This document shows positions 1-64,000 of a stretch of DNA of 64,000 nucleotides, piece by piece. The stretch is from Roseovarius bejariae (GTDB taxonomy: Bacteria; Pseudomonadota; Alphaproteobacteria; Rhodobacterales; Rhodobacteraceae), in the NCBI RefSeq assembly GCF_009669325.1, contig NZ_SZWE01000001.1:868402-932401 (forward strand). The letters are read 5' to 3'. Both the position numbers and the translations under genes were made by a program. The notes beneath the pieces were generated by a model, which was not told where the DNA came from, did not search any database, and saw only the letters and a list, made by a program, of their open reading frames with translations. Numbering within the stretch: position 1 is the first letter of the stretch; the number at the start of each line of letters is the position of its first letter.

Positions 1-1
1 C

Positions 2-1045
2 GCCCTGCGCTGCCTCTACGTGCAGGAGGACATCGCCGACAGCTTCACCGAAATGCTCACCGGGGCCATGGATGCGCTCAACATCGGGATGCCCTGGGAT
101 CTGTCCACCGATGTCGGCCCGGTGATCGACGAGACCGCCCGCGCAGGCATCGCCGAGCATATCCAGACCGCCCGCGCCGAGGGCCGGTTGATGCATGAGC
201 TCAAGACGCCGAACGCGGGCACCTATATCGCGCCGACGCTGATCAAACTCGGCGGGATCGAGGATCTGGAGCGCGAGATTTTCGGCCCTGTCCTGCATCT
301 GGCCACCTTCAAATCCACCGAACTGGACAAGGTGATCGACCGGATCAACGGCACCGGCTATGGCCTGACCTTCGGGTTGATGACCCGGATCGACGACCGC
401 GTGCAATATGTCACCGACCGGGTTCATGCGGGCAACATGTACGTCAACCGCAACCAGATCGGCGCCATCGTCGGCAGCCAACCCTTCGGCGGCGAGGGCC
501 TTTCCGGCACCGGCCCCAAGGCGGGCGGCCCACACTACCTTGCCCGCTTCACGGCCCACCCTGCCGCGCAGGCCAAGGGCGACTGGCCCCGCGACATGGG
601 CGCGGACGACCTGCAAGGCGCGCTCGACAAGGCCAATACGCATCAGGCCGAACGCCGCGATGCGCTTGTCCTGCCGGGGCCGACGGGGGAATCGAACCGC
701 CTGACCACCCACACGCGCGAGGCTGTGCTCTGCCTCGGCCCGGGGCCCGAGGCCGCCGCCGAACAGGCCCGCGCGGTCGAGGCACTTGGCGGCATCGCCG
801 TACAGGCCACCGGCCACGTCGCCCCCGAAGCCCTGACAACCATGGGCGCCCTGTCCGGCGTGATCTGGTGGGGCGATGACACCACCGCCCGCGCCTATGC
901 GCAGGCGCTGTCGCGCCGCGCCGGGCCGATCCTGCCGCTGATCACCGGGCAACCCGACACCGGCCACGTCCTGCACGAACGCCACGTCTGCGTCGATACC
1001 ACCGCCGCAGGCGGCAACGCCGCCCTGCTGGGCGGCATGGCCTGA
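2..1045 (+). CDS. putA: Bifunctional proline dehydrogenase / L-glutamate gamma-semialdehyde dehydrogenase PutA, C-terminal part
   Basis: The gene enters from the left edge in frame 2, and only about the last 347 residues are present. The visible part is the end of the aldehyde dehydrogenase domain, which oxidises glutamate semialdehyde to glutamate with NAD+ in proline catabolism. Diagnostic stretches are EIFGPVLHLATF, the GNMYVNRNQIGAIVG segment and QPFGGEGLSGTGPKAGG, all typical of PutA/P5C dehydrogenase. The catalytic Cys should lie just outside the window. The last ~150 residues form the extra C-terminal domain usual in long alphaproteobacterial PutA proteins. A small GCCCG-TTC-CGGGC hairpin follows the stop at 1051-1063 without a T tract. 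Confidence 0.95.
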   Translation, partial: ALRCLYVQEDIADSFTEMLTGAMDALNIGMPWDLSTDVGPVIDETARAGIAEHIQTARAEGRLMHELKTPNAGTYIAPTLIKLGGIEDLEREIFGPVLHLATFKSTELDKVIDRINGTGYGLTFGLMTRIDDRVQYVTDRVHAGNMYVNRNQIGAIVGSQPFGGEGLSGTGPKAGGPHYLARFTAHPAAQAKGDWPRDMGADDLQGALDKANTHQAERRDALVLPGPTGESNRLTTHTREAVLCLGPGPEAAAEQARAVEALGGIAVQATGHVAPEALTTMGALSGVIWWGDDTTARAYAQALSRRAGPILPLITGQPDTGHVLHERHVCVDTTAAGGNAALLGGMA

Positions 1046-1101
1046 CACACGCCCGTTCCGGGCTTACCCCGGGACCCGGCAAAATTCCCGTCCCCCCGCG
1101 C

Positions 1102-1131
1102 TTGACGCCGGGGGACGGGCGGGCCAACTAT
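1102..1131 (+). promoter_or_regulatory. Possible sigma-70 promoter placed directly on the rhomboid start
   Basis: TTGACG at 1102-1107 and AACTAT at 1126-1131 are 18 bp apart. The -10-like hexamer ends only 5 bases before the ATG at 1137, so a transcript from it would begin at or beside the start codon (leaderless). This is a pattern match only. The GC-rich spacer and lack of other support keep confidence low. Confidence 0.25.
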
Positions 1132-1136
1132 CCTCC

Positions 1137-1886
1137 ATGCTGCCCATTCGCGATCATAACCCGTCTCAACAGACCCCATGGGTCACCTACGCCCTGATCG
1201 CGGTGAACGTGGCGATCTTCCTCAGCTACTGGGGCCTCTTCGCGGATCAGCGCGCCCTGACCATGTTCTTCCTCGACTGGGGCATGGTCCCGGCCCTCGT
1301 CACCGAACAGGGCACATGGGGCACCATGCTCAGTTCCATGTTCCTGCACGGCGGGCTGATGCACCTTGGCGGCAACATGCTGTTTCTGTGGATCTTCGGC
1401 GACAACCTCGAAGAAGAGATGGGCCACCTGCGCTACCTACTTTTCTACCTCGCCTGTGGCGTGGGCGCGGGCCTTGCCCATTACTACGCCGCCCCCTACA
1501 GCGAGGTGCCCACCGTCGGCGCCTCGGGGGCCATCGCCGGGGTCATGGGCGGTTACCTGCTGCTCTACCCCAGGGCGCAGGTCGATATCCTGATCTTCAT
1601 CATCTTCATCATCCGGGTGATCGCCGTCCCGGCCTGGCTCATGCTGGCGCTGTGGTTCGCGATGCAGCTTTTCGGCGGCTTCGGGGCCGACCCGATGAGT
1701 GGCGGCGTGGCCTATTGGGCGCACGCGGGCGGCTTCGTACTGGGCGCGATCCTGACCCTGCCGGTCTTCCTGCGCCGGGGCGGCACGCAGTTCTGGAACC
1801 GCACCCACGGGCAGCCCCCGCACCCCGAGGCCCGCTATGCCTATCAGAAAACCCACATCCCCCGCGTCCGGAGGCACCGCAAATGA
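1137..1886 (+). CDS. Rhomboid family intramembrane serine protease
   Basis: A 249-residue polytopic inner-membrane protein with the rhomboid signatures in order. These are the HGGLMHLGGNMLFLWIFGDN segment (about residues 71-90), the catalytic GASGAIAG motif with Ser130, and the AHAGG motif with His196, which completes the Ser-His dyad. Known members cleave transmembrane segments of other membrane proteins, but the substrate here cannot be inferred. The C-terminal tail (RTHGQPPHPEARYAYQKTH) is polar and cytosolic. The stop overlaps the next ATG as ATGA, so the GFA-family gene is probably translationally coupled. The ATG at 1137 is the only good start before the first membrane segment. Confidence 0.93.
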   Translation: MLPIRDHNPSQQTPWVTYALIAVNVAIFLSYWGLFADQRALTMFFLDWGMVPALVTEQGTWGTMLSSMFLHGGLMHLGGNMLFLWIFGDNLEEEMGHLRYLLFYLACGVGAGLAHYYAAPYSEVPTVGASGAIAGVMGGYLLLYPRAQVDILIFIIFIIRVIAVPAWLMLALWFAMQLFGGFGADPMSGGVAYWAHAGGFVLGAILTLPVFLRRGGTQFWNRTHGQPPHPEARYAYQKTHIPRVRRHRK

Positions 1887-2245
1887 AAACCAAGGCCACC
1901 TGTCATTGCGGCGCGGTCGAGCTGCACCTCGACCTGCCAAACGGCATCACCGGCGCCCACCGCTGCGACTGTTCCTTCTGCCGCCGTCGCGCCGCGCCCA
2001 ATGTCTCGGTGCCGCTTGCCGCGCTGACCGTCGCACGCGGGGCCGACAACCTCACGCTCTACACATGGGGCACCGGCACCGCGCAGCACTACTTTTGCAA
2101 AACCTGCGGCATTTACACCCATCACCAACGCCGCTCGAACCCGAACGAATACGGCGTCAACCTTGGCTGCATCCAAGGCGTAAACCCCGCCGATTATGAG
2201 CCGATCCCGTGGAGCGACGGCATCAACCACCCCTCGGATCGTTAA
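1883..2245 (+). CDS. GFA / CENP-V family zinc-binding protein
   Basis: A 120-residue protein of the glutathione-dependent formaldehyde-activating (Gfa/CENP-V) fold. Zinc ligands are visible as C7 and C9 (TCHCGAVEL), the C29-C31-C34 cluster (HRCDCSFCRRR) and a later FCKTCGIYTHH motif. Most bacterial members have no proven activity and the glutathione-formaldehyde role does not extend reliably to all of them, so this is a family call only. It starts within the rhomboid stop (ATGA). Its own TAA overlaps the convergent phnE stop (TTAA, 2242-2245), so the two genes meet tail to tail with no spacer. Confidence 0.85.
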   Translation: MKTKATCHCGAVELHLDLPNGITGAHRCDCSFCRRRAAPNVSVPLAALTVARGADNLTLYTWGTGTAQHYFCKTCGIYTHHQRRSNPNEYGVNLGCIQGVNPADYEPIPWSDGINHPSDR

Positions 2246-3588
2246 AGCCCCGAGTCATCCGACTGGATCAACCGGCGGCGCAACCACCCCGAGATCGTAT
2301 CCATCGCCATCACCATCAGCACGATCAGGACGATGTAGTAAGTCACCTCTTCCCAATCCTTCTGGGTGATGATCGCCTGCGTCAGCAACAGCCCGATCCC
2401 ACCGCCGGTAATCGCCCCGATGATCGTGGCGCTGCGGGTGTTGGATTCAAGGTAGTAAAGAAGCTGGCTCAACAGAACGGGCGTGATCTGCGGAATGACG
2501 CCAAAGCGATAGCGCTGCAACGGCTTGGCCCCCGTCGATTGCACCCCTTCGATTTGCTTTTCATCCACGTTTTCAAGGGTTTCCGAGAAAAGCTTGCCGA
2601 AGGTCCCGGTATCGGTCAGCAGGATCGCCAAGGCCCCCGTCAACGGCCCCGGCCCAAAGGCGCGCGCCAGAACCACCGTCCAGATCAGGGCATCCACCCC
2701 GCGCACGAAATCGAACACCCGCCGCACGCCGAACCGCACCGCCATGAAGGGCGAGAAATTCCGCGCCGCCATGAAGGCCAGCGGCAGCGCCAGCATCGCC
2801 GCGCCAAAGGTACCAAGGAAGGCCATCAGGATGGTCTCGAACACCGCCCACATGACCTCGGAATGCCGCCACATGGCATTGCCCCAGAAATCTCGCCACA
2901 TGGCCGTGATGTTCGATACCTCGGGCCTCACCCGCTCACCCGAAACGGCAAGCCCCACCAAGTCAGCAAAGCTCTTGCCATGAAACGGGCTGTCCAGCGT
3001 GAAGAAGAACAGCTCCCAACCCATATCGTACTTGAACAGTTCCGCCCGTGTCCGTGTTATCGTCAAACGGCCCCGGTCCGTGGTCACCGCCAGCCGGTTT
3101 TTCGAGGCATTGATCCACTCGGGCTGATCTTCCATCCCGCCCTGCGGAAACACCATCTCGACCCCGCTGCGCGACGGGCGCGCCTCGATCACCCCATAGT
3201 CGGGGATGTCATAGCGCACCCAGTCGCCCTCGTAGGTCACAACATGGCCACGCCCCAGTTGCGCCACCATGCCCGTGTCGGTCAGGGTCACCCACTCGGG
3301 CGCGGTGCCCTCGGCATAGGTCCCCTTGCGCTCGCCCTCGATGGCGATCTCGATACTCTCCGACCGCGCATCGTACAAAACATGCGTCTTGTGGCTGTAA
3401 CTGTCGGCCACAAGGGCGCGGGCATTGTCGATGCTCGCCCGCTCACTCAGCCCCGGAATGTCAAAGGCAAAGAAGATATAGACGAAATAGGCCAGGATCA
3501 CCGCAGGCAGGCCGAAATTGAACAGGCGTTTACGCCCGAACAGACGGCTTGCCTCGCCCTTGAAATCCGCTGTCGCTGTCATGCTCAT
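2242..3588 (-). CDS. phnE: Phosphonate ABC transporter permease PhnE, long form
   Basis: A 448-residue inner-membrane permease. The N terminus has one membrane segment (around residues 20-40, VILAYFVYIFFAF), then about 150 residues predicted periplasmic, rich in beta-like sequence. The MetI-type permease core follows. Its coupling loop is seen in ENVDEKQIEGVQSTGAKPLQRYRFGVIP, here GVQSTGA followed by the conserved proline. The start is ATG at 3588, inside the stop of the second permease gene (ATGA at 3585-3588), rather than farther upstream in that gene. With phnC, phnD and the shorter phnE it forms a PhnCDEE importer for phosphonates, phosphite or related phosphorus compounds. No C-P lyase genes are in the window, so the true substrate is unproven. 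Confidence 0.92.
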   Translation of the reverse strand: MSMTATADFKGEASRLFGRKRLFNFGLPAVILAYFVYIFFAFDIPGLSERASIDNARALVADSYSHKTHVLYDARSESIEIAIEGERKGTYAEGTAPEWVTLTDTGMVAQLGRGHVVTYEGDWVRYDIPDYGVIEARPSRSGVEMVFPQGGMEDQPEWINASKNRLAVTTDRGRLTITRTRAELFKYDMGWELFFFTLDSPFHGKSFADLVGLAVSGERVRPEVSNITAMWRDFWGNAMWRHSEVMWAVFETILMAFLGTFGAAMLALPLAFMAARNFSPFMAVRFGVRRVFDFVRGVDALIWTVVLARAFGPGPLTGALAILLTDTGTFGKLFSETLENVDEKQIEGVQSTGAKPLQRYRFGVIPQITPVLLSQLLYYLESNTRSATIIGAITGGGIGLLLTQAIITQKDWEEVTYYIVLIVLMVMAMDTISGWLRRRLIQSDDSGL

Positions 3589-4457
3589 TGCTGCGCCCCC
3601 TTGGTCAGGCGATCCCGGAAATAGGATGAAATCTGGTCGAAAAAGACGATGGTCAGGAACAGCAGAATGAAAATCGCCGCCGCCTCGTCGAACTTGCCCT
3701 GCCCCCATGACATGGCGTTCTTGAGCTCGTACCCGATGCCGCCCGCGCCGACGAAACCAAGGATGGCCGAGGCGCGGATATTGATCTCGAACCGCAGCAG
3801 CGCGTAACTCAGGTAATTCGGCGCCACCTGCGGGATGATGCCCAACAACATGCGTTGCGACCATGTCGCGCCCACCGATTGCAGCCCCTCCACGGGCTTG
3901 AGCGAGGCATTCTCGTTCACCTCGGAAAACAGCTTGCCCAGCGCGCCGACGGTATGCAGCGCAATCGCGATCATCGCGGGCACCGGCCCGCCGCCCAGCA
4001 CGAAAATCAGGACAAGCGCGATCACGATCTCGGGGATCGCCCGCAGAATATCCATGATCCGCCGGAACACCGGGATCATCCGCGGCCAGCGCGCCATGCC
4101 GCGTGTCGACAACAGCGACATGACAATCCCAAGAAGCGCCCCCAGAAGGGTCGACGCGGCGGCGATATTGATCGTCTCGATCAGCGCCGGGAAAAACGTC
4201 ACGAAATGTCCGGGCAGTTCATGGGCCTTCTCGAAGGCCTCGCTCCAGACCTGCGCCGGAAAGTCCAGAATATTGTGCCAGCCGTCCCAGAACCCCCCGG
4301 CATTGCGGCTGTCGGCAAGGTTGAACCCCGCCACCATCAGCGCCACGAAGATCGCCAGCATCGCGCCCGAATACAGCCGCTTGCGGCGCGTCATCGCCAT
4401 GTAATTGTCGCGGATGCCATCCGTCGTGATCGGCGCCTGCGCGCTCAGGTCTGCCAT
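3585..4457 (-). CDS. phnE: Phosphonate ABC transporter permease PhnE, short form
   Basis: A 290-residue permease with an N-terminal membrane segment (residues ~32-49), a loop with DFPAQVWSEAFEKAHELPGHF, and a five-helix MetI-type core. The ATPase-contacting motif is EGLQSVGATWSQRMLLGIIP, matching the cognate motif in the neighbouring long permease. The pair probably assembles as a heterodimer with a PhnC dimer. It is separated from phnD by 72 bp containing a hairpin (4483-4510), which likely lowers permease expression relative to the binding protein. Its last codons overlap the next phnE. Confidence 0.93.
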   Translation of the reverse strand: MADLSAQAPITTDGIRDNYMAMTRRKRLYSGAMLAIFVALMVAGFNLADSRNAGGFWDGWHNILDFPAQVWSEAFEKAHELPGHFVTFFPALIETINIAAASTLLGALLGIVMSLLSTRGMARWPRMIPVFRRIMDILRAIPEIVIALVLIFVLGGGPVPAMIAIALHTVGALGKLFSEVNENASLKPVEGLQSVGATWSQRMLLGIIPQVAPNYLSYALLRFEINIRASAILGFVGAGGIGYELKNAMSWGQGKFDEAAAIFILLFLTIVFFDQISSYFRDRLTKGAQQ

Positions 4458-4482
4458 GCCCTAAGTCCCCCGGATACTTATG

Positions 4483-4510
4483 AAAAAGGGCCCACCCCAC
4501 GGGCGGCCCC
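4483..4510 (-). terminator. Intra-operon hairpin between phnD and phnE
   Basis: On the minus strand a G+C-rich imperfect hairpin (GGGGCCGCCC / GGGTGGGCCC arms around a short loop, 4488-4510) is followed by a run of five Ts (4487-4483). It sits directly after phnD. Partial termination or mRNA protection here would give more binding protein than permease, a common arrangement in ABC importer operons. The effect itself is inferred. Confidence 0.6.
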
Positions 4511-4529
4511 CCTTCGTCAAAACGCTGTC

Positions 4530-5432
4530 TTAGTTCGATTTGGCCTTACGGGCCTCGATGATCGACAGGTAAGCGTCATGGGTGATCGGCATGAAGCCTT
4601 TCGCGTCCCCCTGAAGCACACCATAGGCACAGTCTTCGTCCATCGATTTGAGCGATGCCATCAGCCCGGTCATCTTCAACTTTACGTCCTCGGGCAGCGC
4701 AGACCGCAGAACGACAGGGCCCTCCGGGATCGGCTTCGATTGCCAGATCTGGACAAGATCGTTCATGTCCACCAGACCGGCATCAACCGCCTTGCGCAGC
4801 GCGCCCGAGTTGTACCCGTCTTCCCAGTTGCCCAGGCCGTCGGCCCATGTCACGCCGCCGTCCACGTCGCCGTTGTTCACGGCAACGATGGTTTGCTCAT
4901 GGCCGCCGGTGAATTTCACTTCGCCGAAATAATCGCCCGATTGCATGGTGGCATTGATCTCGGCAGGAATTTCGATCGACGGGATCAGGTACCCGCTGGT
5001 CGAGTTCGGATCACCGAAACCAAAGGTCTTGTCCTTCATATCGTCCAGCGAGGTGATTCCGCTGTCTTTGCGGGCAAACCCGATGGAGTGATACCCATAA
5101 CCACCATCAAGGTTCACCTTGACCAGAACCGGCTCAACCGCGTCGGGGTTTTCCAGATAGGTCTTGGCATAGCCCGAGGCGCCCAGCCACGCCATGTCGA
5201 TGGTGCCGCCCAGCAGGCCCTGGATCACGCCGTTATAGTCGGCCGGCGCGAACAGCTTGGTTTCGACACCCAGCAATTCTTCGGTCTTTTCGCGCAGGCA
5301 CTCGTTCGAATTCATCCGGTCCTGTGCGTTTTCGCCCCCCAGAATACCGATGCGGAATTCGCTGATCTCTTGGGCCAGCGCAGGGCTGGTCAGGGCCGTG
5401 GTCGCCACGATGGCAGCAAGCAGTTTTTTCAT
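4530..5432 (-). CDS. phnD: Phosphonate ABC transporter substrate-binding protein PhnD
   Basis: A 300-residue periplasmic binding protein with a clear Sec signal peptide (MKKLLAAIVATTALTSPALA, cleavage before QE). Mature PhnD features follow: FRIGILGGENAQDR, the MAWLGASGYAKTY segment, FGFGDPNSTSGYLIP (ligand-loop region) and DGGVTWADG. It captures phosphonate-type ligands and delivers them to PhnE/PhnE. The start was set at ATG 5432, preceded by GGAGAG on the minus strand. Longer open frame upstream is the shadow of phnC. The gene lies 53 bp after phnC. Confidence 0.95.
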   Translation of the reverse strand: MKKLLAAIVATTALTSPALAQEISEFRIGILGGENAQDRMNSNECLREKTEELLGVETKLFAPADYNGVIQGLLGGTIDMAWLGASGYAKTYLENPDAVEPVLVKVNLDGGYGYHSIGFARKDSGITSLDDMKDKTFGFGDPNSTSGYLIPSIEIPAEINATMQSGDYFGEVKFTGGHEQTIVAVNNGDVDGGVTWADGLGNWEDGYNSGALRKAVDAGLVDMNDLVQIWQSKPIPEGPVVLRSALPEDVKLKMTGLMASLKSMDEDCAYGVLQGDAKGFMPITHDAYLSIIEARKAKSN

Positions 5433-5485
5433 GGTTTCTCTCCGATTGGATTGAGTTGATTTTCGATTGAAGGCTCGGGGAAGTC

Positions 5486-6310
5486 TCAAAGCGCGGCCTC
5501 GGCCTGCCGGATCGCGGCAACGCCGGGGCGCTCGATTGTCTCGATGGAGGTCGAGGTGCTGGCCTCGGAAAATCCGGCATCCGCGCCATAGATGTCGCGC
5601 GCGACGCCGGTGGTCAGCTGCTCGGGCGTGCCGTCGAACACCACCCGGCCATGCAGCATCCCGATCACCCGATCGCAATAGCGCCGCGCGGTATCCAGCG
5701 TGTGCAGGTTGGCAATGACGGTGCGCCCGTCTTCCTCGTGAATGCGGCGCAGGTCGTCCATCACCACCTGCGCATTCATCGGATCAAGGCTGGCAATCGG
5801 CTCATCGGCCAGAACGATCTTGGGGTCCTGCATCAGCGCCCGGGCAATCGCCACCCGCTGCTGCTGCCCCCCCGACAGCGCCTCGGCCCGCTTGGGGGCA
5901 TGCTCGGCAATGCCCAGACGGTCCAGAATATCGATGGCACGGTGAATATCCGCTTCGGGATACAGGTTGAACATCGTCGACATAGTCGACCGCCGGTTCA
6001 GCGTGCCATGCAGCACGTTGGAGACCACATCCATGCGCGGCACAAGATTGAACTGCTGGAAGATCATCGCGCAATCGGATTGCCACGCGCGTTTCTCGGC
6101 CCCCCGCAGGGCCGTCACATCGCGCCCCTCGAAGGCGATCACCCCCTCGCTGGCATCAGTCAGCCGGTTCAACATCCGCAAAAGCGTGGATTTCCCGGCG
6201 CCCGATCGGCCGATGATCCCGATCATCGCGGGCCGCTCCACCTCGAAAGACACGGCATCCACGGCCGTGTTCTTGCCAAATCTGCGCGTCAGATTGCTCA
6301 CTGTCAGCAC
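5486..6310 (-). CDS. phnC: Phosphonate ABC transporter ATP-binding protein PhnC
   Basis: A 274-residue ABC ATPase with Walker [10 protein letters not shown] (residues 34-42), the Q-loop region around MIFQQFNL, the signature [15 protein letters not shown], Walker B VLADEP and a switch His in NLHTLD. These match the PhnC subfamily. The start codon is GTG at 6310, with GGGGA about 7 bases upstream on the minus strand. As the first gene of the phnCDEE operon it is preceded by a convincing Pho box at 6354-6371, so phosphate starvation should induce the operon. Confidence 0.95.
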
Positions 6311-6353
6311 TGCACATCCCCTTGCTGTCTTGGCGCCCTCCTACGCGCCGCGC

Positions 6354-6371
6354 CTGACAGCTCTGCGACAG
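6354..6371 (-). promoter_or_regulatory. PhoB binding site (Pho box) upstream of phnC
   Basis: Read on the minus strand this is CTGTCGC-AGAG-CTGTCAG: two direct CTGTC repeats 11 bp apart in the classical 7-4-7 Pho box arrangement. It lies 44 bp upstream of the phnC GTG. The position and repeat spacing agree with PhoB-activated promoters replacing a -35 element. No strong -10 hexamer is evident. Confidence 0.75.
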
Positions 6372-6472
6372 TTCGTTGAAAGTTTTGTAACGTGAGCGAT
6401 GGGCGAAAAGGCACCACCCACCGCCCTGCCTCACCGCAGCTCTTGCCCAATATCGCCACCGGGCGTAGGACA

Positions 6473-7015
6473 ATGCCCATGACATCCGCCGCCAAACGCC
6501 TGCACCGTGACGACTGGCTCACCGCCGGGCTCACTGCCCTGCGCGCCCAAGGCCCCGAAGCCCTGAAAGCCGAGCCGCTGGCGCGCAGCATGGGCACGAC
6601 CAAAGGCTCATTTTACTGGCATTTCGAAGATGTCCCGCACTTCCACCGCGCCCTTCTGGCCCGCTGGGAGGAAACCGCGCAAACCGCCCTCTCCAAGGCA
6701 CAGGCCGGGTCCGGCACCGCCACAACCCGCCTGCGCCACGCCGCCCAAAGCCTCGCCGATCAGGCCGGCGCCGATGCCGCCATCCGCGCATGGGCGCGCG
6801 GGCATGCGGGCGCCGCCGAAACACTGGCCCGGGTCGATGCCGCCCGGCTCGATTGCCTGCACGCGCTTTTGTCCGAGGTCGGTATCTCCAATCCCGAAAT
6901 GGCCCGGATCATCCTGGCCAGCGGTGTGGGCATGGCGCAACTGGACGAGGGGCAAGAGGCCCGCAACACCCAGTCCATGGGCTCCCTCGTCGATCTGGTG
7001 CTTGCCCTTCGCTAG
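6473..7015 (+). CDS. TetR/AcrR family transcriptional regulator
   Basis: A 180-residue protein with a typical TetR helix-turn-helix near residues 15-52 (AGLTALRAQGPEALKAEPLA, then MGTTKGSFYWHFED, in which the SFYWHF recognition-helix motif is diagnostic). The remainder is a variable ligand-binding domain without recognisable specificity. The start is ATG at 6473, after AGGA, rather than an in-frame codon farther upstream, which would extend into the Pho promoter. It is divergent from phnC but nothing shows that it controls that operon. Its TAG stop abuts the MITE-like element. Confidence 0.9.
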   Translation: MPMTSAAKRLHRDDWLTAGLTALRAQGPEALKAEPLARSMGTTKGSFYWHFEDVPHFHRALLARWEETAQTALSKAQAGSGTATTRLRHAAQSLADQAGADAAIRAWARGHAGAAETLARVDAARLDCLHALLSEVGISNPEMARIILASGVGMAQLDEGQEARNTQSMGSLVDLVLALR

Positions 7016-7116
7016 AGCGTTTTCAGTTTACCTTGAATCAAAGTGTATCACTAATGTCCCGAGAAGGCCGTAGGCCTGGCAGGGTATTGGTGATGCAACA
7101 ATAACTGGAAACGCTT
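7015..7116. mobile_element. MITE-like 102-bp element with terminal inverted repeats
   Basis: The ends are AGCGTTTTCAGTT (7016-7028) and AACTGGAAACGCT (7103-7115), a 13-bp inverted repeat with one mismatch. TA dinucleotides flank both ends (7013-7014 and 7117-7118), as expected for an IS630/Tc1-type target duplication. The interior has no gene. The TA on the left is part of the TAG stop of the TetR gene and the TA on the right is part of the photolyase TAA, so the element fills the whole convergent gap. It could alternatively be a long-loop bidirectional terminator. Confidence 0.45.
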
Positions 7117-8645
7117 TAAACCACTTCGCCCGCGTCCAGCCGGTCCAAGATACGCCGCGCGCCACTTAGCACCGCATCGCGCTTGTCCTCGTCCATCCGG
7201 TCCCATGTGCGATACATCTGGCCCATCCGCGGATTGCCCTCGAACCGCTCCCGATGCCGCTGCATGAAATCCCAGAAGAGCAGGTTGAAGGGGCATGCCC
7301 CCTCGCCCACCTTGTCCTTCACCGAATAAGCGCAGTTGCCGCAATAGTCCGACATCTTGGCGATATAATTGCCCGAACTCACATAAGGCTTGCTGGCGAT
7401 GATCCCGCCATCGGCAAACTGGCTCATGCCGATCGTGTTGGGCGCCTCCACCCACTCAAAAGCATCGGCATAAACCGCCAGATACCATTCATGCAGCTGC
7501 CCCGGATCGACCCCGGCCAACAGCGCGAAATTGCCCGTCACCATCAGCCGCTGAATGTGATGGGCATAGGCCTCCTCGCGGGTCTGCGCCACCGCATGGC
7601 CCACGCAATTCATCCGTGTCTCACCCCCCCAATACATCCACGGCAAATCCCGATCATGGCCCAGCGCATTGCGCGCGGTATAGTCCGGCCCCTCGCGAAA
7701 ATAGATGCCCCGCACATATTCGCGCCAGCCGATCACCTGCCGGATGAACCCTTCGGCGGCATTGATCGGCACGCGCCCGGCTTTCCATTCCTCTTCCACA
7801 CGGGTGCAGATTTCCACAGGATCAAGCAATCCGATGTTCAAATACGGCGACAGCACCGAATGATGCAGAAACCTGTCCCCCTGCAACATCGCGTCCTGAT
7901 AATCACCAAACCCCGCCAGCAAGTGCTTGGCGAAATGATCCAGCGCACGCAGGGCCTGCCCGCGGGTCACGGCAAAATGAAAGGGCCGCAACTCGCCGAA
8001 ATTGTCGCCAAACCGCGCCTCGACCAGATCAAGCACCTCTTCGGTGGTCTCATCCGGCGTGAACTGCATCGGCGCGGATCGCAGCATATCCTCCGAGGCC
8101 GGTTTGCGGTTGTCATGGTCGAAATTCCACTTGCCCCCTGCCGGTTTTTCGCCCTCCATCATCAGGCCCGTCTTGCGCCGCATCTCGCGATAGAAATACT
8201 CCATCCGAAGCTCTTTGCGCCCCTCGGCCCAAGCGTCGAACGCCTGAAGCGAACAGATGAACCGATCATCCGGCAGAAGCGTCACGCTCAACGGCGCATT
8301 CTCCAGCGCCTCGATCAACCGCCATTCGCCGAGCCGGGTGGCCAGAACCTCGCTCACCTCATGTTCTTGGCCCCGGCGCATCAACTCTCCCACGATGGTT
8401 TTTGACGCGCCCTCATCATCCAACCGCGTATAGGCCACGCGCCAGCCATCCGCCTCCAAAGCCGCCGCGAAATGCCGCATCGCCGACAGCACCAGCGCGA
8501 TTTTCTTGGGGTGATGCGGCACATATCCCGTCTCGTCCAGCACCTCGGCCATGACGATCAGGTCACTGTCCATGTCGGCCTCCCGCAGCGCCGACAGCCC
8601 CTCGCTCAACTGGTCCCCAAGAACCAGAACCAACCGGTTCACCAT
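7116..8645 (-). CDS. phrB: Iron-sulfur bacterial (6-4) photolyase / cryptochrome, PhrB type
   Basis: A 509-residue flavoprotein of the FeS-BCP (CryPro/PhrB) family, which repairs (6-4) photoproducts using FAD, a lumazine antenna and a [4Fe-4S] cluster. It aligns end to end with Agrobacterium PhrB from memory: LVLVLGDQLS at the N terminus, MEYFYREMRRKTGLMM, FIRQVIGWREYVRGIY and AHHIQRLMVTGNFALLAG. Four cluster cysteines are present at C347, C435, C438 and C451, each offset by exactly three from C350/C438/C441/C454 of PhrB. The start was set at ATG 8645, which overlaps the SDR stop by 7 bases, because that places the LVLVLGDQ strand correctly. It is co-transcribed after the SDR gene. Confidence 0.95.
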   Translation of the reverse strand: MVNRLVLVLGDQLSEGLSALREADMDSDLIVMAEVLDETGYVPHHPKKIALVLSAMRHFAAALEADGWRVAYTRLDDEGASKTIVGELMRRGQEHEVSEVLATRLGEWRLIEALENAPLSVTLLPDDRFICSLQAFDAWAEGRKELRMEYFYREMRRKTGLMMEGEKPAGGKWNFDHDNRKPASEDMLRSAPMQFTPDETTEEVLDLVEARFGDNFGELRPFHFAVTRGQALRALDHFAKHLLAGFGDYQDAMLQGDRFLHHSVLSPYLNIGLLDPVEICTRVEEEWKAGRVPINAAEGFIRQVIGWREYVRGIYFREGPDYTARNALGHDRDLPWMYWGGETRMNCVGHAVAQTREEAYAHHIQRLMVTGNFALLAGVDPGQLHEWYLAVYADAFEWVEAPNTIGMSQFADGGIIASKPYVSSGNYIAKMSDYCGNCAYSVKDKVGEGACPFNLLFWDFMQRHRERFEGNPRMGQMYRTWDRMDEDKRDAVLSGARRILDRLDAGEVV

Positions 8646-9304
8646 TGCACGCGCTTTCCCGCCCAATCATAAAATTGTCCCGTGTCCTCGATGGTGAGCC
8701 CATCAATGACACGCAAAAGGTTAACGGCGGCTTCCTGCGCCGTGACGGTGGGGTGGCCCTTGGCATATTTCTCGGTCAGCGGTGTTTCCACCGTGCCGGG
8801 ATGCAGCGCCACACAAATCGCTTGCTTGTGGCTGCGGCCAATCTCAATCGCCCCGGTGTGGATCATCTGGTTCAACGCGGCCTTTGCCGTTCGGTAACTG
8901 TACCACCCACCGAAACCGTTATCGCCAATCGACCCAACCCGCGCCGAAAGCGCCGCGAAAACGCTGCGCCCCTCCTTGGGCAGCAACCGTACCGCGTGTT
9001 TCATCACCAGTGATGGCCCCACGCAATTCAACATGAACTGTGCCTGCATCGCCTCGGCCTCCAGATGCTTGAGGGATTTCTCCGGCCCCCGGCCCTCCAA
9101 CTCCAGCGCCCCGGTCGCGACGAACACCAAATCGAACGGTCCCTCCAACCGGCCCAATGCCGCCTCGACCGACCCTTCATCGGTCACATCCAACCCATCG
9201 TCTCGCCGCGACAGCCCCGTGACCGCCACACCGCGCTCCGCCAAAGCCTCCGAGATGGCCGTGCCAATCCCGCCCGAGGCGCCGATGATCAATGCCTGTT
9301 TCAT
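8639..9304 (-). CDS. SDR family NAD(P)-dependent oxidoreductase
   Basis: A 221-residue short-chain dehydrogenase. It has the Rossmann motif GASGGIG (residues 8-14), an SRRDDGLDVTDE segment, an NCVG stretch in the NNAG position, catalytic Ser in ALSARVGS and the YRTAK catalytic Tyr-Lys pair. It resembles the CsgA/'C factor' type small SDRs often found beside photolyase genes in this group, but its substrate is unknown. The start is ATG at 9304; longer frame upstream runs through the palindrome array and is not credible. It is the first gene of a two-gene operon with phrB, and its upstream region contains the CGTACG array. Confidence 0.88.
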   Translation of the reverse strand: MKQALIIGASGGIGTAISEALAERGVAVTGLSRRDDGLDVTDEGSVEAALGRLEGPFDLVFVATGALELEGRGPEKSLKHLEAEAMQAQFMLNCVGPSLVMKHAVRLLPKEGRSVFAALSARVGSIGDNGFGGWYSYRTAKAALNQMIHTGAIEIGRSHKQAICVALHPGTVETPLTEKYAKGHPTVTAQEAAVNLLRVIDGLTIEDTGQFYDWAGKRVQW

Positions 9305-9368
9305 GGCTTGTGACCTAGCGGGGTCAACGCTATGTTCAAGCGCCGATGACCCGTCCGAAAGGTGCGAT

Positions 9369-9449
9369 TTTCGTACGACTCGTACGAAAGGTTTTCCACT
9401 TCTGCGGATTTTCGTACGAAACTGGCGTACAAAACGTACGACTCGTACG
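9369..9449. repeat. CGTACG palindrome array A (between SDR/phrB and leuA)
   Basis: Three perfect palindromes are present. A 21-bp one is centred on 9379 (TTTCGTACGACTCGTACG plus AAA), a 12-bp one on 9415.5 (TTTCGTACGAAA), and a 15-bp one on 9442 (CGTACGACTCGTACG). Centre spacings are 36.5 and 26.5 bp, 63 bp in total, and the same spacings occur inverted at 44154-44234. Both long palindromes have GACTC, a GANTC methylation site, at their centre. An extra half site CGTAC lies at 9426-9430. The array is in the promoter region shared by SDR/phrB (minus) and the leuA leader (plus). A regulator or structural role is likely, but no known factor was recognised. Confidence 0.9.
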
Positions 9450-9480
9450 AAAATTTCCGGGGTTTTCATCGGCGGTCATC

Positions 9481-9585
9481 ATGCATATACTTTTGCCCAT
9501 GATGACGCAGGACCATATCCTTTTCGGCCAGACGCCCCGCAATGCGGGTTGCGTTTCCGTCCTGCTACTCCTAAGCCGCCTCTGA
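9481..9585 (+). CDS. leuA attenuator leader peptide (LeuL-like)
   Basis: A 34-residue ORF with GGCGG five bases before its ATG. It ends VSVLLLLSRL, with four successive leucine codons CTG CTA CTC CTA at 9562-9573 and another Leu as the last codon. Eight or more leucines in such a short peptide, including CTA codons that are uncommon in a GC-rich genome, are the hallmark of leucine attenuation. Its stop codon lies inside the 5' arm of the terminator hairpin that follows, so ribosome position on the Leu run can decide hairpin formation. An in-frame ATG at 9499 is an alternative start. Confidence 0.85.
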   Translation: MHILLPMMTQDHILFGQTPRNAGCVSVLLLLSRL

Positions 9586-9628
9586 GCGTGCCATCATCCG
9601 GCGCGACCGCTCAGAGGGTGTGCTTTTT
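9580..9628 (+). terminator. Leucine attenuator terminator upstream of leuA
   Basis: A perfect 9-bp stem CTCTGAGCG (9580-9588) / CGCTCAGAG (9608-9616) is followed by TGCTTTTTCTCTTT, with five Ts at 9624-9628. The 5' arm includes the TGA of the leader peptide. It lies 55 bp before the leuA ATG, so read-through would depend on ribosome stalling at the Leu codons when leucyl-tRNA is scarce. A smaller CCCGC-AAT-GCGGG hairpin at 9536-9548 may act as the pause or alternative structure. Confidence 0.85.
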
Positions 9629-9670
9629 CTCTTTCGCGCCAATGGCTTAGGATAACGAACGAGACCCGAC

Positions 9671-11236
9671 ATGACTGATACTTCCAAAGACCGCGTGGTG
9701 ATTTTCGACACCACCCTGCGCGACGGCGAACAATCCCCCGGCGCCACCATGACCCACGATGAAAAGCTCGAAATCGCCGCCATGCTCGATGACATGGGGG
9801 TTGATATTATCGAGGCCGGTTTTCCGATTGCGTCCGAAGGTGACTTCCGCGCCGTTTCAGAGATTGCCAAAAATTCCACTAACGCAACGATCTGTGGTCT
9901 GGCCCGGGCCAACCCCAAGGATATCGACCGTTGCTGGGAGGCGGTGAAACACGCGAAAAGCCCGCGAATTCATACGTTTATCGGCACATCCCCCCTGCAC
10001 CGGGCGATCCCGGACCTCACGCAAGACGATATGGCCGAGCGGATTCACGAGACGGTGACACATGCCCGGAACCTCTGTGACAACGTGCAATGGTCGCCCA
10101 TGGATGCGACTCGCACCGAGTGGGATTACCTTGCCCGTGTCGTCGAAATCGCCATCAAGGCCGGCGCCACCACCATCAACATCCCCGACACCGTCGGCTA
10201 CACCGCCCCTGTCGAATCCGCCGAGTTGATCCAGCGCCTGATCGCCGAGGTGCCCGGCGCCGACGAGATCGTCTTTGCCACCCACTGCCACAACGACCTG
10301 GGCATGGCGACAGCCAACGCGCTTGCCGCCGTGGCCGGTGGCGCACGTCAAATTGAGTGTACTATCAATGGCTTGGGTGAACGCGCGGGCAACACGGCCC
10401 TGGAAGAGGTCGTGATGGCCCTCAAGGTGCGCGGCGATATCATGCCCTATTACACCGAGGTTGACAGCCGCAAGATCATGAACATCTCGCGCCGCGTCGC
10501 CACCGTTTCGGGCTTCCCCGTGCAGTACAACAAGGCCATCGTCGGCAAGAACGCCTTCGCCCATGAATCCGGCATCCACCAAGATGGCATGCTGAAGAAC
10601 GCCGAAACCTTCGAAATCATGCGCCCCGAGGATGTGGGCCTGACCGAGACCAACATCGTTCTGGGCAAACACTCGGGCCGCGCCGCCCTGCGCGCCAAGC
10701 TCAAGGACCTTGGCTATGACTTGGCCGAGAACCAGTTGAACGACATGTTCGTGCGCTTCAAGGACCTCGCAGACCGCAAAAAAGAGGTTTATGATGAAGA
10801 TCTTATCGCCCTGATGCGCGCGGGCGAGGACGAAGCTAAGGATCGGCTTGTCGTCAAATCCCTGCGCGTCGTCTGTGGTACTGGCGGCCCCGCCGAGGCC
10901 GAATTGGTCATGACCATCGACGGCGAGGAAAAGACCGCCAAGCAAACCGGCGACGGCCCCGTGGATGCGACCTTCAAGGCCGTGCGCGAGTTGCACCCCA
11001 ACTCCGCCCACCTGTCGCTCTATCAGGTGCATGCCGTGACCCAGGGCACCGATGCACAGGCCACGGTGTCCGTCCGGCTGGAAGAAGACGGCAACATCGC
11101 CACCGGCCAATCGGCAGATACCGATACCGTGGTTGCCTCGGCCAAGGCCTATGTCAACGCGCTCAACCGTTTGCTGGTGCGGCGCGGGCGTGTTGGTGAG
11201 GATCAAAAAGAGATCAATTACAAGGACGTATCGTAA
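9671..11236 (+). CDS. leuA: 2-isopropylmalate synthase LeuA
   Basis: A 521-residue enzyme condensing acetyl-CoA with 2-ketoisovalerate, the first committed step of leucine synthesis in the cytosol. It starts with FDTTLRDGEQSPGATM (DRE-TIM metallolyase motif, catalytic Arg and Asp). It also has THCHNDLGMATAN (metal-binding His pair), GLGERAGNTALEEV and FAHESGIHQDGMLK. The C-terminal ~120 residues form the LeuA regulatory (leucine feedback) domain. Length matches the family. Expression appears controlled by the leader peptide and attenuator at 9481-9628. A strong intrinsic terminator follows at 11261. Confidence 0.97.
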   Translation: MTDTSKDRVVIFDTTLRDGEQSPGATMTHDEKLEIAAMLDDMGVDIIEAGFPIASEGDFRAVSEIAKNSTNATICGLARANPKDIDRCWEAVKHAKSPRIHTFIGTSPLHRAIPDLTQDDMAERIHETVTHARNLCDNVQWSPMDATRTEWDYLARVVEIAIKAGATTINIPDTVGYTAPVESAELIQRLIAEVPGADEIVFATHCHNDLGMATANALAAVAGGARQIECTINGLGERAGNTALEEVVMALKVRGDIMPYYTEVDSRKIMNISRRVATVSGFPVQYNKAIVGKNAFAHESGIHQDGMLKNAETFEIMRPEDVGLTETNIVLGKHSGRAALRAKLKDLGYDLAENQLNDMFVRFKDLADRKKEVYDEDLIALMRAGEDEAKDRLVVKSLRVVCGTGGPAEAELVMTIDGEEKTAKQTGDGPVDATFKAVRELHPNSAHLSLYQVHAVTQGTDAQATVSVRLEEDGNIATGQSADTDTVVASAKAYVNALNRLLVRRGRVGEDQKEINYKDVS

Positions 11237-11260
11237 ATACGCCCGCTTGATCGCGACCAA

Positions 11261-11288
11261 AGCCCGGCCCTTTCGGCCGGGCTTTTTT
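11261..11288 (+). terminator. Rho-independent terminator of leuA
   Basis: AGCCCGGCC-CTTTC-type hairpin: GCCCGGCC (11262-11269) pairs with GGCCGGGC (11275-11282), followed by six Ts (11283-11288). It lies 24 bp after the leuA stop. The T run reaches the last base of the convergent recO gene, so the hairpin may serve both directions (four As precede it on the recO side). Confidence 0.92.
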
Positions 11289-12025
11289 CATGCCTCGCCC
11301 GCCCGTGACCGCAGCCGGTCAACAAACCTCTGCCGCGCACCGGGCAACGGCGTGTTGCCCATCTCGGGTGCAAGGTGATTATGCAGGAAATGGCCAGTGA
11401 CGCGAAACGCCTCGACCAGTTCCGCGTCCGGCGCGGGCCCTTCCCCCAACAGGCAGGGCGGCAGCGGCAAGAGCTTATCGGCCCATTCCCCGGCCCCGGC
11501 CCGCGACACCGCGCGCCCGGTTCGCGGCGAGACAAAGCTCAGGTCATTGGCCTGTCGCCCCAGCACCGCACAGGTCGTCAGGTCGAGACCAAAACCCATG
11601 TCGTCCAGAAGGGTCAATTCCCACCTAAGATAGGCCAGCGGCCAGATTTCGGATTGCCCCAATAGATCAAGTAATTGCTCGGTTTGTTCGTAAAGACGCG
11701 CATGCGCTTCCCGCTCGGGCAGGCAAAACAGCAAAAGCGCGGTCACCGCATTCAACCCCGCCAACGAAAGCCTGTCCCCCATGGACGCCGCCGCACGTGA
11801 GCGCAAAGGCTCTACCGTGAACGTCCCGATGTGATCCTCCAGACGCGCCCGCCACATCAGGTCAAGCTGCGCGCCCGGCTGCAAGACCGGGGCCAACTTA
11901 CGAGAGGTCCCCCCCCGCACGACCCCCGCATGCCGCCCGCGCGCGGGCGTGAATACCTCGATAATCGCCGAGGTTTCTCCATGCGTTCTGCTGGATAGAA
12001 GTATACCCTGATCGCGCCATTCCAT
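11288..12025 (-). CDS. recO: DNA repair protein RecO
   Basis: A 245-residue RecO, the mediator that loads RecA with RecR in the RecF pathway. The N-terminal OB-fold segment [20 protein letters not shown] is characteristic of alphaproteobacterial RecO, and the [23 protein letters not shown] helix region follows. The start was set at ATG 12025 because this gives the canonical MEWRDQG beginning; 77 extra upstream codons look non-coding. The zinc-finger cysteines of some RecO proteins are not evident. No partner recR lies nearby. Confidence 0.93.
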
Positions 12026-12155
12026 GAGCGCATAGGACACCAGCCAGCGGGCAATGCCAAGGGGACAAGTTTCTTGTAGCTGGCAGTTCCATTTGCACAT
12101 GACCTGCGGCATAGTCGCGTGGTGTTTCATTCGGTTTCGCGGGACGCTTTCGGCC

Positions 12156-12770
12156 ATGGTCAACACCACATGCCCCAACTGCGGCAACGATGCCGCACCC
12201 GCATTGGAGAGCCTGCGCATGACCACCTGCGCCTCTTGCGGGACCACGCTTTTCATTCACGACGAGCGTATGGAACTGGCCGGGGAACAGGGCGTCATGC
12301 ATGAGGCGTCGATGTTGTTTGGCCTCGGCGACAGGGTGATCCTGCCCCGCGGTCACTTCACCGCCTTGGGGCATGCTCGCTATAGCTATGGGCGCGGGGT
12401 CTGGGATGAATTCTGGGGACTGGACGAGGAAGACATGCCTTGCTGGCTGAGTGTGGATGAGGGCGATCTTGTCTTGCAATATGCCCTCCCCACGAAACGA
12501 TACCCCGATGTGAACAGGGTCCCCCTACTCGGTCATGTCTTTGAATGGGACTATACGCGGTTCACTGTCTCCGAGTTGGACGAAGCCAGTTGCGTCGCCC
12601 TGCGCGGATCATTTCAGGACGTTCCCGAGGTCGGCGAGACCTACACGTTTTTCAATTGCACAGGCGACGATATGCGCCTGCTGTCCGGTGAATTCTGGAC
12701 AGGCGGTCAAGCATGGTACATCGGCCATTGGCACGATCCCTTCGAGGTCCGGGTGGAGCGCGCCGCATGA
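12156..12770 (+). CDS. DUF4178 domain protein with N-terminal zinc ribbon
   Basis: A 204-residue protein beginning with a CPNCG...CASCG zinc ribbon (residues 6-9 and 27-30) followed by one DUF4178-like beta-rich domain. The [25 protein letters not shown] stretch and the [19 protein letters not shown] part are typical. It is the first gene of a five-gene block (DUF4178, DUF4178, a 53-aa membrane peptide, DUF350, aminopropyltransferase) that recurs in bacteria with AdoMet decarboxylase. Its molecular function is not established. The ATG at 12156 was chosen because it sits just before the zinc ribbon. ATGA overlap couples it to the next gene. Confidence 0.8.
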
Positions 12771-14062
12771 CCCGTCTGGACGGCCCGAGTGCGATCAACT
12801 GCCCCTCCTGTGGCGCGGGTCTGGACATCTTGGGCGGCGGGCGTGTCGTTGTGCAGATTTGCAGTTATTGCGGCACGGAACTGGATGCACTGAACGACTA
12901 TCGCGCCCTTCGGAAATTCACCGAGATGGAGCGCCCTGAAACCCCGTTTTCCATCGGCATGCAAGGTATCATCGACGGAGTGGAGTACACCATCATCGGG
13001 ACGCTGGGGATGATGGAACGCTGGCGCGGCATGACCTGGCGATGGGTGGATCATCAGCTTTATTCACCGACGCATGGTTATGCCTGGCTTACCTTCGAGA
13101 ACGACCACCTGATCTTTACGCGCCGGTTCCGCCGCCCGCTGAACCCGTCGTGGATGTCGACCCGTTGGGTCGAAACCGCCGAGGCACCCCCCGTGGTTTT
13201 CGACGGGCGTGAGCGGTATAAATACTATGAAACCGTCACATCCGAAATCACCTTCGCGGAGGGCGAATTCACATGGGTCCCGAACATCGGGGACAAGGCG
13301 ACAACGGTCACGGCCATGTCGCACAAGCATATGCTGGGGTTCAGCGACACGGGCCGGGAACGCGAGGTCGAACGGTCAAAGTACCTGCCACAGGATGAGA
13401 CATTCACCTCCTTCGGCGTCGTGCCCGAGTATATGCCCGGCAAGGTACATCCATTGCAGCCCTACAAAGCCGGGAAGAATGATGCATTCCTGCGCAATTC
13501 GGCCCTCGTCTTTTGTGTATTGGCCTTGGTCGGAATGATCTTTGTGAAAGGCACCGAAAGACGACATGTCGTCCTGCCGCCTCGGACCTTCCAGATCACG
13601 GAGCTGCCCCAGGAGGTCAGCTTTGAGATCACCGATACCGAGAAACTCTCTGCCCTCAGTTTCCAAACTGATGTCGACAACAGTTGGGCTTGGCTTGAGG
13701 TTGCCCTCTATGGCCCGGATGGTGCCCCCCTGTTCGACGCTGGGCGCGAGGTGGGGTATTACCATGGGCGCGACGCGGATGGTCGTTGGACCGAAGGATC
13801 GCGGCGTACGACACTTCTCTTCCGCGCCGAAGAAGCGGGCCAACATACGGCCGAGATTTCCGTGCCGGAAAAGGGCACTTGGTATGGCAGCGCACAAGAG
13901 ATTTCCCGCCTCAGCGTTTCTGCGGATCAGGGGCGTTCCAGCATTCTCTGGCTTGGCCTTTGTGCCCTTCTTTTCGGATTGTTTTTTGTCTGGCGGGGGG
14001 CCAAACCCGCCTTGCACAAAAGGGCCCGTTGGCGCGGGTCCGACTGGACCGATGAGGATTGA
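12767..14062 (+). CDS. DUF4178 domain membrane protein with zinc ribbon, long form
   Basis: A 431-residue paralogue of the preceding protein. It has a zinc ribbon CPSCG...CSYCG near residues 12-35, the FSIGMQGIIDGVEYTIIGTLGM start of DUF4178, a transmembrane helix around residues 245-262 (ALVFCVLALVGMIFV), a probably periplasmic beta-sandwich region, and a second C-terminal helix (ILWLGLCALLFGLFFVW) with a short basic cytosolic tail. Cytosolic ribbon plus periplasmic middle suggests a membrane-spanning sensor or scaffold. This is inference only. It overlaps its upstream neighbour (ATGA) and is followed after 6 bases by the 53-aa gene. Confidence 0.8.
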   Translation: MTRLDGPSAINCPSCGAGLDILGGGRVVVQICSYCGTELDALNDYRALRKFTEMERPETPFSIGMQGIIDGVEYTIIGTLGMMERWRGMTWRWVDHQLYSPTHGYAWLTFENDHLIFTRRFRRPLNPSWMSTRWVETAEAPPVVFDGRERYKYYETVTSEITFAEGEFTWVPNIGDKATTVTAMSHKHMLGFSDTGREREVERSKYLPQDETFTSFGVVPEYMPGKVHPLQPYKAGKNDAFLRNSALVFCVLALVGMIFVKGTERRHVVLPPRTFQITELPQEVSFEITDTEKLSALSFQTDVDNSWAWLEVALYGPDGAPLFDAGREVGYYHGRDADGRWTEGSRRTTLLFRAEEAGQHTAEISVPEKGTWYGSAQEISRLSVSADQGRSSILWLGLCALLFGLFFVWRGAKPALHKRARWRGSDWTDED

Positions 14063-14068
14063 GCCCCG

Positions 14069-14230
14069 ATGACACCCTTTCGCGTCATATTCCTTTTGGC
14101 CTGCGTGCTGATCCTTGGGGGCAGCGGTTACCTGTCCTACTTTGGCATCTGGCGCGAAAGTTCCGATCTCAACACCTCCGTGCGCGCGGGCAGCGGGGGT
14201 GGGTATTATTCGAACACCCGTGTGAAATAA
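14069..14230 (+). CDS. Small single-pass membrane protein of the DUF4178/DUF350 cluster
   Basis: A 53-residue ORF. It has an N-terminal hydrophobic helix (residues 6-25, VIFLLACVLILGGSGYLSYF) followed by a short polar tail with a Gly-rich GSGGGYYS stretch. It sits 6 bp after one gene and 15 bp before the next in a tight co-directional cluster, and its codon use matches its neighbours, which supports it being real despite its size. The tail resembles the small glycine-rich partners seen in such operons. No function is known. Confidence 0.65.
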   Translation: MTPFRVIFLLACVLILGGSGYLSYFGIWRESSDLNTSVRAGSGGGYYSNTRVK

Positions 14231-14245
14231 CGCAACGAGGATACA

Positions 14246-14470
14246 ATGGATCTTTTTTCCGCCATAGCCCTGCCCGAGGTGGTGAGCACCATCGTTTACA
14301 CCCTGTTGGGCGTCGTCTTGATGTGGGGATGCTGGAAGGTGATTGACCTGCTCACGCCCTTCTCGATCGTCAAGGAAATCGAGGACGGGCACAACATGGC
14401 CCTTGCCGTCCTGATCGGGGCTTTGTTCATTTCGCTGTCGATCATTATCGCGGCTGTCATCCTGTCATGA
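14246..14470 (+). CDS. DUF350 family membrane protein
   Basis: A 74-residue protein with two hydrophobic helices (about residues 13-33 and 51-73) separated by the conserved DLLTPFSIVKEIEDGHNMALA stretch typical of DUF350 (YjfL-like). In E. coli yjfL sits in an operon with a PspA-like protein and an ATP-grasp enzyme, and DUF350 proteins recur with aminopropyltransferases and SpeD, as here. A role in an envelope-stress or polyamine-linked membrane system is inferred from such company. The stop overlaps the next start (ATGA). AACGAGG precedes the ATG. Confidence 0.85.
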   Translation: MDLFSAIALPEVVSTIVYTLLGVVLMWGCWKVIDLLTPFSIVKEIEDGHNMALAVLIGALFISLSIIIAAVILS

Positions 14471-16011
14471 CACAAGCCGCCCCCGCCACACGGCGGCGGG
14501 AACTCTGGCTTTTGGCGGCGACCTTCCTGGTGGCGGTCGCGGGCCTGATCTATGAGTTGGTCGCCGCGACACTGTCGAGCTACCTGCTGGGCGACTCGGT
14601 ACGCCAGTTTAGCCTTGTGATCGGGTTGTTCTTGTCCTCCATGGGTCTTGGTGCGTGGCTGTCGCGGTATGTGGATGAGGCCCTGACAGGGTTCATATGG
14701 GCTCAGATCGGGCTTGGCGTCATTGGCGGGTTCATGGCGCCGCTGCTTTTCTTTGCCTACGCGTTTCTGGGCCATGTGGGCCTTTTACTTTACAGTATGC
14801 TGGGGCTTGTGGGCATTCTGGCCGGTATGGAAATCCCGCTGATCGCGCGGGTTCTTGAGAGTGAAGGTGCGCATCGTTTCCGGTTCGAGAATGTCCTGAC
14901 CGCCGACTACCTCGGGGCGCTGATCGCCTCGGTCGCCTTTCCGATTATCGTGGTGCCCTTCCTTGGGCTGATGTCGGCAAGCCTTGTATTCGGGTGCCTG
15001 AACCTCGGGGTGGCGGGTTTCACACTTTGGCTGTTTCGTGAACGGCTTAAACGCGGTGTATGGCTGATTTGGGCCATAGCGCTTGTGGCATCGCTAGGGG
15101 CGCTTGTTCAGGCCGAACGTCTGGTCAATGTCGTCGATACCAATCTTTACGAGGATGACATTATCCTCAATGAGGCCACTTCATACCAACAGATCACCGT
15201 GACCCGGTTTCGCGATCGCGTCCGCCTGTTTCTGGATCGGTCTATCCAGTTCGACACACTGGATGAGCACCGCTATCACGAAGCCTTGGTTCACCCCGCG
15301 CTGTCACTAGCCCCGCGCAAGGCGAAGGTTCTGATCCTGGGTGGCGGGGACGGCATGGCCGCACGCGAGGTGCTGAAGCATACAGAGGTCGAAACCGTCA
15401 CGCTGGTTGACCTCGACCCAAGGGTAACCGAACTGTTTCGGGATCACCCCAAACTGGCACGGCTGAATAATCATGCCCTGAGCGACCCTCGCGTCACGAT
15501 CCATAATATGGATGCCTGGAAGTTCATCGAAAACAGCGACGCGATCTACGACATCATCATCGCCGACCTGCCTGACCCACGTACGATCCGCCTGTCGAAA
15601 CTCTATACCCGTGCCTTTTACAACCTGATGGCACAACGTCTGTCGGCGCAGGGGGCCTTCGTCACACAAGCGGGATCGCCCCTTTTTGCGGGAGATGCCT
15701 ATTGGTCCGTGGTTGAAACATTGGAAGCCGTCGATAACCCTGCTGCGGTTGACGGTGAGCTATCAACCCTGCCCTATCACGTGCATATCCCCAGCTTCGG
15801 CGACTGGGGGTTCGTATTGGCGACACCCGACGCGCTTCGGCAGCATTCCCTTGTCTTATCCGAAGGGCTGAAGTTCCTGACGCAAGACGTCTGGCAGGCT
15901 TCCCAAGTATTTGGTGTGGACGTTGCGCGCCGTCCGGTCGATGTCAACACGCTGCAATCCCACCCCTTGGTAGGCTACTACAACTCCGGTTGGGATCACT
16001 GGTTCCGCTGA
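14467..16011 (+). CDS. Membrane-anchored polyamine aminopropyltransferase (spermidine synthase-like)
   Basis: A 514-residue fusion of an N-terminal multi-helix membrane region (about seven helices, residues 15-215) with a C-terminal spermidine/spermine synthase domain. The AdoMet-fold motif LILGGGDGMAARE lies at residues 289-301, followed by VDLDPRV and the IIADLPDP active-site acidic motif. The YHEALVHPAL segment also fits. It should transfer aminopropyl groups from decarboxylated AdoMet, which the convergent SpeD could supply. The acceptor amine is unknown and may not be putrescine. Its 3' end overlaps speD by 16 bp tail to tail. Confidence 0.85.
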   Translation: MTQAAPATRRRELWLLAATFLVAVAGLIYELVAATLSSYLLGDSVRQFSLVIGLFLSSMGLGAWLSRYVDEALTGFIWAQIGLGVIGGFMAPLLFFAYAFLGHVGLLLYSMLGLVGILAGMEIPLIARVLESEGAHRFRFENVLTADYLGALIASVAFPIIVVPFLGLMSASLVFGCLNLGVAGFTLWLFRERLKRGVWLIWAIALVASLGALVQAERLVNVVDTNLYEDDIILNEATSYQQITVTRFRDRVRLFLDRSIQFDTLDEHRYHEALVHPALSLAPRKAKVLILGGGDGMAAREVLKHTEVETVTLVDLDPRVTELFRDHPKLARLNNHALSDPRVTIHNMDAWKFIENSDAIYDIIIADLPDPRTIRLSKLYTRAFYNLMAQRLSAQGAFVTQAGSPLFAGDAYWSVVETLEAVDNPAAVDGELSTLPYHVHIPSFGDWGFVLATPDALRQHSLVLSEGLKFLTQDVWQASQVFGVDVARRPVDVNTLQSHPLVGYYNSGWDHWFR

Positions 16012-16358
16012 GCCGAACGTGCGACTTCGGTCAACTTGACGTCATCAGGTTCGAGCAGCTTTGAAAGATGGTCAGCAGCAAGACGTGCGTCTGCGGCCCC
16101 GCACATGAAAATATCAATCGCCGCATAATCCAACTCGGGCCATGTATGGATCGAGATGTGCGACTCGGCCAAAAGCAAGACACCGGTAACCCCGCCCCCC
16201 TTGCCGAAATGATGAAACCTGGCGTCGATCACCTGCGCGCCCGCCTGTCTTGCCGCATCGCGCAAAACTTCCTCGAGGCGCACGGCGTCTTGCGCGAAGC
16301 GCCCACCGTAATGATCAAGGATCAGGTGGCATCCGGGCAGATGATCGTTGGTTATCAT
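15996..16358 (-). CDS. speD: S-adenosylmethionine decarboxylase proenzyme SpeD
   Basis: A 120-residue class 1B SpeD that makes decarboxylated AdoMet for aminopropyl transfer. The autocleavage site is seen in AESHISIHTWPE: Ser66 becomes the pyruvoyl group after cleavage at Glu65-Ser66. His71 belongs to the processing motif, and the downstream MCG motif (residues ~84-86) carries the catalytic Cys. It lies 42 bp after the regulator gene on the same strand and may share its transcript. Convergent overlap with the aminopropyltransferase joins the two enzymes of one pathway. Confidence 0.92.
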   Translation of the reverse strand: MITNDHLPGCHLILDHYGGRFAQDAVRLEEVLRDAARQAGAQVIDARFHHFGKGGGVTGVLLLAESHISIHTWPELDYAAIDIFMCGAADARLAADHLSKLLEPDDVKLTEVARSAQRNQ

Positions 16359-16400
16359 GCAATTTGTCTAGCCGAGGATGCCGGGCGGTGGAAGGTGCGA

Positions 16401-17768
16401 TCACACGCCCCAAGCCGCACATTTCCGATCAACCGTCTTACGTGACACCCCAAGCCTGCGGGCTGCTTCTGCGCGGTTGCCGTCACAGGCGTCCAACACA
16501 TTCAGGATGTGTCTTTGTTCCACCAGTTCGAGCGTTTCGACCGCCTCGGCTCCGGTGACGGTACCTGCACCCGCGAACTCCTCGGGAAACTGTCCAAGAA
16601 TGACGGAGCGTTCGATCAGGTTACGCAACTCCCGCACGTTTCCGGGCCAGTCGTAGCGGCTCAGCTTCAGGAGAACCTCTTCGTTCATGTCGAGCGCAGG
16701 GAGGCCAAGAACGCGGGAAAATTCGCTCATGAACAGGGTCGCAAGTTCGACGATGTCCTCGGTGCGTTCGCGCAAAAGGGGCATCTCGATATTCATCACG
16801 TTTATTCGATGATAAAGATCTGCCCGAAACCGCCCCGCCGCCACTTCGGCTTCCAAATCCGAGTTTGTGGCAAAGAAAAACCGCAAATTCAGGGGTATGT
16901 CCCGCTCGGCCCCGGTTGGACGGATGCGGCAATCCTCCAGAACACGAAGCAGGCTGGCTTGAACCTGTTCCGGCAATTGCGCCACCTCATCCAGGAAGAG
17001 CGTTCCGCCATCAGCGTGCAGAAACAGACCATCCTTGCGAATCCTGTCTGACTGAATCACCCCAAACAAATCATCGGCAATGCGATCAGGTGCAATTGCC
17101 GCGCAATTCACCGCAACAAAGGGTTTTTCCGCCCGGTCGGACATTCCATGCAGGGTGCGTGCGGCGATTTCCTTGCCCGTCCCACTGGCCCCGGTGAACA
17201 AGACCGAGGTCGGCAATGGGGCCATGCGTTCCAGCATATCACGCACCTTGGCAATGGCCGGAGAATTGCCCAGTAAGCGCCCCCGCGCCGTCTGGCCGAT
17301 CTCTGACAGTTCATGTTTGAGCAGGTCGTTTTCGCGACGAAGATACTTGCGATCAAGGGCACGTGACACCGCATTGAGGATTTGGTTGGCGCGAAATGGC
17401 TTCAGCACGAAATCCGCCACACCTGCGCGCAATGCGCGAATGGCTGTATCAAGATCGGCATAGGCCGTTATCAGGATTGCATCCGCGAAAAGGCCGATGC
17501 GTCGCTGTTCAGCCAGCCAATCCAGACCCGTTATATCGGGCATGATATTATCAAGAATGACCAGGTCAAAATGCGTATGGTCGAGATACTCGGTCGCCTG
17601 TTTACAAGAGGCCGCCTGCTCGACCCGTTTGCAGTGCGGCTCCAACACTTTGGTCAGGAAATTGCGCATTCCCGGTTCGTCATCGATCACCAAGATCGAA
17701 GCAACGGCCAGATTTTCACCGTATTCGCTACTATCGCCGCGCGCGCTATCCTTGAAGGGTGCGGTCAT
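16401..17768 (-). CDS. NtrC-like response regulator lacking the GAFTGA loop
   Basis: A 455-residue regulator with a receiver domain (D29-D30, phosphoacceptor Asp73 in VILDNIMPD, T101, K123), a AAA+ domain (Walker A GASGTGKE at 193-200, Walker B GGTLFLDE) and a C-terminal Fis-type HTH (DGNRAEAARRLGVSRKTVDR). In canonical NtrC proteins the L1 loop GAFTGA follows ELFG. Here DLFG (233-236) is followed by a shorter unrelated segment running to GLFLHADGG, so GAFTGA is absent. Such proteins (for example Rhodobacter HupR and NtrC) act without sigma-54. No kinase gene is adjacent. The ATG overlaps the 45-aa gene (ATGA) at the end of the formate-dehydrogenase block. Confidence 0.9.
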   Translation of the reverse strand: MTAPFKDSARGDSSEYGENLAVASILVIDDEPGMRNFLTKVLEPHCKRVEQAASCKQATEYLDHTHFDLVILDNIMPDITGLDWLAEQRRIGLFADAILITAYADLDTAIRALRAGVADFVLKPFRANQILNAVSRALDRKYLRRENDLLKHELSEIGQTARGRLLGNSPAIAKVRDMLERMAPLPTSVLFTGASGTGKEIAARTLHGMSDRAEKPFVAVNCAAIAPDRIADDLFGVIQSDRIRKDGLFLHADGGTLFLDEVAQLPEQVQASLLRVLEDCRIRPTGAERDIPLNLRFFFATNSDLEAEVAAGRFRADLYHRINVMNIEMPLLRERTEDIVELATLFMSEFSRVLGLPALDMNEEVLLKLSRYDWPGNVRELRNLIERSVILGQFPEEFAGAGTVTGAEAVETLELVEQRHILNVLDACDGNRAEAARRLGVSRKTVDRKCAAWGV

Positions 17769-17902
17769 TCGGAGGCGTCACCCAGTCGCACGGCGTCTCC
17801 TGCCGAGACATCCTGTGCAGAAAAACCGGCCTCATTTAGTCCGTAGTAGGCCCCGACCATGATGATAACGGTCGCGGCGAATGCGGTGTACATGGCTTTC
17901 AT
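17765..17902 (-). CDS. 45-residue single-pass membrane peptide
   Basis: A short ORF with an ideal ribosome-binding site (AAGGAG, 7 bases before ATG 17902). It encodes an N-terminal membrane helix (residues ~4-22, MYTAFAATVIIMVGAYYGL) and a polar acidic tail ending GDASE. It begins one base after the WD40-cytochrome stop region and ends inside the start of the response regulator (ATGA), so it is embedded in the operon. No family was recognised. It could be a small subunit or sensor of the formate-oxidising complex. Confidence 0.6.
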   Translation of the reverse strand: MKAMYTAFAATVIIMVGAYYGLNEAGFSAQDVSAGDAVRLGDASE

Positions 17903-17903
17903 C

Positions 17904-19202
17904 TCAGTTCTCCTTGGTGGCCGTTGCCTTGCGTAGATAAGTGATCAGATCCTGCCGGTCGCTCTTGGCCGTAATACGCTGCATCGGCATCTTGGACCCG
18001 GGAATATAGTGATCGGGCCCCATATCGAACAAGGCATCGATCGTTTCGTCCATCCAGATGATATCGGCATTTTCCAAGGTTGGCGAATAGGCGTAATCCG
18101 ACAAGCTACCGGCCTTTCGACCGAAAAGCCCATAAAGACTCGGTCCCGCCTTGCGGGATGGCGGCGGGGTCAGTGCATGACAGATGGAACATTTACGCAT
18201 GAACTGCCGCTCTCCGTTCGGCATGTCATCAGGGTCGCGCAGGAAGCTACGCTCCATGCCACCGGCAGGCTCGAATGCGTCCAGAAGTTCCACGGGCCAC
18301 GAGTAGACGACATCGCTCAGGCCCGCTGCGAGAATGTTTTCACCCGTGGCATTAAAGGCAAGAGCCCAGACCGGCCCACGCTGCATGGCCCGAAAATCAC
18401 GGGTGATCTGCCAGTCGTTGGTGTCGATCACCATGATATACCCATGCCCATCCCCCACAGCCAACTGCCCAGTTTCCGCATGATGCGCCATGGCAAGAAT
18501 CGGACGCCGGTCCAATGAGAAATCCCAAAGTTCCATGCCATCCACTGGATCAATCACCCTTGTCACGCCGTCCACGGCGCCATAGGCCAGCCAGTCATCT
18601 TCGGGTCCAAGCACGATCCGGTTAATGCCGAAGCCCTGATCGATCAGTATCCGATGATTGCCGGTTTCGAGGTTCCAAATGCGGACCGTGCCATCGGCGG
18701 ATGCCGAGAACAGTCGCCCATCATGTCCGAATGCAACCGCGTTGACCGGCCCTTCATGCCCTTGAAGAAAGGCGGGGGTACCGCCCTCCGAGGGCCAGAT
18801 ACCGATGCTGCCATCCCAACTCGCCGAGGCCAGAGTTCTGTAGTCGGGCGACAGTGCAAGGCCCATGACCTTGCCTTGATGCCCCTCAAGGCGCTTGTGT
18901 CCGGCGCGCTCCAAATCCCACAAAAAGATCGAGAAATCATCTGCGGCCGAGGCCAACCACCCATTGCCCAAGAATATAACGGTGTTCACCGCCGCATCAT
19001 GGCCTTCCAGCCATGTCGGTGTCCGAGCCTGCCACAAGCCGACGGAATTGTCGAAACTCGCCGTGGCCACCTGATCGGTTGCATGGTTCACCGCAATCCC
19101 CATGACCGGGCCACCATGACCCTTCAGGGTCGTGAATTGCTGACTGGCCGCCGGAAGGGCGGCCAACAGCAGGATGAGGCAACTGGCACCAAGAGCGCGC
19201 AT
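17904..19202 (-). CDS. Periplasmic WD40-repeat cytochrome c fusion
   Basis: A 432-residue exported protein. It has a signal peptide (LILLLAALPAASQQ), then about seven WD40 repeats (for example TLKGHGGPVMGIAVN, LEGHQGKVMGLALSPD, LQGHEGPVNAVAFGHDG with the usual GH and W/F-D features), then a C-terminal class I cytochrome c. Heme attachment is CSICH (about residues 337-341) and the distal Met is in GSKMPMQ. Its ATG shares a base with the fdhI TAA (TAATG), so it is coupled to formate dehydrogenase. A role as electron acceptor or docking partner of the dehydrogenase is inferred from the position. The fusion architecture is uncommon. Confidence 0.88.
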   Translation of the reverse strand: MRALGASCLILLLAALPAASQQFTTLKGHGGPVMGIAVNHATDQVATASFDNSVGLWQARTPTWLEGHDAAVNTVIFLGNGWLASAADDFSIFLWDLERAGHKRLEGHQGKVMGLALSPDYRTLASASWDGSIGIWPSEGGTPAFLQGHEGPVNAVAFGHDGRLFSASADGTVRIWNLETGNHRILIDQGFGINRIVLGPEDDWLAYGAVDGVTRVIDPVDGMELWDFSLDRRPILAMAHHAETGQLAVGDGHGYIMVIDTNDWQITRDFRAMQRGPVWALAFNATGENILAAGLSDVVYSWPVELLDAFEPAGGMERSFLRDPDDMPNGERQFMRKCSICHALTPPPSRKAGPSLYGLFGRKAGSLSDYAYSPTLENADIIWMDETIDALFDMGPDHYIPGSKMPMQRITAKSDRQDLITYLRKATATKEN

Positions 19203-20416
19203 TATTCCGCAGGGCTTGAGGCCTTGCCGGGCGTGGGGGCCCTGTCTTTTTCCTGCAACTCTTCCAGCCACAGCGAATGGTGCTCTCGCGCCCATTGCTC
19301 TTCAACCTCACCCGATCCCATGGCATCGAACGCACCTTCCATCCCGACCGAACCGATATAGATATGTGCCAGTATGATCGCCATCAGGACAAAGCTGATG
19401 ATCGCATGCCAGGATTGGGCCAGTTGCATTTCCTCATGCGGCGCCAGATCGGTTGGCAAAGCCCCGTAGCCAACCAATTGCGGCAGGCCCAGATCGTTGA
19501 GGATCGCGAATGTCTTGGCAAACATCGGGATCTCAAAAGGAAAGAGAAGCGACAGCCCCGATGCCGAGATTGACGCCCCCAAAAGGATAACTGACCAGAA
19601 GATCACCTTCTGCCCTGCATTGAACTTCTTGGCAGGTGGATGAACGCCTTTCTTGAAGATACCACCGCCGACAGCCAGCCATTTGAGGTCAGTCTTGTTG
19701 GGAATGTTGTGCACGACCCAAAATACGAAGGCGAGGACCAGGCCCAACATAAAGGCCCAGGAGATGTTATTGTGAATCCATTTTCCAGATACCGCGATTG
19801 TCGCAAAGGCCTCATGCCCGAAGGCCGGAATCAGGAACTTGCGCCCCAGAAGCGAGATCAGACCGGTAACCCCCAGAACGACAAATGACCCAGCCATCAA
19901 CCAATGGGCAAAGCGTTCCATGAATTGAAACCGCGTTACGGTGCGTCCGGTCTTCTCACCGTCGATCCGGATACGCCCACGAAACAGATAGAACAGCACG
20001 AGCACACCAAGCGTGCCAATCAGGCCCCACCCGCCATAAGTGGTAAGCGGCCCTTGCCGGAACTGAAGCCAGGCCATGCCGCCATCCTGAACAAGGACCT
20101 TGGCCTTTTCCCCTCCCGCAGAGACCTTCACATTGGCTTCGTTGAACCGCAGGTCGCGCCAGACTTCGGCATCCGAAGCGCCGCCAAGCGGCCCCAGACC
20201 CGGCGCGTAGGTTTCCGGTGCGGGTGCTTCATCTGCCGTGTTGTGGCGATAGCTGTTATCGACCTTCTCGCCGCGCTGACGGGCAAGGATATCTTCCAGC
20301 GTGGTCGCCCCACCCGTGGCGGAGCGGTCGGTTTGCGGGACGTCCGTTGCCTCTTGCGCGGCAACGGGGGCCGCCAGCAGCAAAGACAGGATAAGCGTGT
20401 ACAGAAGACGGGTCAT
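19202..20416 (-). CDS. fdhI: Formate dehydrogenase cytochrome b subunit (gamma)
   Basis: A 404-residue membrane subunit that passes electrons from FdhB to quinone. It has an N-terminal signal-like helix, a ~110-residue periplasmic extension, a membrane helix near 130-145 and a four-helix cytochrome b556 domain. The heme histidines are probably in FAHWLM, SGKWIHNN, FWVVHNIPNK and QSWHAIISF. The FRGRIRIDGEKTGRTVTRFQFMERFAHW segment (split here by residue order) is typical of FdoI/FdhC proteins. It follows fdhB after 112 bp holding a strong hairpin, and precedes the WD40-cytochrome gene. Confidence 0.92.
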   Translation of the reverse strand: MTRLLYTLILSLLLAAPVAAQEATDVPQTDRSATGGATTLEDILARQRGEKVDNSYRHNTADEAPAPETYAPGLGPLGGASDAEVWRDLRFNEANVKVSAGGEKAKVLVQDGGMAWLQFRQGPLTTYGGWGLIGTLGVLVLFYLFRGRIRIDGEKTGRTVTRFQFMERFAHWLMAGSFVVLGVTGLISLLGRKFLIPAFGHEAFATIAVSGKWIHNNISWAFMLGLVLAFVFWVVHNIPNKTDLKWLAVGGGIFKKGVHPPAKKFNAGQKVIFWSVILLGASISASGLSLLFPFEIPMFAKTFAILNDLGLPQLVGYGALPTDLAPHEEMQLAQSWHAIISFVLMAIILAHIYIGSVGMEGAFDAMGSGEVEEQWAREHHSLWLEELQEKDRAPTPGKASSPAE

Positions 20417-20451
20417 GACGATCTGTCCAGTATATCAGGTGAATGGCGATA

Positions 20452-20481
20452 CGGTCGGGCGGCCAATTTGCCGCCCGACCG
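20452..20481. other. Strong intercistronic hairpin between fdhB and fdhI
   Basis: A perfect 12-bp stem CGGTCGGGCGGC / GCCGCCCGACCG with a 6-base loop (CAATTT on the plus strand), without a T tract on either side. It lies within the fdhB-fdhI gap in an otherwise tightly packed operon. It may stabilise the 3' end of the upstream message or attenuate fdhI. That role is inferred from position. Confidence 0.6.
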
Positions 20482-20528
20482 CATGTCACAAAGCAGGGAA
20501 ACGCAGCAGCGTTTCCAAGACCGAAAGG

Positions 20529-21122
20529 TCAGCCGCCTTTTTGCTCATATGCGGTTCCCCAGCCCCAGGCACCGGTGCCGAACCCGCGCGCGACGACACG
20601 CTCGCGGTAGATCGCCGACACGACGTCGCCATCACCGGCCAGAAGTGCCTTGGTCGAGCACATCTCGGCGCAGATCGGCAGTTTGCCTTCCGCGATCCGG
20701 TTGCGCCCGTACTTCTGGAACTCGGCTTGGGAGTGGTTTTCTTCGGGGCCGCCGGCGCAGAAGGTGCATTTGTCCATCTTGCCGCGGCTGCCAAAGTTGC
20801 CTGCTTGCGGGTACTGCGGCGCGCCGAAGGGGCACGCGTAGAAGCAATAACCGCAACCGATACAGAGGTCTTTGGAGTGCAGAACCACCCCATCCTCGTT
20901 CTGGTAAAAGCAGTCTACAGGACAGACCGCCATACAGGGTGCATCTGAACAGTGCATACAGGCGACCGAGATCGACCGTTCGCCGGGCTTGCCATCTTCG
21001 ATGGTGACAACTCGACGGCGGTTGATACCCCAAGGCACCTCATGCTCGTTTTTACAGGCAGTGACACAAGCGTTGCATTCAATGCAGCGTTCGGCGTCAC
21101 AGAGGAATTTAGCTCTAGCCAT
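20529..21122 (-). CDS. fdhB: Formate dehydrogenase iron-sulfur subunit (beta)
   Basis: A 197-residue electron-transfer subunit with sixteen or more cysteines in four ferredoxin-like clusters: CIECNACVTAC near the N terminus, CMHCSDAPCMAVCPVDC, CIGCGYCFYACPFG, and CTFC...CAEMCSTKA. It relays electrons from the molybdopterin subunit FdhA to the membrane cytochrome. It has no Tat signal of its own and is expected to be exported with FdhA. AAGGAG precedes ATG 21122, and the fdhA stop is 12 bp upstream. Confidence 0.96.
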   Translation of the reverse strand: MARAKFLCDAERCIECNACVTACKNEHEVPWGINRRRVVTIEDGKPGERSISVACMHCSDAPCMAVCPVDCFYQNEDGVVLHSKDLCIGCGYCFYACPFGAPQYPQAGNFGSRGKMDKCTFCAGGPEENHSQAEFQKYGRNRIAEGKLPICAEMCSTKALLAGDGDVVSAIYRERVVARGFGTGAWGWGTAYEQKGG

Positions 21123-21134
21123 TTCCGTTTCTCC

Positions 21135-24032
21135 TTATGCTGCGCTGATCTTGCAGAGAGTCGCTTTGGTCTCCTGCATCTGTGTGACCGAGTCATAGCC
21201 ATATGTCTGGGCGGTGTTCGTCGATTCACCCAAGACATAAGGATCAGCCCCTTCGGGATATTTGCTCCGAAGGTCCTCGCCCTGATAGTGGCCCCCGAAG
21301 TGGAAGGGCATGAAGGCAACGCCTTCTCCCACCCGTTCGGTGACCATGGCCATGACCTTGACCTTGCCGCCCTCGGGCCCTTCGACCCAGACATCGCTGC
21401 CGTCCCGAACACCAAGGTTATTGGCATCACGCGGGTTGATCTCGACAAACATGTCCTGTTGCAGCTCGGCCAGCCACGGGTTCGACCGGGTTTCGTCCCC
21501 GCCGCCCTCATACTCGACCAGACGACCAGATGTCAGGATAATCGGGTAGTCTTTCGAAAAGTCCTGCTTCTGGATCGACGCATAGAGAGTGGGCAGACGA
21601 TAGTCGTGCCGGTCCTCGTAGGTGGGATAATCCTCGACCAGATCGCGCCGGTTTGTATAAAGCGGCTCGCGGTGCAGCGGCACCGGATCGGGGAAGGTCC
21701 ACACGACGGCACGGGCCTTGGCGTTGCCGAAGGGTGCGCACTCATGCTTGATCGCCACCCGCTGGATGCCGCCCGAAAGGTCGGTTTTCCAGTTGGTTTT
21801 GGGGCCAGCAACCGCATCAATCGCGGCACGCTCCTCATCGGTCAGGTCGCCATCCCATCCAAGGTCCATCAGCATTTGCATGGTGAACTCGGGATACCCG
21901 TCCTGAATTTCCGAATTCTGGCTTGCAACGCCCTCGGCCAGAAGGTTGTCACCATCACGTTCCACACCAAAGCGGGCGCGGAAGGTCAGGCCACCCTTCG
22001 AGACGGGCTTGGACATATCATAGAGGTTCGGCGTACCCGGATGCTTCATCTCGGGCGTGCCCCAGCTTGGCCACGGCAGACCATAATAGTCGCCATCGGC
22101 AGGCCCACCAATCGCTTGCAGCGTCGTGCGGTCGAAGGTGTGCTGGTTCTCCATGTGCAGCTTGAGTCGCTCGGGCGACTGCCCGGTATAACCGATCGTC
22201 CACATACCGCGGTTGATCTCGCGCAGGGTGTCCTCGATGTTCGGGGTTACCCCGTCATCTTCAAGCGCGATGTTGCGGAACATACGATCATGGAAGCCGA
22301 ACTTCTTAGAAAAGAGGCCGATGATCTCGTGATCCGACTTCGACTCGAACAGGGGTTCGACAACCTTGTCGCGCCACTGGAGCGAGCGGTTTGATGCCGT
22401 GACCGAGCCCTTGGTCTCGAACTGCGTGCAGGCCGGAAGCAGGTACACGCCGTCTTCCCGGTCATGCAGCACCGCCGAAACGGTTGGATAAGGATCGACC
22501 ACGACAAGCATGTCGAGCTTTTCCATCGCCGTTTTCATCTCGGTCATACGGGTCTGCGAGTTGGGAGCGTGGCCCCACAGAACCATGGCTCGAACGTTGT
22601 TCGGTTGGTCAATGTTTTCCTTGTCTTCAAGGATACCATCGATCCAGCGGCTGACGGGAATACCCTTCAGGTTCTGGAGCGATTTTTCCTTGCCGTCCGC
22701 ACCCGTCAGCGTGTCGAACTGACCGGCAAGCCATTCGGGGTCTTCACCCCAAACACGAGCCCAGTGACCCCAAGCGCCTTTCGACAATCCATAATACCCC
22801 GGCAGGGTATGGCTGAGAACACCAAGGTCCGTGGCGCCTTGCACGTTGTCGTGGCCGCGGAAGATGTTGGTGCCGCCCCCCGAGGTGCCCATGTTGCCAA
22901 GAGCCAACTGCAAGATGCAGTAAGCACGGGTGTTGTTGTTGCCGTTGGTGTGCTGGGTGCCCCCCATACACCAGATCACGGTACCGGGGCGGTTGTTCGC
23001 CATGGTACGCGCCACACGCTCAAGCTGGCTACCGGGGGTGCCGGTCACCCGCTCGACTTCCTCGGGCGTCCATTTGGCCACTTCTTGCTTGATCTGGTCC
23101 ATCCCCCAGACACGGGTGCGGATGAACTCCTTGTCCTCCCAGCCGTTCTCGAAGATGTGCCACAGGATACCCCAGACAAGCGCCACGTCACTGCCCGGAC
23201 GGAACCGGACATACTCATCGGCATGTGCCGCCGTGCGGGTAAAGCGCGGATCGCAGACGATGAGGGGTGCGTTGTTCTGTTCCTTGGCCTTCAAAACGTG
23301 CAACAGCGAGACAGGGTGCGCCTCGGCCGGGTTGCCACCGATGATGAAGATCGCCTTGGATTTGTGGATGTCGTTGTAGCTGTTGGTCATGGCGCCGTAG
23401 CCCCATGTATTGGCAACACCCGCAACAGTGGTCGAGTGACAGATCCGCGCCTGGTGATCGACGTTGTTCGTTCCCCAATAGGCGGCGAATTTGCGGAACA
23501 GGTAGGCCTGTTCGTTATTGTGCTTGGCCGAGCCCAGCCAATACACGCTGTCGGGGCCGCTTTCCTCGCGGATGTTCATCATGCCGTCGCCGATCTCGTT
23601 GATCGCCTGCTCCCAGCTGATGCGCTTCCACTCACCACCCTCTTTCTTCATCGGGTATTTCAGGCGACGCTCACCATGGGCGTGCTCGCGTACCGATGCC
23701 CCTTTGGCGCAGTGCGCACCAAGGTTGAAAGGGCTGTCCCAACCGGGCTCTTGCCCGACCCAGACACCGTCTTGCACCTCGGCCACGACCGTACAACCGA
23801 CCGAGCAGTGCGTGCAGACAGATTTCACAGTTTCGACAGCGCCGTTCGCTGCCGTGGCCGCATTGGCCTTGGTTACGGTGCCACCTGTGGCCCCGATCGC
23901 GGCAAGGCCACCAATGGCCAGACCGCTGCCGCGCAAAAAGGCACGGCGGTCGACGGATTTCCCGGCGACCTCAGACAGGATACTTGTCCGCTGGGGGCGT
24001 CTCGCAACCCCGTTGGTCTTTTTCCTAAGCAT
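21135..24032 (-). CDS. fdhA: Formate dehydrogenase catalytic subunit (alpha), Tat-exported
   Basis: A 965-residue bis-MGD enzyme oxidising formate to CO2. A twin-arginine signal RRAFLRGSGLAIGG (residues ~29-42) marks periplasmic export. A [4Fe-4S] motif CTHCSVGC with a downstream HCAKGAS follows. The active-site ligand is Cys198 in ARICHSTTVAG, so this is a cysteine, not selenocysteine, enzyme, with the neighbouring catalytic His199. Further MGD motifs include GGNPAEAHP, WCMGGTQHTNG and the C-terminal TSGRLVEYEGGG. Both Mo and W versions exist and the sequence does not decide. It is upstream of fdhB and downstream of the Tat-target and chaperone genes. Confidence 0.97.
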   Translation of the reverse strand: MLRKKTNGVARRPQRTSILSEVAGKSVDRRAFLRGSGLAIGGLAAIGATGGTVTKANAATAANGAVETVKSVCTHCSVGCTVVAEVQDGVWVGQEPGWDSPFNLGAHCAKGASVREHAHGERRLKYPMKKEGGEWKRISWEQAINEIGDGMMNIREESGPDSVYWLGSAKHNNEQAYLFRKFAAYWGTNNVDHQARICHSTTVAGVANTWGYGAMTNSYNDIHKSKAIFIIGGNPAEAHPVSLLHVLKAKEQNNAPLIVCDPRFTRTAAHADEYVRFRPGSDVALVWGILWHIFENGWEDKEFIRTRVWGMDQIKQEVAKWTPEEVERVTGTPGSQLERVARTMANNRPGTVIWCMGGTQHTNGNNNTRAYCILQLALGNMGTSGGGTNIFRGHDNVQGATDLGVLSHTLPGYYGLSKGAWGHWARVWGEDPEWLAGQFDTLTGADGKEKSLQNLKGIPVSRWIDGILEDKENIDQPNNVRAMVLWGHAPNSQTRMTEMKTAMEKLDMLVVVDPYPTVSAVLHDREDGVYLLPACTQFETKGSVTASNRSLQWRDKVVEPLFESKSDHEIIGLFSKKFGFHDRMFRNIALEDDGVTPNIEDTLREINRGMWTIGYTGQSPERLKLHMENQHTFDRTTLQAIGGPADGDYYGLPWPSWGTPEMKHPGTPNLYDMSKPVSKGGLTFRARFGVERDGDNLLAEGVASQNSEIQDGYPEFTMQMLMDLGWDGDLTDEERAAIDAVAGPKTNWKTDLSGGIQRVAIKHECAPFGNAKARAVVWTFPDPVPLHREPLYTNRRDLVEDYPTYEDRHDYRLPTLYASIQKQDFSKDYPIILTSGRLVEYEGGGDETRSNPWLAELQQDMFVEINPRDANNLGVRDGSDVWVEGPEGGKVKVMAMVTERVGEGVAFMPFHFGGHYQGEDLRSKYPEGADPYVLGESTNTAQTYGYDSVTQMQETKATLCKISAA

Positions 24033-24150
24033 GTTTTCATCTCCTCCCGAGCGATCCCCAAGAAACGGGCGTGCTGGGTACTAAGGTTATCCACTGAACA
24101 GTCGGGCCAATCGCAACCAGTCGTCAGCGGGTCGGGTTGATATCGTCCGG

Positions 24151-24342
24151 TCAGAACCGGGCGCTATCGAGGTAGGCGCGCGTATGCGCGGTATCTTGCA
24201 ATCTGGTCGATGCAAGATCGGGTTCGGCCGCTTCAGCCTGCCCGCTGGTCGCTGCCGTCACGACCGCAACCGCGGGCGCACCGGTGGCGGCCATCTTGAG
24301 AAAATCGCGGCGGCTTGTGCCGTCCTCAACTTTCTTTGACAT
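24151..24342 (-). CDS. Small formate dehydrogenase-region Tat-target protein
   Basis: A 63-residue protein with a twin-arginine signal (SRRDFLKMAATGAPAVAVV, residues ~10-28) and a short tail containing DTAHTRAYLDSARF. It fits the family known as formate dehydrogenase region Tat target, found next to fdhA in many proteobacteria. Its function is unresolved. A strong AGGAGG lies before ATG 24342. It is in the same order as in other loci, between the chaperone and fdhA. Confidence 0.88.
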   Translation of the reverse strand: MSKKVEDGTSRRDFLKMAATGAPAVAVVTAATSGQAEAAEPDLASTRLQDTAHTRAYLDSARF

Positions 24343-24392
24343 GAGAGTCCTCCTCTCTGGTTATGACGGGCATGCCCGCCAGTTAATGCGGA

Positions 24393-25022
24393 TTACTCCG
24401 CGCTCATCCGGAAGCCTTCGGCCTCGATTTCCATAAACACCCGGCCAACAGCGCCGACCGGGGCATAGAAGACAGAGTTCTTTGCGGCTTCCAAATCCGT
24501 GAAAAAATGTCCGGCCCAAGGGCCGATATGCTTGTTGAAGAAGGTTTTCTGATCATGCAAAGGCGCGGGCTGTCCGAACCGCCCGCGGATCAAGCCCGCC
24601 ATCATTTCCATGCACGAGGCGATATTATCCTCGGGTTCATAGACGTTTTCGGCACGGGTCATGCCCCGCGCGGCCATGTCCCGGCGCAACGTTGCCAAGG
24701 GCTTCTCGTTCAGGAACCCCGTCAGGTAATAACTGGCGTAGGGCAGAAGCTCTCCCCGCCCCAAGCCAATGAAAAGGGCATTGAATTCGCGTTCGACCGC
24801 AGGGGGTTTGATATGCTTTGCCACCCGTGAAAGTGCACCGATTGCAGTTCCAAGCTCACCTTCATCTCCGCTCAGCGCCTTGGTCTTGTCCAACAGCGCC
24901 TGATCGGGTGGACCAGACAGCAGGACACCAAGAAAATCATAGAGATCCGCGCGCAATTGGTCTTCAACCGCAATGTCCTGTGGCACTTTGGGCTGCTCCA
25001 TCGTGACATTCTCCATCGTCAT
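24393..25022 (-). CDS. TorD/DmsD-family redox enzyme maturation chaperone
   Basis: A 209-residue all-alpha cytosolic protein of the TorD family. It shows the ADLYDFLGVLLSGPPDQALL start, the LLPYASYYLTGFLNEKPL motif (Y-x-S-Y/F-Y-L) and the EPEDNIASCMEMMAGLI segment typical of these chaperones. They bind Tat signal peptides and help insert the molybdenum cofactor before export, here presumably for FdhA. It overlaps the DUF3306 gene (ATGA at 25019-25022). Confidence 0.88.
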   Translation of the reverse strand: MTMENVTMEQPKVPQDIAVEDQLRADLYDFLGVLLSGPPDQALLDKTKALSGDEGELGTAIGALSRVAKHIKPPAVEREFNALFIGLGRGELLPYASYYLTGFLNEKPLATLRRDMAARGMTRAENVYEPEDNIASCMEMMAGLIRGRFGQPAPLHDQKTFFNKHIGPWAGHFFTDLEAAKNSVFYAPVGAVGRVFMEIEAEGFRMSAE

Positions 25023-25657
25023 ACTTGCGCCCCTTGTGTCGTTTCGAAGGAAAACCGCATGCGGCGGCGAGGTCGGGCCGAGGGCTCGTCCGACGACGGG
25101 TCATCATAGGCCAATACGACCGTTTCCGCCGGGGATACATCCAGAACGGCAAGTCTTTCATCCAGAACGGCAATGCTTTCATCCGCCTCCGGGTCGGGGC
25201 CGGCATCCTGCTGACCATCCTCGCCAGCCTCTGCCGACGCCTCTTTGACCTCGGCTTGTCGCGCCAATTCTTCGACATGCTTCAACATGCCCTTGCCCAC
25301 CTGATAGGCCGTTTGCAGGTTTTCGACGACCGTGGCCCCATTGGTAAAGTCTTCGCCATAGTCGAGCAAACCGTCGAGATTGGCGAGCGCCGGGTTGGAC
25401 GTCCAAAGCCTGCGTAGCGCACGGCGCCGAATCCGGTCAGGCACGGCCTTGGCCATGAATGCCTTGACGTCATCGCCCGGTTGAAGGGTGTCAGGATCGG
25501 GTAACCCCAATTCCTCCAACACCTCGTCGTCCGTTTTCTCTTCAAGCGCCGCCTCTCTCTCAGCGGCCTCGCGCGCCTCAACGGCACGCGTCTCTTCGTG
25601 CTGTTCTTCCAGCACCTTGGCCTTGCGGCGGGACCAGAAATCATTCGGACGGCTCAA
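25019..25657 (-). CDS. DUF3306 family protein
   Basis: A 212-residue acidic protein beginning SRPNDFWSRRKAKV, the typical DUF3306 opening. A helix-rich charged region and the conserved core FMAKAVPDRIRRRALRRLWTS-type segment (about residues 68-90) with NPALANLDGLLDY follow. DUF3306 genes almost always accompany DUF3305 and formate dehydrogenase genes, suggesting a maturation or regulatory role that has not been defined. It overlaps both neighbours by ATGA, so the DUF3305-DUF3306-chaperone unit is translationally coupled. Confidence 0.87.
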   Translation of the reverse strand: MSRPNDFWSRRKAKVLEEQHEETRAVEAREAAEREAALEEKTDDEVLEELGLPDPDTLQPGDDVKAFMAKAVPDRIRRRALRRLWTSNPALANLDGLLDYGEDFTNGATVVENLQTAYQVGKGMLKHVEELARQAEVKEASAEAGEDGQQDAGPDPEADESIAVLDERLAVLDVSPAETVVLAYDDPSSDEPSARPRRRMRFSFETTQGAQV

Positions 25658-26193
25658 TTCATCCTCCCTTTGCGGACCTGTGGGGCGGTGTAGACATCAT
25701 TCAACTGGTGAATACGCGGGTCGCCGATGCTGTGTTCGACACGATCGGTCCGCACCCTGTCACGGCGGCGTTTCTTGAACTCCTCTTCCACGTGATGGGT
25801 ATCGACAAATCTTTGGACAAAGGCCATCAAGCCATCGGTCATGGGTACCTTTTCGATGATCTCTTCACCACTGTCGGCATAATCCTGTGCCTCGTAGGGT
25901 GAGGCCGTGACCAGCACCGCGTCCAGCGGCGGGCCATCCACCTCGTCGCTTTCTCGTAAAACGACATAGATCGACGGGGTTCGCGCCGCCAAGCCATGCA
26001 GATATGCATCGGTCTCCGCGCCATGCAGTTCAAGCGTCAGAGTCGCGGCATGGTATTCCACGGCATCCCCCTCCCGACGTATCTCACGCCAATCGGCATC
26101 CGCAGCACCCGGCAAGACGGCGATCGCCTTCCACGCCCACTTTGCCCATCGGGTCGCACCCGGCGTGCGCCGAATGACCACGCCAAGCGGCAT
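25654..26193 (-). CDS. DUF3305 family protein
   Basis: A 179-residue protein starting MPLGVVIRRTPGATRWAKWA, the usual DUF3305 N terminus. It continues with WKAIAVLPGAADADWREIRREG-like strands, then PSIYVVLRESD and SPYEAQDYADSGEEIIEKVPM. An in-frame ATG at 26304 would add 37 residues, but 26193 fits the family better. It is the first gene of the minus-strand formate-dehydrogenase block. Function is unknown. Confidence 0.85.
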   Translation of the reverse strand: MPLGVVIRRTPGATRWAKWAWKAIAVLPGAADADWREIRREGDAVEYHAATLTLELHGAETDAYLHGLAARTPSIYVVLRESDEVDGPPLDAVLVTASPYEAQDYADSGEEIIEKVPMTDGLMAFVQRFVDTHHVEEEFKKRRRDRVRTDRVEHSIGDPRIHQLNDVYTAPQVRKGRMN

Positions 26194-26571
26194 TGCCTCG
26201 TACCGTGCCGGATTGTGAACCACTCCGAGCCTCCCCAGTTTCGGATGTATCCAGACTGGTACAGTTTTCAGACCACTCAAAGTAAAAACTGCATCCCGCG
26301 GCACACAATCAACAGACAGGGACAGTTTGGGCAGTCACGATCCAGACAATTCACGTCTTCGGTCAAAAAGTCCTCACAACCTGACGAAGCGAAACAAAGT
26401 GAGCTGGACGGAAACGCTCGAAATGAGAATCAAGTTCTCCCGGAATTCGGCATGGCGTGACCATTATCACCGCTCAAATCTTGTTTACGACTGGAACGAA
26501 TCATGCGTACCTTTGTCTTCCAAAGGCGTCACGCTACGCCCCGAAAACACTCAAACTCCAACAGGAAAACC
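26194..26571. other. Divergent control region between DUF3305 and the multi-cluster ferredoxin gene
   Basis: These 378 bases are clearly less GC-rich than the flanking genes and hold no convincing gene. On the plus side a sigma-54-like element is visible at 26492-26507. No FNR-type (TTGAT-N4-ATCAA) or Pho-type box was found. The region should contain the promoters for both the formate-dehydrogenase block (minus) and the ferredoxin gene (plus). Confidence 0.6.
26492..26507 (+). promoter_or_regulatory. Candidate sigma-54 (-24/-12) promoter upstream of the ferredoxin gene
   Basis: TGGAACGAATCATGCG fits the -24/-12 pattern TGGCACG-N4-TTGC with GG and GC exactly 10 bases apart and mismatches at two consensus positions. 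A start site near 26517 would leave a ~55-base leader before ATG 26572. The local NtrC-like regulator lacks GAFTGA, so another activator would be required. Confidence 0.35.
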
Positions 26572-28533
26572 ATGGCTAAGCGCTTGATTCTGTGCAATTG
26601 TTCCGGAACCCAAAAGCTTGACTCAGAGGCGATCGAACAGGCGGTTGGCTTGCCCTGTTCACAGGTACACTCAGCCCTTTGCACCGGGCAAATCGACCGG
26701 GCCATCGAGGAAATTGGGCAGGGAGACTCCATTATCTGCTGCCAACAAGAGCAACGTATTTTCGAGGAGATCGCGGTCGAGTCCGAGGGCAAAACACCGG
26801 CATTCACAGACCTGCGGGATCGGGCCGGATGGTCGGATGACCCCCGCCCGAAACTACCCAAAATGGCCGCTCTTTTAGCCGAGGCCACGCTAAATGCGCC
26901 GCCCGAAAAGACCGTCGATGTCATTTCCGAAGGGTTGTGCCTGATCATTGGCGGCTCGGATGTAGCGCTTGACGCCGCCGAGAAACTGGCGCCAATTCTG
27001 GGCGTCACCGTTCTTCTGACCGATGACATTCCGCCTCCCGAAAGCCGCGATTTCGATGCGATCCGCGGCGACCTGAAGCGTGCAGAGGGGGCACTGGGGC
27101 AATTCCGGTTGCGCATAGACCGCCTGCAACAGGTCGATCCCACGGGGCGCGGACCGCTCACGTGGACAGAGGCGCGGGATGGTGGCCAGACCGAGTGTGA
27201 TGTGATCCTTGACCTCACCGGCGAAACGCCGCTGTTCCCTGCCCCGCAAAAGCGCGAGGGCTATCTACGCGCCGACCCGGGCAGCCTGCCCGCCGTTGCG
27301 GATGCCGTGTTGCAGGCGTCACAGCTGATCGGCACCTTTGAGAAACCGCTTTACGTCGCCACCGAGCCGCTGCTTTGCGCCCACTCCCGGGCGGAGAAAA
27401 CCGGCTGTACCAAATGCCTCGATCTCTGCCCAACCGGTGCGATTAGCCCCGATGGCGACCACGTCACGATTGATCCAATGATCTGCGCCGGATGTGGGGC
27501 CTGTTCGGCGCGCTGTCCATCGGGGGCGATCACCTATGACGCACCGGCCCCTGACATGATCTTTCGCCGCATTCATACCCTTGCGTCGGCCTATCGCAAG
27601 GCAGGCGGTGAGGCGCCGCGCCTCTTGGTACATGACACCGGGTTTGGCCGTGAGATGATCTCTCTCGCAGCTCGCCATGGCCGCGGTCTGCCGGCCGATG
27701 TGATCCCGCTGGAGGTGCCTGCCTTGTCCGGTTTCGGGCATGCCGAAATTCTGGCCGCGCTTGCCTCGGGGTTTGCGGATGTTACGCTCCTGCTCGCACC
27801 GACCACGGAACGGGACGCACTGGATCAGGAGGTTCCACTCGCTCAAGCCATGTCGGAGGATAGCAAGGTCGTGGTTCTCGACGTGGCCGAGCCTGACGCG
27901 CTGTGCGATGCTCTTTACGGGGCCAAGGATGCGCCGCAGCCTTGCGAGGCCCCGATCCTACCCATGGGGAGCCGACGGCAGGTGGCACGACTGAGTGCCA
28001 AGGCCCTCCATCAAGACGATACCACCGCCCTGCCCTTGCCCGAAAACGCCCCCTATGGCGCCGTTCTGGTCAATGCCGACGCCTGTACGCTGTGCTTGTC
28101 CTGTGTCTCGCTTTGCCCTTCGGGCGCACTGGTCGACAACCCGGACATGCCGCAATTGCGCTTTCAGGAGGATGCCTGCCTGCAATGCGGGCTATGCGCC
28201 AATGTCTGCCCCGAAGACGCGATCAGTTATGAGCCACGCATGAACCTTGCCGACGAAGCCCTGACGCAGGTCGTCCTGCACGAGGAAGAGCCCTTTGCCT
28301 GTATCGAATGCGGCAGCCTCTTCGGGGTAAAATCCACGGTCGAAAATATTACCGAGAAACTGGCCGGCAAGCATTCGATGTTCGCCAATGACAACGCGGC
28401 GCGAATGATCCAGATGTGCGACAATTGCCGCGTCAAGGCGCAGTTCCATTCGCAGGACAATCCCTTTGCGGGCGGCGAGCGCCCGCAAACCCGCACCACG
28501 GACGATTACTTCAGCAAGCGCCGGGATCACTGA
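26572..28533 (+). CDS. Multi-cluster 4Fe-4S ferredoxin protein of the formate dehydrogenase region
   Basis: A 653-residue cytosolic protein. The N terminus has LILCNCSGTQ and later ICCQQEQRIF cysteine motifs. The middle part binds clusters through CTKCLDLCPTGAIS and CAGCGACSARCPSGAITY (residues ~295-345). A flavodoxin/HdrA-like region follows, then CTLCLSCVSLCPSGALV and CLQCGLCANVCPEDAISY, and a final CIECG...CDNC pair. It resembles HdrA/HdrC-type electron carriers and is conserved beside DUF3305/3306 genes. It likely shuttles electrons or helps Fe-S/Mo assembly for formate dehydrogenase; this is inference. The ATG at 26572 follows ACAGGAAAACC. Confidence 0.85.
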   Translation: MAKRLILCNCSGTQKLDSEAIEQAVGLPCSQVHSALCTGQIDRAIEEIGQGDSIICCQQEQRIFEEIAVESEGKTPAFTDLRDRAGWSDDPRPKLPKMAALLAEATLNAPPEKTVDVISEGLCLIIGGSDVALDAAEKLAPILGVTVLLTDDIPPPESRDFDAIRGDLKRAEGALGQFRLRIDRLQQVDPTGRGPLTWTEARDGGQTECDVILDLTGETPLFPAPQKREGYLRADPGSLPAVADAVLQASQLIGTFEKPLYVATEPLLCAHSRAEKTGCTKCLDLCPTGAISPDGDHVTIDPMICAGCGACSARCPSGAITYDAPAPDMIFRRIHTLASAYRKAGGEAPRLLVHDTGFGREMISLAARHGRGLPADVIPLEVPALSGFGHAEILAALASGFADVTLLLAPTTERDALDQEVPLAQAMSEDSKVVVLDVAEPDALCDALYGAKDAPQPCEAPILPMGSRRQVARLSAKALHQDDTTALPLPENAPYGAVLVNADACTLCLSCVSLCPSGALVDNPDMPQLRFQEDACLQCGLCANVCPEDAISYEPRMNLADEALTQVVLHEEEPFACIECGSLFGVKSTVENITEKLAGKHSMFANDNAARMIQMCDNCRVKAQFHSQDNPFAGGERPQTRTTDDYFSKRRDH

Positions 28534-29279
28534 TGCTGCAACGGAGCGCCCAGATCGGCGGGTTCGATCGCCGAAACATAGGCCAGGATCGCCTCAAGAT
28601 CCTCCAGCGTCATTTCGACGGGGATGATCGGCGACGGGCGGTCGATGGGAAATGGCGGTGTGACATCTGCGATCTGGGTAAAGGCGGGATGCGGGTTGAG
28701 GGCGAAAAACGTTTGAAACCGCTGGTCCCAGTTCCGCATGGCGCGCAGCACGAAAAACGACGGCGTGGAGCCGATATCGTTCATGCGTTCGGCGGCATCC
28801 ACGACATGGCAGCGTCCGCAAAGCTTATCCGACAACCGCTTGCCAAGCACTGCATCGCCGTCGAAAGAAACCGCCACCACCTCGTCCTCTCCGGTTTCGG
28901 GCAGGGTAAAGGGCGCACTGCCATCAACCTGAAAACTGGTGATCGTACGCTTGCCGATGTCACCGCCAAGCCACGCATCAAGGCGGCTGACCCCTTCGAT
29001 GTCGTTCAGAACCATCAGGTTCCACGTGGTGTTCGGGCCTTTGAACACGGCTTTACCCACGTTCTGGCTGGTCAGCACCAGATCGGCTTCGGCATCCTCT
29101 GGGACGATCTCGACACGCACACCGGTTTTAAGGGAAAACCGCGGCAGAACATACTGCAACAACCCGCTATCGACCAATCCCGGCGGGGCCGACAGGCGCA
29201 GTCCCTCAGCCGCCTTTCCCTTGCCCGCCGCAAGGTGCAGGATAAGGGCGAAGATACAGAGGCTAACAAAAAACCGCAT
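28527..29279 (-). CDS. Binding-protein-like / cytochrome c fusion, exported
   Basis: A 250-residue protein. It has a signal peptide (FVSLCIFALILHLAAGKGKAA), then ~95 residues resembling one lobe of a TupA/ModA-type oxyanion-binding protein (LRLSAPPGLVDSGLLQYVLP, then KTGVRVEIVPEDAEADLVLT). A cytochrome c domain follows with heme motif CGRCH at residues 154-158 and helix EDLEAILAYVSAIEP at the end. A possible Met ligand is in IIPVEM. The first domain is too short to be a complete bilobed binding protein. Its 3' end overlaps the convergent ferredoxin gene by 7 bp. Location suggests a link to formate oxidation or Mo/W supply. Confidence 0.75.
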   Translation of the reverse strand: MRFFVSLCIFALILHLAAGKGKAAEGLRLSAPPGLVDSGLLQYVLPRFSLKTGVRVEIVPEDAEADLVLTSQNVGKAVFKGPNTTWNLMVLNDIEGVSRLDAWLGGDIGKRTITSFQVDGSAPFTLPETGEDEVVAVSFDGDAVLGKRLSDKLCGRCHVVDAAERMNDIGSTPSFFVLRAMRNWDQRFQTFFALNPHPAFTQIADVTPPFPIDRPSPIIPVEMTLEDLEAILAYVSAIEPADLGAPLQHQ

Positions 29280-29340
29280 GGCGCCTAGAGTAGAAACTCA
29301 AAAGTGCCTGCGTCAACGATCATGAAGAAAGGAAACTGAA

Positions 29341-29544
29341 ATGAGCGATGATATCGGCGATTTCAATATGTCCATGCGCAAATTCCTCAAGCAGGTCGGC
29401 GTGACCTCGCAGCAGGCCATCGAAGACGGACTGCGCAATGCGGGGGACCTTGAGGGGCGCGAGTTCAAGGCCAAGATTACATTGACCGTCGAGGGCCTGG
29501 ATGTGGATCATGAAGTAACTGGCATCATTAAGGGACAAGGCTGA
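29341..29544 (+). CDS. DUF6494 family protein
   Basis: A 67-residue protein (MSDDIGDFNMSMRKFLKQVG... GIIKGQG) matching the small DUF6494 family of alpha- and gammaproteobacteria. An N-terminal helix region (RKFLKQVGVTSQQAIEDGLR) is followed by a beta strand pair. It is preceded by GAAAGGAAACTGAA and is two bases upstream of the Mrp gene, so it opens a four-gene plus-strand operon. Function is unknown. Confidence 0.85.
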   Translation: MSDDIGDFNMSMRKFLKQVGVTSQQAIEDGLRNAGDLEGREFKAKITLTVEGLDVDHEVTGIIKGQG

Positions 29545-29546
29545 CC

Positions 29547-30608
29547 GTGGCAGTAACAAGAGAAAGCGTTCTTGAGGCGCTCAAGCAGATCACAGATCCG
29601 GTCAGCGGATCGGATGTTGTCTCAGCCGGGATTATCCGAGGTCTGAATGTCGAAGGCGAAACCGTACGTTTTGTGCTGGAGATCGACCCGGCCAAGTCGC
29701 AAGCCTATGAACCTGTGCGCGATGCCGCCGAGGCCGCGGTGAAGGCGCTCGGGGCCTCCGAAGTGTCGGCGGTTCTGACGGCCCATAGCGCCAAGGCCCC
29801 GCCCGACCTCAAGCCACAAAAGAAGGCTGAGCCACAGGGCCCAGAACGGGTGCCGGGTGTCCAGCACATCATCGCCATTGCCAGCGGCAAGGGCGGCGTG
29901 GGCAAATCCACAGTTTCGGCCAACCTGGCCTGTGCGCTTGCCGCCGAGGGGCGGCGCGTGGGGCTTCTGGATGCCGATGTTTATGGCCCCAGTCAGCCGC
30001 GTATGCTTGGCGTGTCCGGCCGTCCAGCTAGCCCCGATGGCAAGACCATCCTGCCGATGCGCAACCATGGGGTTACCATGATGTCCATTGGCCTGATGAC
30101 CAACGAGGATCAGGCCGTCGTCTGGCGCGGGCCCATGCTCATGGGCGCGCTGCAACAGATGCTGATGCAGGTGCAATGGGGGGCACTTGACGTACTTCTG
30201 GTTGACCTGCCACCCGGCACGGGCGACGTGCAGATGACCTTGGCACAGAAAACCGTTGTCGATGGTGCCGTGATCGTCTCGACCCCGCAGGACGTGGCCC
30301 TTCTGGACGCCCGTAAAGGGATCGACATGTTCAACCAACTGAATGTGCCGGTTCTGGGCATGATCGAGAACATGAGTACGCATATCTGCTCAAGCTGCGG
30401 ACATGAGGAGCATGTGTTCGGTCATGGCGGGGTCAAGGCGGAATGCGACAAGCTGGGCGTGCCGCTTCTGGCCGAGGTCCCCTTGCATATCGACATTCGG
30501 ATGGCCTCGGATGGGGGCGCCCCCATAGTGGTGTCGAAACCCGATGCACCACAATCTCAAGCCTTCCGCGACATCGCGAAACAGATGGTGGCACAGGGGG
30601 TCGCATGA
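29547..30608 (+). CDS. Mrp/NBP35 family iron-sulfur cluster carrier ATPase
   Basis: A 353-residue protein with an N-terminal MIP18/DUF59-like domain (residues 1-75), then a P-loop deviant Walker A SGKGGVGKSTVSANLA (residues ~112-127), the VDLPPGTGDVQMTLAQ switch and the CSSCG cluster-binding CxxC near residue 280. ApbC/Mrp proteins carry [4Fe-4S] clusters to apo-enzymes, plausibly including the ferredoxin and FdhB in this region. The start codon is GTG at 29547. The stop overlaps the next ATG. Confidence 0.94.
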   Translation: MAVTRESVLEALKQITDPVSGSDVVSAGIIRGLNVEGETVRFVLEIDPAKSQAYEPVRDAAEAAVKALGASEVSAVLTAHSAKAPPDLKPQKKAEPQGPERVPGVQHIIAIASGKGGVGKSTVSANLACALAAEGRRVGLLDADVYGPSQPRMLGVSGRPASPDGKTILPMRNHGVTMMSIGLMTNEDQAVVWRGPMLMGALQQMLMQVQWGALDVLLVDLPPGTGDVQMTLAQKTVVDGAVIVSTPQDVALLDARKGIDMFNQLNVPVLGMIENMSTHICSSCGHEEHVFGHGGVKAECDKLGVPLLAEVPLHIDIRMASDGGAPIVVSKPDAPQSQAFRDIAKQMVAQGVA

Positions 30609-31312
30609 GCACACCGGCCTTCCCCCCGCTGATGTCGGGCCACCCGGTGGACGCAGGCATTGATCCCTTCGAGAAGGCCTGCGCCATGGCCTCGCTTGGC
30701 TGCGACGCGGGGCTGATTGTTTACAACGTGGCGGCCAACCGGCTGGCTGCTGCGCTTGTCATGGCGCCCGAAGTGCCGCTTGAAAAGGCCATGGCCATGT
30801 TGCCCGCCTGTGGCGTGGGGTTCCAGAATGCGCTTGGCGCTCTTGGGCCGCCCGAAGTGGCGGTGCACCTGGAATGGGCGGGCGGTCTGCGCATCAACGG
30901 GGCCGCTTGTGGAAGGCTGCGGGTGATGGCCAGCACCGATGACCCCAAGGAACAGCCCGATTGGCTGGTCGTGGGGCTGGAGCTGCCTCTCGTGCTCGCC
31001 GGGGGGCAGCCGGGGAAGCGCCCGGATGACACCGCCCTTTACGAGGAAGGCTGCGCCGATGTGGATGCCACCGACCTCCTTGAGGCATGGGCACGCCACA
31101 CACTCAATTGGATCACCCGATGGGACGATGAAGGCCCGCGCCCTTTGCATTCGGAATGGCGTGGATTGGCCCATGGCATCGGCGAGGACGTTACGCAAAA
31201 CGGCCAAAGCGGTGCGTTCCTTGGCGTCGACGAAGATTTTGGCATGTTGCTACGGAAGGATGATCAAACCATGCTGATGCCGCTTAGCACCGTATTGGAG
31301 CACGATAGATGA
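30605..31312 (+). CDS. Biotin/lipoate A/B protein ligase family protein
   Basis: A 235-residue protein with a degenerate BPL/LplA/LipB-type catalytic domain: AALVMAPEVPLEKAMAML, the VEWAGGLRING-like stretch (here LEWAGGLRINGAACG), and LVVGLELPL. A C-terminal DUF4444-type domain follows (EDVTQNGQSGAFLGVDEDFGMLLR). Family members are annotated as ligases, but the substrate has not been established. It is embedded in the DUF6494-mrp-ligase-DUF6505 operon with ATGA overlaps on both sides, which ties it to the same process. Confidence 0.8.
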   Translation: MSTPAFPPLMSGHPVDAGIDPFEKACAMASLGCDAGLIVYNVAANRLAAALVMAPEVPLEKAMAMLPACGVGFQNALGALGPPEVAVHLEWAGGLRINGAACGRLRVMASTDDPKEQPDWLVVGLELPLVLAGGQPGKRPDDTALYEEGCADVDATDLLEAWARHTLNWITRWDDEGPRPLHSEWRGLAHGIGEDVTQNGQSGAFLGVDEDFGMLLRKDDQTMLMPLSTVLEHDR

Positions 31313-31788
31313 AACTCGCCCGCGCCATCCATTTCGACGAAAGCGATATGCGTGTTTACGCCAACCCTGCCCGCACCGGCGAATGGTGCATCTCGGGCGG
31401 GTTCGAATTTTCCAACTGGTCCGAAGGCGACTTGGCAGGCAAGCAACGGCAGGCCTTCGCCAATGGCTGGCTCGGGTGTGATACATTTGGCCGGGTGACA
31501 TTCGTCGCCGTCACCCAGATCGAAGAGGCAGAGCGCGGCGCACTATCAGCCGCCCTTGCCCAGCATTTCGTCGAGATCTACGGCGCCCCGAGTGTTGAGG
31601 CCGCCCTGCCCGTCGCGGACGACGAAATCGCTCATATGCTCGATTTGTGCGAAGATCACGCGCCGAACACATTGTTGACCGTTGCACGAGAGTTGACCGA
31701 ATCCGGCGTACGCGAGAGCTTTCGCATGATCGAAGCGCAGGACGCAGGGTTAGAGCAATTCGCGATTCACGGGTCTCTAGACGAATAG
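31309..31788 (+). CDS. DUF6505 family protein
   Basis: A 159-residue soluble protein with MKLARAIHFDESDMRVYANP at its start and GEWCISGGFEFSNWSEGDL and GNGWLG-like segments (ANGWLGCDTFGRVTFV), matching the DUF6505 family found in alphaproteobacteria beside ligase and Mrp genes. No catalytic motif is recognisable. It begins in the stop of the ligase gene (ATGA) and ends one base before the convergent MBL gene. Confidence 0.82.
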   Translation: MKLARAIHFDESDMRVYANPARTGEWCISGGFEFSNWSEGDLAGKQRQAFANGWLGCDTFGRVTFVAVTQIEEAERGALSAALAQHFVEIYGAPSVEAALPVADDEIAHMLDLCEDHAPNTLLTVARELTESGVRESFRMIEAQDAGLEQFAIHGSLDE

Positions 31789-31789
31789 G

Positions 31790-32599
31790 TCATTCGCGAA
31801 GATACGACGGGCGCAGAACCATGATCGTCGGGTCATCCGGCAGAGTGCGCAGCGAAACCGTCATCGTGCTTTCCCCTGTCTCGACGATGCGGAACTCATC
31901 CTCCATCCCGGCAAGGAACCGTCCAAGTGACCCATCCGCGAACCAGTGCATCGGGATCACGATCCGCGCCTTGAGACGGCGCAGGACGTTCATCATGTTC
32001 TCAAGCGGCATGGTATAGCCACCATCCACCGGGGCCATGACCACATCCATACGGCCAAGAGCGGCATATTGCGCGTCGCTTGGTTCGTGATGCAAGTGCC
32101 CCAAGTGACCAATGCACAGGCCCGCCGTCTCGAAGACGAAAATCGAATTGCCTTTGGGCTCCACCCCGCCATAAGAGCGGATGTCTGTCGGAACATTTCG
32201 GATCACCATTCCACCCAAATCGACATGATGATCGGCCCCCTCCCCGAAATCGCCCCAGCCCCGCAAGACATGGGGAATGGCCGGATCGGGATGGGCGGTC
32301 CAATGGGTGGAATGAGCATGATTCATCGTCACCACATCAGGGATGAAATCCACATTGCCGATGAAGCCCGTGAAATCCGTCACCGCCGAAAGTCCATCCT
32401 CGGCCTGGATGAGAAAGGAGGCATGGGCGATATACTGCAATCGCACCGAGAATTCCGGCACCGGCGCACGGAAACTGGCCTTGTGCAGATATTGCAGACC
32501 CGGCACGCTATCGGCGATGGCGATGCAATGACTTGGTCGGCGGTCTTGCGCCTGCACCCCCGTGGCGATCGTCAGCAAAAGCAAGACAAGACGGATCAT
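31790..32599 (-). CDS. Exported MBL-fold metallohydrolase-like protein with altered metal motif
   Basis: A 269-residue protein with a signal peptide (MIRLVLLLLTIATGVQA). The fold resembles UlaG-type metallo-beta-lactamase enzymes: YIAHASFLIQ, AVTDFTGF, then the metal motif reads NHAHSTHW where HxHxDH is normal (Asp replaced by Thr), and GHLGHLHH where HLGDLGH is usual. A late MHWFADGS His remains. Loss of the motif Asp suggests altered metal binding or a non-hydrolytic role. The start is ATG 32599 after GGAGGG. The substrate is unknown. Confidence 0.82.
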   Translation of the reverse strand: MIRLVLLLLTIATGVQAQDRRPSHCIAIADSVPGLQYLHKASFRAPVPEFSVRLQYIAHASFLIQAEDGLSAVTDFTGFIGNVDFIPDVVTMNHAHSTHWTAHPDPAIPHVLRGWGDFGEGADHHVDLGGMVIRNVPTDIRSYGGVEPKGNSIFVFETAGLCIGHLGHLHHEPSDAQYAALGRMDVVMAPVDGGYTMPLENMMNVLRRLKARIVIPMHWFADGSLGRFLAGMEDEFRIVETGESTMTVSLRTLPDDPTIMVLRPSYLRE

Positions 32600-32669
32600 G
32601 GCTTTCCCTCCTTTGACGCAAAGGAAAGGTAGCACATGTTAACGATAAGTCAGCTTTTTCCGCCCTCGA

Positions 32670-33290
32670 TCACGGTGCTGGGCGGCACATTCCCTTGATC
32701 GTTGCGACGTGGATGGCATCGGCCCCAAGAGTATCCTCAGCAATCTCACGCACGCTCGGCATGAGTTCTTCAGCCGGCACAACCCGGTCAAACAGCCCCC
32801 AAGACAGCGCCTCTTGATCGGTGACCTTCTGGCCACCCATCAAGATCATCTTGGCCCTGGAGGGCCCGACAAGTCGGGTCAGACGGCCGGGATCGGATGG
32901 TTGCGGCAAGAAACCCAGCTTCATCACTGGATAGAAGGCCTTGGCCCCTTTTGCCGCGATGCGCAGATCACAAGCCAGAACCATCCCCATGGCCCCACCC
33001 GCGACAGTGCCATTGAGCGCCGTAATCGACAGCCCCGGAAAGCCGGCAATGGCCGAGGACAAACGCTCCCATACCGCTGATGTGGCAAGGCCCGCGCGCG
33101 CGGCCTCAAGGTCGGCCCCTGCCGAGAACACCTTGCCCTCGCCAGTCAGAACGAACACACGCGCATCCTCATGCGCAGCCTCGGCGATACGGGCCAGTTC
33201 CACCAACATTTCCTCGGTCAGCGAATTGGCCTTGTCCGGGCGGTTGATCGTCACGATCCAAAGCCCGTTATCTTTTTCCAAATTGATCAT
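32670..33290 (-). CDS. Enoyl-CoA hydratase/isomerase family protein, short
   Basis: A 206-residue crotonase-fold protein, shorter than the usual ~260. It keeps INRPDKANSL, the oxyanion-hole segments SAGADL and GTVAGGAMGMVLACDLRIA, and the KLGFLPQPSDPGRLTRLVG helix. The glutamate usually found before this helix (PE) is replaced (YPVMKLG), so classical hydratase chemistry is uncertain. It overlaps the downstream end of the SDR gene by 4 bp and probably shares its transcript. Confidence 0.85.
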   Translation of the reverse strand: MINLEKDNGLWIVTINRPDKANSLTEEMLVELARIAEAAHEDARVFVLTGEGKVFSAGADLEAARAGLATSAVWERLSSAIAGFPGLSITALNGTVAGGAMGMVLACDLRIAAKGAKAFYPVMKLGFLPQPSDPGRLTRLVGPSRAKMILMGGQKVTDQEALSWGLFDRVVPAEELMPSVREIAEDTLGADAIHVATIKGMCRPAP

Positions 33291-34036
33291 GTAAGTCCTA
33301 CCTTTTTGCGAATGCCCTCATCCCGAAGGCTGATTTCCTCGCCCAGATAATCATCAGCATCCGGGCCACACATCCACAATAGCGCCTTGGCCGGCCATTC
33401 GGGCGGGATGTGGTCGGACCAATCCAATTGGCTGACCGGGTTGATACCGCTCTGCTTGATCTGGTGTTGCATGTCGGTGGCGACGGTCCCGGGCGACAGG
33501 CCCATGACGCGCAGGCCCTGACCGGCCGCCTCCTTGTGCGCGCACATCGTCAGCATGGCGGCGCCCGCCTTCGATGCGCAGTAATGGCTCCAGCCCTCAA
33601 GCGGGTTATGCGCCGCGCCGGAACTGATCGTGATGATCGTCCCGTGCCCGGCCTCTTGCATGACGGGCATGGCCGCGCGCATCCCGTTGTAAACGCCCTT
33701 GAGGTTGATATCGATGGCATGGCCCCAGCCCTCGGGATCGGATGTAGCCAGCGGGGCAATCGGTTCGATGACACCGGCGTTGCCAATCAGAACATCAAGC
33801 CCGGCAAACGCCTTGAGGCACGCCTCCACAGCCGCCTGCATCTCCCAAAACCGGCTGACATCACAAGGGATCGCAATTGCATGCTGGCCGATCTCGCCTG
33901 CCAGATGGGCAATCGCGTCTCCATTGCGCGCCACAAGTGCCACATTTGCCCCGGCCTCAGCAAAAACGCGGGCCGTGGCCGCACCGATGCCTTTGCTTGC
34001 GCCCGTGATAAGAACCGTCTTTCCAGTGAGTTTCAT
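33287..34036 (-). CDS. SDR family NAD(P)-dependent oxidoreductase
   Basis: A 249-residue classical SDR: cofactor motif TGASKGIG (residues ~11-18), NAG in LIGNAGVIEP, catalytic Ser in ITISSGAAHN and YCASK Tyr-Lys pair, then SPGTVATDM. It likely acts on a hydroxyl/keto substrate, possibly with the coupled crotonase-like protein. The start is ATG 34036; the longer frame upstream was not chosen because MKLTGKTVLITGASKG is the canonical SDR beginning. Confidence 0.92.
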   Translation of the reverse strand: MKLTGKTVLITGASKGIGAATARVFAEAGANVALVARNGDAIAHLAGEIGQHAIAIPCDVSRFWEMQAAVEACLKAFAGLDVLIGNAGVIEPIAPLATSDPEGWGHAIDINLKGVYNGMRAAMPVMQEAGHGTIITISSGAAHNPLEGWSHYCASKAGAAMLTMCAHKEAAGQGLRVMGLSPGTVATDMQHQIKQSGINPVSQLDWSDHIPPEWPAKALLWMCGPDADDYLGEEISLRDEGIRKKVGLT

Positions 34037-34168
34037 GAATCCACCTCTGGCTTGCTGCTGGCCAAGTGGTACCTGCACGCGCCGCTGGGGTCCAGTCAGA
34101 TCGCCTCTTGACCCTGTCCCGCGTAAAGCCGAAGCTGACGCCGATATATTGTTGGACAAGAGGCCACC

Positions 34169-35707
34169 ATGAAAGCTTTGATCAACTCGACCGCGTCCGC
34201 GGCAACAATGGCATTTTTCACAACGGGATCCGTAGCTTATGCCGATGTCACGGCGTCTGACGTATGGTCGGACTGGTCCAGCTACATGGCCGGGTTCGGC
34301 TATCAAATGTCGGGCGACGAAACGCAATCAGGCGATATTCTGACGATTGAAAACCTGAAGATGACGATGGAGGTGCCCGACGGTGACGACAATGCAGTCG
34401 TTGTCGTTTCTCAATTGGGGCAGTTACAATTCCAGGAAAACGGGGACGGTACCGTCTCGGTCCTGCTTCCCGACGTCATGCCAATCACCGTTTCGGTCGA
34501 AGGCAACGAAGATATCCAAAGCACCGTGGCCATGGAATACCGGACCTCGGGGCTAGACTTCATCGTGTCAGGAAACCCTGGTGCGATGACGTATGACTAC
34601 ACGGCCGACCAAATGACAATCGCGCTTGTCGATATCGAGACCGCCCCCAATGATGTAGACTTTGGCACGGCGGAGATGACCATCAACGACATCGCGGGGA
34701 CGGCTGATGTTACGGTCAACGACGCTCTGCGCGAGACTCAAGGCAACATGACCAGTGGGCCTGCGACCTACACGCTGGACATGACCGACAGCAAATCGGG
34801 TGAGCGGGTGCAGGCCTCTGGCGAGTTCAACGATTTCGCCTACAGCGGGACTGCCATGACCCCGGTGGTGCGCTCGGCCATGGATATGGCGGCCCTGCTT
34901 GAAGCAGGGCTCGACATGTCTGGCCGGTTTGAGCATGGCGGCGGGTCCTCGACCTTTACGGTTCAGGATGGCGACGACACCATGAGCGGAAGCAGCCGCA
35001 CCGACAGTGGCGACCTTGAGTTCGCGATGAGCCAAGAACAGATCCGATATGGCGGAACGGCCAATGGAATGGCAATGTCCTTCAGCGGTGCCGAAGTCCC
35101 TTTTCCCATTGAAATCGCTATGGAAAAATCCGCCTTCGGCCTGACCATGCCGATCAGCGAAAGCGAGGACCCGCAAGACTTTGCCCTGTCCATCACCTTG
35201 GGCGATTTCACCATGTCCGACATGATCTGGGCGATGTTTGACCCTGCGGGCGCCCTGCCGCGCGATCCGGCCACGGTGGCGATCGACCTTGCGGGCAAGG
35301 CCAAGATGTTCGTCAACATGATGGACCCCGAACAAATGGCCGAGATGGAAACCGGCGATGAGATGTTCGGCGAACTGAACGCGCTGACGATCAATGATAT
35401 CACGGTCCGCCTGGCGGGTGCTGAACTGACCGGGGTGGGTGACTTTACCTTCGATAACAGCGACTTGGTAAGCTTTGGCGGCATGCCCGCGCCCGAGGGC
35501 GAAGCAGACTTGAAACTGGTGGGCGGCAATGGCCTTCTGGACAAGCTGGTGGAAATGGGCCTTGTCCCCGAAGATCAGGCCATGGGCGCGCGGATGATGA
35601 TGGGCCTCTTTGCCGTCCCCAGCGAGGAAGAGGATGACACCCTGACCTCGAAGATCGTGGTCAATGAAGAAGGTCATGTTCTGGCCAATGGTCAGCGGCT
35701 CAAGTAA
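34169..35707 (+). CDS. DUF2125 domain periplasmic protein
   Basis: A 512-residue exported protein with a signal peptide (about residues 1-25, ending SVAYA before DVTASDVW). A long beta-rich region follows with repeating MTI/LDM strands, matching DUF2125, which is largely restricted to Rhodobacteraceae and relatives. It has almost no cysteine, is acidic and methionine-rich. It could be an envelope or LPS-associated protein resembling AsmA-type beta-helical folds; this is only an impression. Monocistronic, followed by a 12-bp stem hairpin. Confidence 0.8.
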   Translation: MKALINSTASAATMAFFTTGSVAYADVTASDVWSDWSSYMAGFGYQMSGDETQSGDILTIENLKMTMEVPDGDDNAVVVVSQLGQLQFQENGDGTVSVLLPDVMPITVSVEGNEDIQSTVAMEYRTSGLDFIVSGNPGAMTYDYTADQMTIALVDIETAPNDVDFGTAEMTINDIAGTADVTVNDALRETQGNMTSGPATYTLDMTDSKSGERVQASGEFNDFAYSGTAMTPVVRSAMDMAALLEAGLDMSGRFEHGGGSSTFTVQDGDDTMSGSSRTDSGDLEFAMSQEQIRYGGTANGMAMSFSGAEVPFPIEIAMEKSAFGLTMPISESEDPQDFALSITLGDFTMSDMIWAMFDPAGALPRDPATVAIDLAGKAKMFVNMMDPEQMAEMETGDEMFGELNALTINDITVRLAGAELTGVGDFTFDNSDLVSFGGMPAPEGEADLKLVGGNGLLDKLVEMGLVPEDQAMGARMMMGLFAVPSEEEDDTLTSKIVVNEEGHVLANGQRLK

Positions 35708-35713
35708 CACTTT

Positions 35714-35742
35714 CGCGGCGCGGTCCCGGAGACCGCGCCGCG
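35714..35742. terminator. Hairpin after the DUF2125 gene
   Basis: A perfect 12-bp stem CGCGGCGCGGTC (35714-35725) / GACCGCGCCGCG (35731-35742) with a 5-base loop, 6 bp after the stop codon. No T tract follows, so it may work as an mRNA end-protecting structure or rely on Rho. Confidence 0.6.
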
Positions 35743-35851
35743 AATCGCCTCTAACCCATTGGTTAACAACGAATTCCCGTTTCTGTATCACCTCGGCATA
35801 ACGTCGGTATCGCGTCGGTATTCTTTCCCGCAAACCGGCAATTTAACAGAG

Positions 35852-35893
35852 CGTACGGTGAGTTTCGTACAAAACGTACGTGAGTTTCGTACG
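35852..35893. repeat. Degenerate CGTACG array B
   Basis: Four CGTAC(G) cores lie within 42 bp. There is a 13-bp direct repeat GTGAGTTTCGTAC at 35858-35870 and 35880-35892, 22 bp apart. The 15-mer CGTACAAAACGTACG at 35866-35880 is identical to 9426-9440 in array A. No GANTC is present here. It lies in the convergent gap between the DUF2125 and nnrU genes, with the rest of 35708-36002 showing nothing else. Confidence 0.8.
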
Positions 35894-36002
35894 CTCCGGC
35901 GCACCAAGCAGCACGGCACAGGCCGACACAAGCCACTCCGAACAACGAACCCCCGAAATGGCTTATGCCCCCATGGGTCCAAGGACTGTCTGCACCCCCC
36001 TC

Positions 36003-36671
36003 TTACAGTGCAGAGACGCCGATGACATAGGGATGCGCCCAGAGAAGCGTGGCGAAGAGCCCCAAAGCAAATGCCAGCCGCCCGATAAACCCCGTCCAAG
36101 AGGCCGGGGCTTGCAGGAGCGGGGCCGCCCGGCGCTGTGCCTCAAGAGCCTGCCACTGCTCTGCCCCCATCTCCCGGCGTTTGCGCCGGTCGATCAAGGC
36201 ATGGCCCGCGACCGCGAAACTGCCCAGAACGCCGAACAGCAGGACATGCGCCAAATCGCCGTTCGGCAACAGGTGCACCCCCGCCCAGATCGCCAAGGCA
36301 AGCAGGATCGGATGACGTGTAAAGCGAGTGACTCCGGGCCGTTCGGGATCGTAGCGGTCGTTATGGGCCCCGCCGAATGAGAAGGGATTGGGCCGTGCAA
36401 TACTCAGCGCGAGGATCAGACATACCGTTAGCATACCCAGGTGCGCCGAGTGGCGCTGCCACAGCATGTGCGGCCAGAGTTCCACGTAGGGGGCCTGCCC
36501 TGCGGCCCAGATCAACAGCACCAACATCGCCGTCGACAGGAGCGAATATCCCATCCCGAAGCCACGCGCGCCGAAGGTTCGTGTCAGGCGCGCCTTGATG
36601 CCGGGGCGCACGGGAATCGAGTGCGTCAGGAAGAATGCGACGAAGACGGCGGCAAAGGCGGTCCAGCTCAT
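36003..36671 (-). CDS. NnrU family membrane protein
   Basis: A 222-residue polytopic protein of the NnrU/isoprenylcysteine methyltransferase-like fold, with six or so membrane segments. The conserved middle motif RPNPFSFGGAHN and the GVTRFTRHPILLALAIWAGVH stretch (here split at HPILL) define NnrU. It was first linked to nitric oxide/denitrification regulons, but a general biochemical role is not established. No denitrification genes lie nearby. Confidence 0.9.
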   Translation of the reverse strand: MSWTAFAAVFVAFFLTHSIPVRPGIKARLTRTFGARGFGMGYSLLSTAMLVLLIWAAGQAPYVELWPHMLWQRHSAHLGMLTVCLILALSIARPNPFSFGGAHNDRYDPERPGVTRFTRHPILLALAIWAGVHLLPNGDLAHVLLFGVLGSFAVAGHALIDRRKRREMGAEQWQALEAQRRAAPLLQAPASWTGFIGRLAFALGLFATLLWAHPYVIGVSAL

Positions 36672-36744
36672 GGGTCTTTCTCCGGTTTTGGCCGCAGGGG
36701 CGCAGGTAATTCAACACGATGACCGAAATGCCAAGCCCAAACCC

Positions 36745-37770
36745 CTAGCGCGCCGCCATCATCGCCAGCCGGATCAGCGCGCGTTCGACAAGGGCCATTT
36801 CCGGGGCGTGCTGCCCGGCGGAACGTAGTTGCAGGTCGGTCTCGGTCAGCAGGCTAAGCGCCTGTTCCAGTTTGGACGCCCCCCAGTTCTGGGCTTGCCG
36901 CAGCATCCGGTCGCGGCGCGGGCCGAAAACGGGCGGGCGCACACGACCCATGCCTTGGGCCGCACCGCCGGGATCGGAGGCGGCAGTGTAGAGCGTGCGA
37001 AAGTGGCGGGTCGCGGTGATACAAAGGCTCACGGGTTGCACCCCTTGGGCGCGCAGGCGTTTCATGACCGGGCCGATTTCACCCGAGCGGGCCTCGGCCA
37101 CGATGTTGAGGATGTCATCAAGTTCAGCTTCGGTGGAACTGGGCGCGCAGGCGGCGATGTCCTCAGGCGTGAGCGGCCCCTCATCACCATATTTGTAGAG
37201 GCCCAGTTTTTCCATTGTCTGTCGGAAATCCCCCGGGTCGAGCTCTCGCGCAAGGGCGGTGAGGTCGCGCATCGCGTCATTGCCGATGTCGCGCAGGCCG
37301 GATTTGGCCAGTGTCGCCTCGATCTCGTCCCTTGAGGGGGGGTCGTCATAGATGGCGGCGGCATAGGCGTTGGGGTGGCCCTCGAAGAGTTTACGCAGTT
37401 TGGAAGTGGCCTTGAGTTGTCCGGCCGTCACGATGATCTGGGCATCGCCCTCCTGCCAGTCTTCCACGGCTGATATGATCGTGGGGGCCATGGCATCGGT
37501 GGCATCCTCGACGAAGGCCACGCGTGGACCGGGAAAGAAGCCTTGGGCCTTGATGGCATCCAAGAGCATCGCAGGGTCTTTGCGCAGATCGGCGGCGGGG
37601 ATGCGAGTCAGGCGCATTTCCTCTTCGCCCTGCGGGCCGATGAGGGCGGCGATGACCTCTTGCCGTTTGAGGGCCACGCGCATCCCATCCGGGCCATAGA
37701 TCAGAAGGCCCGTGCGGTGCGCCTCGGGCTTGGCGAAATAGCCCGGCGCGTCGCGCCCGGTCAGTTTCAT
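36745..37770 (-). CDS. holA: DNA polymerase III delta subunit HolA
   Basis: A 341-residue clamp-loader subunit. LLIYGPDGMRV near the N terminus replaces a functional P-loop, followed by VEDATDAMAP, DAQIIVTAGQLKATSKLRKLFE and a C-terminal helical collar domain. It opens the beta clamp together with delta-prime and gamma/tau. It starts inside the lptE stop (ATGA, 37767-37770) as the last gene of the leuS-lptE-holA operon, the conserved order in this group. Confidence 0.95.
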   Translation of the reverse strand: MKLTGRDAPGYFAKPEAHRTGLLIYGPDGMRVALKRQEVIAALIGPQGEEEMRLTRIPAADLRKDPAMLLDAIKAQGFFPGPRVAFVEDATDAMAPTIISAVEDWQEGDAQIIVTAGQLKATSKLRKLFEGHPNAYAAAIYDDPPSRDEIEATLAKSGLRDIGNDAMRDLTALARELDPGDFRQTMEKLGLYKYGDEGPLTPEDIAACAPSSTEAELDDILNIVAEARSGEIGPVMKRLRAQGVQPVSLCITATRHFRTLYTAASDPGGAAQGMGRVRPPVFGPRRDRMLRQAQNWGASKLEQALSLLTETDLQLRSAGQHAPEMALVERALIRLAMMAAR

Positions 37771-38258
37771 TCCGGCAGACCCCCGGAGGCCGCGATAAGA
37801 CGGGTGGTGACTTGATCAGCCAGAATGGTCATCAGCCGCTCCTTGGCGTCACGTTCGGCCGCTTGCCTTGCAACCGTCGTGCCCGAGGCGGAATAGGAGG
37901 TAAAGCTATCCACCTTGCCCGAGGTCAAAACCTCACCCGTTCCAAGGTCGCGCAGGGCATAGGTGACACGGCCCAGCAGGTTGACCCGGGTGGCAACGTT
38001 GCTGGCTGAGATGGCGGCGGATTGTTTGTCGAGCGTAATGGAACAGGCAAGCCCGAAACGCGCAGGGGCCGGGCGGCCCAACCGATCCTCAAGCGCGCGC
38101 GTCAGAAGATACCCCGCGCGGCTGTCGGGTTCATCAACTGCAATGGCGCCTTGCAGGTTTTGCGCCGCGCCCTTCGGGCCGTAGGCCGGCGCAAAGCCAC
38201 AGCCCGCCACGAGGGTGGCGGTGCCAAGCAGGAAAAAGCGGCGGTTAAACGACGACAT
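37767..38258 (-). CDS. lptE: LPS assembly lipoprotein LptE
   Basis: A 163-residue outer-membrane lipoprotein with a type II signal (lipobox LVAGC, Cys ~20) and an LptE-like beta fold ([33 protein letters not shown]). It plugs and assembles LptD for lipopolysaccharide insertion at the cell surface. ATG 38258 gives [20 protein letters not shown]. Upstream in-frame codons would run through leuS. Overlaps leuS by 14 bp and holA by 4 bp. Confidence 0.92.
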
Positions 38259-40932
38259 TGACGATCCGACCGGGGACAACGATGACCTTCTTGGGTTGGG
38301 CCCCATCCAACGCCTTGACCACAGCATCGGTGGCAAGCGCGATTTTTTCAACCTCTGACTTGTCCATATCTTTCGGCACTTCGATTTCAGCGCGGCGTTT
38401 GCCGTTGATCTGGATGGGCAGCGTAACGCTGTCTTCGACCAGCATGGCGGGGTCGGCCTTGGGCCACGGGGCGTTGACGATCAGGCCCTCGCCGCCTTGG
38501 TGCGCCCAGATGTCTTCGGACAAATGCGGGGTCATGGGTGACATGAGTTGCGCAAGGGTCATGATGGCCTGACGTTGGGCCGCTGCCCCGGCTTTGGATT
38601 TGGCCAGCGTGTTGGTAAAGGCGTAAAGCCGCGCGATGGCGGCGTTGAAGCCGAAGCTTTCGACGCCCATCGTCACGTCATGGATGGCCTTGTGCATCTC
38701 GCGCAGCAGGGCCTCGTCGCCCTCGCCTTTGGCGTCAGCGTCCATCTGGGCGATACGATCACAGAGGTTCCAGACGCGATTGAGGTGCTTATGCGCGGCC
38801 TCGGCCCCGGCCGCGGTCCATTCCACGTCACGCTCGGGGGGGCTGTCGGACAGGACGAACCAGCGGGCAGTGTCGGCGCCGAAGGCCTCGATGATGCTGA
38901 CCGGGTCGACGACATTATTTTTAGATTTGGACATTTTAGCAGAGGGGATGACTTGCACTTTCTTGTCAGGCGTCAAACCTTGCCATCGTACAAACATGCT
39001 GGCGGGGTCGTTAGTATTCACTAAATCGTTTTTTTCGGATCGTAAGGTCGCAACGTCATCTTTCAAGAATGCAAAATCTTTTCCATCCAAAGAATATTCA
39101 ATTACTTCCTCAGGGTAGTGGAATACAGGGCGCATATCTCTTTGCGTGCGGTAGATTGCATGCGTCACCATGCCTTGGGTGAAGAGCGCATCGAAAGGTT
39201 CGATCGCTTTTTCCGGCAGGTGGCCGCAGATCTGCATCGCGCGGGCAAAGAAGCGCGAATAGAGCAGGTGCAGGATCGCATGCTCAATCCCGCCGATATA
39301 TTGATCGACGTTCATCCAATACTCGGCCTCGACCATGTCGGTGGGGGTTTCAGCGCGGGGTGCTGTGAAGCGGGCGAAGTACCATGAGCTATCCACGAAG
39401 GTATCCATGGTGTCGGTTTCGCGCTGCGCGGGCGCACCACAAGCGGGGCAGGTGCAATCGCGCCACGTGGGGTGACGATCAAGCGGGTTGCCGGGCACCG
39501 AGAAGTCAATCGGCTTGCCGCCCTCGTCATAGGGCAGTTGGATGGGCAGGTTCTCTTTCTTTTCCGGCACCACGCCGCAGGTGTCGCAATGGACCACGGG
39601 GATCGGGCAGCCCCAGTAGCGTTGGCGGCTCAGGCCCCAATCGCGCAGGCGGTACTTGGTGACGCCTTGGCCGACGCCATTGGCCTCGCAGAAGTCGATG
39701 GCAGCGTCGATGCCGTGATCGCCGGTTTGCAGCTCTTCACCCGCGAATCCCCTGACATAGCGGACTTTCTCGGATTTCGCAGGCACGTAGGCCGGGCCGC
39801 CGTCTTCGGGGCTTTGATAATCCTCACCGGGGGTTTCCGGCTCGAACGTGGAGGCGACGGGGAGGTCGTATTTGCGCGCGAAATCAAGGTCGCGTTGGTC
39901 ATGCGCGGGGCAGCCGAAGATCGCGCCGGTGCCGTAATCCATCAAGATGAAGTTGGCGACGTAAACCGGCAGTTCCCACGAGGTATCGAACGGGTGGCGC
40001 ACGCGCAACCCGGTGTCAAAGCCCTTCTTCTCGGCCTTTTCCAGTTCCTCTTCCGAGGTGCCCATGCGGCGGCATTCGGCGTTGAAGGCGGCCAGATCGG
40101 CGTTGTCTTTCTCCAACTGGCGGGCCAGCGGGTGATCGGGCGACACGCCGATGAAGCTGGCCCCGTTCAGGGTGTCAGGCCGCGTCGTATACACCTCGAT
40201 CCGGTCGTGGCCCTCGGGGCCGTCAATGAGCGAGAAGGCGAACTGCAACCCGCGCGACCGGCCAATCCAGTTTTCCTGCATCAGGCGCACTTTGGCGGGC
40301 CAGTTGTCGAGGCCGTCCAGTGCATCCAGCAATTCCCCGGCGAAATCCGAGATGCGGAAGAACCATTGGGTCAGTTCACGGCGTTCCACCAAAGCGCCCG
40401 AGCGCCAGCCGCGCCCGTTTTCCACCTGTTCGTTGGCCAGCACGGTCATATCCACCGGGTCCCAGTTGACCACGGCGTTCTTGCGATAGACGAGACCCTT
40501 TTCGAGGAAATCGAGGAACAGCGCCTGTTGCTGGCCATAGTATTCGGGATCGCAAGTGGCGAACTCGCGGCTCCAGTCGATGGAGAGGCCAAGCGGCTTC
40601 ATCTGGGCGCGCATGTCGTCGATATTGCCGTAGGTCCAATCCTTGGGGTGGCCGCCCGATGCCATGGCGGCGTTTTCGGCGGGCATCCCGAAGGCGTCCC
40701 AGCCCATGGGGTGCAGCACGTTATGCCCGGTGGCCAGCTTGTAGCGCGCGATCACGTCGCCCATGGTGTAATTGCGCACATGGCCCATGTGGATACGGCC
40801 CGAGGGATAGGGGAACATCTCAAGCACATAGTACTTGGGTTTGTCCTCGGTCCGGGTGGCGCGGAAAATCCCGGCCTTTTCCCATGCCTCTTGCCACTTG
40901 GCTTCGATCTCGGACGGCGAATAGCGCGACAT
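38245..40932 (-). CDS. leuS: Leucyl-tRNA synthetase
   Basis: An 895-residue class I synthetase charging tRNA-Leu. HIGH motif as [10 protein letters not shown] (residues ~48-51), editing (CP1) domain with [12 protein letters not shown], zinc-type cysteines ([19 protein letters not shown]), and KMSKS motif [13 protein letters not shown]. Between HYPEEV and the KMSKS loop there are roughly 40 more residues than I recall in roseobacter LeuS. The bases 38905-39165 are strikingly A+T-rich (39001-39120 is 48/120 GC; 38701-38760 is 41/60). This looks like a foreign or rapidly evolving segment, but the frame is intact. The ATG at 40932 gives [14 protein letters not shown]. Confidence 0.95.
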
Positions 40933-41084
40933 ATGCAACTTACCCTCAAGGTGGTCTTGATATTTACCATTGCGTGATAGGCCGCAAGGCGCGCGGGGTC
41001 CAGTGCCCAAGCCCAAAAAGACAGGGCTTTGCAGGTATTCCGCCCGTGCCTATAACGAGAAAAACGGTATCGAGTGGTCCCTGC

Positions 41085-42353
41085 ATGAAAATCCTGTTCA
41101 TTCACCAGAACTTCCCTGGCCAATACAAGCACCTCGCGCCGCTTCTGGCCGCGCAGGGGCATCAATGCGTGGCGCTGACCTTGAAGGTGAAAAAGCCGAC
41201 CAAGTGGAACGGTGTACAGGTCGTTCCCTACGGCCTGCCGAAACGGTCGGGGCAGAACCTGCACCCGTGGCTGGTTGACCTGGATACCAAGGTAACGCGG
41301 GGTGAAGCCTGTTGGCGGGCGGCGCGGGAGTTGAAGGACAAGGGGTTCGCGCCGGATTTGATCCTGGCGCATCCCGGTTGGGGCGAGTCGATGTTTTTGC
41401 ACGATGTCTGGCCGCAGGCGCGGATCGGGCTGTATTGCGAACTGTACCACCACGCCGAGTATCCGCACCTGAATTTCGACCCCGAGTTCGACAAATCCGC
41501 CGACACGCAGGCGCAGGCCCTGCGTATCCGGATGAAGAACATCAACAACCACCTGCATTTTCCCGCCGCCCATGCCGGCATCAGCCCGACACTGTTTCAA
41601 GCCGACACCTTTCCAAGTGAATTTCGCGAACGCATCACCCTCAGCCACGATGGCATCAATACGGCCACCTCATGCGCCAATCCCGATGTACGCTTGAAAA
41701 TCGAAGGGCAGGTCGACGTGACCCGCGACGATGAGGTGATCACCTTCGTCAATCGCAACCTTGAACCCTATCGCGGGTATCACGTCTTCATGCGTGCCCT
41801 GCCCCGGTTGCTCAAGGAACGGCCCAAGGCAAAGGTTCTGATCGTCGGCGGCGACGAGGTGAGCTATGGCGCGCGGCCGCCCAAGGGGCAGACATGGAAA
41901 CAGATTTTCATCGACGAGGTGAAAGATCGCATCGCCCCAGAGGATTGGGAGCGCGTGCATTTTCTGGGCCGCATCCCTTACGACACGTTCACGCAGCTAT
42001 TGCAGGTGAGCCGGGTACATATCTACCTCACCTACCCCTTTGTCCTGAGTTGGAGCTTGATGGAGGCGATGAGTTGTCAGGCGGCGATCGTCGCGGGCCG
42101 GGTGGCCCCAGTGGAAGAGGTCATCACCCATGGGGAAACCGGGCGGCTGGTGGATTTCTTCGATGGTGAGGCGCTTGTCACCGAGGTTTGTGACCTGTTG
42201 GAGGATGAGGCGGCGCGCACAAGCCTTGGAGCGGCGGCGCGAACCCTTATGCGGGAACGATATGACCTGCATTCGATCTGCCTGCCCCGGCAAGTCGAGT
42301 GGGTCAAAGCCCTAAGCGAGATACATGTGGATGACCGCGGGGGCGTTCAGTAA
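41085..42353 (+). CDS. Glycosyltransferase family 4 protein
   Basis: A 422-residue GT-B fold enzyme. The N-terminal FIHQNFPGQYKHLAPLLAAQGH is characteristic of a GT4 subgroup. The C-terminal half has FVNRNLEPYRGYHVFMRALP, VLIVGGDEVSYG and VSRVHIYLTYPFVLSWSLMEAM with the acidic EX7E-type motif in LMEAMSCQAAIVAGRVAPVEE. It transfers a sugar from a nucleotide donor to an unknown acceptor, probably a surface glycan. Divergent from leuS. The last 7 bases overlap the convergent DUF3576 gene. Confidence 0.92.
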   Translation: MKILFIHQNFPGQYKHLAPLLAAQGHQCVALTLKVKKPTKWNGVQVVPYGLPKRSGQNLHPWLVDLDTKVTRGEACWRAARELKDKGFAPDLILAHPGWGESMFLHDVWPQARIGLYCELYHHAEYPHLNFDPEFDKSADTQAQALRIRMKNINNHLHFPAAHAGISPTLFQADTFPSEFRERITLSHDGINTATSCANPDVRLKIEGQVDVTRDDEVITFVNRNLEPYRGYHVFMRALPRLLKERPKAKVLIVGGDEVSYGARPPKGQTWKQIFIDEVKDRIAPEDWERVHFLGRIPYDTFTQLLQVSRVHIYLTYPFVLSWSLMEAMSCQAAIVAGRVAPVEEVITHGETGRLVDFFDGEALVTEVCDLLEDEAARTSLGAAARTLMRERYDLHSICLPRQVEWVKALSEIHVDDRGGVQ

Positions 42354-42826
42354 CGCCCTGCCTGAACCCGCAATTGCCGAGCGCGGGCCAGAATCGCGTC
42401 TTCCACGGCGCGTTGCGTGCCTGCACTGACAGGGCCGCCACGGGTTTGCAGCGCCACGTTGAGCGACCGCGCGTCAAGCGCCGGGTCGCTGATGAGGACC
42501 GTCGCGCGATAGGCGCGACCACCGCCCGGCGGTGTGCCGTACCCGGTTGAAATCACGCCGGTAAAGGGATCGGCGCTTTGGACCGGCAGGAAATCGAGCA
42601 CATCGAGAGACGCTGTCCAGAGGAAGCGGTTGACCTTGACCCCGGCATCCGCGTCACCCGAGAAAATGTCAAACAAGCCGCCTTCGTTGCGGTACTTATC
42701 AGCCTCACGCCCGGATTCGACTTCCCAGGCTTTCGGATTCAGCTTTGTCTCGCGTTCGCCGCAGCCGGCCAATACGACCAATGATGCCATGGCCAAGCCG
42801 GCGATTTTCGAGGAAAAGGTCATCAT
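42347..42826 (-). CDS. DUF3576 family lipoprotein
   Basis: A 159-residue predicted lipoprotein: a signal peptide with lipobox LVVLAGC, then FDIFSGDADAGVKVNRFLW and the conserved FLPVQSADPFTGVISTGYG motif of DUF3576, with RSLNVALQTRGG near the end. Function is unknown, and it is common in alphaproteobacteria beside leuS. GGTGG is 8 bases before ATG 42826; another ATG follows directly. Confidence 0.88.
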   Translation of the reverse strand: MMTFSSKIAGLAMASLVVLAGCGERETKLNPKAWEVESGREADKYRNEGGLFDIFSGDADAGVKVNRFLWTASLDVLDFLPVQSADPFTGVISTGYGTPPGGGRAYRATVLISDPALDARSLNVALQTRGGPVSAGTQRAVEDAILARARQLRVQAGRY

Positions 42827-42963
42827 GCTACCGTCCACCTTTGTTTCCCTACCCTACTATCCAACGTGGGCACACGGGGCAAGATGTTTGCGGGGATTGT
42901 GGAGAGGCGCGGCTTTATGGCAAAGCAGACAAGACCGCCGCAAAGCATGAAAAGGGGCCGCAT

Positions 42964-43617
42964 ATGAGCCTTGAGGACATCCAGACCCGTATCCGCAAAG
43001 CCGAGGCCGAGGCCGGACGCGCCAAGGGGAGTGTCAGGCTCATCGCGGTATCGAAAAAGCAACCGAACGAACGGGTCGAGGCGGTTCTGGATCAGGGCCA
43101 CCGGGTTTTCGGTGAGAACCGCGTGCAGGAAGCCGCCGCTAAGTGGCCGGAATTCCGAGAGAAATTCGAGGGGGTGGAGCTGCACCTGATCGGGCCCTTG
43201 CAGACCAACAAGGTGCGGCAGGCCTTTGACCTGTGCCAGTATATCCATGCGGTGGATCGGCCCAAACTGGCGAAAACCATTGCACGGATCGCGCAGGAAG
43301 AAGGCCATTGCCCCGGGGTGTTCATTCAGGTGAACACCGGCGAGGAAGAGCAGAAAGCCGGGATACTGCCGAGTGAGGCAGATGATTTCATCAAGGAATG
43401 CGAGGGGTTGGACCTGCCTGTCGAAGGGTTGATGTGCATTCCGCCCGTGGAGGAAGAGGCCAGCCTGCATTTCGCCCTTTTGGCAAAGATTGCAGCGCGC
43501 AATGGCCTTGAAGGGCTGTCGATGGGGATGAGTGGCGACTTTGAAAAGGCCATCGCCCTTGGGGCCACTCATGTCCGGGTGGGCAGCGCGATCTTCGGCG
43601 AGCGAAACTACGAATAA
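42964..43617 (+). CDS. YggS family pyridoxal-phosphate homeostasis protein
   Basis: A 217-residue PLP-binding TIM barrel. The Lys that binds PLP is in LIAVSKKQP (residues ~26-34). HLIGPLQTNKV, QVNTGEEEQKAG and the C-terminal SMGMSGDFEKAIALGATHVRVG are family signatures. It controls free PLP and affects amino-acid metabolism. AAAGG-type sequence precedes ATG 42964. Confidence 0.95.
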   Translation: MSLEDIQTRIRKAEAEAGRAKGSVRLIAVSKKQPNERVEAVLDQGHRVFGENRVQEAAAKWPEFREKFEGVELHLIGPLQTNKVRQAFDLCQYIHAVDRPKLAKTIARIAQEEGHCPGVFIQVNTGEEEQKAGILPSEADDFIKECEGLDLPVEGLMCIPPVEEEASLHFALLAKIAARNGLEGLSMGMSGDFEKAIALGATHVRVGSAIFGERNYE

Positions 43618-43635
43618 CTCTTTCGAATCAACGCC

Positions 43636-44133
43636 CTAACCGCGGATGATAAGGCGGCTTCCGTAGCTGATTCCCCGCGCGATCCGGCGCAGGTGATCGC
43701 GGCGGAAGGCGATGCAGCCTTCGGTGGGGTAATGCGGCCTGCGCCATTGGTGCAAAAAGATGCACGATCCACGGTTTGGGACGGCGTAGGGCCAGTTCCA
43801 GTCGGTGATGAGGATCAGGTCATAAAGCGGGTCGGCCCGGCGCAGGGATTCGTGCGATCCGGAATAAGGCTTTGATACCAATTGGTTATAGACTTCACAA
43901 TTCGAATCATCCGACCACAGGTCACGCGGAGTGATCGGCACGGCCCATGAGGTCGGGCGCGCCATGCGGTCGGGGCGGTACATCAGGCCGACAATGCGAT
44001 GCACGCCCACGGGCGTTGCGCCATCTCCCTCATGTTTACAAGCACTTAGCCCGCCCTTACCAATGGAGCAGGGATAGCGCCGCCCGCGAAAACGCAGGCC
44101 CAAAGGGGTCAGGACAAGGTCATCAGGGGTCAT
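43636..44133 (-). CDS. L,D-transpeptidase (YkuD) family protein
   Basis: A 165-residue protein with the YkuD core: GKGGLSACKHEGDGATPVG, then the His of FLHQ and the catalytic motif TEGCIAF (Cys in the usual SxGC position) followed by Arg. No clear signal peptide is visible, so the localisation is uncertain. Members cross-link peptidoglycan or act on related substrates. Its upstream 166 bp holds CGTACG array C, and the toxin locus lies beyond it on the same strand. Confidence 0.88.
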   Translation of the reverse strand: MTPDDLVLTPLGLRFRGRRYPCSIGKGGLSACKHEGDGATPVGVHRIVGLMYRPDRMARPTSWAVPITPRDLWSDDSNCEVYNQLVSKPYSGSHESLRRADPLYDLILITDWNWPYAVPNRGSCIFLHQWRRPHYPTEGCIAFRRDHLRRIARGISYGSRLIIRG

Positions 44134-44153
44134 GGCAGCCTTTGCGCAGGATT

Positions 44154-44234
44154 TTCGTACGAGTCGTACGAAGATGCCCCCGGTTTCGTACGAAACTCAA
44201 GGGGGCCGGCCAAAGGATCGTACGAGTCGTACGA
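44154..44234. repeat. CGTACG palindrome array C (upstream of the L,D-transpeptidase)
   Basis: Palindromes are centred on 44163 (TTCGTACGAGTCGTACGAA, 19 bp), 44189.5 (TTTCGTACGAAA) and 44226 (TCGTACGAGTCGTACGA, 17 bp). Centre spacings are 26.5 and 36.5 bp, 63 bp in total: exactly those of array A in reverse order. Both long palindromes have GAGTC at their centre. It occupies the gap between the TcA stop (44300) and the L,D-transpeptidase ATG (44133). Confidence 0.9.
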
Positions 44235-44299
44235 CATCCCGCCCTCAAAGCGATGCGCGACGCGCCCGGAGCCATGCGCCCCGGACGCCAGCCCGCCGA

Positions 44300-47200
44300 T
44301 CAGTTCAGCGACATCTGCACCAAAAGCACGATATCTTCGACCGCGCCGTCAGCGAAGGCCGAGGTGGCCCCCGCATCCCCCGGGGCAAGATCGCCCGCAT
44401 CGACGATGCGCAAGAGGTGATCACCCAAAAGCCCCGTCCCGAATCCCGCTGCGGCACTGGCGCCGACATAGCCGGGGAAATCGGGCAGCGCGGCAAAGCC
44501 GGACACGGTTGTCCCGTTGATGCTGATTTCGGTGCCGGTGGCCGACAGCCCGTCACGGGGTTTGATCAGCAACAAGGCCTGATCAAGACTGATCGCGCGA
44601 TTGCGCAAGGCCACGGGCAAGGCGCGTTGATCGAGTGTCAGCATGGCATCGACATTGACCGGCCCGGTGGACAGCTGATGCAGGACGGTGCCGAATTCCT
44701 GTCGCAGGCTATAGGCCCGGGCCAGTGAATTATCGGTCAAGGCCTTGGCCAAGGCCCCTTCGAGCGAGGCATTGGCATCTTCGACCCGGTCGCGCAACAC
44801 CCCGTCGCTTTCCGCCGAATAGGAGATATGCAGGATCACGTCATTGATCGTGGCATAATCGAACGGCCGGAAGTTGCGCGGCAGGGTCACTTTCCATGTG
44901 CTTTCCACGGCCCCCGCCCCTTCAAAGGGCATATAGCGCGGATCGGCGAAGCTGAAGTCAAAGACGCCGGCATCGGACTGTGCGGTGCTGGTGGCAATCT
45001 GCACGGTATGGCGCAACAGACTGTCGGTCAGGCCCGCCGGTCCATCCTGTGTGGGTTCCACCCGCAGTTTCGAGCCCGTCAGCGTCAGCGTCGCGGGGAT
45101 GTTGACGTAGGGCCCGGTCACGCAGGCAATCGACAGGCGCGCGGAATTGATGATCCGCCGGTATTGCCCGGGATAGAGCAGATCGAAGGCCAGTTCGGGC
45201 ACGGTGAAGGTACATTCCCCGGTTTCGCGCAGGCGCATCAACCCGGCTGGGTCGATCTCGGCAAGGGAGAAAGGTTGCGAGATTTCCAGCTTGCGATAGT
45301 TGGTTTCGAGGAAGCGTTTTTCCATCGCGACCAGATCGACGGCCAGTTTCTCGCCCGACAGAAGACCCGCCTGCCCCGGTTCCCAATAGCTGAGGTCCAG
45401 CAGGATGGCGGTATCGTCGGGCCGTTCGAACCGATAGGCCTGTTCGGCCAGTTGCGCCATGGAGAAGGCCGCGTTGAAGGCTTGGCGATAGATGGTTTGC
45501 AGGGTTGAGACCATCCATGTGTAAAGCTCTTCGCCGGAAAACTTGCTTTCGTAGAAATCCAGCACCTCTTCTTGATCTTCGATGGCCTGAAGGTGGTTTT
45601 CCAAGGCGCGTTCGGCGATCTCTAGCCGGATTTTGGCGGCGGCGATCTTTTTCTCGATCTGCTTGAGTTCGTGTTCGTCGAGTTTCTTGCTGTGTTCCCA
45701 GCCCTTGCGGCGGCGCTGATACTTGGCCTCAAGCGAGGCGGATTTGCCGAAGATATCCAGCATGGTGCCTGTATCGCTGAAGACCTTGGCCCATTCCTTG
45801 GCCGAGCCGCCCAATTCGGCACCGCCGTATTTCATCGCAAAGGGCGATCCCAGTTGCGGGATGAGGTAGAAGATACCGGCGGTGCCGCTGAGGGCCGCGC
45901 TGAGGCCCTTGCTAAGACCGGCCCCGTGGGTTGAGATTTGCTCGGCCCGTTCCCATGACAGCAAGTCTTGAGAGATATTTTCTTCGTAATAGCTTTTGCG
46001 GTATTCCACCGCCTCCTTGCGGCGGTTGATCTCTTCAAGGCTTTCCTCAGCGATCTTGACCTCGTTCTCGCGCACCTTGGTGACAAGGTTTTGCATGTTG
46101 ATCGCCTGTTGCAGGCGCAGCTTGGCCAGTTCCTCGCCATCCTTGCGTTCGATGGCGCCCTGCAGCTTGGCCCCGAAGCCCTGCACCAGTGAGGTGTATT
46201 CGCGGGCCTTCGAGATCAGGTAGGAGAAGCGATAGGGCGGCAGGTTGCCCGCGCTGGCCCCCAGTATGTCACTGAGGCTGAGGCCGGCGGCGCGGGCGCG
46301 GACAAGCGCCATCGGGTCGATCTCGGGCGCGAAGAGCGCCATATCCACCCGCTCGCCATCGATGTTGCGGCAATTGTGGATCTTGTACAGACGGTCTTCG
46401 ATGCGGTCCCAGATTTTCATCAGGTCCTTGTTGCGCGGCACGCAGAAGACCGGCCCGACCTGCCGCACAACCGAGGTGGTAAAGGCATCGGGGCTGATCC
46501 GGTTCCAGTGGCGCCAGTTGCGATCAAGGGTTTCGGTGGCGCGCATATGGCCACGTTCGGCATAGACCTTGCCGGTGCCGTTCCACGTCATTTGCCGCCC
46601 CGGAATGCCGTCTTTGACATGCGCCGTTTCATAGCGTTTCTCGGCCTCGATATGCGGGGCCAAGACCGGTTCGGCCGGCTCGGACGACGGGCGATCGGCA
46701 AGCATGGCGACGGTGGGGTCGTCGTTGATCTGCAACTCGGTCTGGCCGCGGCTTATCTTGTCGACCCGTTCGGCGGCACCCGCGGTGCGGGCGCTGTCGA
46801 AGGTCATTTCGGCCATGACCATGGATTCGGTCTTGGCCTTGAGGTCGAGCATGTGGAGATCGGCGCGTTCCATGGCGACGAAATCGCGGCTGGCGACAAA
46901 GCCGGTATTGTTGGCCTCGTGCATGATGCCGTGGTGCACCCAGAAGCTTTCGGCCTCGATCAGGAAATCCTGACCGGCCTCCATGTGCGGTTTGATCTTT
47001 TCATAACTGCGCGGGCGCACCTTGCCTTCGCCGCAATCCCCGGCATCGGCGGGGCGCGGGCCCATGATCTGGCGGGCCAGATCGTAAAGGATATGCGCCT
47101 CGTCCACGGTTTCGCGCTGGAACTGGCGGAACAGGCTGTCGGCCCAGTCCAGCAGGTTATCGACATAGCGCATGACGATATTCTTCTGGAAAGCCGACAG

Positions 47201-50200
47201 GCGCAGGCGGGCGATGGCATAGGGGTTGAAGGGGTCCTTGCGGTAGGCCTCTTGCGCCTCTTCATCGGTGAGGATGCTGCGCAGGGTGGGCGGGGCCATG
47301 CCGTGGAATTCGGCATATTGCCAAACGCGATCACGCTCGGCCTGTTTGCGGGCGCTGTCCGACAGACCGGCCAGATCGACACCGCTGTCGAATTTGGCGG
47401 TGGGGTCGAAGATGGTCTGGTACCAGCCTTGGGCGGCGGAATAATCCCCGCGCGCATTGTGGTGCCCGGCCAGAAGCGCCGGGATATACATGAAAATCTC
47501 GCGGAAATAGGTGCCAAGGGGGCCCGCGTAATCTAGGCCACTTGTGGTGCCGCGCAGCAGGGTGCGCATGTTGCTGCTGGTGACCAGATGGGCCTTTTCC
47601 TTGAAGTCGGCCTGCGCCTTTTTATCGAGCAGCGCATCGACCCCGCCGTAGAACAGCGTGCGGCTCATCTCGTTCAAGACGGTGGTGCCGACGCGGCGCG
47701 CCTCGTAGGGGCGGGCGCTGCTGCTGAAGTTGTAGCTGAAGAAGCTGGCATCGCTTTCTTTTTGCACGAACATGCAGGGAAAGCCGAAATCGGATTGCGG
47801 CACGACGAGATGCGGATCGGGGGTGTTGACCCGCGCGACCGACGCCCCGAGGTCACGGCCAAAGAAATTCATATCATCGCGGGTGTCGCGCGCGGTATCC
47901 TCGTTGAACCCGCAGGCCAAGAGGTTACGGTCAAGCGCCTCACGGGATTTCACGAAATCCTGACGCGCGCCGACAGGTGCAGAAACCAGCCTAGGGTGCC
48001 AGTCTATCGATTGCTCATAAAGGCGCCGTCGGCTGTCGGGGCCACGCATGTGCATGGCCTTGCGGTTGCCGCGCCAATAATTGTTCATATGCTCGGTTTG
48101 GCTTTGCGTGAGCTTGGTGCCGCGGCGCTCATACAGATCGACATGAAACTGGATGTGACGTGCGCCGAGACTGAGATACAGCTCCCCCCGCAGAATACCG
48201 GGATAGACCTTTTGCCAAGCCGGGGCGTTCAGGCGGTAGCCTTCGTGGTAGTCATAGTGCCCGACCAATTCATCGGAATAGGTGGGGATAAGGACCGAGG
48301 AGCCAGGATTTTTTTGAATGCGGTGTTCAAGCAAAACGCCGCCTTCACGCAAGATCCAGTTCTGTTCAAGCCGGATCTGTTGCGGCGTGGCCCATGTGCC
48401 ATCGAGGCGCAGGAAGGTGAACATCACCTTGAAGGTGTGCTTGTAGCCACGGAACTTGTTTTCCCCACCTTCCACCTCGCTGCGCGAGGAGGTGCTGGAT
48501 TCCACCCAGAACAGATGCAGCCGGTTGTTGTACATGAAAGGCGAGACATCGCGCACCGGGATGGCCACGTCGATCTTGCGCCGCGCCGAATAGGTCACAC
48601 GGCGATTGTCGAGGAACTTGCCGAAGGTCAGGTTGTGGATGGTCCAGTAGTAATAGGTGGGCGGATCATCGGCGGTACAGCCGAAGACATGCATCACGTC
48701 CTGACCGTCCGACCAGATATGTTCGTGATAAGCCCCGGCGATGCGCAGGTTTGCCACCTCTTCGAAGCCCCGCATATAGGCGCCATAGGCATCCAGAACG
48801 GTCTGTTCGGTGACATCCTGTTGCAGCAGGGTTTTTTCAAGCGTTTCGAACAGCGGGGTCTTGTTGTCGCGCAGTTCGGGCAGCATGTAGTTTTCCGGCC
48901 AGAGGAAGACTTTGCGGTTGGCCTCCCAGACGCGGTAGTTCTTGCGCCATTCCCATTCATCGGCGGGGATGCGCGAGGGGCTGATATGGACGTGATCCGC
49001 GGCATCCGCGGGGCGGCGGTCTTGTTCCATATTGAGCACGACACGGTGTACGTAGCTTTGCAGCGAGCCGATGGCCGAGACCACAAGCGAGGTGCGCGCA
49101 CAGCCCTCCATATCCGGGTCGATGAGGTAGTAGTTGTATAGGTCGCCGCGACTTGTGAAGCGTCCGGCGGAATCGCGGATCATCCTGTCGGCCAGCGCAT
49201 CGCGGCGTTTGCCGCGCAGCGCGTCCTCATGTGCCTCGGAGGCCGAGGCAAAGGCCGCCTCGTCGCCCAGCCGCAGGCGCAGCGCCGCCTTGAGGCTTTC
49301 GGCCCCTTCTTTCAGGGACTCGGCAGTCTCGGAGGCCAGAAGGGCCATGACATCGGCCCCCAAATGGCGGTCCTCGGCAAAGGCGACGATCCGGCGCATA
49401 TGCGTCAGGGCGGGAACCGCCAAGTCCGGCAGGCTGGCGGCGGCCTCGAAGACGCGCACCGTGGCGATATCGGCCCCGGTGGCCTGGGCGAATTGGCCGG
49501 TGTCGGCGGCGGCGAAACCATTGGCGGCGGTATGGGCCGCCAGCACCGCCTCGACCGCCTCGGCGTGGTCGTCATCCTCGCCGTCTTGCAGAGCGTCGAT
49601 ATAGCCCGCGATGGCCCCCACGCTGGCGTGGGTCCAGGCCGCGACCGGGTTGGCCAGAGCGAAAAGCGCGCGGTTTGCATCGACGAATTGCACCCGTTCG
49701 GCCGTGATCACGTCATCGGCAAGGGCAGCGATGGGGCGGCGCATCCGGGCCAGCGCCGTTTCAAGCGGCCCGGCGGCCCCGCCGCTGGCCGCGTCGATCA
49801 CGCCGGCCTGTGTGAAATCGGCCCCCGCCAAGGTGGCCAGCGCATCGAATTTGTCTTGTGGCACGTCAAGCGCGAGGGCCAGTTCCTCGGGCAGGATGCG
49901 CCGCAGGTTGAAGCCATCCAGAACCGCCTGCAAATCCGCCTCGGTCACACCGCTGGGAAAGCCCGCCGCCGGGGCCGTGATGGCGGGCGCAAGGCCGACC
50001 CCCGGCTTCAGGCGCAGCATGTCACGCTCGGCGCTGTCGAAAAGACTTTCGTTGGCGCGGGTGATGGCGCGGGATTGATCCTCGCTGACGCCATCGAGAA
50101 AGGCAAAGACCGTGGGCGCAAAAAGGCCACGTTCGCCATCGGCGATGGCGGCCACCACATGCGCCGTCAGGGCAGCGGGATCAAAGAATTCCTCGTCCTG

Positions 50201-52870
50201 TGCCGGATCGGTCGGCCCGCCCATGAGGGCCGCCACGACAGGCAGCTCGAAGGGCATGGTTTCGGCCCTTTCAGCAAAGTCCAGCAGGGCGGACACGTGA
50301 TCGGGCGTGGTGACGGCGGAGGCGCCGGTGGCGATGCGGATGGCCATGAAAAGCTCGGAAATATCAAGGCCCAGCGCCTCGGCCAACAGGGCATGGCGAT
50401 AGAGCAGCGACAACGCATCCGCCGTCAGAAGGAAACCGCGATCCTGTTCGGCGGCGGCTTCGGGATCGAAGCCGAGGGCAGGTGCAAGGTTGACGATCAG
50501 CTCAAGCAGATCTTCCTCGCTGATGCCGAAGGCCATGCGCATGCGTTGCGAGATGAAAACCCCGGCATTGGGGCCTGCATCGGGCAAGGAGGCATCGTTG
50601 CGCAATCCGGGATGAACAAAGCGCAGCGCCGGGGCCGGAAAGGCCACCGCACCATCGGTGCGCAGGGTTTCATTGAACAGCCGGTCCATCAGCGCGCTGT
50701 CGTGATGGCCCATGGCAATCTGGGGGATATCACCGCCCAGCGCGAGGGCCTGATCGGGGTCAAGGCCAAGCACATCGGCGGTGTGCGCCACGCGCAGCAC
50801 CCGGCCAATGGCGGCATCGGTCAGGCCGCCGCCCACACGGGTCATCACCGCGTCCAGCGTGGCCGGATCCCAGCCGATGGCCTGCGCCAGCCGCCAGAAG
50901 CGATGCGCCCGGTCCAACATGGCGCGGGTCATGCCGGTGACGCGCTCGATATCGTTTTGCACGCTGGTGGCGGAACGTTTCTGGGCGCGGATGCGGATAT
51001 TGCCGCCGCCTTGGACGAAATCGGTTTCGACCAGCGCGCCAAAGTCATCGCGGCTGATCTCCATGCCGGCCATGATTTCCTGTACATCGAAGGCATCGGC
51101 GGTATTGCCCGAGCGCGTAAATTCCATCCGGTAAAGCGCTTCGAGGAAACCCCATTGACTGCGGGCCGTGGTGATCATCTCGTAGGCGGGCATCGACAGC
51201 AGAAGCGCCGCCGCATTGGCCGCATCGTTGGGTGCGTCGGGACGGATCAGGCCCATGATCTCGGCCCGGTCGGTATCGAAATCGGTGACATATTCATCGG
51301 CTTCGGCCGCGCCGAGGACGAAGGGCGTGACGAAAGACCGGGTGGCGGCGGGCAGGTCATCGCCATAGACCTTGGCGTGCACCGCGTCACGGTCGGACAT
51401 GTCGATCCCGGCATCGGCGCGTTTGGCGATGGCGGTTTCCAGAATACCGTTGATGATGCTGAGAGTGGGCACCAGATCATGGGTGTTGTCGCAGGTCAGC
51501 GGGGTGGTCCACAGATCGGGCCGCCGGTTTTGCAGCTTGAGCGCATGATCGGCCTTGGCGCCGGTGAATTCCTTTTTGGTGACATTCTCGTCGACGAAAT
51601 TCATCAGGTCGATGAAATAGGCCGACGGGCTGAGGATCGAGTCACAATGCGCGCAGTCGCAGAAGCTTTGATCGCCGAACAGGTCTTCGTAGCCGGGCAG
51701 TTTTTTCAGGCCGTCGGTGACATCCTCGGGCGGGGTGGGCAGCCATGTGTAGCCGCCGGGTTGCCAGATCAACTCGTCGGCGAGGGTGGCCACGAGGTTT
51801 GTCACCGTCAGGCGGGTGTCGCGGGCGCGGGCATAGACCATCTCGGCCTCGACCAGCGGCATGCCGGTCAGGTTTGCGACGGTCATGGGGTCACTGGCCG
51901 CGACGGCCACGGCGGAATGGAATCCCCCCTGCATCAGCGCGGCCGCGTTGCGCACGGTCCCGCCCACCTTGTAGGTGCGCGTCCGGGCCTTGAGCACGGT
52001 CACGACCGCCTCTTGATCCTCGTCGGCGATGCCATCGAAGTTGAGCTTTCGCAGATCGTCGGACCCTGGCATCAGGTCAAGCTGCATCAAATCCATGTCG
52101 CGGTTGTTTTCGAGAAACCCTTCGAACAGCGCGACGCGTTCGGCGATCTGGGCGGCCACACGGTTTGCCGCCGCGCCCGATTGCGCGATCTTTTCAAGGC
52201 CAAGGCCGGGGTAGGCCCCGACCGTGGCGCGAACTTCGGTTATGGCCGCTTTTTCCTTGTCGTCCAGACGTGCGGGCAGATTGGGATCAAAGAGGGCGTC
52301 GGGGTCTTTCTTGAGAAACTCCCTGACGGCGGAATAGCCTTTGCTGATCTGCTCTTTCTTCGGGGCGGCCAAACGCATCTTGAGGCCGGTATCGGGAAAC
52401 CGCTCTTCAATACGGTTACGTATAGACTCGGCCTTGGCCTTGGCCCCCTCGGGGTCTTTTTCCAGCAACTCGGGCGCCGTGGTTTTGGCCAGTTCCTCAT
52501 CACTGGCGAACAACAGGTCCTCCAGCTGTTCGGGCTTGCGACCCAGCGCCTTGACCGGTGTGGAGGCAACACGTTCGACCGCTGAGATATCGTCGCCCAA
52601 AAGCTGCGCGAACCCGGACAGGAGGCCCAGCCGCTTGGCGTCTTCCTCTTTCAGCTTGCCTTCGATCGCCAAGCTGCCAACCCGTTGATCCGACAGCGAT
52701 TCTAGCGACGGCACGCGCTCGAGCAGCACCTTGGCACTTTCATCGGACAGGTTCGGCCAGATCGGCCAGGGCCGCCACCCGCGAGCGATCCAGTTCGCTG
52801 CGCAAAAAGGGCATGTCGTCCAGGATCGCATCCTGATTGTCAGCATCAAGTTCCGCCAGGCGTTCGGCAA
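44300..52870 (-). CDS. Tc toxin TcA subunit, main part (frameshifted from its N terminus)
   Basis: The open frame runs from 52870 but homologous coding starts only near 52757; its first ~38 codons overlap the real N-terminal frame. Numbering follows the joined 2,956-residue protein. VRP1-like region FCDCAHCDSILSPSAYFIDL near residue 494. Neuraminidase/ABC-toxin region DLYNYYLIDPDMEGCARTS near 1344 and FLWPENYMLPELRDNKTPLF after it. Long pore-forming helices ~2347-2563 (QQAINMQNLVTKVRENE). C-terminal TcB-binding domain with LLYPGQYRRIINSARLSIAC near 2660. TcA forms the pentameric injection channel that delivers the TcB-TcC cocoon. It is the last gene of the toxin operon. Confidence 0.85.
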   Translation of the reverse strand: MPNAWRNLMLTIRMRSWTTCPFCAANWIARGWRPWPIWPNLSDESAKVLLERVPSLESLSDQRVGSLAIEGKLKEEDAKRLGLLSGFAQLLGDDISAVERVASTPVKALGRKPEQLEDLLFASDEELAKTTAPELLEKDPEGAKAKAESIRNRIEERFPDTGLKMRLAAPKKEQISKGYSAVREFLKKDPDALFDPNLPARLDDKEKAAITEVRATVGAYPGLGLEKIAQSGAAANRVAAQIAERVALFEGFLENNRDMDLMQLDLMPGSDDLRKLNFDGIADEDQEAVVTVLKARTRTYKVGGTVRNAAALMQGGFHSAVAVAASDPMTVANLTGMPLVEAEMVYARARDTRLTVTNLVATLADELIWQPGGYTWLPTPPEDVTDGLKKLPGYEDLFGDQSFCDCAHCDSILSPSAYFIDLMNFVDENVTKKEFTGAKADHALKLQNRRPDLWTTPLTCDNTHDLVPTLSIINGILETAIAKRADAGIDMSDRDAVHAKVYGDDLPAATRSFVTPFVLGAAEADEYVTDFDTDRAEIMGLIRPDAPNDAANAAALLLSMPAYEMITTARSQWGFLEALYRMEFTRSGNTADAFDVQEIMAGMEISRDDFGALVETDFVQGGGNIRIRAQKRSATSVQNDIERVTGMTRAMLDRAHRFWRLAQAIGWDPATLDAVMTRVGGGLTDAAIGRVLRVAHTADVLGLDPDQALALGGDIPQIAMGHHDSALMDRLFNETLRTDGAVAFPAPALRFVHPGLRNDASLPDAGPNAGVFISQRMRMAFGISEEDLLELIVNLAPALGFDPEAAAEQDRGFLLTADALSLLYRHALLAEALGLDISELFMAIRIATGASAVTTPDHVSALLDFAERAETMPFELPVVAALMGGPTDPAQDEEFFDPAALTAHVVAAIADGERGLFAPTVFAFLDGVSEDQSRAITRANESLFDSAERDMLRLKPGVGLAPAITAPAAGFPSGVTEADLQAVLDGFNLRRILPEELALALDVPQDKFDALATLAGADFTQAGVIDAASGGAAGPLETALARMRRPIAALADDVITAERVQFVDANRALFALANPVAAWTHASVGAIAGYIDALQDGEDDDHAEAVEAVLAAHTAANGFAAADTGQFAQATGADIATVRVFEAAASLPDLAVPALTHMRRIVAFAEDRHLGADVMALLASETAESLKEGAESLKAALRLRLGDEAAFASASEAHEDALRGKRRDALADRMIRDSAGRFTSRGDLYNYYLIDPDMEGCARTSLVVSAIGSLQSYVHRVVLNMEQDRRPADAADHVHISPSRIPADEWEWRKNYRVWEANRKVFLWPENYMLPELRDNKTPLFETLEKTLLQQDVTEQTVLDAYGAYMRGFEEVANLRIAGAYHEHIWSDGQDVMHVFGCTADDPPTYYYWTIHNLTFGKFLDNRRVTYSARRKIDVAIPVRDVSPFMYNNRLHLFWVESSTSSRSEVEGGENKFRGYKHTFKVMFTFLRLDGTWATPQQIRLEQNWILREGGVLLEHRIQKNPGSSVLIPTYSDELVGHYDYHEGYRLNAPAWQKVYPGILRGELYLSLGARHIQFHVDLYERRGTKLTQSQTEHMNNYWRGNRKAMHMRGPDSRRRLYEQSIDWHPRLVSAPVGARQDFVKSREALDRNLLACGFNEDTARDTRDDMNFFGRDLGASVARVNTPDPHLVVPQSDFGFPCMFVQKESDASFFSYNFSSSARPYEARRVGTTVLNEMSRTLFYGGVDALLDKKAQADFKEKAHLVTSSNMRTLLRGTTSGLDYAGPLGTYFREIFMYIPALLAGHHNARGDYSAAQGWYQTIFDPTAKFDSGVDLAGLSDSARKQAERDRVWQYAEFHGMAPPTLRSILTDEEAQEAYRKDPFNPYAIARLRLSAFQKNIVMRYVDNLLDWADSLFRQFQRETVDEAHILYDLARQIMGPRPADAGDCGEGKVRPRSYEKIKPHMEAGQDFLIEAESFWVHHGIMHEANNTGFVASRDFVAMERADLHMLDLKAKTESMVMAEMTFDSARTAGAAERVDKISRGQTELQINDDPTVAMLADRPSSEPAEPVLAPHIEAEKRYETAHVKDGIPGRQMTWNGTGKVYAERGHMRATETLDRNWRHWNRISPDAFTTSVVRQVGPVFCVPRNKDLMKIWDRIEDRLYKIHNCRNIDGERVDMALFAPEIDPMALVRARAAGLSLSDILGASAGNLPPYRFSYLISKAREYTSLVQGFGAKLQGAIERKDGEELAKLRLQQAINMQNLVTKVRENEVKIAEESLEEINRRKEAVEYRKSYYEENISQDLLSWERAEQISTHGAGLSKGLSAALSGTAGIFYLIPQLGSPFAMKYGGAELGGSAKEWAKVFSDTGTMLDIFGKSASLEAKYQRRRKGWEHSKKLDEHELKQIEKKIAAAKIRLEIAERALENHLQAIEDQEEVLDFYESKFSGEELYTWMVSTLQTIYRQAFNAAFSMAQLAEQAYRFERPDDTAILLDLSYWEPGQAGLLSGEKLAVDLVAMEKRFLETNYRKLEISQPFSLAEIDPAGLMRLRETGECTFTVPELAFDLLYPGQYRRIINSARLSIACVTGPYVNIPATLTLTGSKLRVEPTQDGPAGLTDSLLRHTVQIATSTAQSDAGVFDFSFADPRYMPFEGAGAVESTWKVTLPRNFRPFDYATINDVILHISYSAESDGVLRDRVEDANASLEGALAKALTDNSLARAYSLRQEFGTVLHQLSTGPVNVDAMLTLDQRALPVALRNRAISLDQALLLIKPRDGLSATGTEISINGTTVSGFAALPDFPGYVGASAAAGFGTGLLGDHLLRIVDAGDLAPGDAGATSAFADGAVEDIVLLVQMSLN

Positions 52871-53171
52871 TGCCCGTGGTGGACAAATCGGCCTCTAGCC
52901 GGGTCTTTTCCGTCTCTTCGATGTCGGCGGCCTTGATCGCATCGGCGATCGTCTCGCTCGCCTTGCGTTCCAGAATTTCGCTATCCGAAATTTCCTTGAT
53001 CCGGGCACGCACGGCATCGGGGACAGCTTCGAGAGAGCCAAGCACCTGCCGCCTGCGCACCTCGGCCAGGACGGTTTTTGTCACGCCTTCGCGGGCCGCT
53101 TCGGCCACCGAGAGGGCCCGTTTCTTGGCCAATTCACGCAGACCTTTGAGATCAAGAATTTCTTCCGGCAT
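52740..53171 (-). CDS. Tc toxin TcA subunit, N-terminal fragment
   Basis: A 143-residue helical, charged ORF with GGAGA before ATG 53171. It reads continuously into the TcA coding logic (RVAALADL, then NLSDESAKVLLERVP in the next frame) and stops only because of a +1 shift near 52757-52761, at a tandem CTGGCCGAT-CTGGCCGAA repeat. Deleting one base there gives one frame of exactly 2,957 codons. It could be a true mutation, a sequencing error, or a frameshift site. If it is real, TcA is disrupted or made from two pieces. Confidence 0.7.
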   Translation of the reverse strand: MPEEILDLKGLRELAKKRALSVAEAAREGVTKTVLAEVRRRQVLGSLEAVPDAVRARIKEISDSEILERKASETIADAIKAADIEETEKTRLEADLSTTGIAERLAELDADNQDAILDDMPFLRSELDRSRVAALADLAEPVR

Positions 53172-53204
53172 GACAAGTCTCCCAAATTATTGGCGCGATC
53201 CGTT

Positions 53205-53516
53205 TTAAAACTGTGGGATGCGCATGGTTATGTCGGCCCCCCGGTTGCGTAGGGCGTCCGGGGTGGTGACGGGGTCGGGCCCGTCGCAAATAAGGGCCGC
53301 ACCGATCGGCGCGGCGTTTTGGCTATCGAAGGCGATGCTGTCGGGGTCGGCCCCCTCCGGCAAAAGCCAGAATTCCGGGCCAACACCGCTGGACGTATGC
53401 AAAACCTGACCGCCCTTTATCGCGCCGAGCTGCACCAGTTGCCCGGCCTTGGCCAAGCGGCCCAATCTGGCCGCTTGCGCCTCGGCGCTGACCCAGTTGA
53501 GGCCCGGCGCGCTCAT
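53205..53516 (-). CDS. Small hypothetical protein between TcB-TcC and TcA
   Basis: A 103-residue ORF. It starts in the stop of the TcB-TcC gene (ATGA, 53513-53516) and ends 33 bases before TcA, so it is translationally coupled within the toxin operon. No signal peptide or transmembrane segment is evident. It contains WVSAEAQAARLGRLAKAGQL and a FWLLPEGADPDSIAFD segment. No family was recognised. It could help assembly, folding or effector loading; immunity is less likely because Tc effectors act on other organisms. Confidence 0.65.
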   Translation of the reverse strand: MSAPGLNWVSAEAQAARLGRLAKAGQLVQLGAIKGGQVLHTSSGVGPEFWLLPEGADPDSIAFDSQNAAPIGAALICDGPDPVTTPDALRNRGADITMRIPQF

Positions 53517-56500
53517 GGTGCGCCTGCCGCGGCGGCGGGGTTTTCATCGTCGCCGGTCAAGTAGCGGTAGGCGCCATACGCCGCCCCGCCAAGCCCGGCC
53601 ATCCCGGCGGCGGTCCATCCCATCGCTTGGCGTGCCATCGCCACATTTTTATTTTTACCCAAGTAAAACACATACGTGGAATGGAGGGCGTTAAGCGGCA
53701 CCATAGGCAAGGCATGCAGGCGGCCCGTGGCCAGCCGTCCCGCAGCATAGGCCCCCATTTCGTCCAGCATACTTATGATTGCGAACACAGGTTGCCCTTT
53801 CGGGGTTTCCCACATGTATTTCTTTACTGGCCAAGCCACCAAATTGGTGAAGGCGTGAAAGCCCTCATGCACCGCAGCGTCCAATTTGTTGGGCAGGCGA
53901 GTGGCCTTGTTCACAATCGTGGTTTTCATATACGGCCAAAAACCGAGAAACTTTTGCGGCGTCGTAGCGCGAAAAGCCTCTGCCCCATCCGTCATTCCGT
54001 AAAGAAACCAGCGGCCCACAGCGCTGTCGACCATGGCCGCGCGCCATCCGCCTTTGCTCATGGCCCAATTGTAGAATTTGTATTGCAGACTATAATCACC
54101 GGCCACCCATTTGAAGAGATTGTCGGCATAGACGCTCATTTGTTTCGCGCCTTTGACTGAAAGCTGTTTGAGCCCTTTGACCGACAGGTTCTTGGCGGCT
54201 TTGCGGCCAAGCGTTGTGAGGGCTTTCACGCCCGCTTTGACCGCGACTTTCAGGCCGGTCTTGATGGCCGCCAAGCCACCAAGGGTCACCACCGTCAGGG
54301 CGATATCCACCACCGTCAACGCCACATAAAGCCCCTGCCCCCATGAGCCGAGGTTCAGGCTGCCCATGCCGCCGGGGATGCCGCCGGATTCGCCACCTTT
54401 CTTGTCGCCGCCAAACTCTAGGTTCCAGTAGCCCGCGTATTTGACCACCTTGTCCATGACGGTGGCCGGCTTTTGACCGCCGCCGCTTTCGTCGCCGTTT
54501 TGGCCGGGCGTCTTGTTCTTGTTGGCGTCACCGCTGGCGCCTCCTTTGCCGTTTGTGCCGCCGGTTTGCGGGCCGGCGTTGCCGCTTCCGGTGCTGCGCT
54601 CGCCGCCCGTGCCTTTGCCTTCGCCGGTGGCCTCGCCGTCGGGGTGCCCATTGAGCGACCCCTTGATGCTACCGCCGGCCATGCCCCCTTCTTGACCGCC
54701 CTTTTGGCCGCCGGGGGTTTTGCTGGTGCCGCCCTTTTCGCCATCGGGCAGGGCGCCATTGGCCTCGGGGTCGGTGCCGGTGCCGTTGCCCTTGCCGCCT
54801 TTCTTGCCCTCGGCACTACCGCCCGGTTTATGCGCATCGCCCAACCCGCTGCCGCTGGCGCCGGGGCGCGTGTGTTCGCCGCCCTTGCCGCTACCGGTTT
54901 TTTTGGGGTCGCCTTCGCCCGCACCATGGCCCGTGCCCTTGTCGCCCAACCCATGAGCGTTTGCCTCGTTTGAGGTGCCGCCGCCACCGTCGCCATCGCT
55001 TTTGGACAAGGGATTGCTTCCGGTGCCATCGTCATCGCCTTGATCACTGCCGTTCTTGGCCTTGCCCTCGCCATCCTTGCCGGTGGTGTCGTCCCCGGTG
55101 CCATCGTCGGCACCTTGGGAGAGGTCGGCGCCGTCTTTCTTGCCGTCCTTGGCCTCTGTGCTGTCATCGCCTTCACCGCCGCCACCAGAGGTGTCTCCGC
55201 CGGTCTCGGTGCTGTCGGAGGTGTCCTCGGGGTCGGTGTCGTCCTTGGGGTCGCCCGTGCCATCGCCGGTGCCGGTGCCATCCTTGGACCCACCCGGAGT
55301 GGTGACCACCTGCACGTCTTCGCCAGCGGCCAGTTTGCTTTCAGCAAGCGCCGCCATCTCGGCCTTGCTGCCCATGTGCACGGTGCCCTGCGTGTCGATG
55401 AAATAGGCGAAATTCTTGGCATCATAGAGCGCCTTGAGTTCCTTGAAGCGCTCGGGGTTGGAGGTTTTCAGACCGACGATCGCGTTGATCACCGCGTCGG
55501 GCGTTTCGGCCACTTCGACCGGGATACGTTTGCCCCGTTCGCCGCTGCCCGTTGTTTGCAGGCCGGTCGGGTCAAGATAGGTGATCGGGTTGCATTGCGC
55601 GTAGATATAAAGGTTCGGGCCATCCTCATCGCCCGCCGGGTCGGGAGATATCCACCGACAGAGCCAACTTGCATAGTAGCGCTGCCCGATATGGTGCAGC
55701 CCGGTGGCATCGTCGCGTTCGCGCCCGATGAAGCCGAAGCGCTTGAGCGCCACCTCGCGGGCATTGTCGCCCGCGGCAAAGGCGCGTTGGCCGAAGGGCA
55801 GGTATTCTTCGTAGGAGATGATATTGCCCGTCTCATCCAGCCGCAGCGAGGCCGAGCACAGATGATCGCCCAGCGTATAACGCAGGCGGTGCGCGGTCAC
55901 GTCGTTGGTTTCCCGCGCGCTGCTGTCGAGGGTCCAGCGGTAAAGCTCGGCCATATCGGACAGCCCGTCGGACAGCGTGGTCGTGAACCGTTCGAGGATC
56001 ATCTGATCGTCGCGGAAGATGCGGCGGCGTTGTGCGCCGGGCAGATAGGTCACCTCGGTCCGCTCGACGATGCCACCGGCCAGCATGCGGCGGGTGATCC
56101 GGCGCAGGCGGTTGCCGTCGCCGTCATAAAGATAAACCTCGTCATCATCCGGCAGGCCTTGATCGGAACGGTCGATCACCACCGCGCGGGCCAGCCGGTG
56201 ATCGTGCCGCCATTCCAGCCGTGCGATGTGGTCCATGCGCTGTAGCTCACCCGCGGCGGCGAAATCGGCCTGCGGGTTGGGATAGGGCAGGCCATCGGCC
56301 CCCAAGGCGGGGCGCGATCGGTTGCTGGCCGCGTCGATCCAGAAATCCTGTGTGAAATTGCTTAGGGTGCCGGTGTGGCGCAGGCGTTCAAGGTTGCCCG
56401 ACAGGTCATAATCGTAGCTTTGGGTAAAGCGTTCGGTGGCCGAGCCATCCGACAGTGCGAAACCGGCCTGTGGGGTTGGCCCGGCAGTGAGGGCGTTATG

Positions 56501-59500
56501 CGCCCGCCCTTCGCAGCGGGTCAGCCGGTAGAAGGGATCATAGGTATAAAAGCGCGCGGCGCTGACGGCGGGGGCGGTGCGGAAAAAAGCCGAAGCCCCG
56601 CCGCCCGCCGGATCATGGGCCAGATCCTGACAGGCGGTGATATTGCCCACCGGGTCATAGGTATAGTTGAGGTCCTGGATCAGCCGCACGCGCGCCCCGG
56701 CGGCGGGGCGGCGGGCCTCGATCCGGCGGACCAGACGGGTGTCGGGGTCATAGCTGCGGGTCAGTTCGACGCCATTGCCCAGACGGGCGAATGCGCGCTG
56801 GCCCTCCACGTTGTAGCGCGCATCTCCAATGATCTGGGTTTCGGCCACCTGCCCGTCCAGCGTGGCCACCGACAAGGCGGCAAGGTGGCCGCCATCGGTA
56901 TAGGCGGCGCGCAGGCGCGTGCCATCGGGGCGCTCTTCGCTCAAGGGACGGCCAAAGGCATCGTGGTGCATACGGGTGGTGAAAACATCCGCCTCCAGCG
57001 CCACGGCCCCCGTCCAATCGGGCGCGGCCTCGGCATCGGCCAGCAGTTGCATCGAGCTGCGGGTGGGTTGCCCGGTGGGCAGGGCATCCAGCAGGCGGTG
57101 TTCGCCCGCATCATCGCGCGTGACTACGGCCATCCCCAGAAGATTGCGCGACAGCGTATCGGCATCGGTGGGGTCATCGGCATAGGTCACCGTCTCAACC
57201 CGGCGCAGGCCAGCGCCGGTATCGACATCCACGGCGACGACCCGGTCGGTGGCGTCAAACCGCGTGTGCCGGATCGTGCCATTGGCCAGCGTCAATTCCA
57301 CGGCATTGTCGCGATCATCGAACAGGGCGCGGGTCCGGCCGGCATCGGCCAGCCATTCGGTGATCTTGCGCCCCTGCATGTCGTAAACATGGCGCGAGGT
57401 CTCGACCCCGCGCGCATCAATCACGCGCGTGATGTCGCCGTAGTGGTCATAAAGACTGCGCATTTCGCGCAGGCCTGCGGCCCCGCCGTCTTCGCGCAGG
57501 CGCACCTGTGCGCCCGTGGCATCAAAGATACGTTCCACCGGGGTGCCTGCATGGGGCAAGCTGCCATCAAGCGCGCGGCGTTCGGGGTGATCGGCGGGCA
57601 GGATGTCCCGCGACAACCGCCACGCGGATTGATCGACCGTATCGTTGGCATCGAAATGCCGCTCTCCCCATGCGCCATAGTCCGAGCGTTCCATGGCCCC
57701 GCCGGGCAGAAGCCGCCGCACCACCCGTCCGAAGGCATCGAAATACTGTTCGGTCGGCTGCCCGAATTGTTGCAGCACCTCGTCGGCCTCGTAATCGGGG
57801 CGGTCCGAGAAATAGGGCTCATAGGCGCGGATCGGTTCGCCCTTCTGGTTGCGCTGAACCCAGCCATTGGTGGTCCAGCGTTGGGTGGCGTCTTGCAGAT
57901 CGGGCGTGCCATCGGCGGCCAGCACCACGTCGCCTTGGGCGTCGCGGTGAATGGCCGGGCCACCCTCGACCCGTTGTTTGCCGCTCAGCACCTCACCATA
58001 GCCGTCGTGATACAAAACTTCGGCGCGCAGATGGCCCATGGCCTGCGCACCGCCCTGCCCGTCATGCCGAAGGTCACCCGCCAGAATGGACAGTTGCACC
58101 GGCGGGCTGCCATCCCGCTCGAAGGCCTCAAGATCGTAGATCATGAGCTGTGAGGCCGCCCCAAGCGCCGCCGCCGGATCGGCCAATGCGGTTGCCAGAT
58201 CGGGAACAGGCCCAGCCTGCGGCGGATCAAAGCCCCAAGGCTGCTGGGTGCCGGTGTCATCCACCACGCTGCCGCCATGCGCGGCGCGCAGCGGGATGCC
58301 CAGCGGGTCGAACACGGTTTCGCTCCAAGCGCCGGTCGGGCTTTCGCTGCGGCGGGGGGTCAGCGCGTGGTAGTCGATCACGCTGGTCGCCACCGCGCCA
58401 AAGGGGTCGGTCATCGACACGGCGAACAGATGCGCCGCGTCAAACCCGTTTGTCGTGCGCCGCCCATCGGGAAGGATATGCCCCGTGGCGCGGAAAAAGC
58501 CAGCGGCCTCAAGATAGGTCAGAGTCGGGGTCGCGCGCCACCAATGCCCATCGCGTTGCCAATGGCCCAGATCGGTCAGGCGCGGGCCGATGGTGGCCCC
58601 GTAGTGAGTGGTGGCGAAAAGGTCAGAGAACACGGCGCTTTCGGCATGGTGCAGGCGCGGCGGTTGCGCGATGTCTTGCGGGCGGTCGAAATCGGCAGGC
58701 TGGCCCGCCGCGTCATAGTGGATTTGCCGGCTCCAATGGCTACGCAGGGCGCGATTGGGCACCGGCGGGGCGGCGAAGCCAAGCGGGTCGGCCAGCGCCG
58801 TATCGACAAGCGTCGCCATCTCGTCAAACCGGAACCAGCCGCGCGCCGGGGCGGCAAGACCGGGCAAAACAAACTCCTCTTGCTCGCGCAGAAGGTTGAG
58901 CGACAGCAGGTCGTCGTCGTCTGCGTGGTGCAGGGTTTTGCGCGTGATCTCGCAGGTCAGGGTGGATTGCCCTGTATCTTCGACCGGCTGTCCGGCGCGG
59001 CGCGGGTAACTAAGCGTTGCGGCCAGAGTATCGGCCCCGTGGTCATCGCGATGCAGGATGAAGGCATGCGATTCACGCGGATCATCAGCGACGCCGTGAT
59101 AAAGTGCGGCGCTGCTTTCGCGGTCAAAACAGGCCAGTACCGCGCGATCCTGTGGCCGCCTGCGATTGCGCAGGGCGGCCGCGGCGGCGGGGGGCTGCTC
59201 CATGCGCACCGCAAAGCCCGATTGGTTGACCGACATCGGCACCGGGGCCGGGCCATCGGCCCCGATGGCATAGGTTTCTTCGCGCAAGACACGCCCGCGC
59301 AGGCATTTGCGCGCGTCTTGCAGGGTTTCCATATCAGGCACCGGCGCGCCGGGCGGGCGTTCGAAGTGGAAGGCCGGAACCTTGATTTCCTGCGGATCAC
59401 CCTGCCAATAGCGCGCCTGCGCCGGATCGCCCTGCCCGTGGTCATAGAAGGCACGGGTCATCAGCGGTTCACTGACCGGCAGGTCCTCGCCCTCGGTTTG

Positions 59501-61825
59501 CAGGAAATCGGCGGTGACGATCTCGACCTCGCCAAAGCCCGCGAAACTGCGGCTGCGCCCGTCATAGGCCCCATTGCGATAGCGCAGTTGCGTCTCGTAT
59601 AGGGTGCCGGTGATCAGGTCTTCGCTGATCACCCGGTCGACCGTGACCAGATGGCTGGGCAGGCTGGTATCCCATGCCCGGTCGCTGCCTTTATCGCGCA
59701 GGTAATGCTGCGCCGAATGGCCATATTCCAGACGGTCGCAGCGGCCCATGCCATTGCGCACTTCGCGCATCAAACCGGGCGGCACCGCACCGGACAAAGG
59801 CAGGCTTTGCCATGTGGCGATGCGACCGGGGCGCACTTCGGTCCAGACCAGCGACAGGCGCCCGTCGGCCATGATATCGGCCACCTCGACGGTGCTTTGG
59901 GTGTCGATCATCGGCAGGCCCGACAGGATGCGCGGCGCGCTCCAGCCATTGCCGGCCTCGTTGGTCCAGATGCGCACCTCCCCCTCGCCCAGAAGGATCA
60001 GGTCCGCCGTGCCCGAGCCATCCAGATCGGCCAGCAGGATACGATCCAGCGCAAAGCCGCCCGCGGTCTCCAGCACAGGCGCGTTTTCCATCACCACCGG
60101 CGCGCCGAAACGACCACCGCCCAGACCGGGCCAATAGGCCATCATGCCGCTGCGCACCAAGACCTGATCTTGCAGGCCATCGCCGGTCATATCGGCGAAA
60201 AGGTAATCATTGGCGGGGTCGCTGCTGAGCGGGGGGGCGCCGGTGGGGCCTTGGGCGGCCTCCTCGGGCAAGCGCGTGCGCTGTGCCTGCGGGGCGTAAC
60301 CGGCGCGGCCGCGCGCCTCGTAATACCGCAGGCCCTCACCATCGCGCACCACCAGATCGGCGCGGCCATCGCCCGTCATGTCAAGGCGCTGCACCCCGGC
60401 AAGGCTGCCAAGGGCGGGCATTTCATCGAAGGGGTGAAAGGCGCTCCATTCCCCCGTGGTGCGGTCGAATGTGTAATGCCCCGCCCCCTGCCCCGCATAG
60501 GCGACCGCATCCATGTTGCCATCGCCATCGAAATCGCCAAGCGAGATGGCCGCAAGGCTATGGGCCGGGCGGCTTTGCACACAGACGGGCGGCGCGAACC
60601 GCCCGCCGCCAAGGTTACGTTGAAAGAACCACCCGGCGGGGTCGTCTTGCAACAGGCCCGGCAAGCCTTCGCCGTAAAGATCGGCCAGAAGCGTCTTGGC
60701 ATTCGACACGCCACCGGGGGCGGTGGCCTGCAAGGGGGCGGACACGGCGGCGAAGGTATCGGCGATCGACGGTTGGGTGTAGTCGAACCGAAGCGGCGGC
60801 ATGGCGCGGCTGGCCCCCTCGCGCCAGCCTGTCTTGGTCACCCCGGTCAACAAGGTGCCGCTGGTGCGGCGGTCATAATCGAAGGCGATGCTGCGGGTCA
60901 GAACGGGCTGTGGCCCCAACGCATCGAATTGGTGAAACAGCAAGGCGCGCTGACACAGGCGCCATGTCCGCAGGTCGAACCCCGCAGTGCAGGTTGAAAA
61001 GGGATCGGGCCGCACGGGCCACGCGCGGTCAGGCGCGGGGCCGGGCGCATCCGGGTCGTGATCGCCATAGTCAAAGACCAGTTGGAAGGCCCATCCGCTG
61101 GTCGCCGGATCGAAGGCGTCGACATCCTGCGCCGGGGTCGTATTCACCCAATGAACGGATTTGAGATAGCGTTGCGCCAGTGCGCCGCGCCGCGCGCGGT
61201 CGGCCAAACGGTCCCCTGCCCCGCCGCGCAGGTCCTCGGGCTGGTATTGATACCAGATGGCATCGCCCCGCGCGTTGACCGTCAGTTCCGGCAACCATTG
61301 ATAGATGCGCCGTGGCTGCGCCGGGTCGGCAATGCAGGAACCTGCATCGGGGTCGCGTCCATAGATTGTGACGGCATTGGTGGTGTCGCGGCTGCGCCAG
61401 TGGACCGCGCCGGTGGCGATCTCAACCCAGCGTTCAAACCGGATACGGCTGCTGTTTTCCTGCGCGATGAAGGTCTCCACCCGGAATCCGGCCTCGCTGC
61501 GCACCATGGCCCGGCCCGCCGCGTCATGCTTGGGTACAAGCGAGCCACCCAGAGTGGCGGTATAGCCATCGCTCTGATCGTAGCGTGGCAGGCTATCGCT
61601 GGTGTCGATGGTGATGACCGGCAGGCCCATCAAGACCCAACCGCGCCCGAAGGCCCCCTGCATCCGCGAGGAGGCATAGGTCAACCCGAGAGTCGGTTGC
61701 AGGCCATTGCGGCCCTCGGGCAGGTCGAAATCAAGACTGACCTGTGCCGACCCGGTAAAGCGATCTGCCGAGACTTGGTAAGACAATGCCAAGTCCGATG
61801 GTGAAAAATTCGATGACCCAGACAT
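53513..61825 (-). CDS. Tc toxin TcB-TcC fusion with C-terminal metallopeptidase-like effector
   Basis: A 2,770-residue protein, ATG 61825 after AAAGGA. An SpvB/TcdB domain opens it (FSPSDLALSYQVSADRFTGS), then VCBS/FG-GAP repeats with DxDGDG or TGDG loops (residues ~430-660), TcdB middle domains, RHS/YD repeats (~1440-2090) and the RHS core end (DPAGDEDGPNLYIYAQCNP, YLDPTGL). RHS/TcC proteins use this end for autocleavage and release of the C-terminal effector. A ~290-residue Gly/Asp/Lys-rich linker (~2172-2465) leads to a hydrophobic stretch and a domain with VHEGFHAF (zinc HExxH, ~2652-2656) and DEMGAYAAG (~2688). Fusion of TcB and TcC in one chain occurs in some Tc families. The effector call is by motif only. 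Confidence 0.88.
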   Translation of the reverse strand: MSGSSNFSPSDLALSYQVSADRFTGSAQVSLDFDLPEGRNGLQPTLGLTYASSRMQGAFGRGWVLMGLPVITIDTSDSLPRYDQSDGYTATLGGSLVPKHDAAGRAMVRSEAGFRVETFIAQENSSRIRFERWVEIATGAVHWRSRDTTNAVTIYGRDPDAGSCIADPAQPRRIYQWLPELTVNARGDAIWYQYQPEDLRGGAGDRLADRARRGALAQRYLKSVHWVNTTPAQDVDAFDPATSGWAFQLVFDYGDHDPDAPGPAPDRAWPVRPDPFSTCTAGFDLRTWRLCQRALLFHQFDALGPQPVLTRSIAFDYDRRTSGTLLTGVTKTGWREGASRAMPPLRFDYTQPSIADTFAAVSAPLQATAPGGVSNAKTLLADLYGEGLPGLLQDDPAGWFFQRNLGGGRFAPPVCVQSRPAHSLAAISLGDFDGDGNMDAVAYAGQGAGHYTFDRTTGEWSAFHPFDEMPALGSLAGVQRLDMTGDGRADLVVRDGEGLRYYEARGRAGYAPQAQRTRLPEEAAQGPTGAPPLSSDPANDYLFADMTGDGLQDQVLVRSGMMAYWPGLGGGRFGAPVVMENAPVLETAGGFALDRILLADLDGSGTADLILLGEGEVRIWTNEAGNGWSAPRILSGLPMIDTQSTVEVADIMADGRLSLVWTEVRPGRIATWQSLPLSGAVPPGLMREVRNGMGRCDRLEYGHSAQHYLRDKGSDRAWDTSLPSHLVTVDRVISEDLITGTLYETQLRYRNGAYDGRSRSFAGFGEVEIVTADFLQTEGEDLPVSEPLMTRAFYDHGQGDPAQARYWQGDPQEIKVPAFHFERPPGAPVPDMETLQDARKCLRGRVLREETYAIGADGPAPVPMSVNQSGFAVRMEQPPAAAAALRNRRRPQDRAVLACFDRESSAALYHGVADDPRESHAFILHRDDHGADTLAATLSYPRRAGQPVEDTGQSTLTCEITRKTLHHADDDDLLSLNLLREQEEFVLPGLAAPARGWFRFDEMATLVDTALADPLGFAAPPVPNRALRSHWSRQIHYDAAGQPADFDRPQDIAQPPRLHHAESAVFSDLFATTHYGATIGPRLTDLGHWQRDGHWWRATPTLTYLEAAGFFRATGHILPDGRRTTNGFDAAHLFAVSMTDPFGAVATSVIDYHALTPRRSESPTGAWSETVFDPLGIPLRAAHGGSVVDDTGTQQPWGFDPPQAGPVPDLATALADPAAALGAASQLMIYDLEAFERDGSPPVQLSILAGDLRHDGQGGAQAMGHLRAEVLYHDGYGEVLSGKQRVEGGPAIHRDAQGDVVLAADGTPDLQDATQRWTTNGWVQRNQKGEPIRAYEPYFSDRPDYEADEVLQQFGQPTEQYFDAFGRVVRRLLPGGAMERSDYGAWGERHFDANDTVDQSAWRLSRDILPADHPERRALDGSLPHAGTPVERIFDATGAQVRLREDGGAAGLREMRSLYDHYGDITRVIDARGVETSRHVYDMQGRKITEWLADAGRTRALFDDRDNAVELTLANGTIRHTRFDATDRVVAVDVDTGAGLRRVETVTYADDPTDADTLSRNLLGMAVVTRDDAGEHRLLDALPTGQPTRSSMQLLADAEAAPDWTGAVALEADVFTTRMHHDAFGRPLSEERPDGTRLRAAYTDGGHLAALSVATLDGQVAETQIIGDARYNVEGQRAFARLGNGVELTRSYDPDTRLVRRIEARRPAAGARVRLIQDLNYTYDPVGNITACQDLAHDPAGGGASAFFRTAPAVSAARFYTYDPFYRLTRCEGRAHNALTAGPTPQAGFALSDGSATERFTQSYDYDLSGNLERLRHTGTLSNFTQDFWIDAASNRSRPALGADGLPYPNPQADFAAAGELQRMDHIARLEWRHDHRLARAVVIDRSDQGLPDDDEVYLYDGDGNRLRRITRRMLAGGIVERTEVTYLPGAQRRRIFRDDQMILERFTTTLSDGLSDMAELYRWTLDSSARETNDVTAHRLRYTLGDHLCSASLRLDETGNIISYEEYLPFGQRAFAAGDNAREVALKRFGFIGRERDDATGLHHIGQRYYASWLCRWISPDPAGDEDGPNLYIYAQCNPITYLDPTGLQTTGSGERGKRIPVEVAETPDAVINAIVGLKTSNPERFKELKALYDAKNFAYFIDTQGTVHMGSKAEMAALAESKLAAGEDVQVVTTPGGSKDGTGTGDGTGDPKDDTDPEDTSDSTETGGDTSGGGGEGDDSTEAKDGKKDGADLSQGADDGTGDDTTGKDGEGKAKNGSDQGDDDGTGSNPLSKSDGDGGGGTSNEANAHGLGDKGTGHGAGEGDPKKTGSGKGGEHTRPGASGSGLGDAHKPGGSAEGKKGGKGNGTGTDPEANGALPDGEKGGTSKTPGGQKGGQEGGMAGGSIKGSLNGHPDGEATGEGKGTGGERSTGSGNAGPQTGGTNGKGGASGDANKNKTPGQNGDESGGGQKPATVMDKVVKYAGYWNLEFGGDKKGGESGGIPGGMGSLNLGSWGQGLYVALTVVDIALTVVTLGGLAAIKTGLKVAVKAGVKALTTLGRKAAKNLSVKGLKQLSVKGAKQMSVYADNLFKWVAGDYSLQYKFYNWAMSKGGWRAAMVDSAVGRWFLYGMTDGAEAFRATTPQKFLGFWPYMKTTIVNKATRLPNKLDAAVHEGFHAFTNLVAWPVKKYMWETPKGQPVFAIISMLDEMGAYAAGRLATGRLHALPMVPLNALHSTYVFYLGKNKNVAMARQAMGWTAAGMAGLGGAAYGAYRYLTGDDENPAAAAGAP

Positions 61826-62136
61826 CGCGATCCTTTGAAAACACGACGAAAGAAGAAACCCGTGAAAAACAAAATATCCAAGAAAGGCCCAAGCAAGCCT
61901 CAACTCAGGGTAGTGTTGATTCTCGCAATCCGTCAATTTTTTTTCGCCGGGATCGGCCAAAAGGCGCGCAGGAGCCTACGTGACTTCGCAGCCCATACGC
62001 GGCCAGCCAGGCCACTTGCAGCAACCGGTGGAGCGAAAAAATTGCGTATTATTCAGAACTTGCCCCTGCACGGACCAAAGACAAGTTGGCGTTACACAGC
62101 AGGCATAGACCGCGGGCGCTCGCGGTTTTGAAATGC
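61826..62136. other. Promoter region of the toxin operon
   Basis: About 310 bp between the rpoC terminator and the TcB-TcC start, A+T-rich near the gene (61826-61945) compared with its surroundings. On the minus strand TTGACG (61936-61931) and CTACCC (61913-61908) are 17 bp apart, only a weak sigma-70 match. No CGTACG array or Pho box was seen. A small ACCGCG/CGCGGT hairpin lies at 62109-62126. The position suggests insertion of the toxin locus directly downstream of rpoC. Confidence 0.5.
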
Positions 62137-62164
62137 AAAAGGCCCCGCGCTCTGCGGGGCCTTT
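62137..62164 (-). terminator. Rho-independent terminator of rpoC
   Basis: A perfect 11-bp stem AAAGGCCCCGC / GCGGGGCCTTT with a 5-base loop. On the minus strand the 3' arm runs into a T run (62140-62137). It lies 23 bp after the rpoC stop and separates the RNA polymerase operon from the toxin locus. Confidence 0.9.
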
Positions 62165-62186
62165 CAAGGTGTTGGTGTCGCCGGGT

Positions 62187-64000
62187 TTACTCTTCGCGGC
62201 TTTCGGGGGTGTCGACGAAGGTGTCGAATTCATCCCCGCCAACCACGTCATCCTCTGCCGGGGCAGCAAGCGCTGCGGCGGCTTCGGCTTCTTCGCGGCG
62301 AGCTTCGATGACCACATTATCACGGCCCTGGGCGATATGGCGCACCTTGAGGGTCGCGCCGCCGGTGCCCGCCGGGATGAGGCGGCCCACGATGACGTTT
62401 TCCTTCAGGCCCACGAGCTTGTCGCGCTTGCCCTGAACCGAGGCCTCGGTGAGGACGCGGGTGGTTTCCTGGAACGAGGCCGCCGAGATGAAGCTGCGGG
62501 TTTGCAGCGACGCCTTGGTGATGCCCAGAAGGATCGGTTCGCCCTGTGCGGGGCGGCCCCCCTTGGAAATCGCCTTTTCGTTGGCGGCGTCGAATTCGGC
62601 CTTGTCCACGTGTTCGCCCTTGAGCAGCGTGGTTTCGCCCGAGTCCAAGATCTCCCACTTTTGCAGCATCTGGCGGACGACCACCTCGATGTGCTTGTCG
62701 TTGATCTTCACACCTTGCAGGCGATAGACGTCCTGCACCTCGTCGATCATGTAATCGGCGAGGGCCTCGACCCCCATGATCGACAGGATGTCGTGGGGCG
62801 CGGGGTTGCCGTCCATGATGTAGTCGCCCTTCTGGACGAAGTCACCTTCCTGGACAGGAATGTGCTTGCCCTTGGGCACCATGTATTCGACGGGCTCCAT
62901 CGACTCGTCCGAGGGTTCGATGCTGATCCGGCGCTTGTTCTTGTAGTCGCGACCGTAACGCACGTAACCGTCGATTTCGGCGATGATGGCGTGATCCTTG
63001 GGACGACGCGCCTCGAAGAGTTCAGCCACACGCGGCAGACCACCGGTGATGTCCTTGGTCTTGGCGCCTTCGCGCGGGATACGCGCGACGACGTCACCGG
63101 CGTGGATTTCCTGACCGTCTTCGACCGACAGGATGGCATCCACGGACATCGGATAGGTGACCGGGTTGCCCGCGTCGTTGCGCACGGGTTCCCCATCTTC
63201 GCCCATGACGATGATCTCGGGCTTGAGTTCATTGCCCTTGGGTGCCGCGCGCCAGTCCATCACGATTTTCTGCGTCATGCCGGTGGCTTCGTCGGTCACG
63301 TCACGCACGGCAACGCCGCTGACCAGATCGACGAACTTGGCGGTCCCGCTTTTCTCGGCGAGGATCGGCAGGGTATAGGGATCCCATTCGAACAGCTTGT
63401 CGCCACGGTCCACCTTGGCGCCGTCCTTGACGTGCAGCTTGGTCCCGTAACCCAGTTTGAAGCTGGCCAGCTCGGCATCGTTTTCGCCCATGATCCGCAG
63501 TTTCATGTTGCGGTTCATGACCAGCGTTTCACCCGAGGCGTTTTCCAGCGTCTGCGCGTTCTCGAACGAGATCGTACCGGCCTGACCTGCCTCCTGGAAG
63601 GACTGCTGACCACCCTGCGCCACGCCGCCGATGTGGAAGGTCCGCATCGTCAGCTGGGTGCCGGGTTCACCGATCGACTGCGCGGCGATGATGCCGACAG
63701 CCTCGCCGGTGTTGACCATGGTGCCGCGTGCGAGGTCACGACCGTAGCACATCGCGCAAACGCCATCCTCGGCCTCACAGGTGAGGGGCGAACGGATGCG
63801 TGCCGATTGCACGGCGGCCTCTTCCACGGCGTCGGCCATGCGTTCGTCGATCAGTTGACCGGCGGCGATGACCACCTCTTCGGTGACCGGGTTGACGATG
63901 TCCTCGGCGGCAACACGGCCAAGGATACGTTCGCCCAAGCTTGCCACGACCTCACCGTCGTTGACGGCGGCCTCGGCGGTGATGGCGCGTTCGGTGCCGC
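62187..64000 (-). CDS. rpoC: DNA-directed RNA polymerase beta-prime subunit RpoC, C-terminal part
   Basis: The gene runs off the right edge, and the last ~604 residues are present. Visible are the zinc site [17 protein letters not shown], the bridge/trigger region [20 protein letters not shown] with [10 protein letters not shown], the jaw insertions, and the C-terminal [22 protein letters not shown] motif. The protein ends in an acidic tail (SREE). It is the catalytic largest subunit of RNA polymerase. The usual neighbour rpsL is not found after it; the Tc toxin operon occupies that place. Confidence 0.97.

Follow-up and report, generated by a model that had tools for sequence, protein, structure and literature searches.

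Spacing-locked palindrome arrays, mostly at 3' gene ends, in Roseovarius bejariae and related genomes

Palindrome arrays in the 64-kb window

Array C is located, in the window (the whole stretch of 64,000 nucleotides that was analyzed), between a TcA-type frame with the stop at 44300 and a putative L,D-transpeptidase gene with the start at 44133. These are separated by 166 bp, of which the array takes up 80 bp, not the whole gap as the preliminary description had it. Both the TcA frame (44300-52870, minus strand; TcB-binding and ABC_toxin_N domains according to Pfam) and a TcB/TcC-like frame (53513-61960, minus strand) with SpvB and TcdB middle regions and a weak RHS repeat (Pfam) are giant and contain domains of Tc toxin complexes. 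No Rfam family at the gathering score and no tRNA was detected in the window. Array C includes five TCGTACGA palindromes that start at 44155, 44164, 44186, 44218 and 44227 and make up two outer boxes and a middle site; array A (9371-9450) is laid out identically but in the opposite direction:

9371..9387, plus strand: outer box of array A, TCGTACGA-C-TCGTACGA
9410..9421, plus strand: middle site of array A, TTTCGTACGAAA
9427..9430, plus strand: optional extra GTAC core of array A, 13 bp from the middle core and 9 bp from the box core
9434..9450, plus strand: outer box of array A with one mismatch, ACGTACGA-C-TCGTACGA
44155..44171, plus strand: outer box 1 of array C, TCGTACGA-G-TCGTACGA, a 17-bp palindrome of two 8-bp palindromes with a 9-bp step
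44172..44185, plus strand: 14-nt spacer of array C between 8-mers, conserved in length, mostly free in sequence
44184..44195, plus strand: middle site of array C, TTTCGTACGAAA, a 12-bp palindrome
44194..44217, plus strand: 24-nt spacer of array C between 8-mers, conserved in length, mostly free in sequence
44218..44234, plus strand: outer box 2 of array C, TCGTACGA-G-TCGTACGA, a 17-bp palindrome

All nine matches to TCGTACGA in the window, for which shuffles give an expectation of 0.38 and a maximum of 2, fall within these two arrays. Re-reading of the sequence bears out the previously reported centers of array C (44163, 44189.5 and 44226), the spacings of 26.5 and 36.5 bp, and the presence of GAGTC in both outer palindromes (at 44161 and 44224). 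The notion that array C is an exact mirror of array A is valid for the spacings (36.5 and then 26.5 bp in A) but not for the details, given that array A has a mismatch in the right box (9434) and a sixth GTAC core (9427), both absent from array C. The spacers of the two arrays differ in sequence, as had been noticed, but a weak spacer consensus is common to the copies, so that both belong to the same repeat family with a common layout.

A genome-wide family with fixed spacing

Array C is not a second copy, as originally described, but one of at least 72 arrays in the 3.5 Mb host genome, which belongs to the genus Roseovarius and consists of three contigs. A scan of the fetched loci yielded 72 arrays in this genome (hereafter G000), 60 in G029 and 49 in G099, 181 altogether; these counts are lower bounds because a looser, half-array pattern has 72 matches in G099 compared to the 49 arrays counted. 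The scan accepted spacings of 40-42/62-64 and a score of at least 30 of 40, with other layouts uncounted; the counts exclude one pattern match in G029 (contig C51) and, with 2 to 3 mismatches, seven in G099, and two fetched places in G000 (L044 and L066) contain no array. The standard 41/63 spacing is exact in 173 of the 181 arrays, and the remaining 8 deviate by 1 bp, the full tolerance of the scan. The core CGTACGAGTCGTACG has 128 matches in the genome, with none for the control. In agreement with the earlier claim of conserved distances, the spacing is fixed rather than freely varying: the box-to-box distance is 63 bp in 36 of the 41 pairs of perfect boxes (less than 500 bp apart on contig C1, among the matches listed), with 62, 62, 64, 64 and 72 bp in the rest. 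These arrays form a genuine family that is under selection and has its palindromes locked in spacing.

In a species-genome collection, which may omit the genome of the window itself, doubled outer boxes were detected in 14 stretches, all from Roseovarius sp. MMSF_3281 or a single Roseovarius metagenome-assembled genome, and this exact form is found in 3 of the 84 genomes of the genus, the host included. The weak spacer consensus among the copies consists of a C-run, a G-run and the bases adjoining the palindromes. The possibility, raised at the outset, that the copies derive from a single longer repeat is weakly favored by this consensus; against it, the spacer sequences are hardly conserved.

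A plasmid origin was considered and rejected: in a distant-similarity blastn search of a plasmid collection with a 201-bp query (E limit 10), none of the 20 matches listed, of 58 records, covers more than 22% of the query. The tally of that search includes 38 Sinorhizobium records among the 58, with 38 at 99% or better (20 matches listed). The exact 17-mer box occurs once in each of four viral contigs (L030-L033), possibly by chance. No description of these arrays was found among the titles and abstract beginnings listed in searches of the open-licence PMC literature.

Placement along genes and contigs

The arrays are located mostly at the 3' ends of genes. In G000, convergent gaps contain 30 arrays, tandem gaps 33 and divergent gaps 7, and 2 arrays overlap frames, whereas the 341 background gaps (60 bp or longer, from the fetched loci) comprise 40 convergent, 190 tandem and 111 divergent ones; convergent gaps are accordingly enriched for arrays (30/70 vs 40/341, P 1e-8) and divergent gaps depleted (7/70 vs 111/341, P 7e-5). 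Across the three genomes, tandem arrays (n=80) start a median of 12 bp past the upstream stop and end 92 bp ahead of the next start, with the genes predicted by a simple codon-usage script, such that individual starts are approximate. Gap classes could be assigned to 172 of the 181 arrays (4 without both neighbors and 5 that overlap frames were left out), and 21 of these 172 are between divergent genes.

The density is approximately one array per 48 kb on both C1 (60 arrays) and C2 (12 arrays). On C1, only 4 of the 59 gaps between arrays are shorter than 15 kb, compared to the 15.8 expected (P 5e-5); this cut-off was picked after the gaps had been seen, and at 10, 20 and 25 kb, P = 0.004, 5e-5 and 0.002, respectively. 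The coefficient of variation (CV) of the C1 gaps is 0.75 vs 0.98 (P 0.013). A maximum gap of 239 kb, as observed, is ordinary under random placement (P 0.33). Undercounted arrays close to counted neighbors would weaken the evenness result. There is no significant evenness among the 12 arrays of C2. On contig C15 of G033, for which 26 sites are listed, the CV is 0.56 vs 0.95 (P 0.0015), with 3 short gaps vs 7.0 (P 0.03). The G000 arrays are oriented 39 one way and 33 the other, and the sampled GC skew is too noisy to locate the origin or terminus. The dnaA gene is at C1:1948738; an array located about 4.5 kb away (L069:2470-2549, C1:1953269), between a LysE-type gene and gyrB, has orthologues in both relatives.

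A transcription-end element, in which either a protein roadblock or transcript hairpins would stop the polymerase at 3' ends and protect convergent genes from one another, fits the enrichment in convergent gaps and the short distance from the upstream stop, as well as the position of the first core 2-5 bp past the stop of hemE in all 11 significant cases described below. This explanation appears unlikely considering that about 72 arrays leave most gene ends of the genome without one, that 21 of the classified arrays are between divergent genes and one copy is within the ispDF gene, and that even spacing along the contig is unexpected for such an element, as is the lack of spacer covariation (see below).

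FhlA contains a domain of the Fis-type helix-turn-helix type. The core of an FhlA site, CATTTCGTACGAAATG, given in PMC4987338, equals the middle site TTTCGTACGAAA of the arrays, and this match can be considered a lead towards a Fis-type helix-turn-helix binder. The same match, along with the general resemblance of spaced palindromic sites to dimer operators and the presence of a putative HTH/cupin regulator next to one array (L045), could also be taken to mean that the arrays are operators of a transcription regulon. Such a role seems improbable because divergent gaps are depleted and the 14 neighbors of the 7 divergent-gap arrays of G000 are a functional mix of metabolic, transport and housekeeping genes, with one lacking a Pfam match. 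The depletion of divergent gaps combined with the even spacing points to a role at the chromosome level rather than to a regulon.

An array inside the ispDF gene

One array of G000 (L034:4784-4863, C1:20283-20362) lies inside the coding frame of ispDF and is translated as FSYDSYVAIHDVARSCTKPAYVSYVLYE. The in-gene array is also present in the G029 and G099 orthologues, and a differently spelled array occupies the same spot in G020 and G089. In the alignment of 123 ispDF sequences, the gaps in this region span 0-7 residues, except for a shorter row with 15, whereas an 80-bp insertion would need about 27; the gaps are thus too small, and the in-gene array apparently arose without an 80-bp insertion. 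In the enzyme, the array corresponds to a stretch rich in tyrosine. At the protein level, among 120 homologues listed of 8000 scored, 48 contain YxxYxxY at this spot, 19 contain YxxY and 53 contain neither. A step of 9 bp between sites spans three codons and would account for this tyrosine rhythm.

Evolution of palindromes, spacers and box centers

Based on the flanks, 55 orthologous array pairs were identified between G000 and G029, 44 between G000 and G099, and 38 between G029 and G099, with a median flank identity of 85-87%; none of the pairs matches better in the opposite orientation. Among the G000 arrays, 64 of 72 have an orthologue in at least one of the two relatives and 35 in both. 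Array lengths differ in 3, 4 and 1 pairs, respectively, and substitutions were counted in the pairs with standard spacing only (51/55, 39/44 and 36/38). The motif differs at 82/2040, 53/1560 and 60/1440 positions (3-4%), compared to 427/1224, 367/936 and 292/864 in the 24-nt spacer and 165/714, 150/546 and 114/504 in the 14-nt spacer, i.e., 23-39% for the spacers overall. The two bases on either side of the middle 8-mer are changed at only 1/204, 0/156 and 0/144 orthologous positions. The flanks differ by 33-51%, which is an upper bound because the comparison was gapless. The great difference between palindromes and spacers indicates that the motif and the spacing are subject to purifying selection whereas the sequence in between is not. 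The original observation on two arrays, namely, that palindromes and distances are conserved and the intervening sequence is not, thus extends to 181 arrays and to orthologous loci in three species.

The box centers, which were excluded from the motif, are changed at 24/102, 17/78 and 18/72 positions. Of the 59 changes between orthologues at box centers (44163 and 44226 in array C, for example), 48 are C/G transversions, perhaps through palindrome-templated inversion. In the three closest species, C or G predominates at the centers (172 and 175 of 181), which creates GANTC. A methylation-dependent CcrM/GANTC site was considered as the functional core and rejected, given that GANTC occurs in 0 of the 28 boxes in the loci of other species; it is present in a few boxes of the half-array matches listed. 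GAGTC as a key feature is abandoned on the same grounds.

Compensatory pairing between the spacers around the middle site does not exceed that in between-array spacer shuffles (P 0.50, 0.27 and 0.14), which favors recognition of DNA over a folded hairpin. Together with the absence of an Rfam match in the window, this result led us to reject an RNA element. The predicted folding energies are below those of spacer-shuffled controls for both single-stranded DNA (mean z -1.28, t -7.3) and RNA (mean z -0.89, t -4.7); this difference argues against reading of double-stranded DNA by a protein but may reflect the C-run and the G-run next to the middle site.

The main rival to a protein-binding site is a non-autonomous mobile repeat of the REPIN or MITE kind, moved by a transposase such as RAYT that would require the palindromes and let the spacers drift. 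REPINs, as characterized in PMC3116915, are extragenic palindromic repeats with conserved ends and a variable spacer of fixed length, which show frequent compensatory changes and random extragenic placement. The arrays are similarly dispersed, numerous and mostly extragenic, with conserved palindromes and a fixed spacer length; additionally, the palindrome form is species-specific as in REPs, the weak spacer consensus suggests common descent, and single-stranded DNA folds better than the shuffled controls. A mobile-repeat origin is possible, but it appears rather unlikely. The arrays consist of three palindromic units at 0/31/63 rather than of two inverted REP sequences with a variable spacer; most are at orthologous positions across the three species, always in the same orientation and with the motif conserved; no compensatory spacer changes are seen, although the same source (PMC3116915) reports these as common in REPINs; the spacing on C1 is more even than random; and the ispDF copy aligns with the relatives, with no 80-bp insertion. 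Furthermore, no RAYT-like frame was detected beside the arrays in the 205 fetched loci (1.07 Mb, including the fetched array flanks of three genomes) with an HMM derived from Enterobacteriaceae only, which did recover the positive control.

Arrays in other species

The gene upstream of the array at C1:1655800 is hemE, encoding uroporphyrinogen decarboxylase (Pfam). On the 3' side of hemE, arrays with the same geometry, often with other palindromes, are present in other genomes. When the GTAC-core geometry was scored against 2000 shuffles per genome, P 0.0005 was obtained in 11 of 52 genomes, the host included (G000, G029, G099, G070, G033, G076, G020, G035, G069, G089 and G087), and in all 11 of these significant cases, the first core is 2-5 bp past the stop. 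Weak fits were found in G022 (P 0.019), G093 (0.0225), and G023, G018 and G071 (0.08-0.09), and none of the remaining 36 genomes has a P under 0.09. Behind hemE of G093, G023, G018 and G071, CTTAC-N5-GTAAG replaces CGTAC-N5-GTACG. In the hemE array of G099 (L230), none of the five cores has the flanks found in the counted G099 arrays: CGTACG is replaced by TGTACA in four and by CGTACA in one, with the geometry retained.

Searched in 26 genomes, the half-array pattern is most abundant in G033 (75) and G099 (72, control 1), followed by G070 (33) and by G069, G076 and G020 (13 each). Lower counts were obtained for G101 (11, control 3), for G071, G023 and G018 (8 each), and for G093, G035 (control 2), G027 and G089 (5 each); G087 has 3 matches and G003 has 1, and the remaining ten genomes have none.

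The positions of the arrays are partly, not fully, common to the species. Of the 30 loci fetched from other species, two belong to G099; among the other 28, 14 are on array places of the three closest species. These represent 8 places, namely, hemE (4 loci), ispDF (2), L086 (2), L051 (2, of which L287 is ambiguous), L083, L078, L060 and the place of array C. For the other 14, matches are either lacking or not close to an array, and because the database consists solely of loci around arrays, they do not bear on empty sites. Additional loci, from G020 and G089, are on the places of L062 (hemE) and L058. Thus, at some loci, the array is retained with a different spelling.

In G099, the place of array C is occupied by the same array. 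In G089, it contains cores at L291:250, 259, 281 and 322 (span L291:250-325), in the same orientation but with other palindromes, 57 bp upstream of the transpeptidase start compared to 24 bp for array C. There is no good match to TcA on the far side of the G089 array, which suggests that the array belongs to an older neighborhood.

The right box of the arrays in G033, G020 and G089 (L257, L286, L301 and L225-L228) is a different inverted repeat, of the TTGCG..CGCAA or TTTGTG..CACAAA type. This divergent box is perhaps a second binding specificity within the array.

Helical phase and a putative nucleoprotein complex

Around the middle site, GTAC cores peak (in at least 3 arrays) solely at -31, -22, -13, 0, +32, +41 and +50, and at +63 in G029. 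The peak at -13 includes 16, 8 and 6 arrays, that at +50 includes 4 and 3, and that at +63 (G029) includes 3, over a background of 0.11-0.15 per position away from the fixed offsets. Counted from the first core, the sites are at 0, 9, (18), 31, 63, 72 and (81) bp, where brackets denote optional sites, i.e., three palindromic units at 0/31/63 with 9-bp neighbors. At 10.5 bp per turn, sites 0 and 63 are in phase, site 31 is off by 17 degrees, sites 9 and 72 by about 50 degrees and the optional sites by about 100 degrees; the five main sites share a helical face above random expectation (P 0.005). The same palindromes across the loci, the lack of spacer covariation and the preservation of helical phase together favor a dimeric protein that recognizes double-stranded DNA and assembles along one face.

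The reading that we tentatively prefer, with a confidence not far below even, is that the array is a composite site for a dimeric, sequence-specific DNA-binding protein, a multi-dimer scaffold whose recognition code has shifted between lineages. Under this reading, a candidate dimeric protein would bind the GTAC-centered palindromes at 0, 9, (18), 31, 63, 72 and (81) bp. About three helical turns separate site 0 from site 31 and site 31 from site 63, and the distance between the outer groups is exactly six turns, so that the five main dimers could come together on one DNA face, to within about 50 degrees, in a single nucleoprotein complex, as suggested by the geometry, with the two optional sites facing about 100 degrees away. 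The protein complex reading the spacing that was initially proposed is consistent with this arrangement; protein binding as such, the participation of several dimers, the co-evolution of the code with the sites and an architectural role are all what we infer from the sequence patterns. At least 72 such complexes would then be present, mostly at 3' gene ends and with a density of approximately one in 48 kb on each of the two large G000 contigs, and the best-supported role would be nucleoid organization, anchorage or partitioning, comparable to that of SlmA- or Noc-type sites, in preference to promoter control. A chromosome-level function is plausible.

A paralogue of ParB or Noc was evaluated as the binder. 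Across 14 genomes searched for PF02195 (ParB), G000 and G029 have two matches each, the canonical ParB and one more; the second locus of G000 has tblastx matches in the G020 and G099 loci but none in the second locus of G029. With no second PF02195 paralogue common to G000 and G029, this candidate was set aside.

Comparison with known systems and implications

Sites bound by SlmA (SBS) and Noc (NBS) resemble the arrays in that they are specific protein-binding sites scattered around the chromosome. The ParB/Noc family is characterized by a single palindrome of 14-16 bp per site, with few sites near the terminus, and the cores of NBS and parS are of the TTTC-N4-GAAA type. In contrast, the arrays contain five to seven palindromes per site at fixed helical spacing (five main sites in the three closest species), and the palindromes are species-specific at shared loci. 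The best reading by analogy is that the arrays may work like the SlmA or Noc site families without necessarily being members of either. MetJ met boxes and NrdR boxes are tandem operators of small dimeric repressors that are similar to the arrays in having 8-bp tandem palindromes, or boxes about three helical turns apart; the arrays differ from these operators in their number (at least 72 loci) and in a location mainly at the 3' ends of genes, unlike a promoter regulon.

Altogether, it is possible, although somewhat doubtful, that a Roseovarius lineage possesses an undescribed chromosome-wide nucleoprotein scaffold, with some 70 or more spacing-locked multi-dimer stations that would be evenly spread and located at 3' gene ends, with a DNA recognition code that would have changed concertedly from species to species, some of the stations remaining fixed, and strong enough to shape part of the metabolic enzyme IspD. 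If the arrays are such a scaffold, they would be a new chromosome-organizing site system in Alphaproteobacteria, in which the co-evolution of a recognition code with its sites would be traceable species by species, over dozens of sites at fixed loci; the places of hemE, ispDF and array C are ready test cases.
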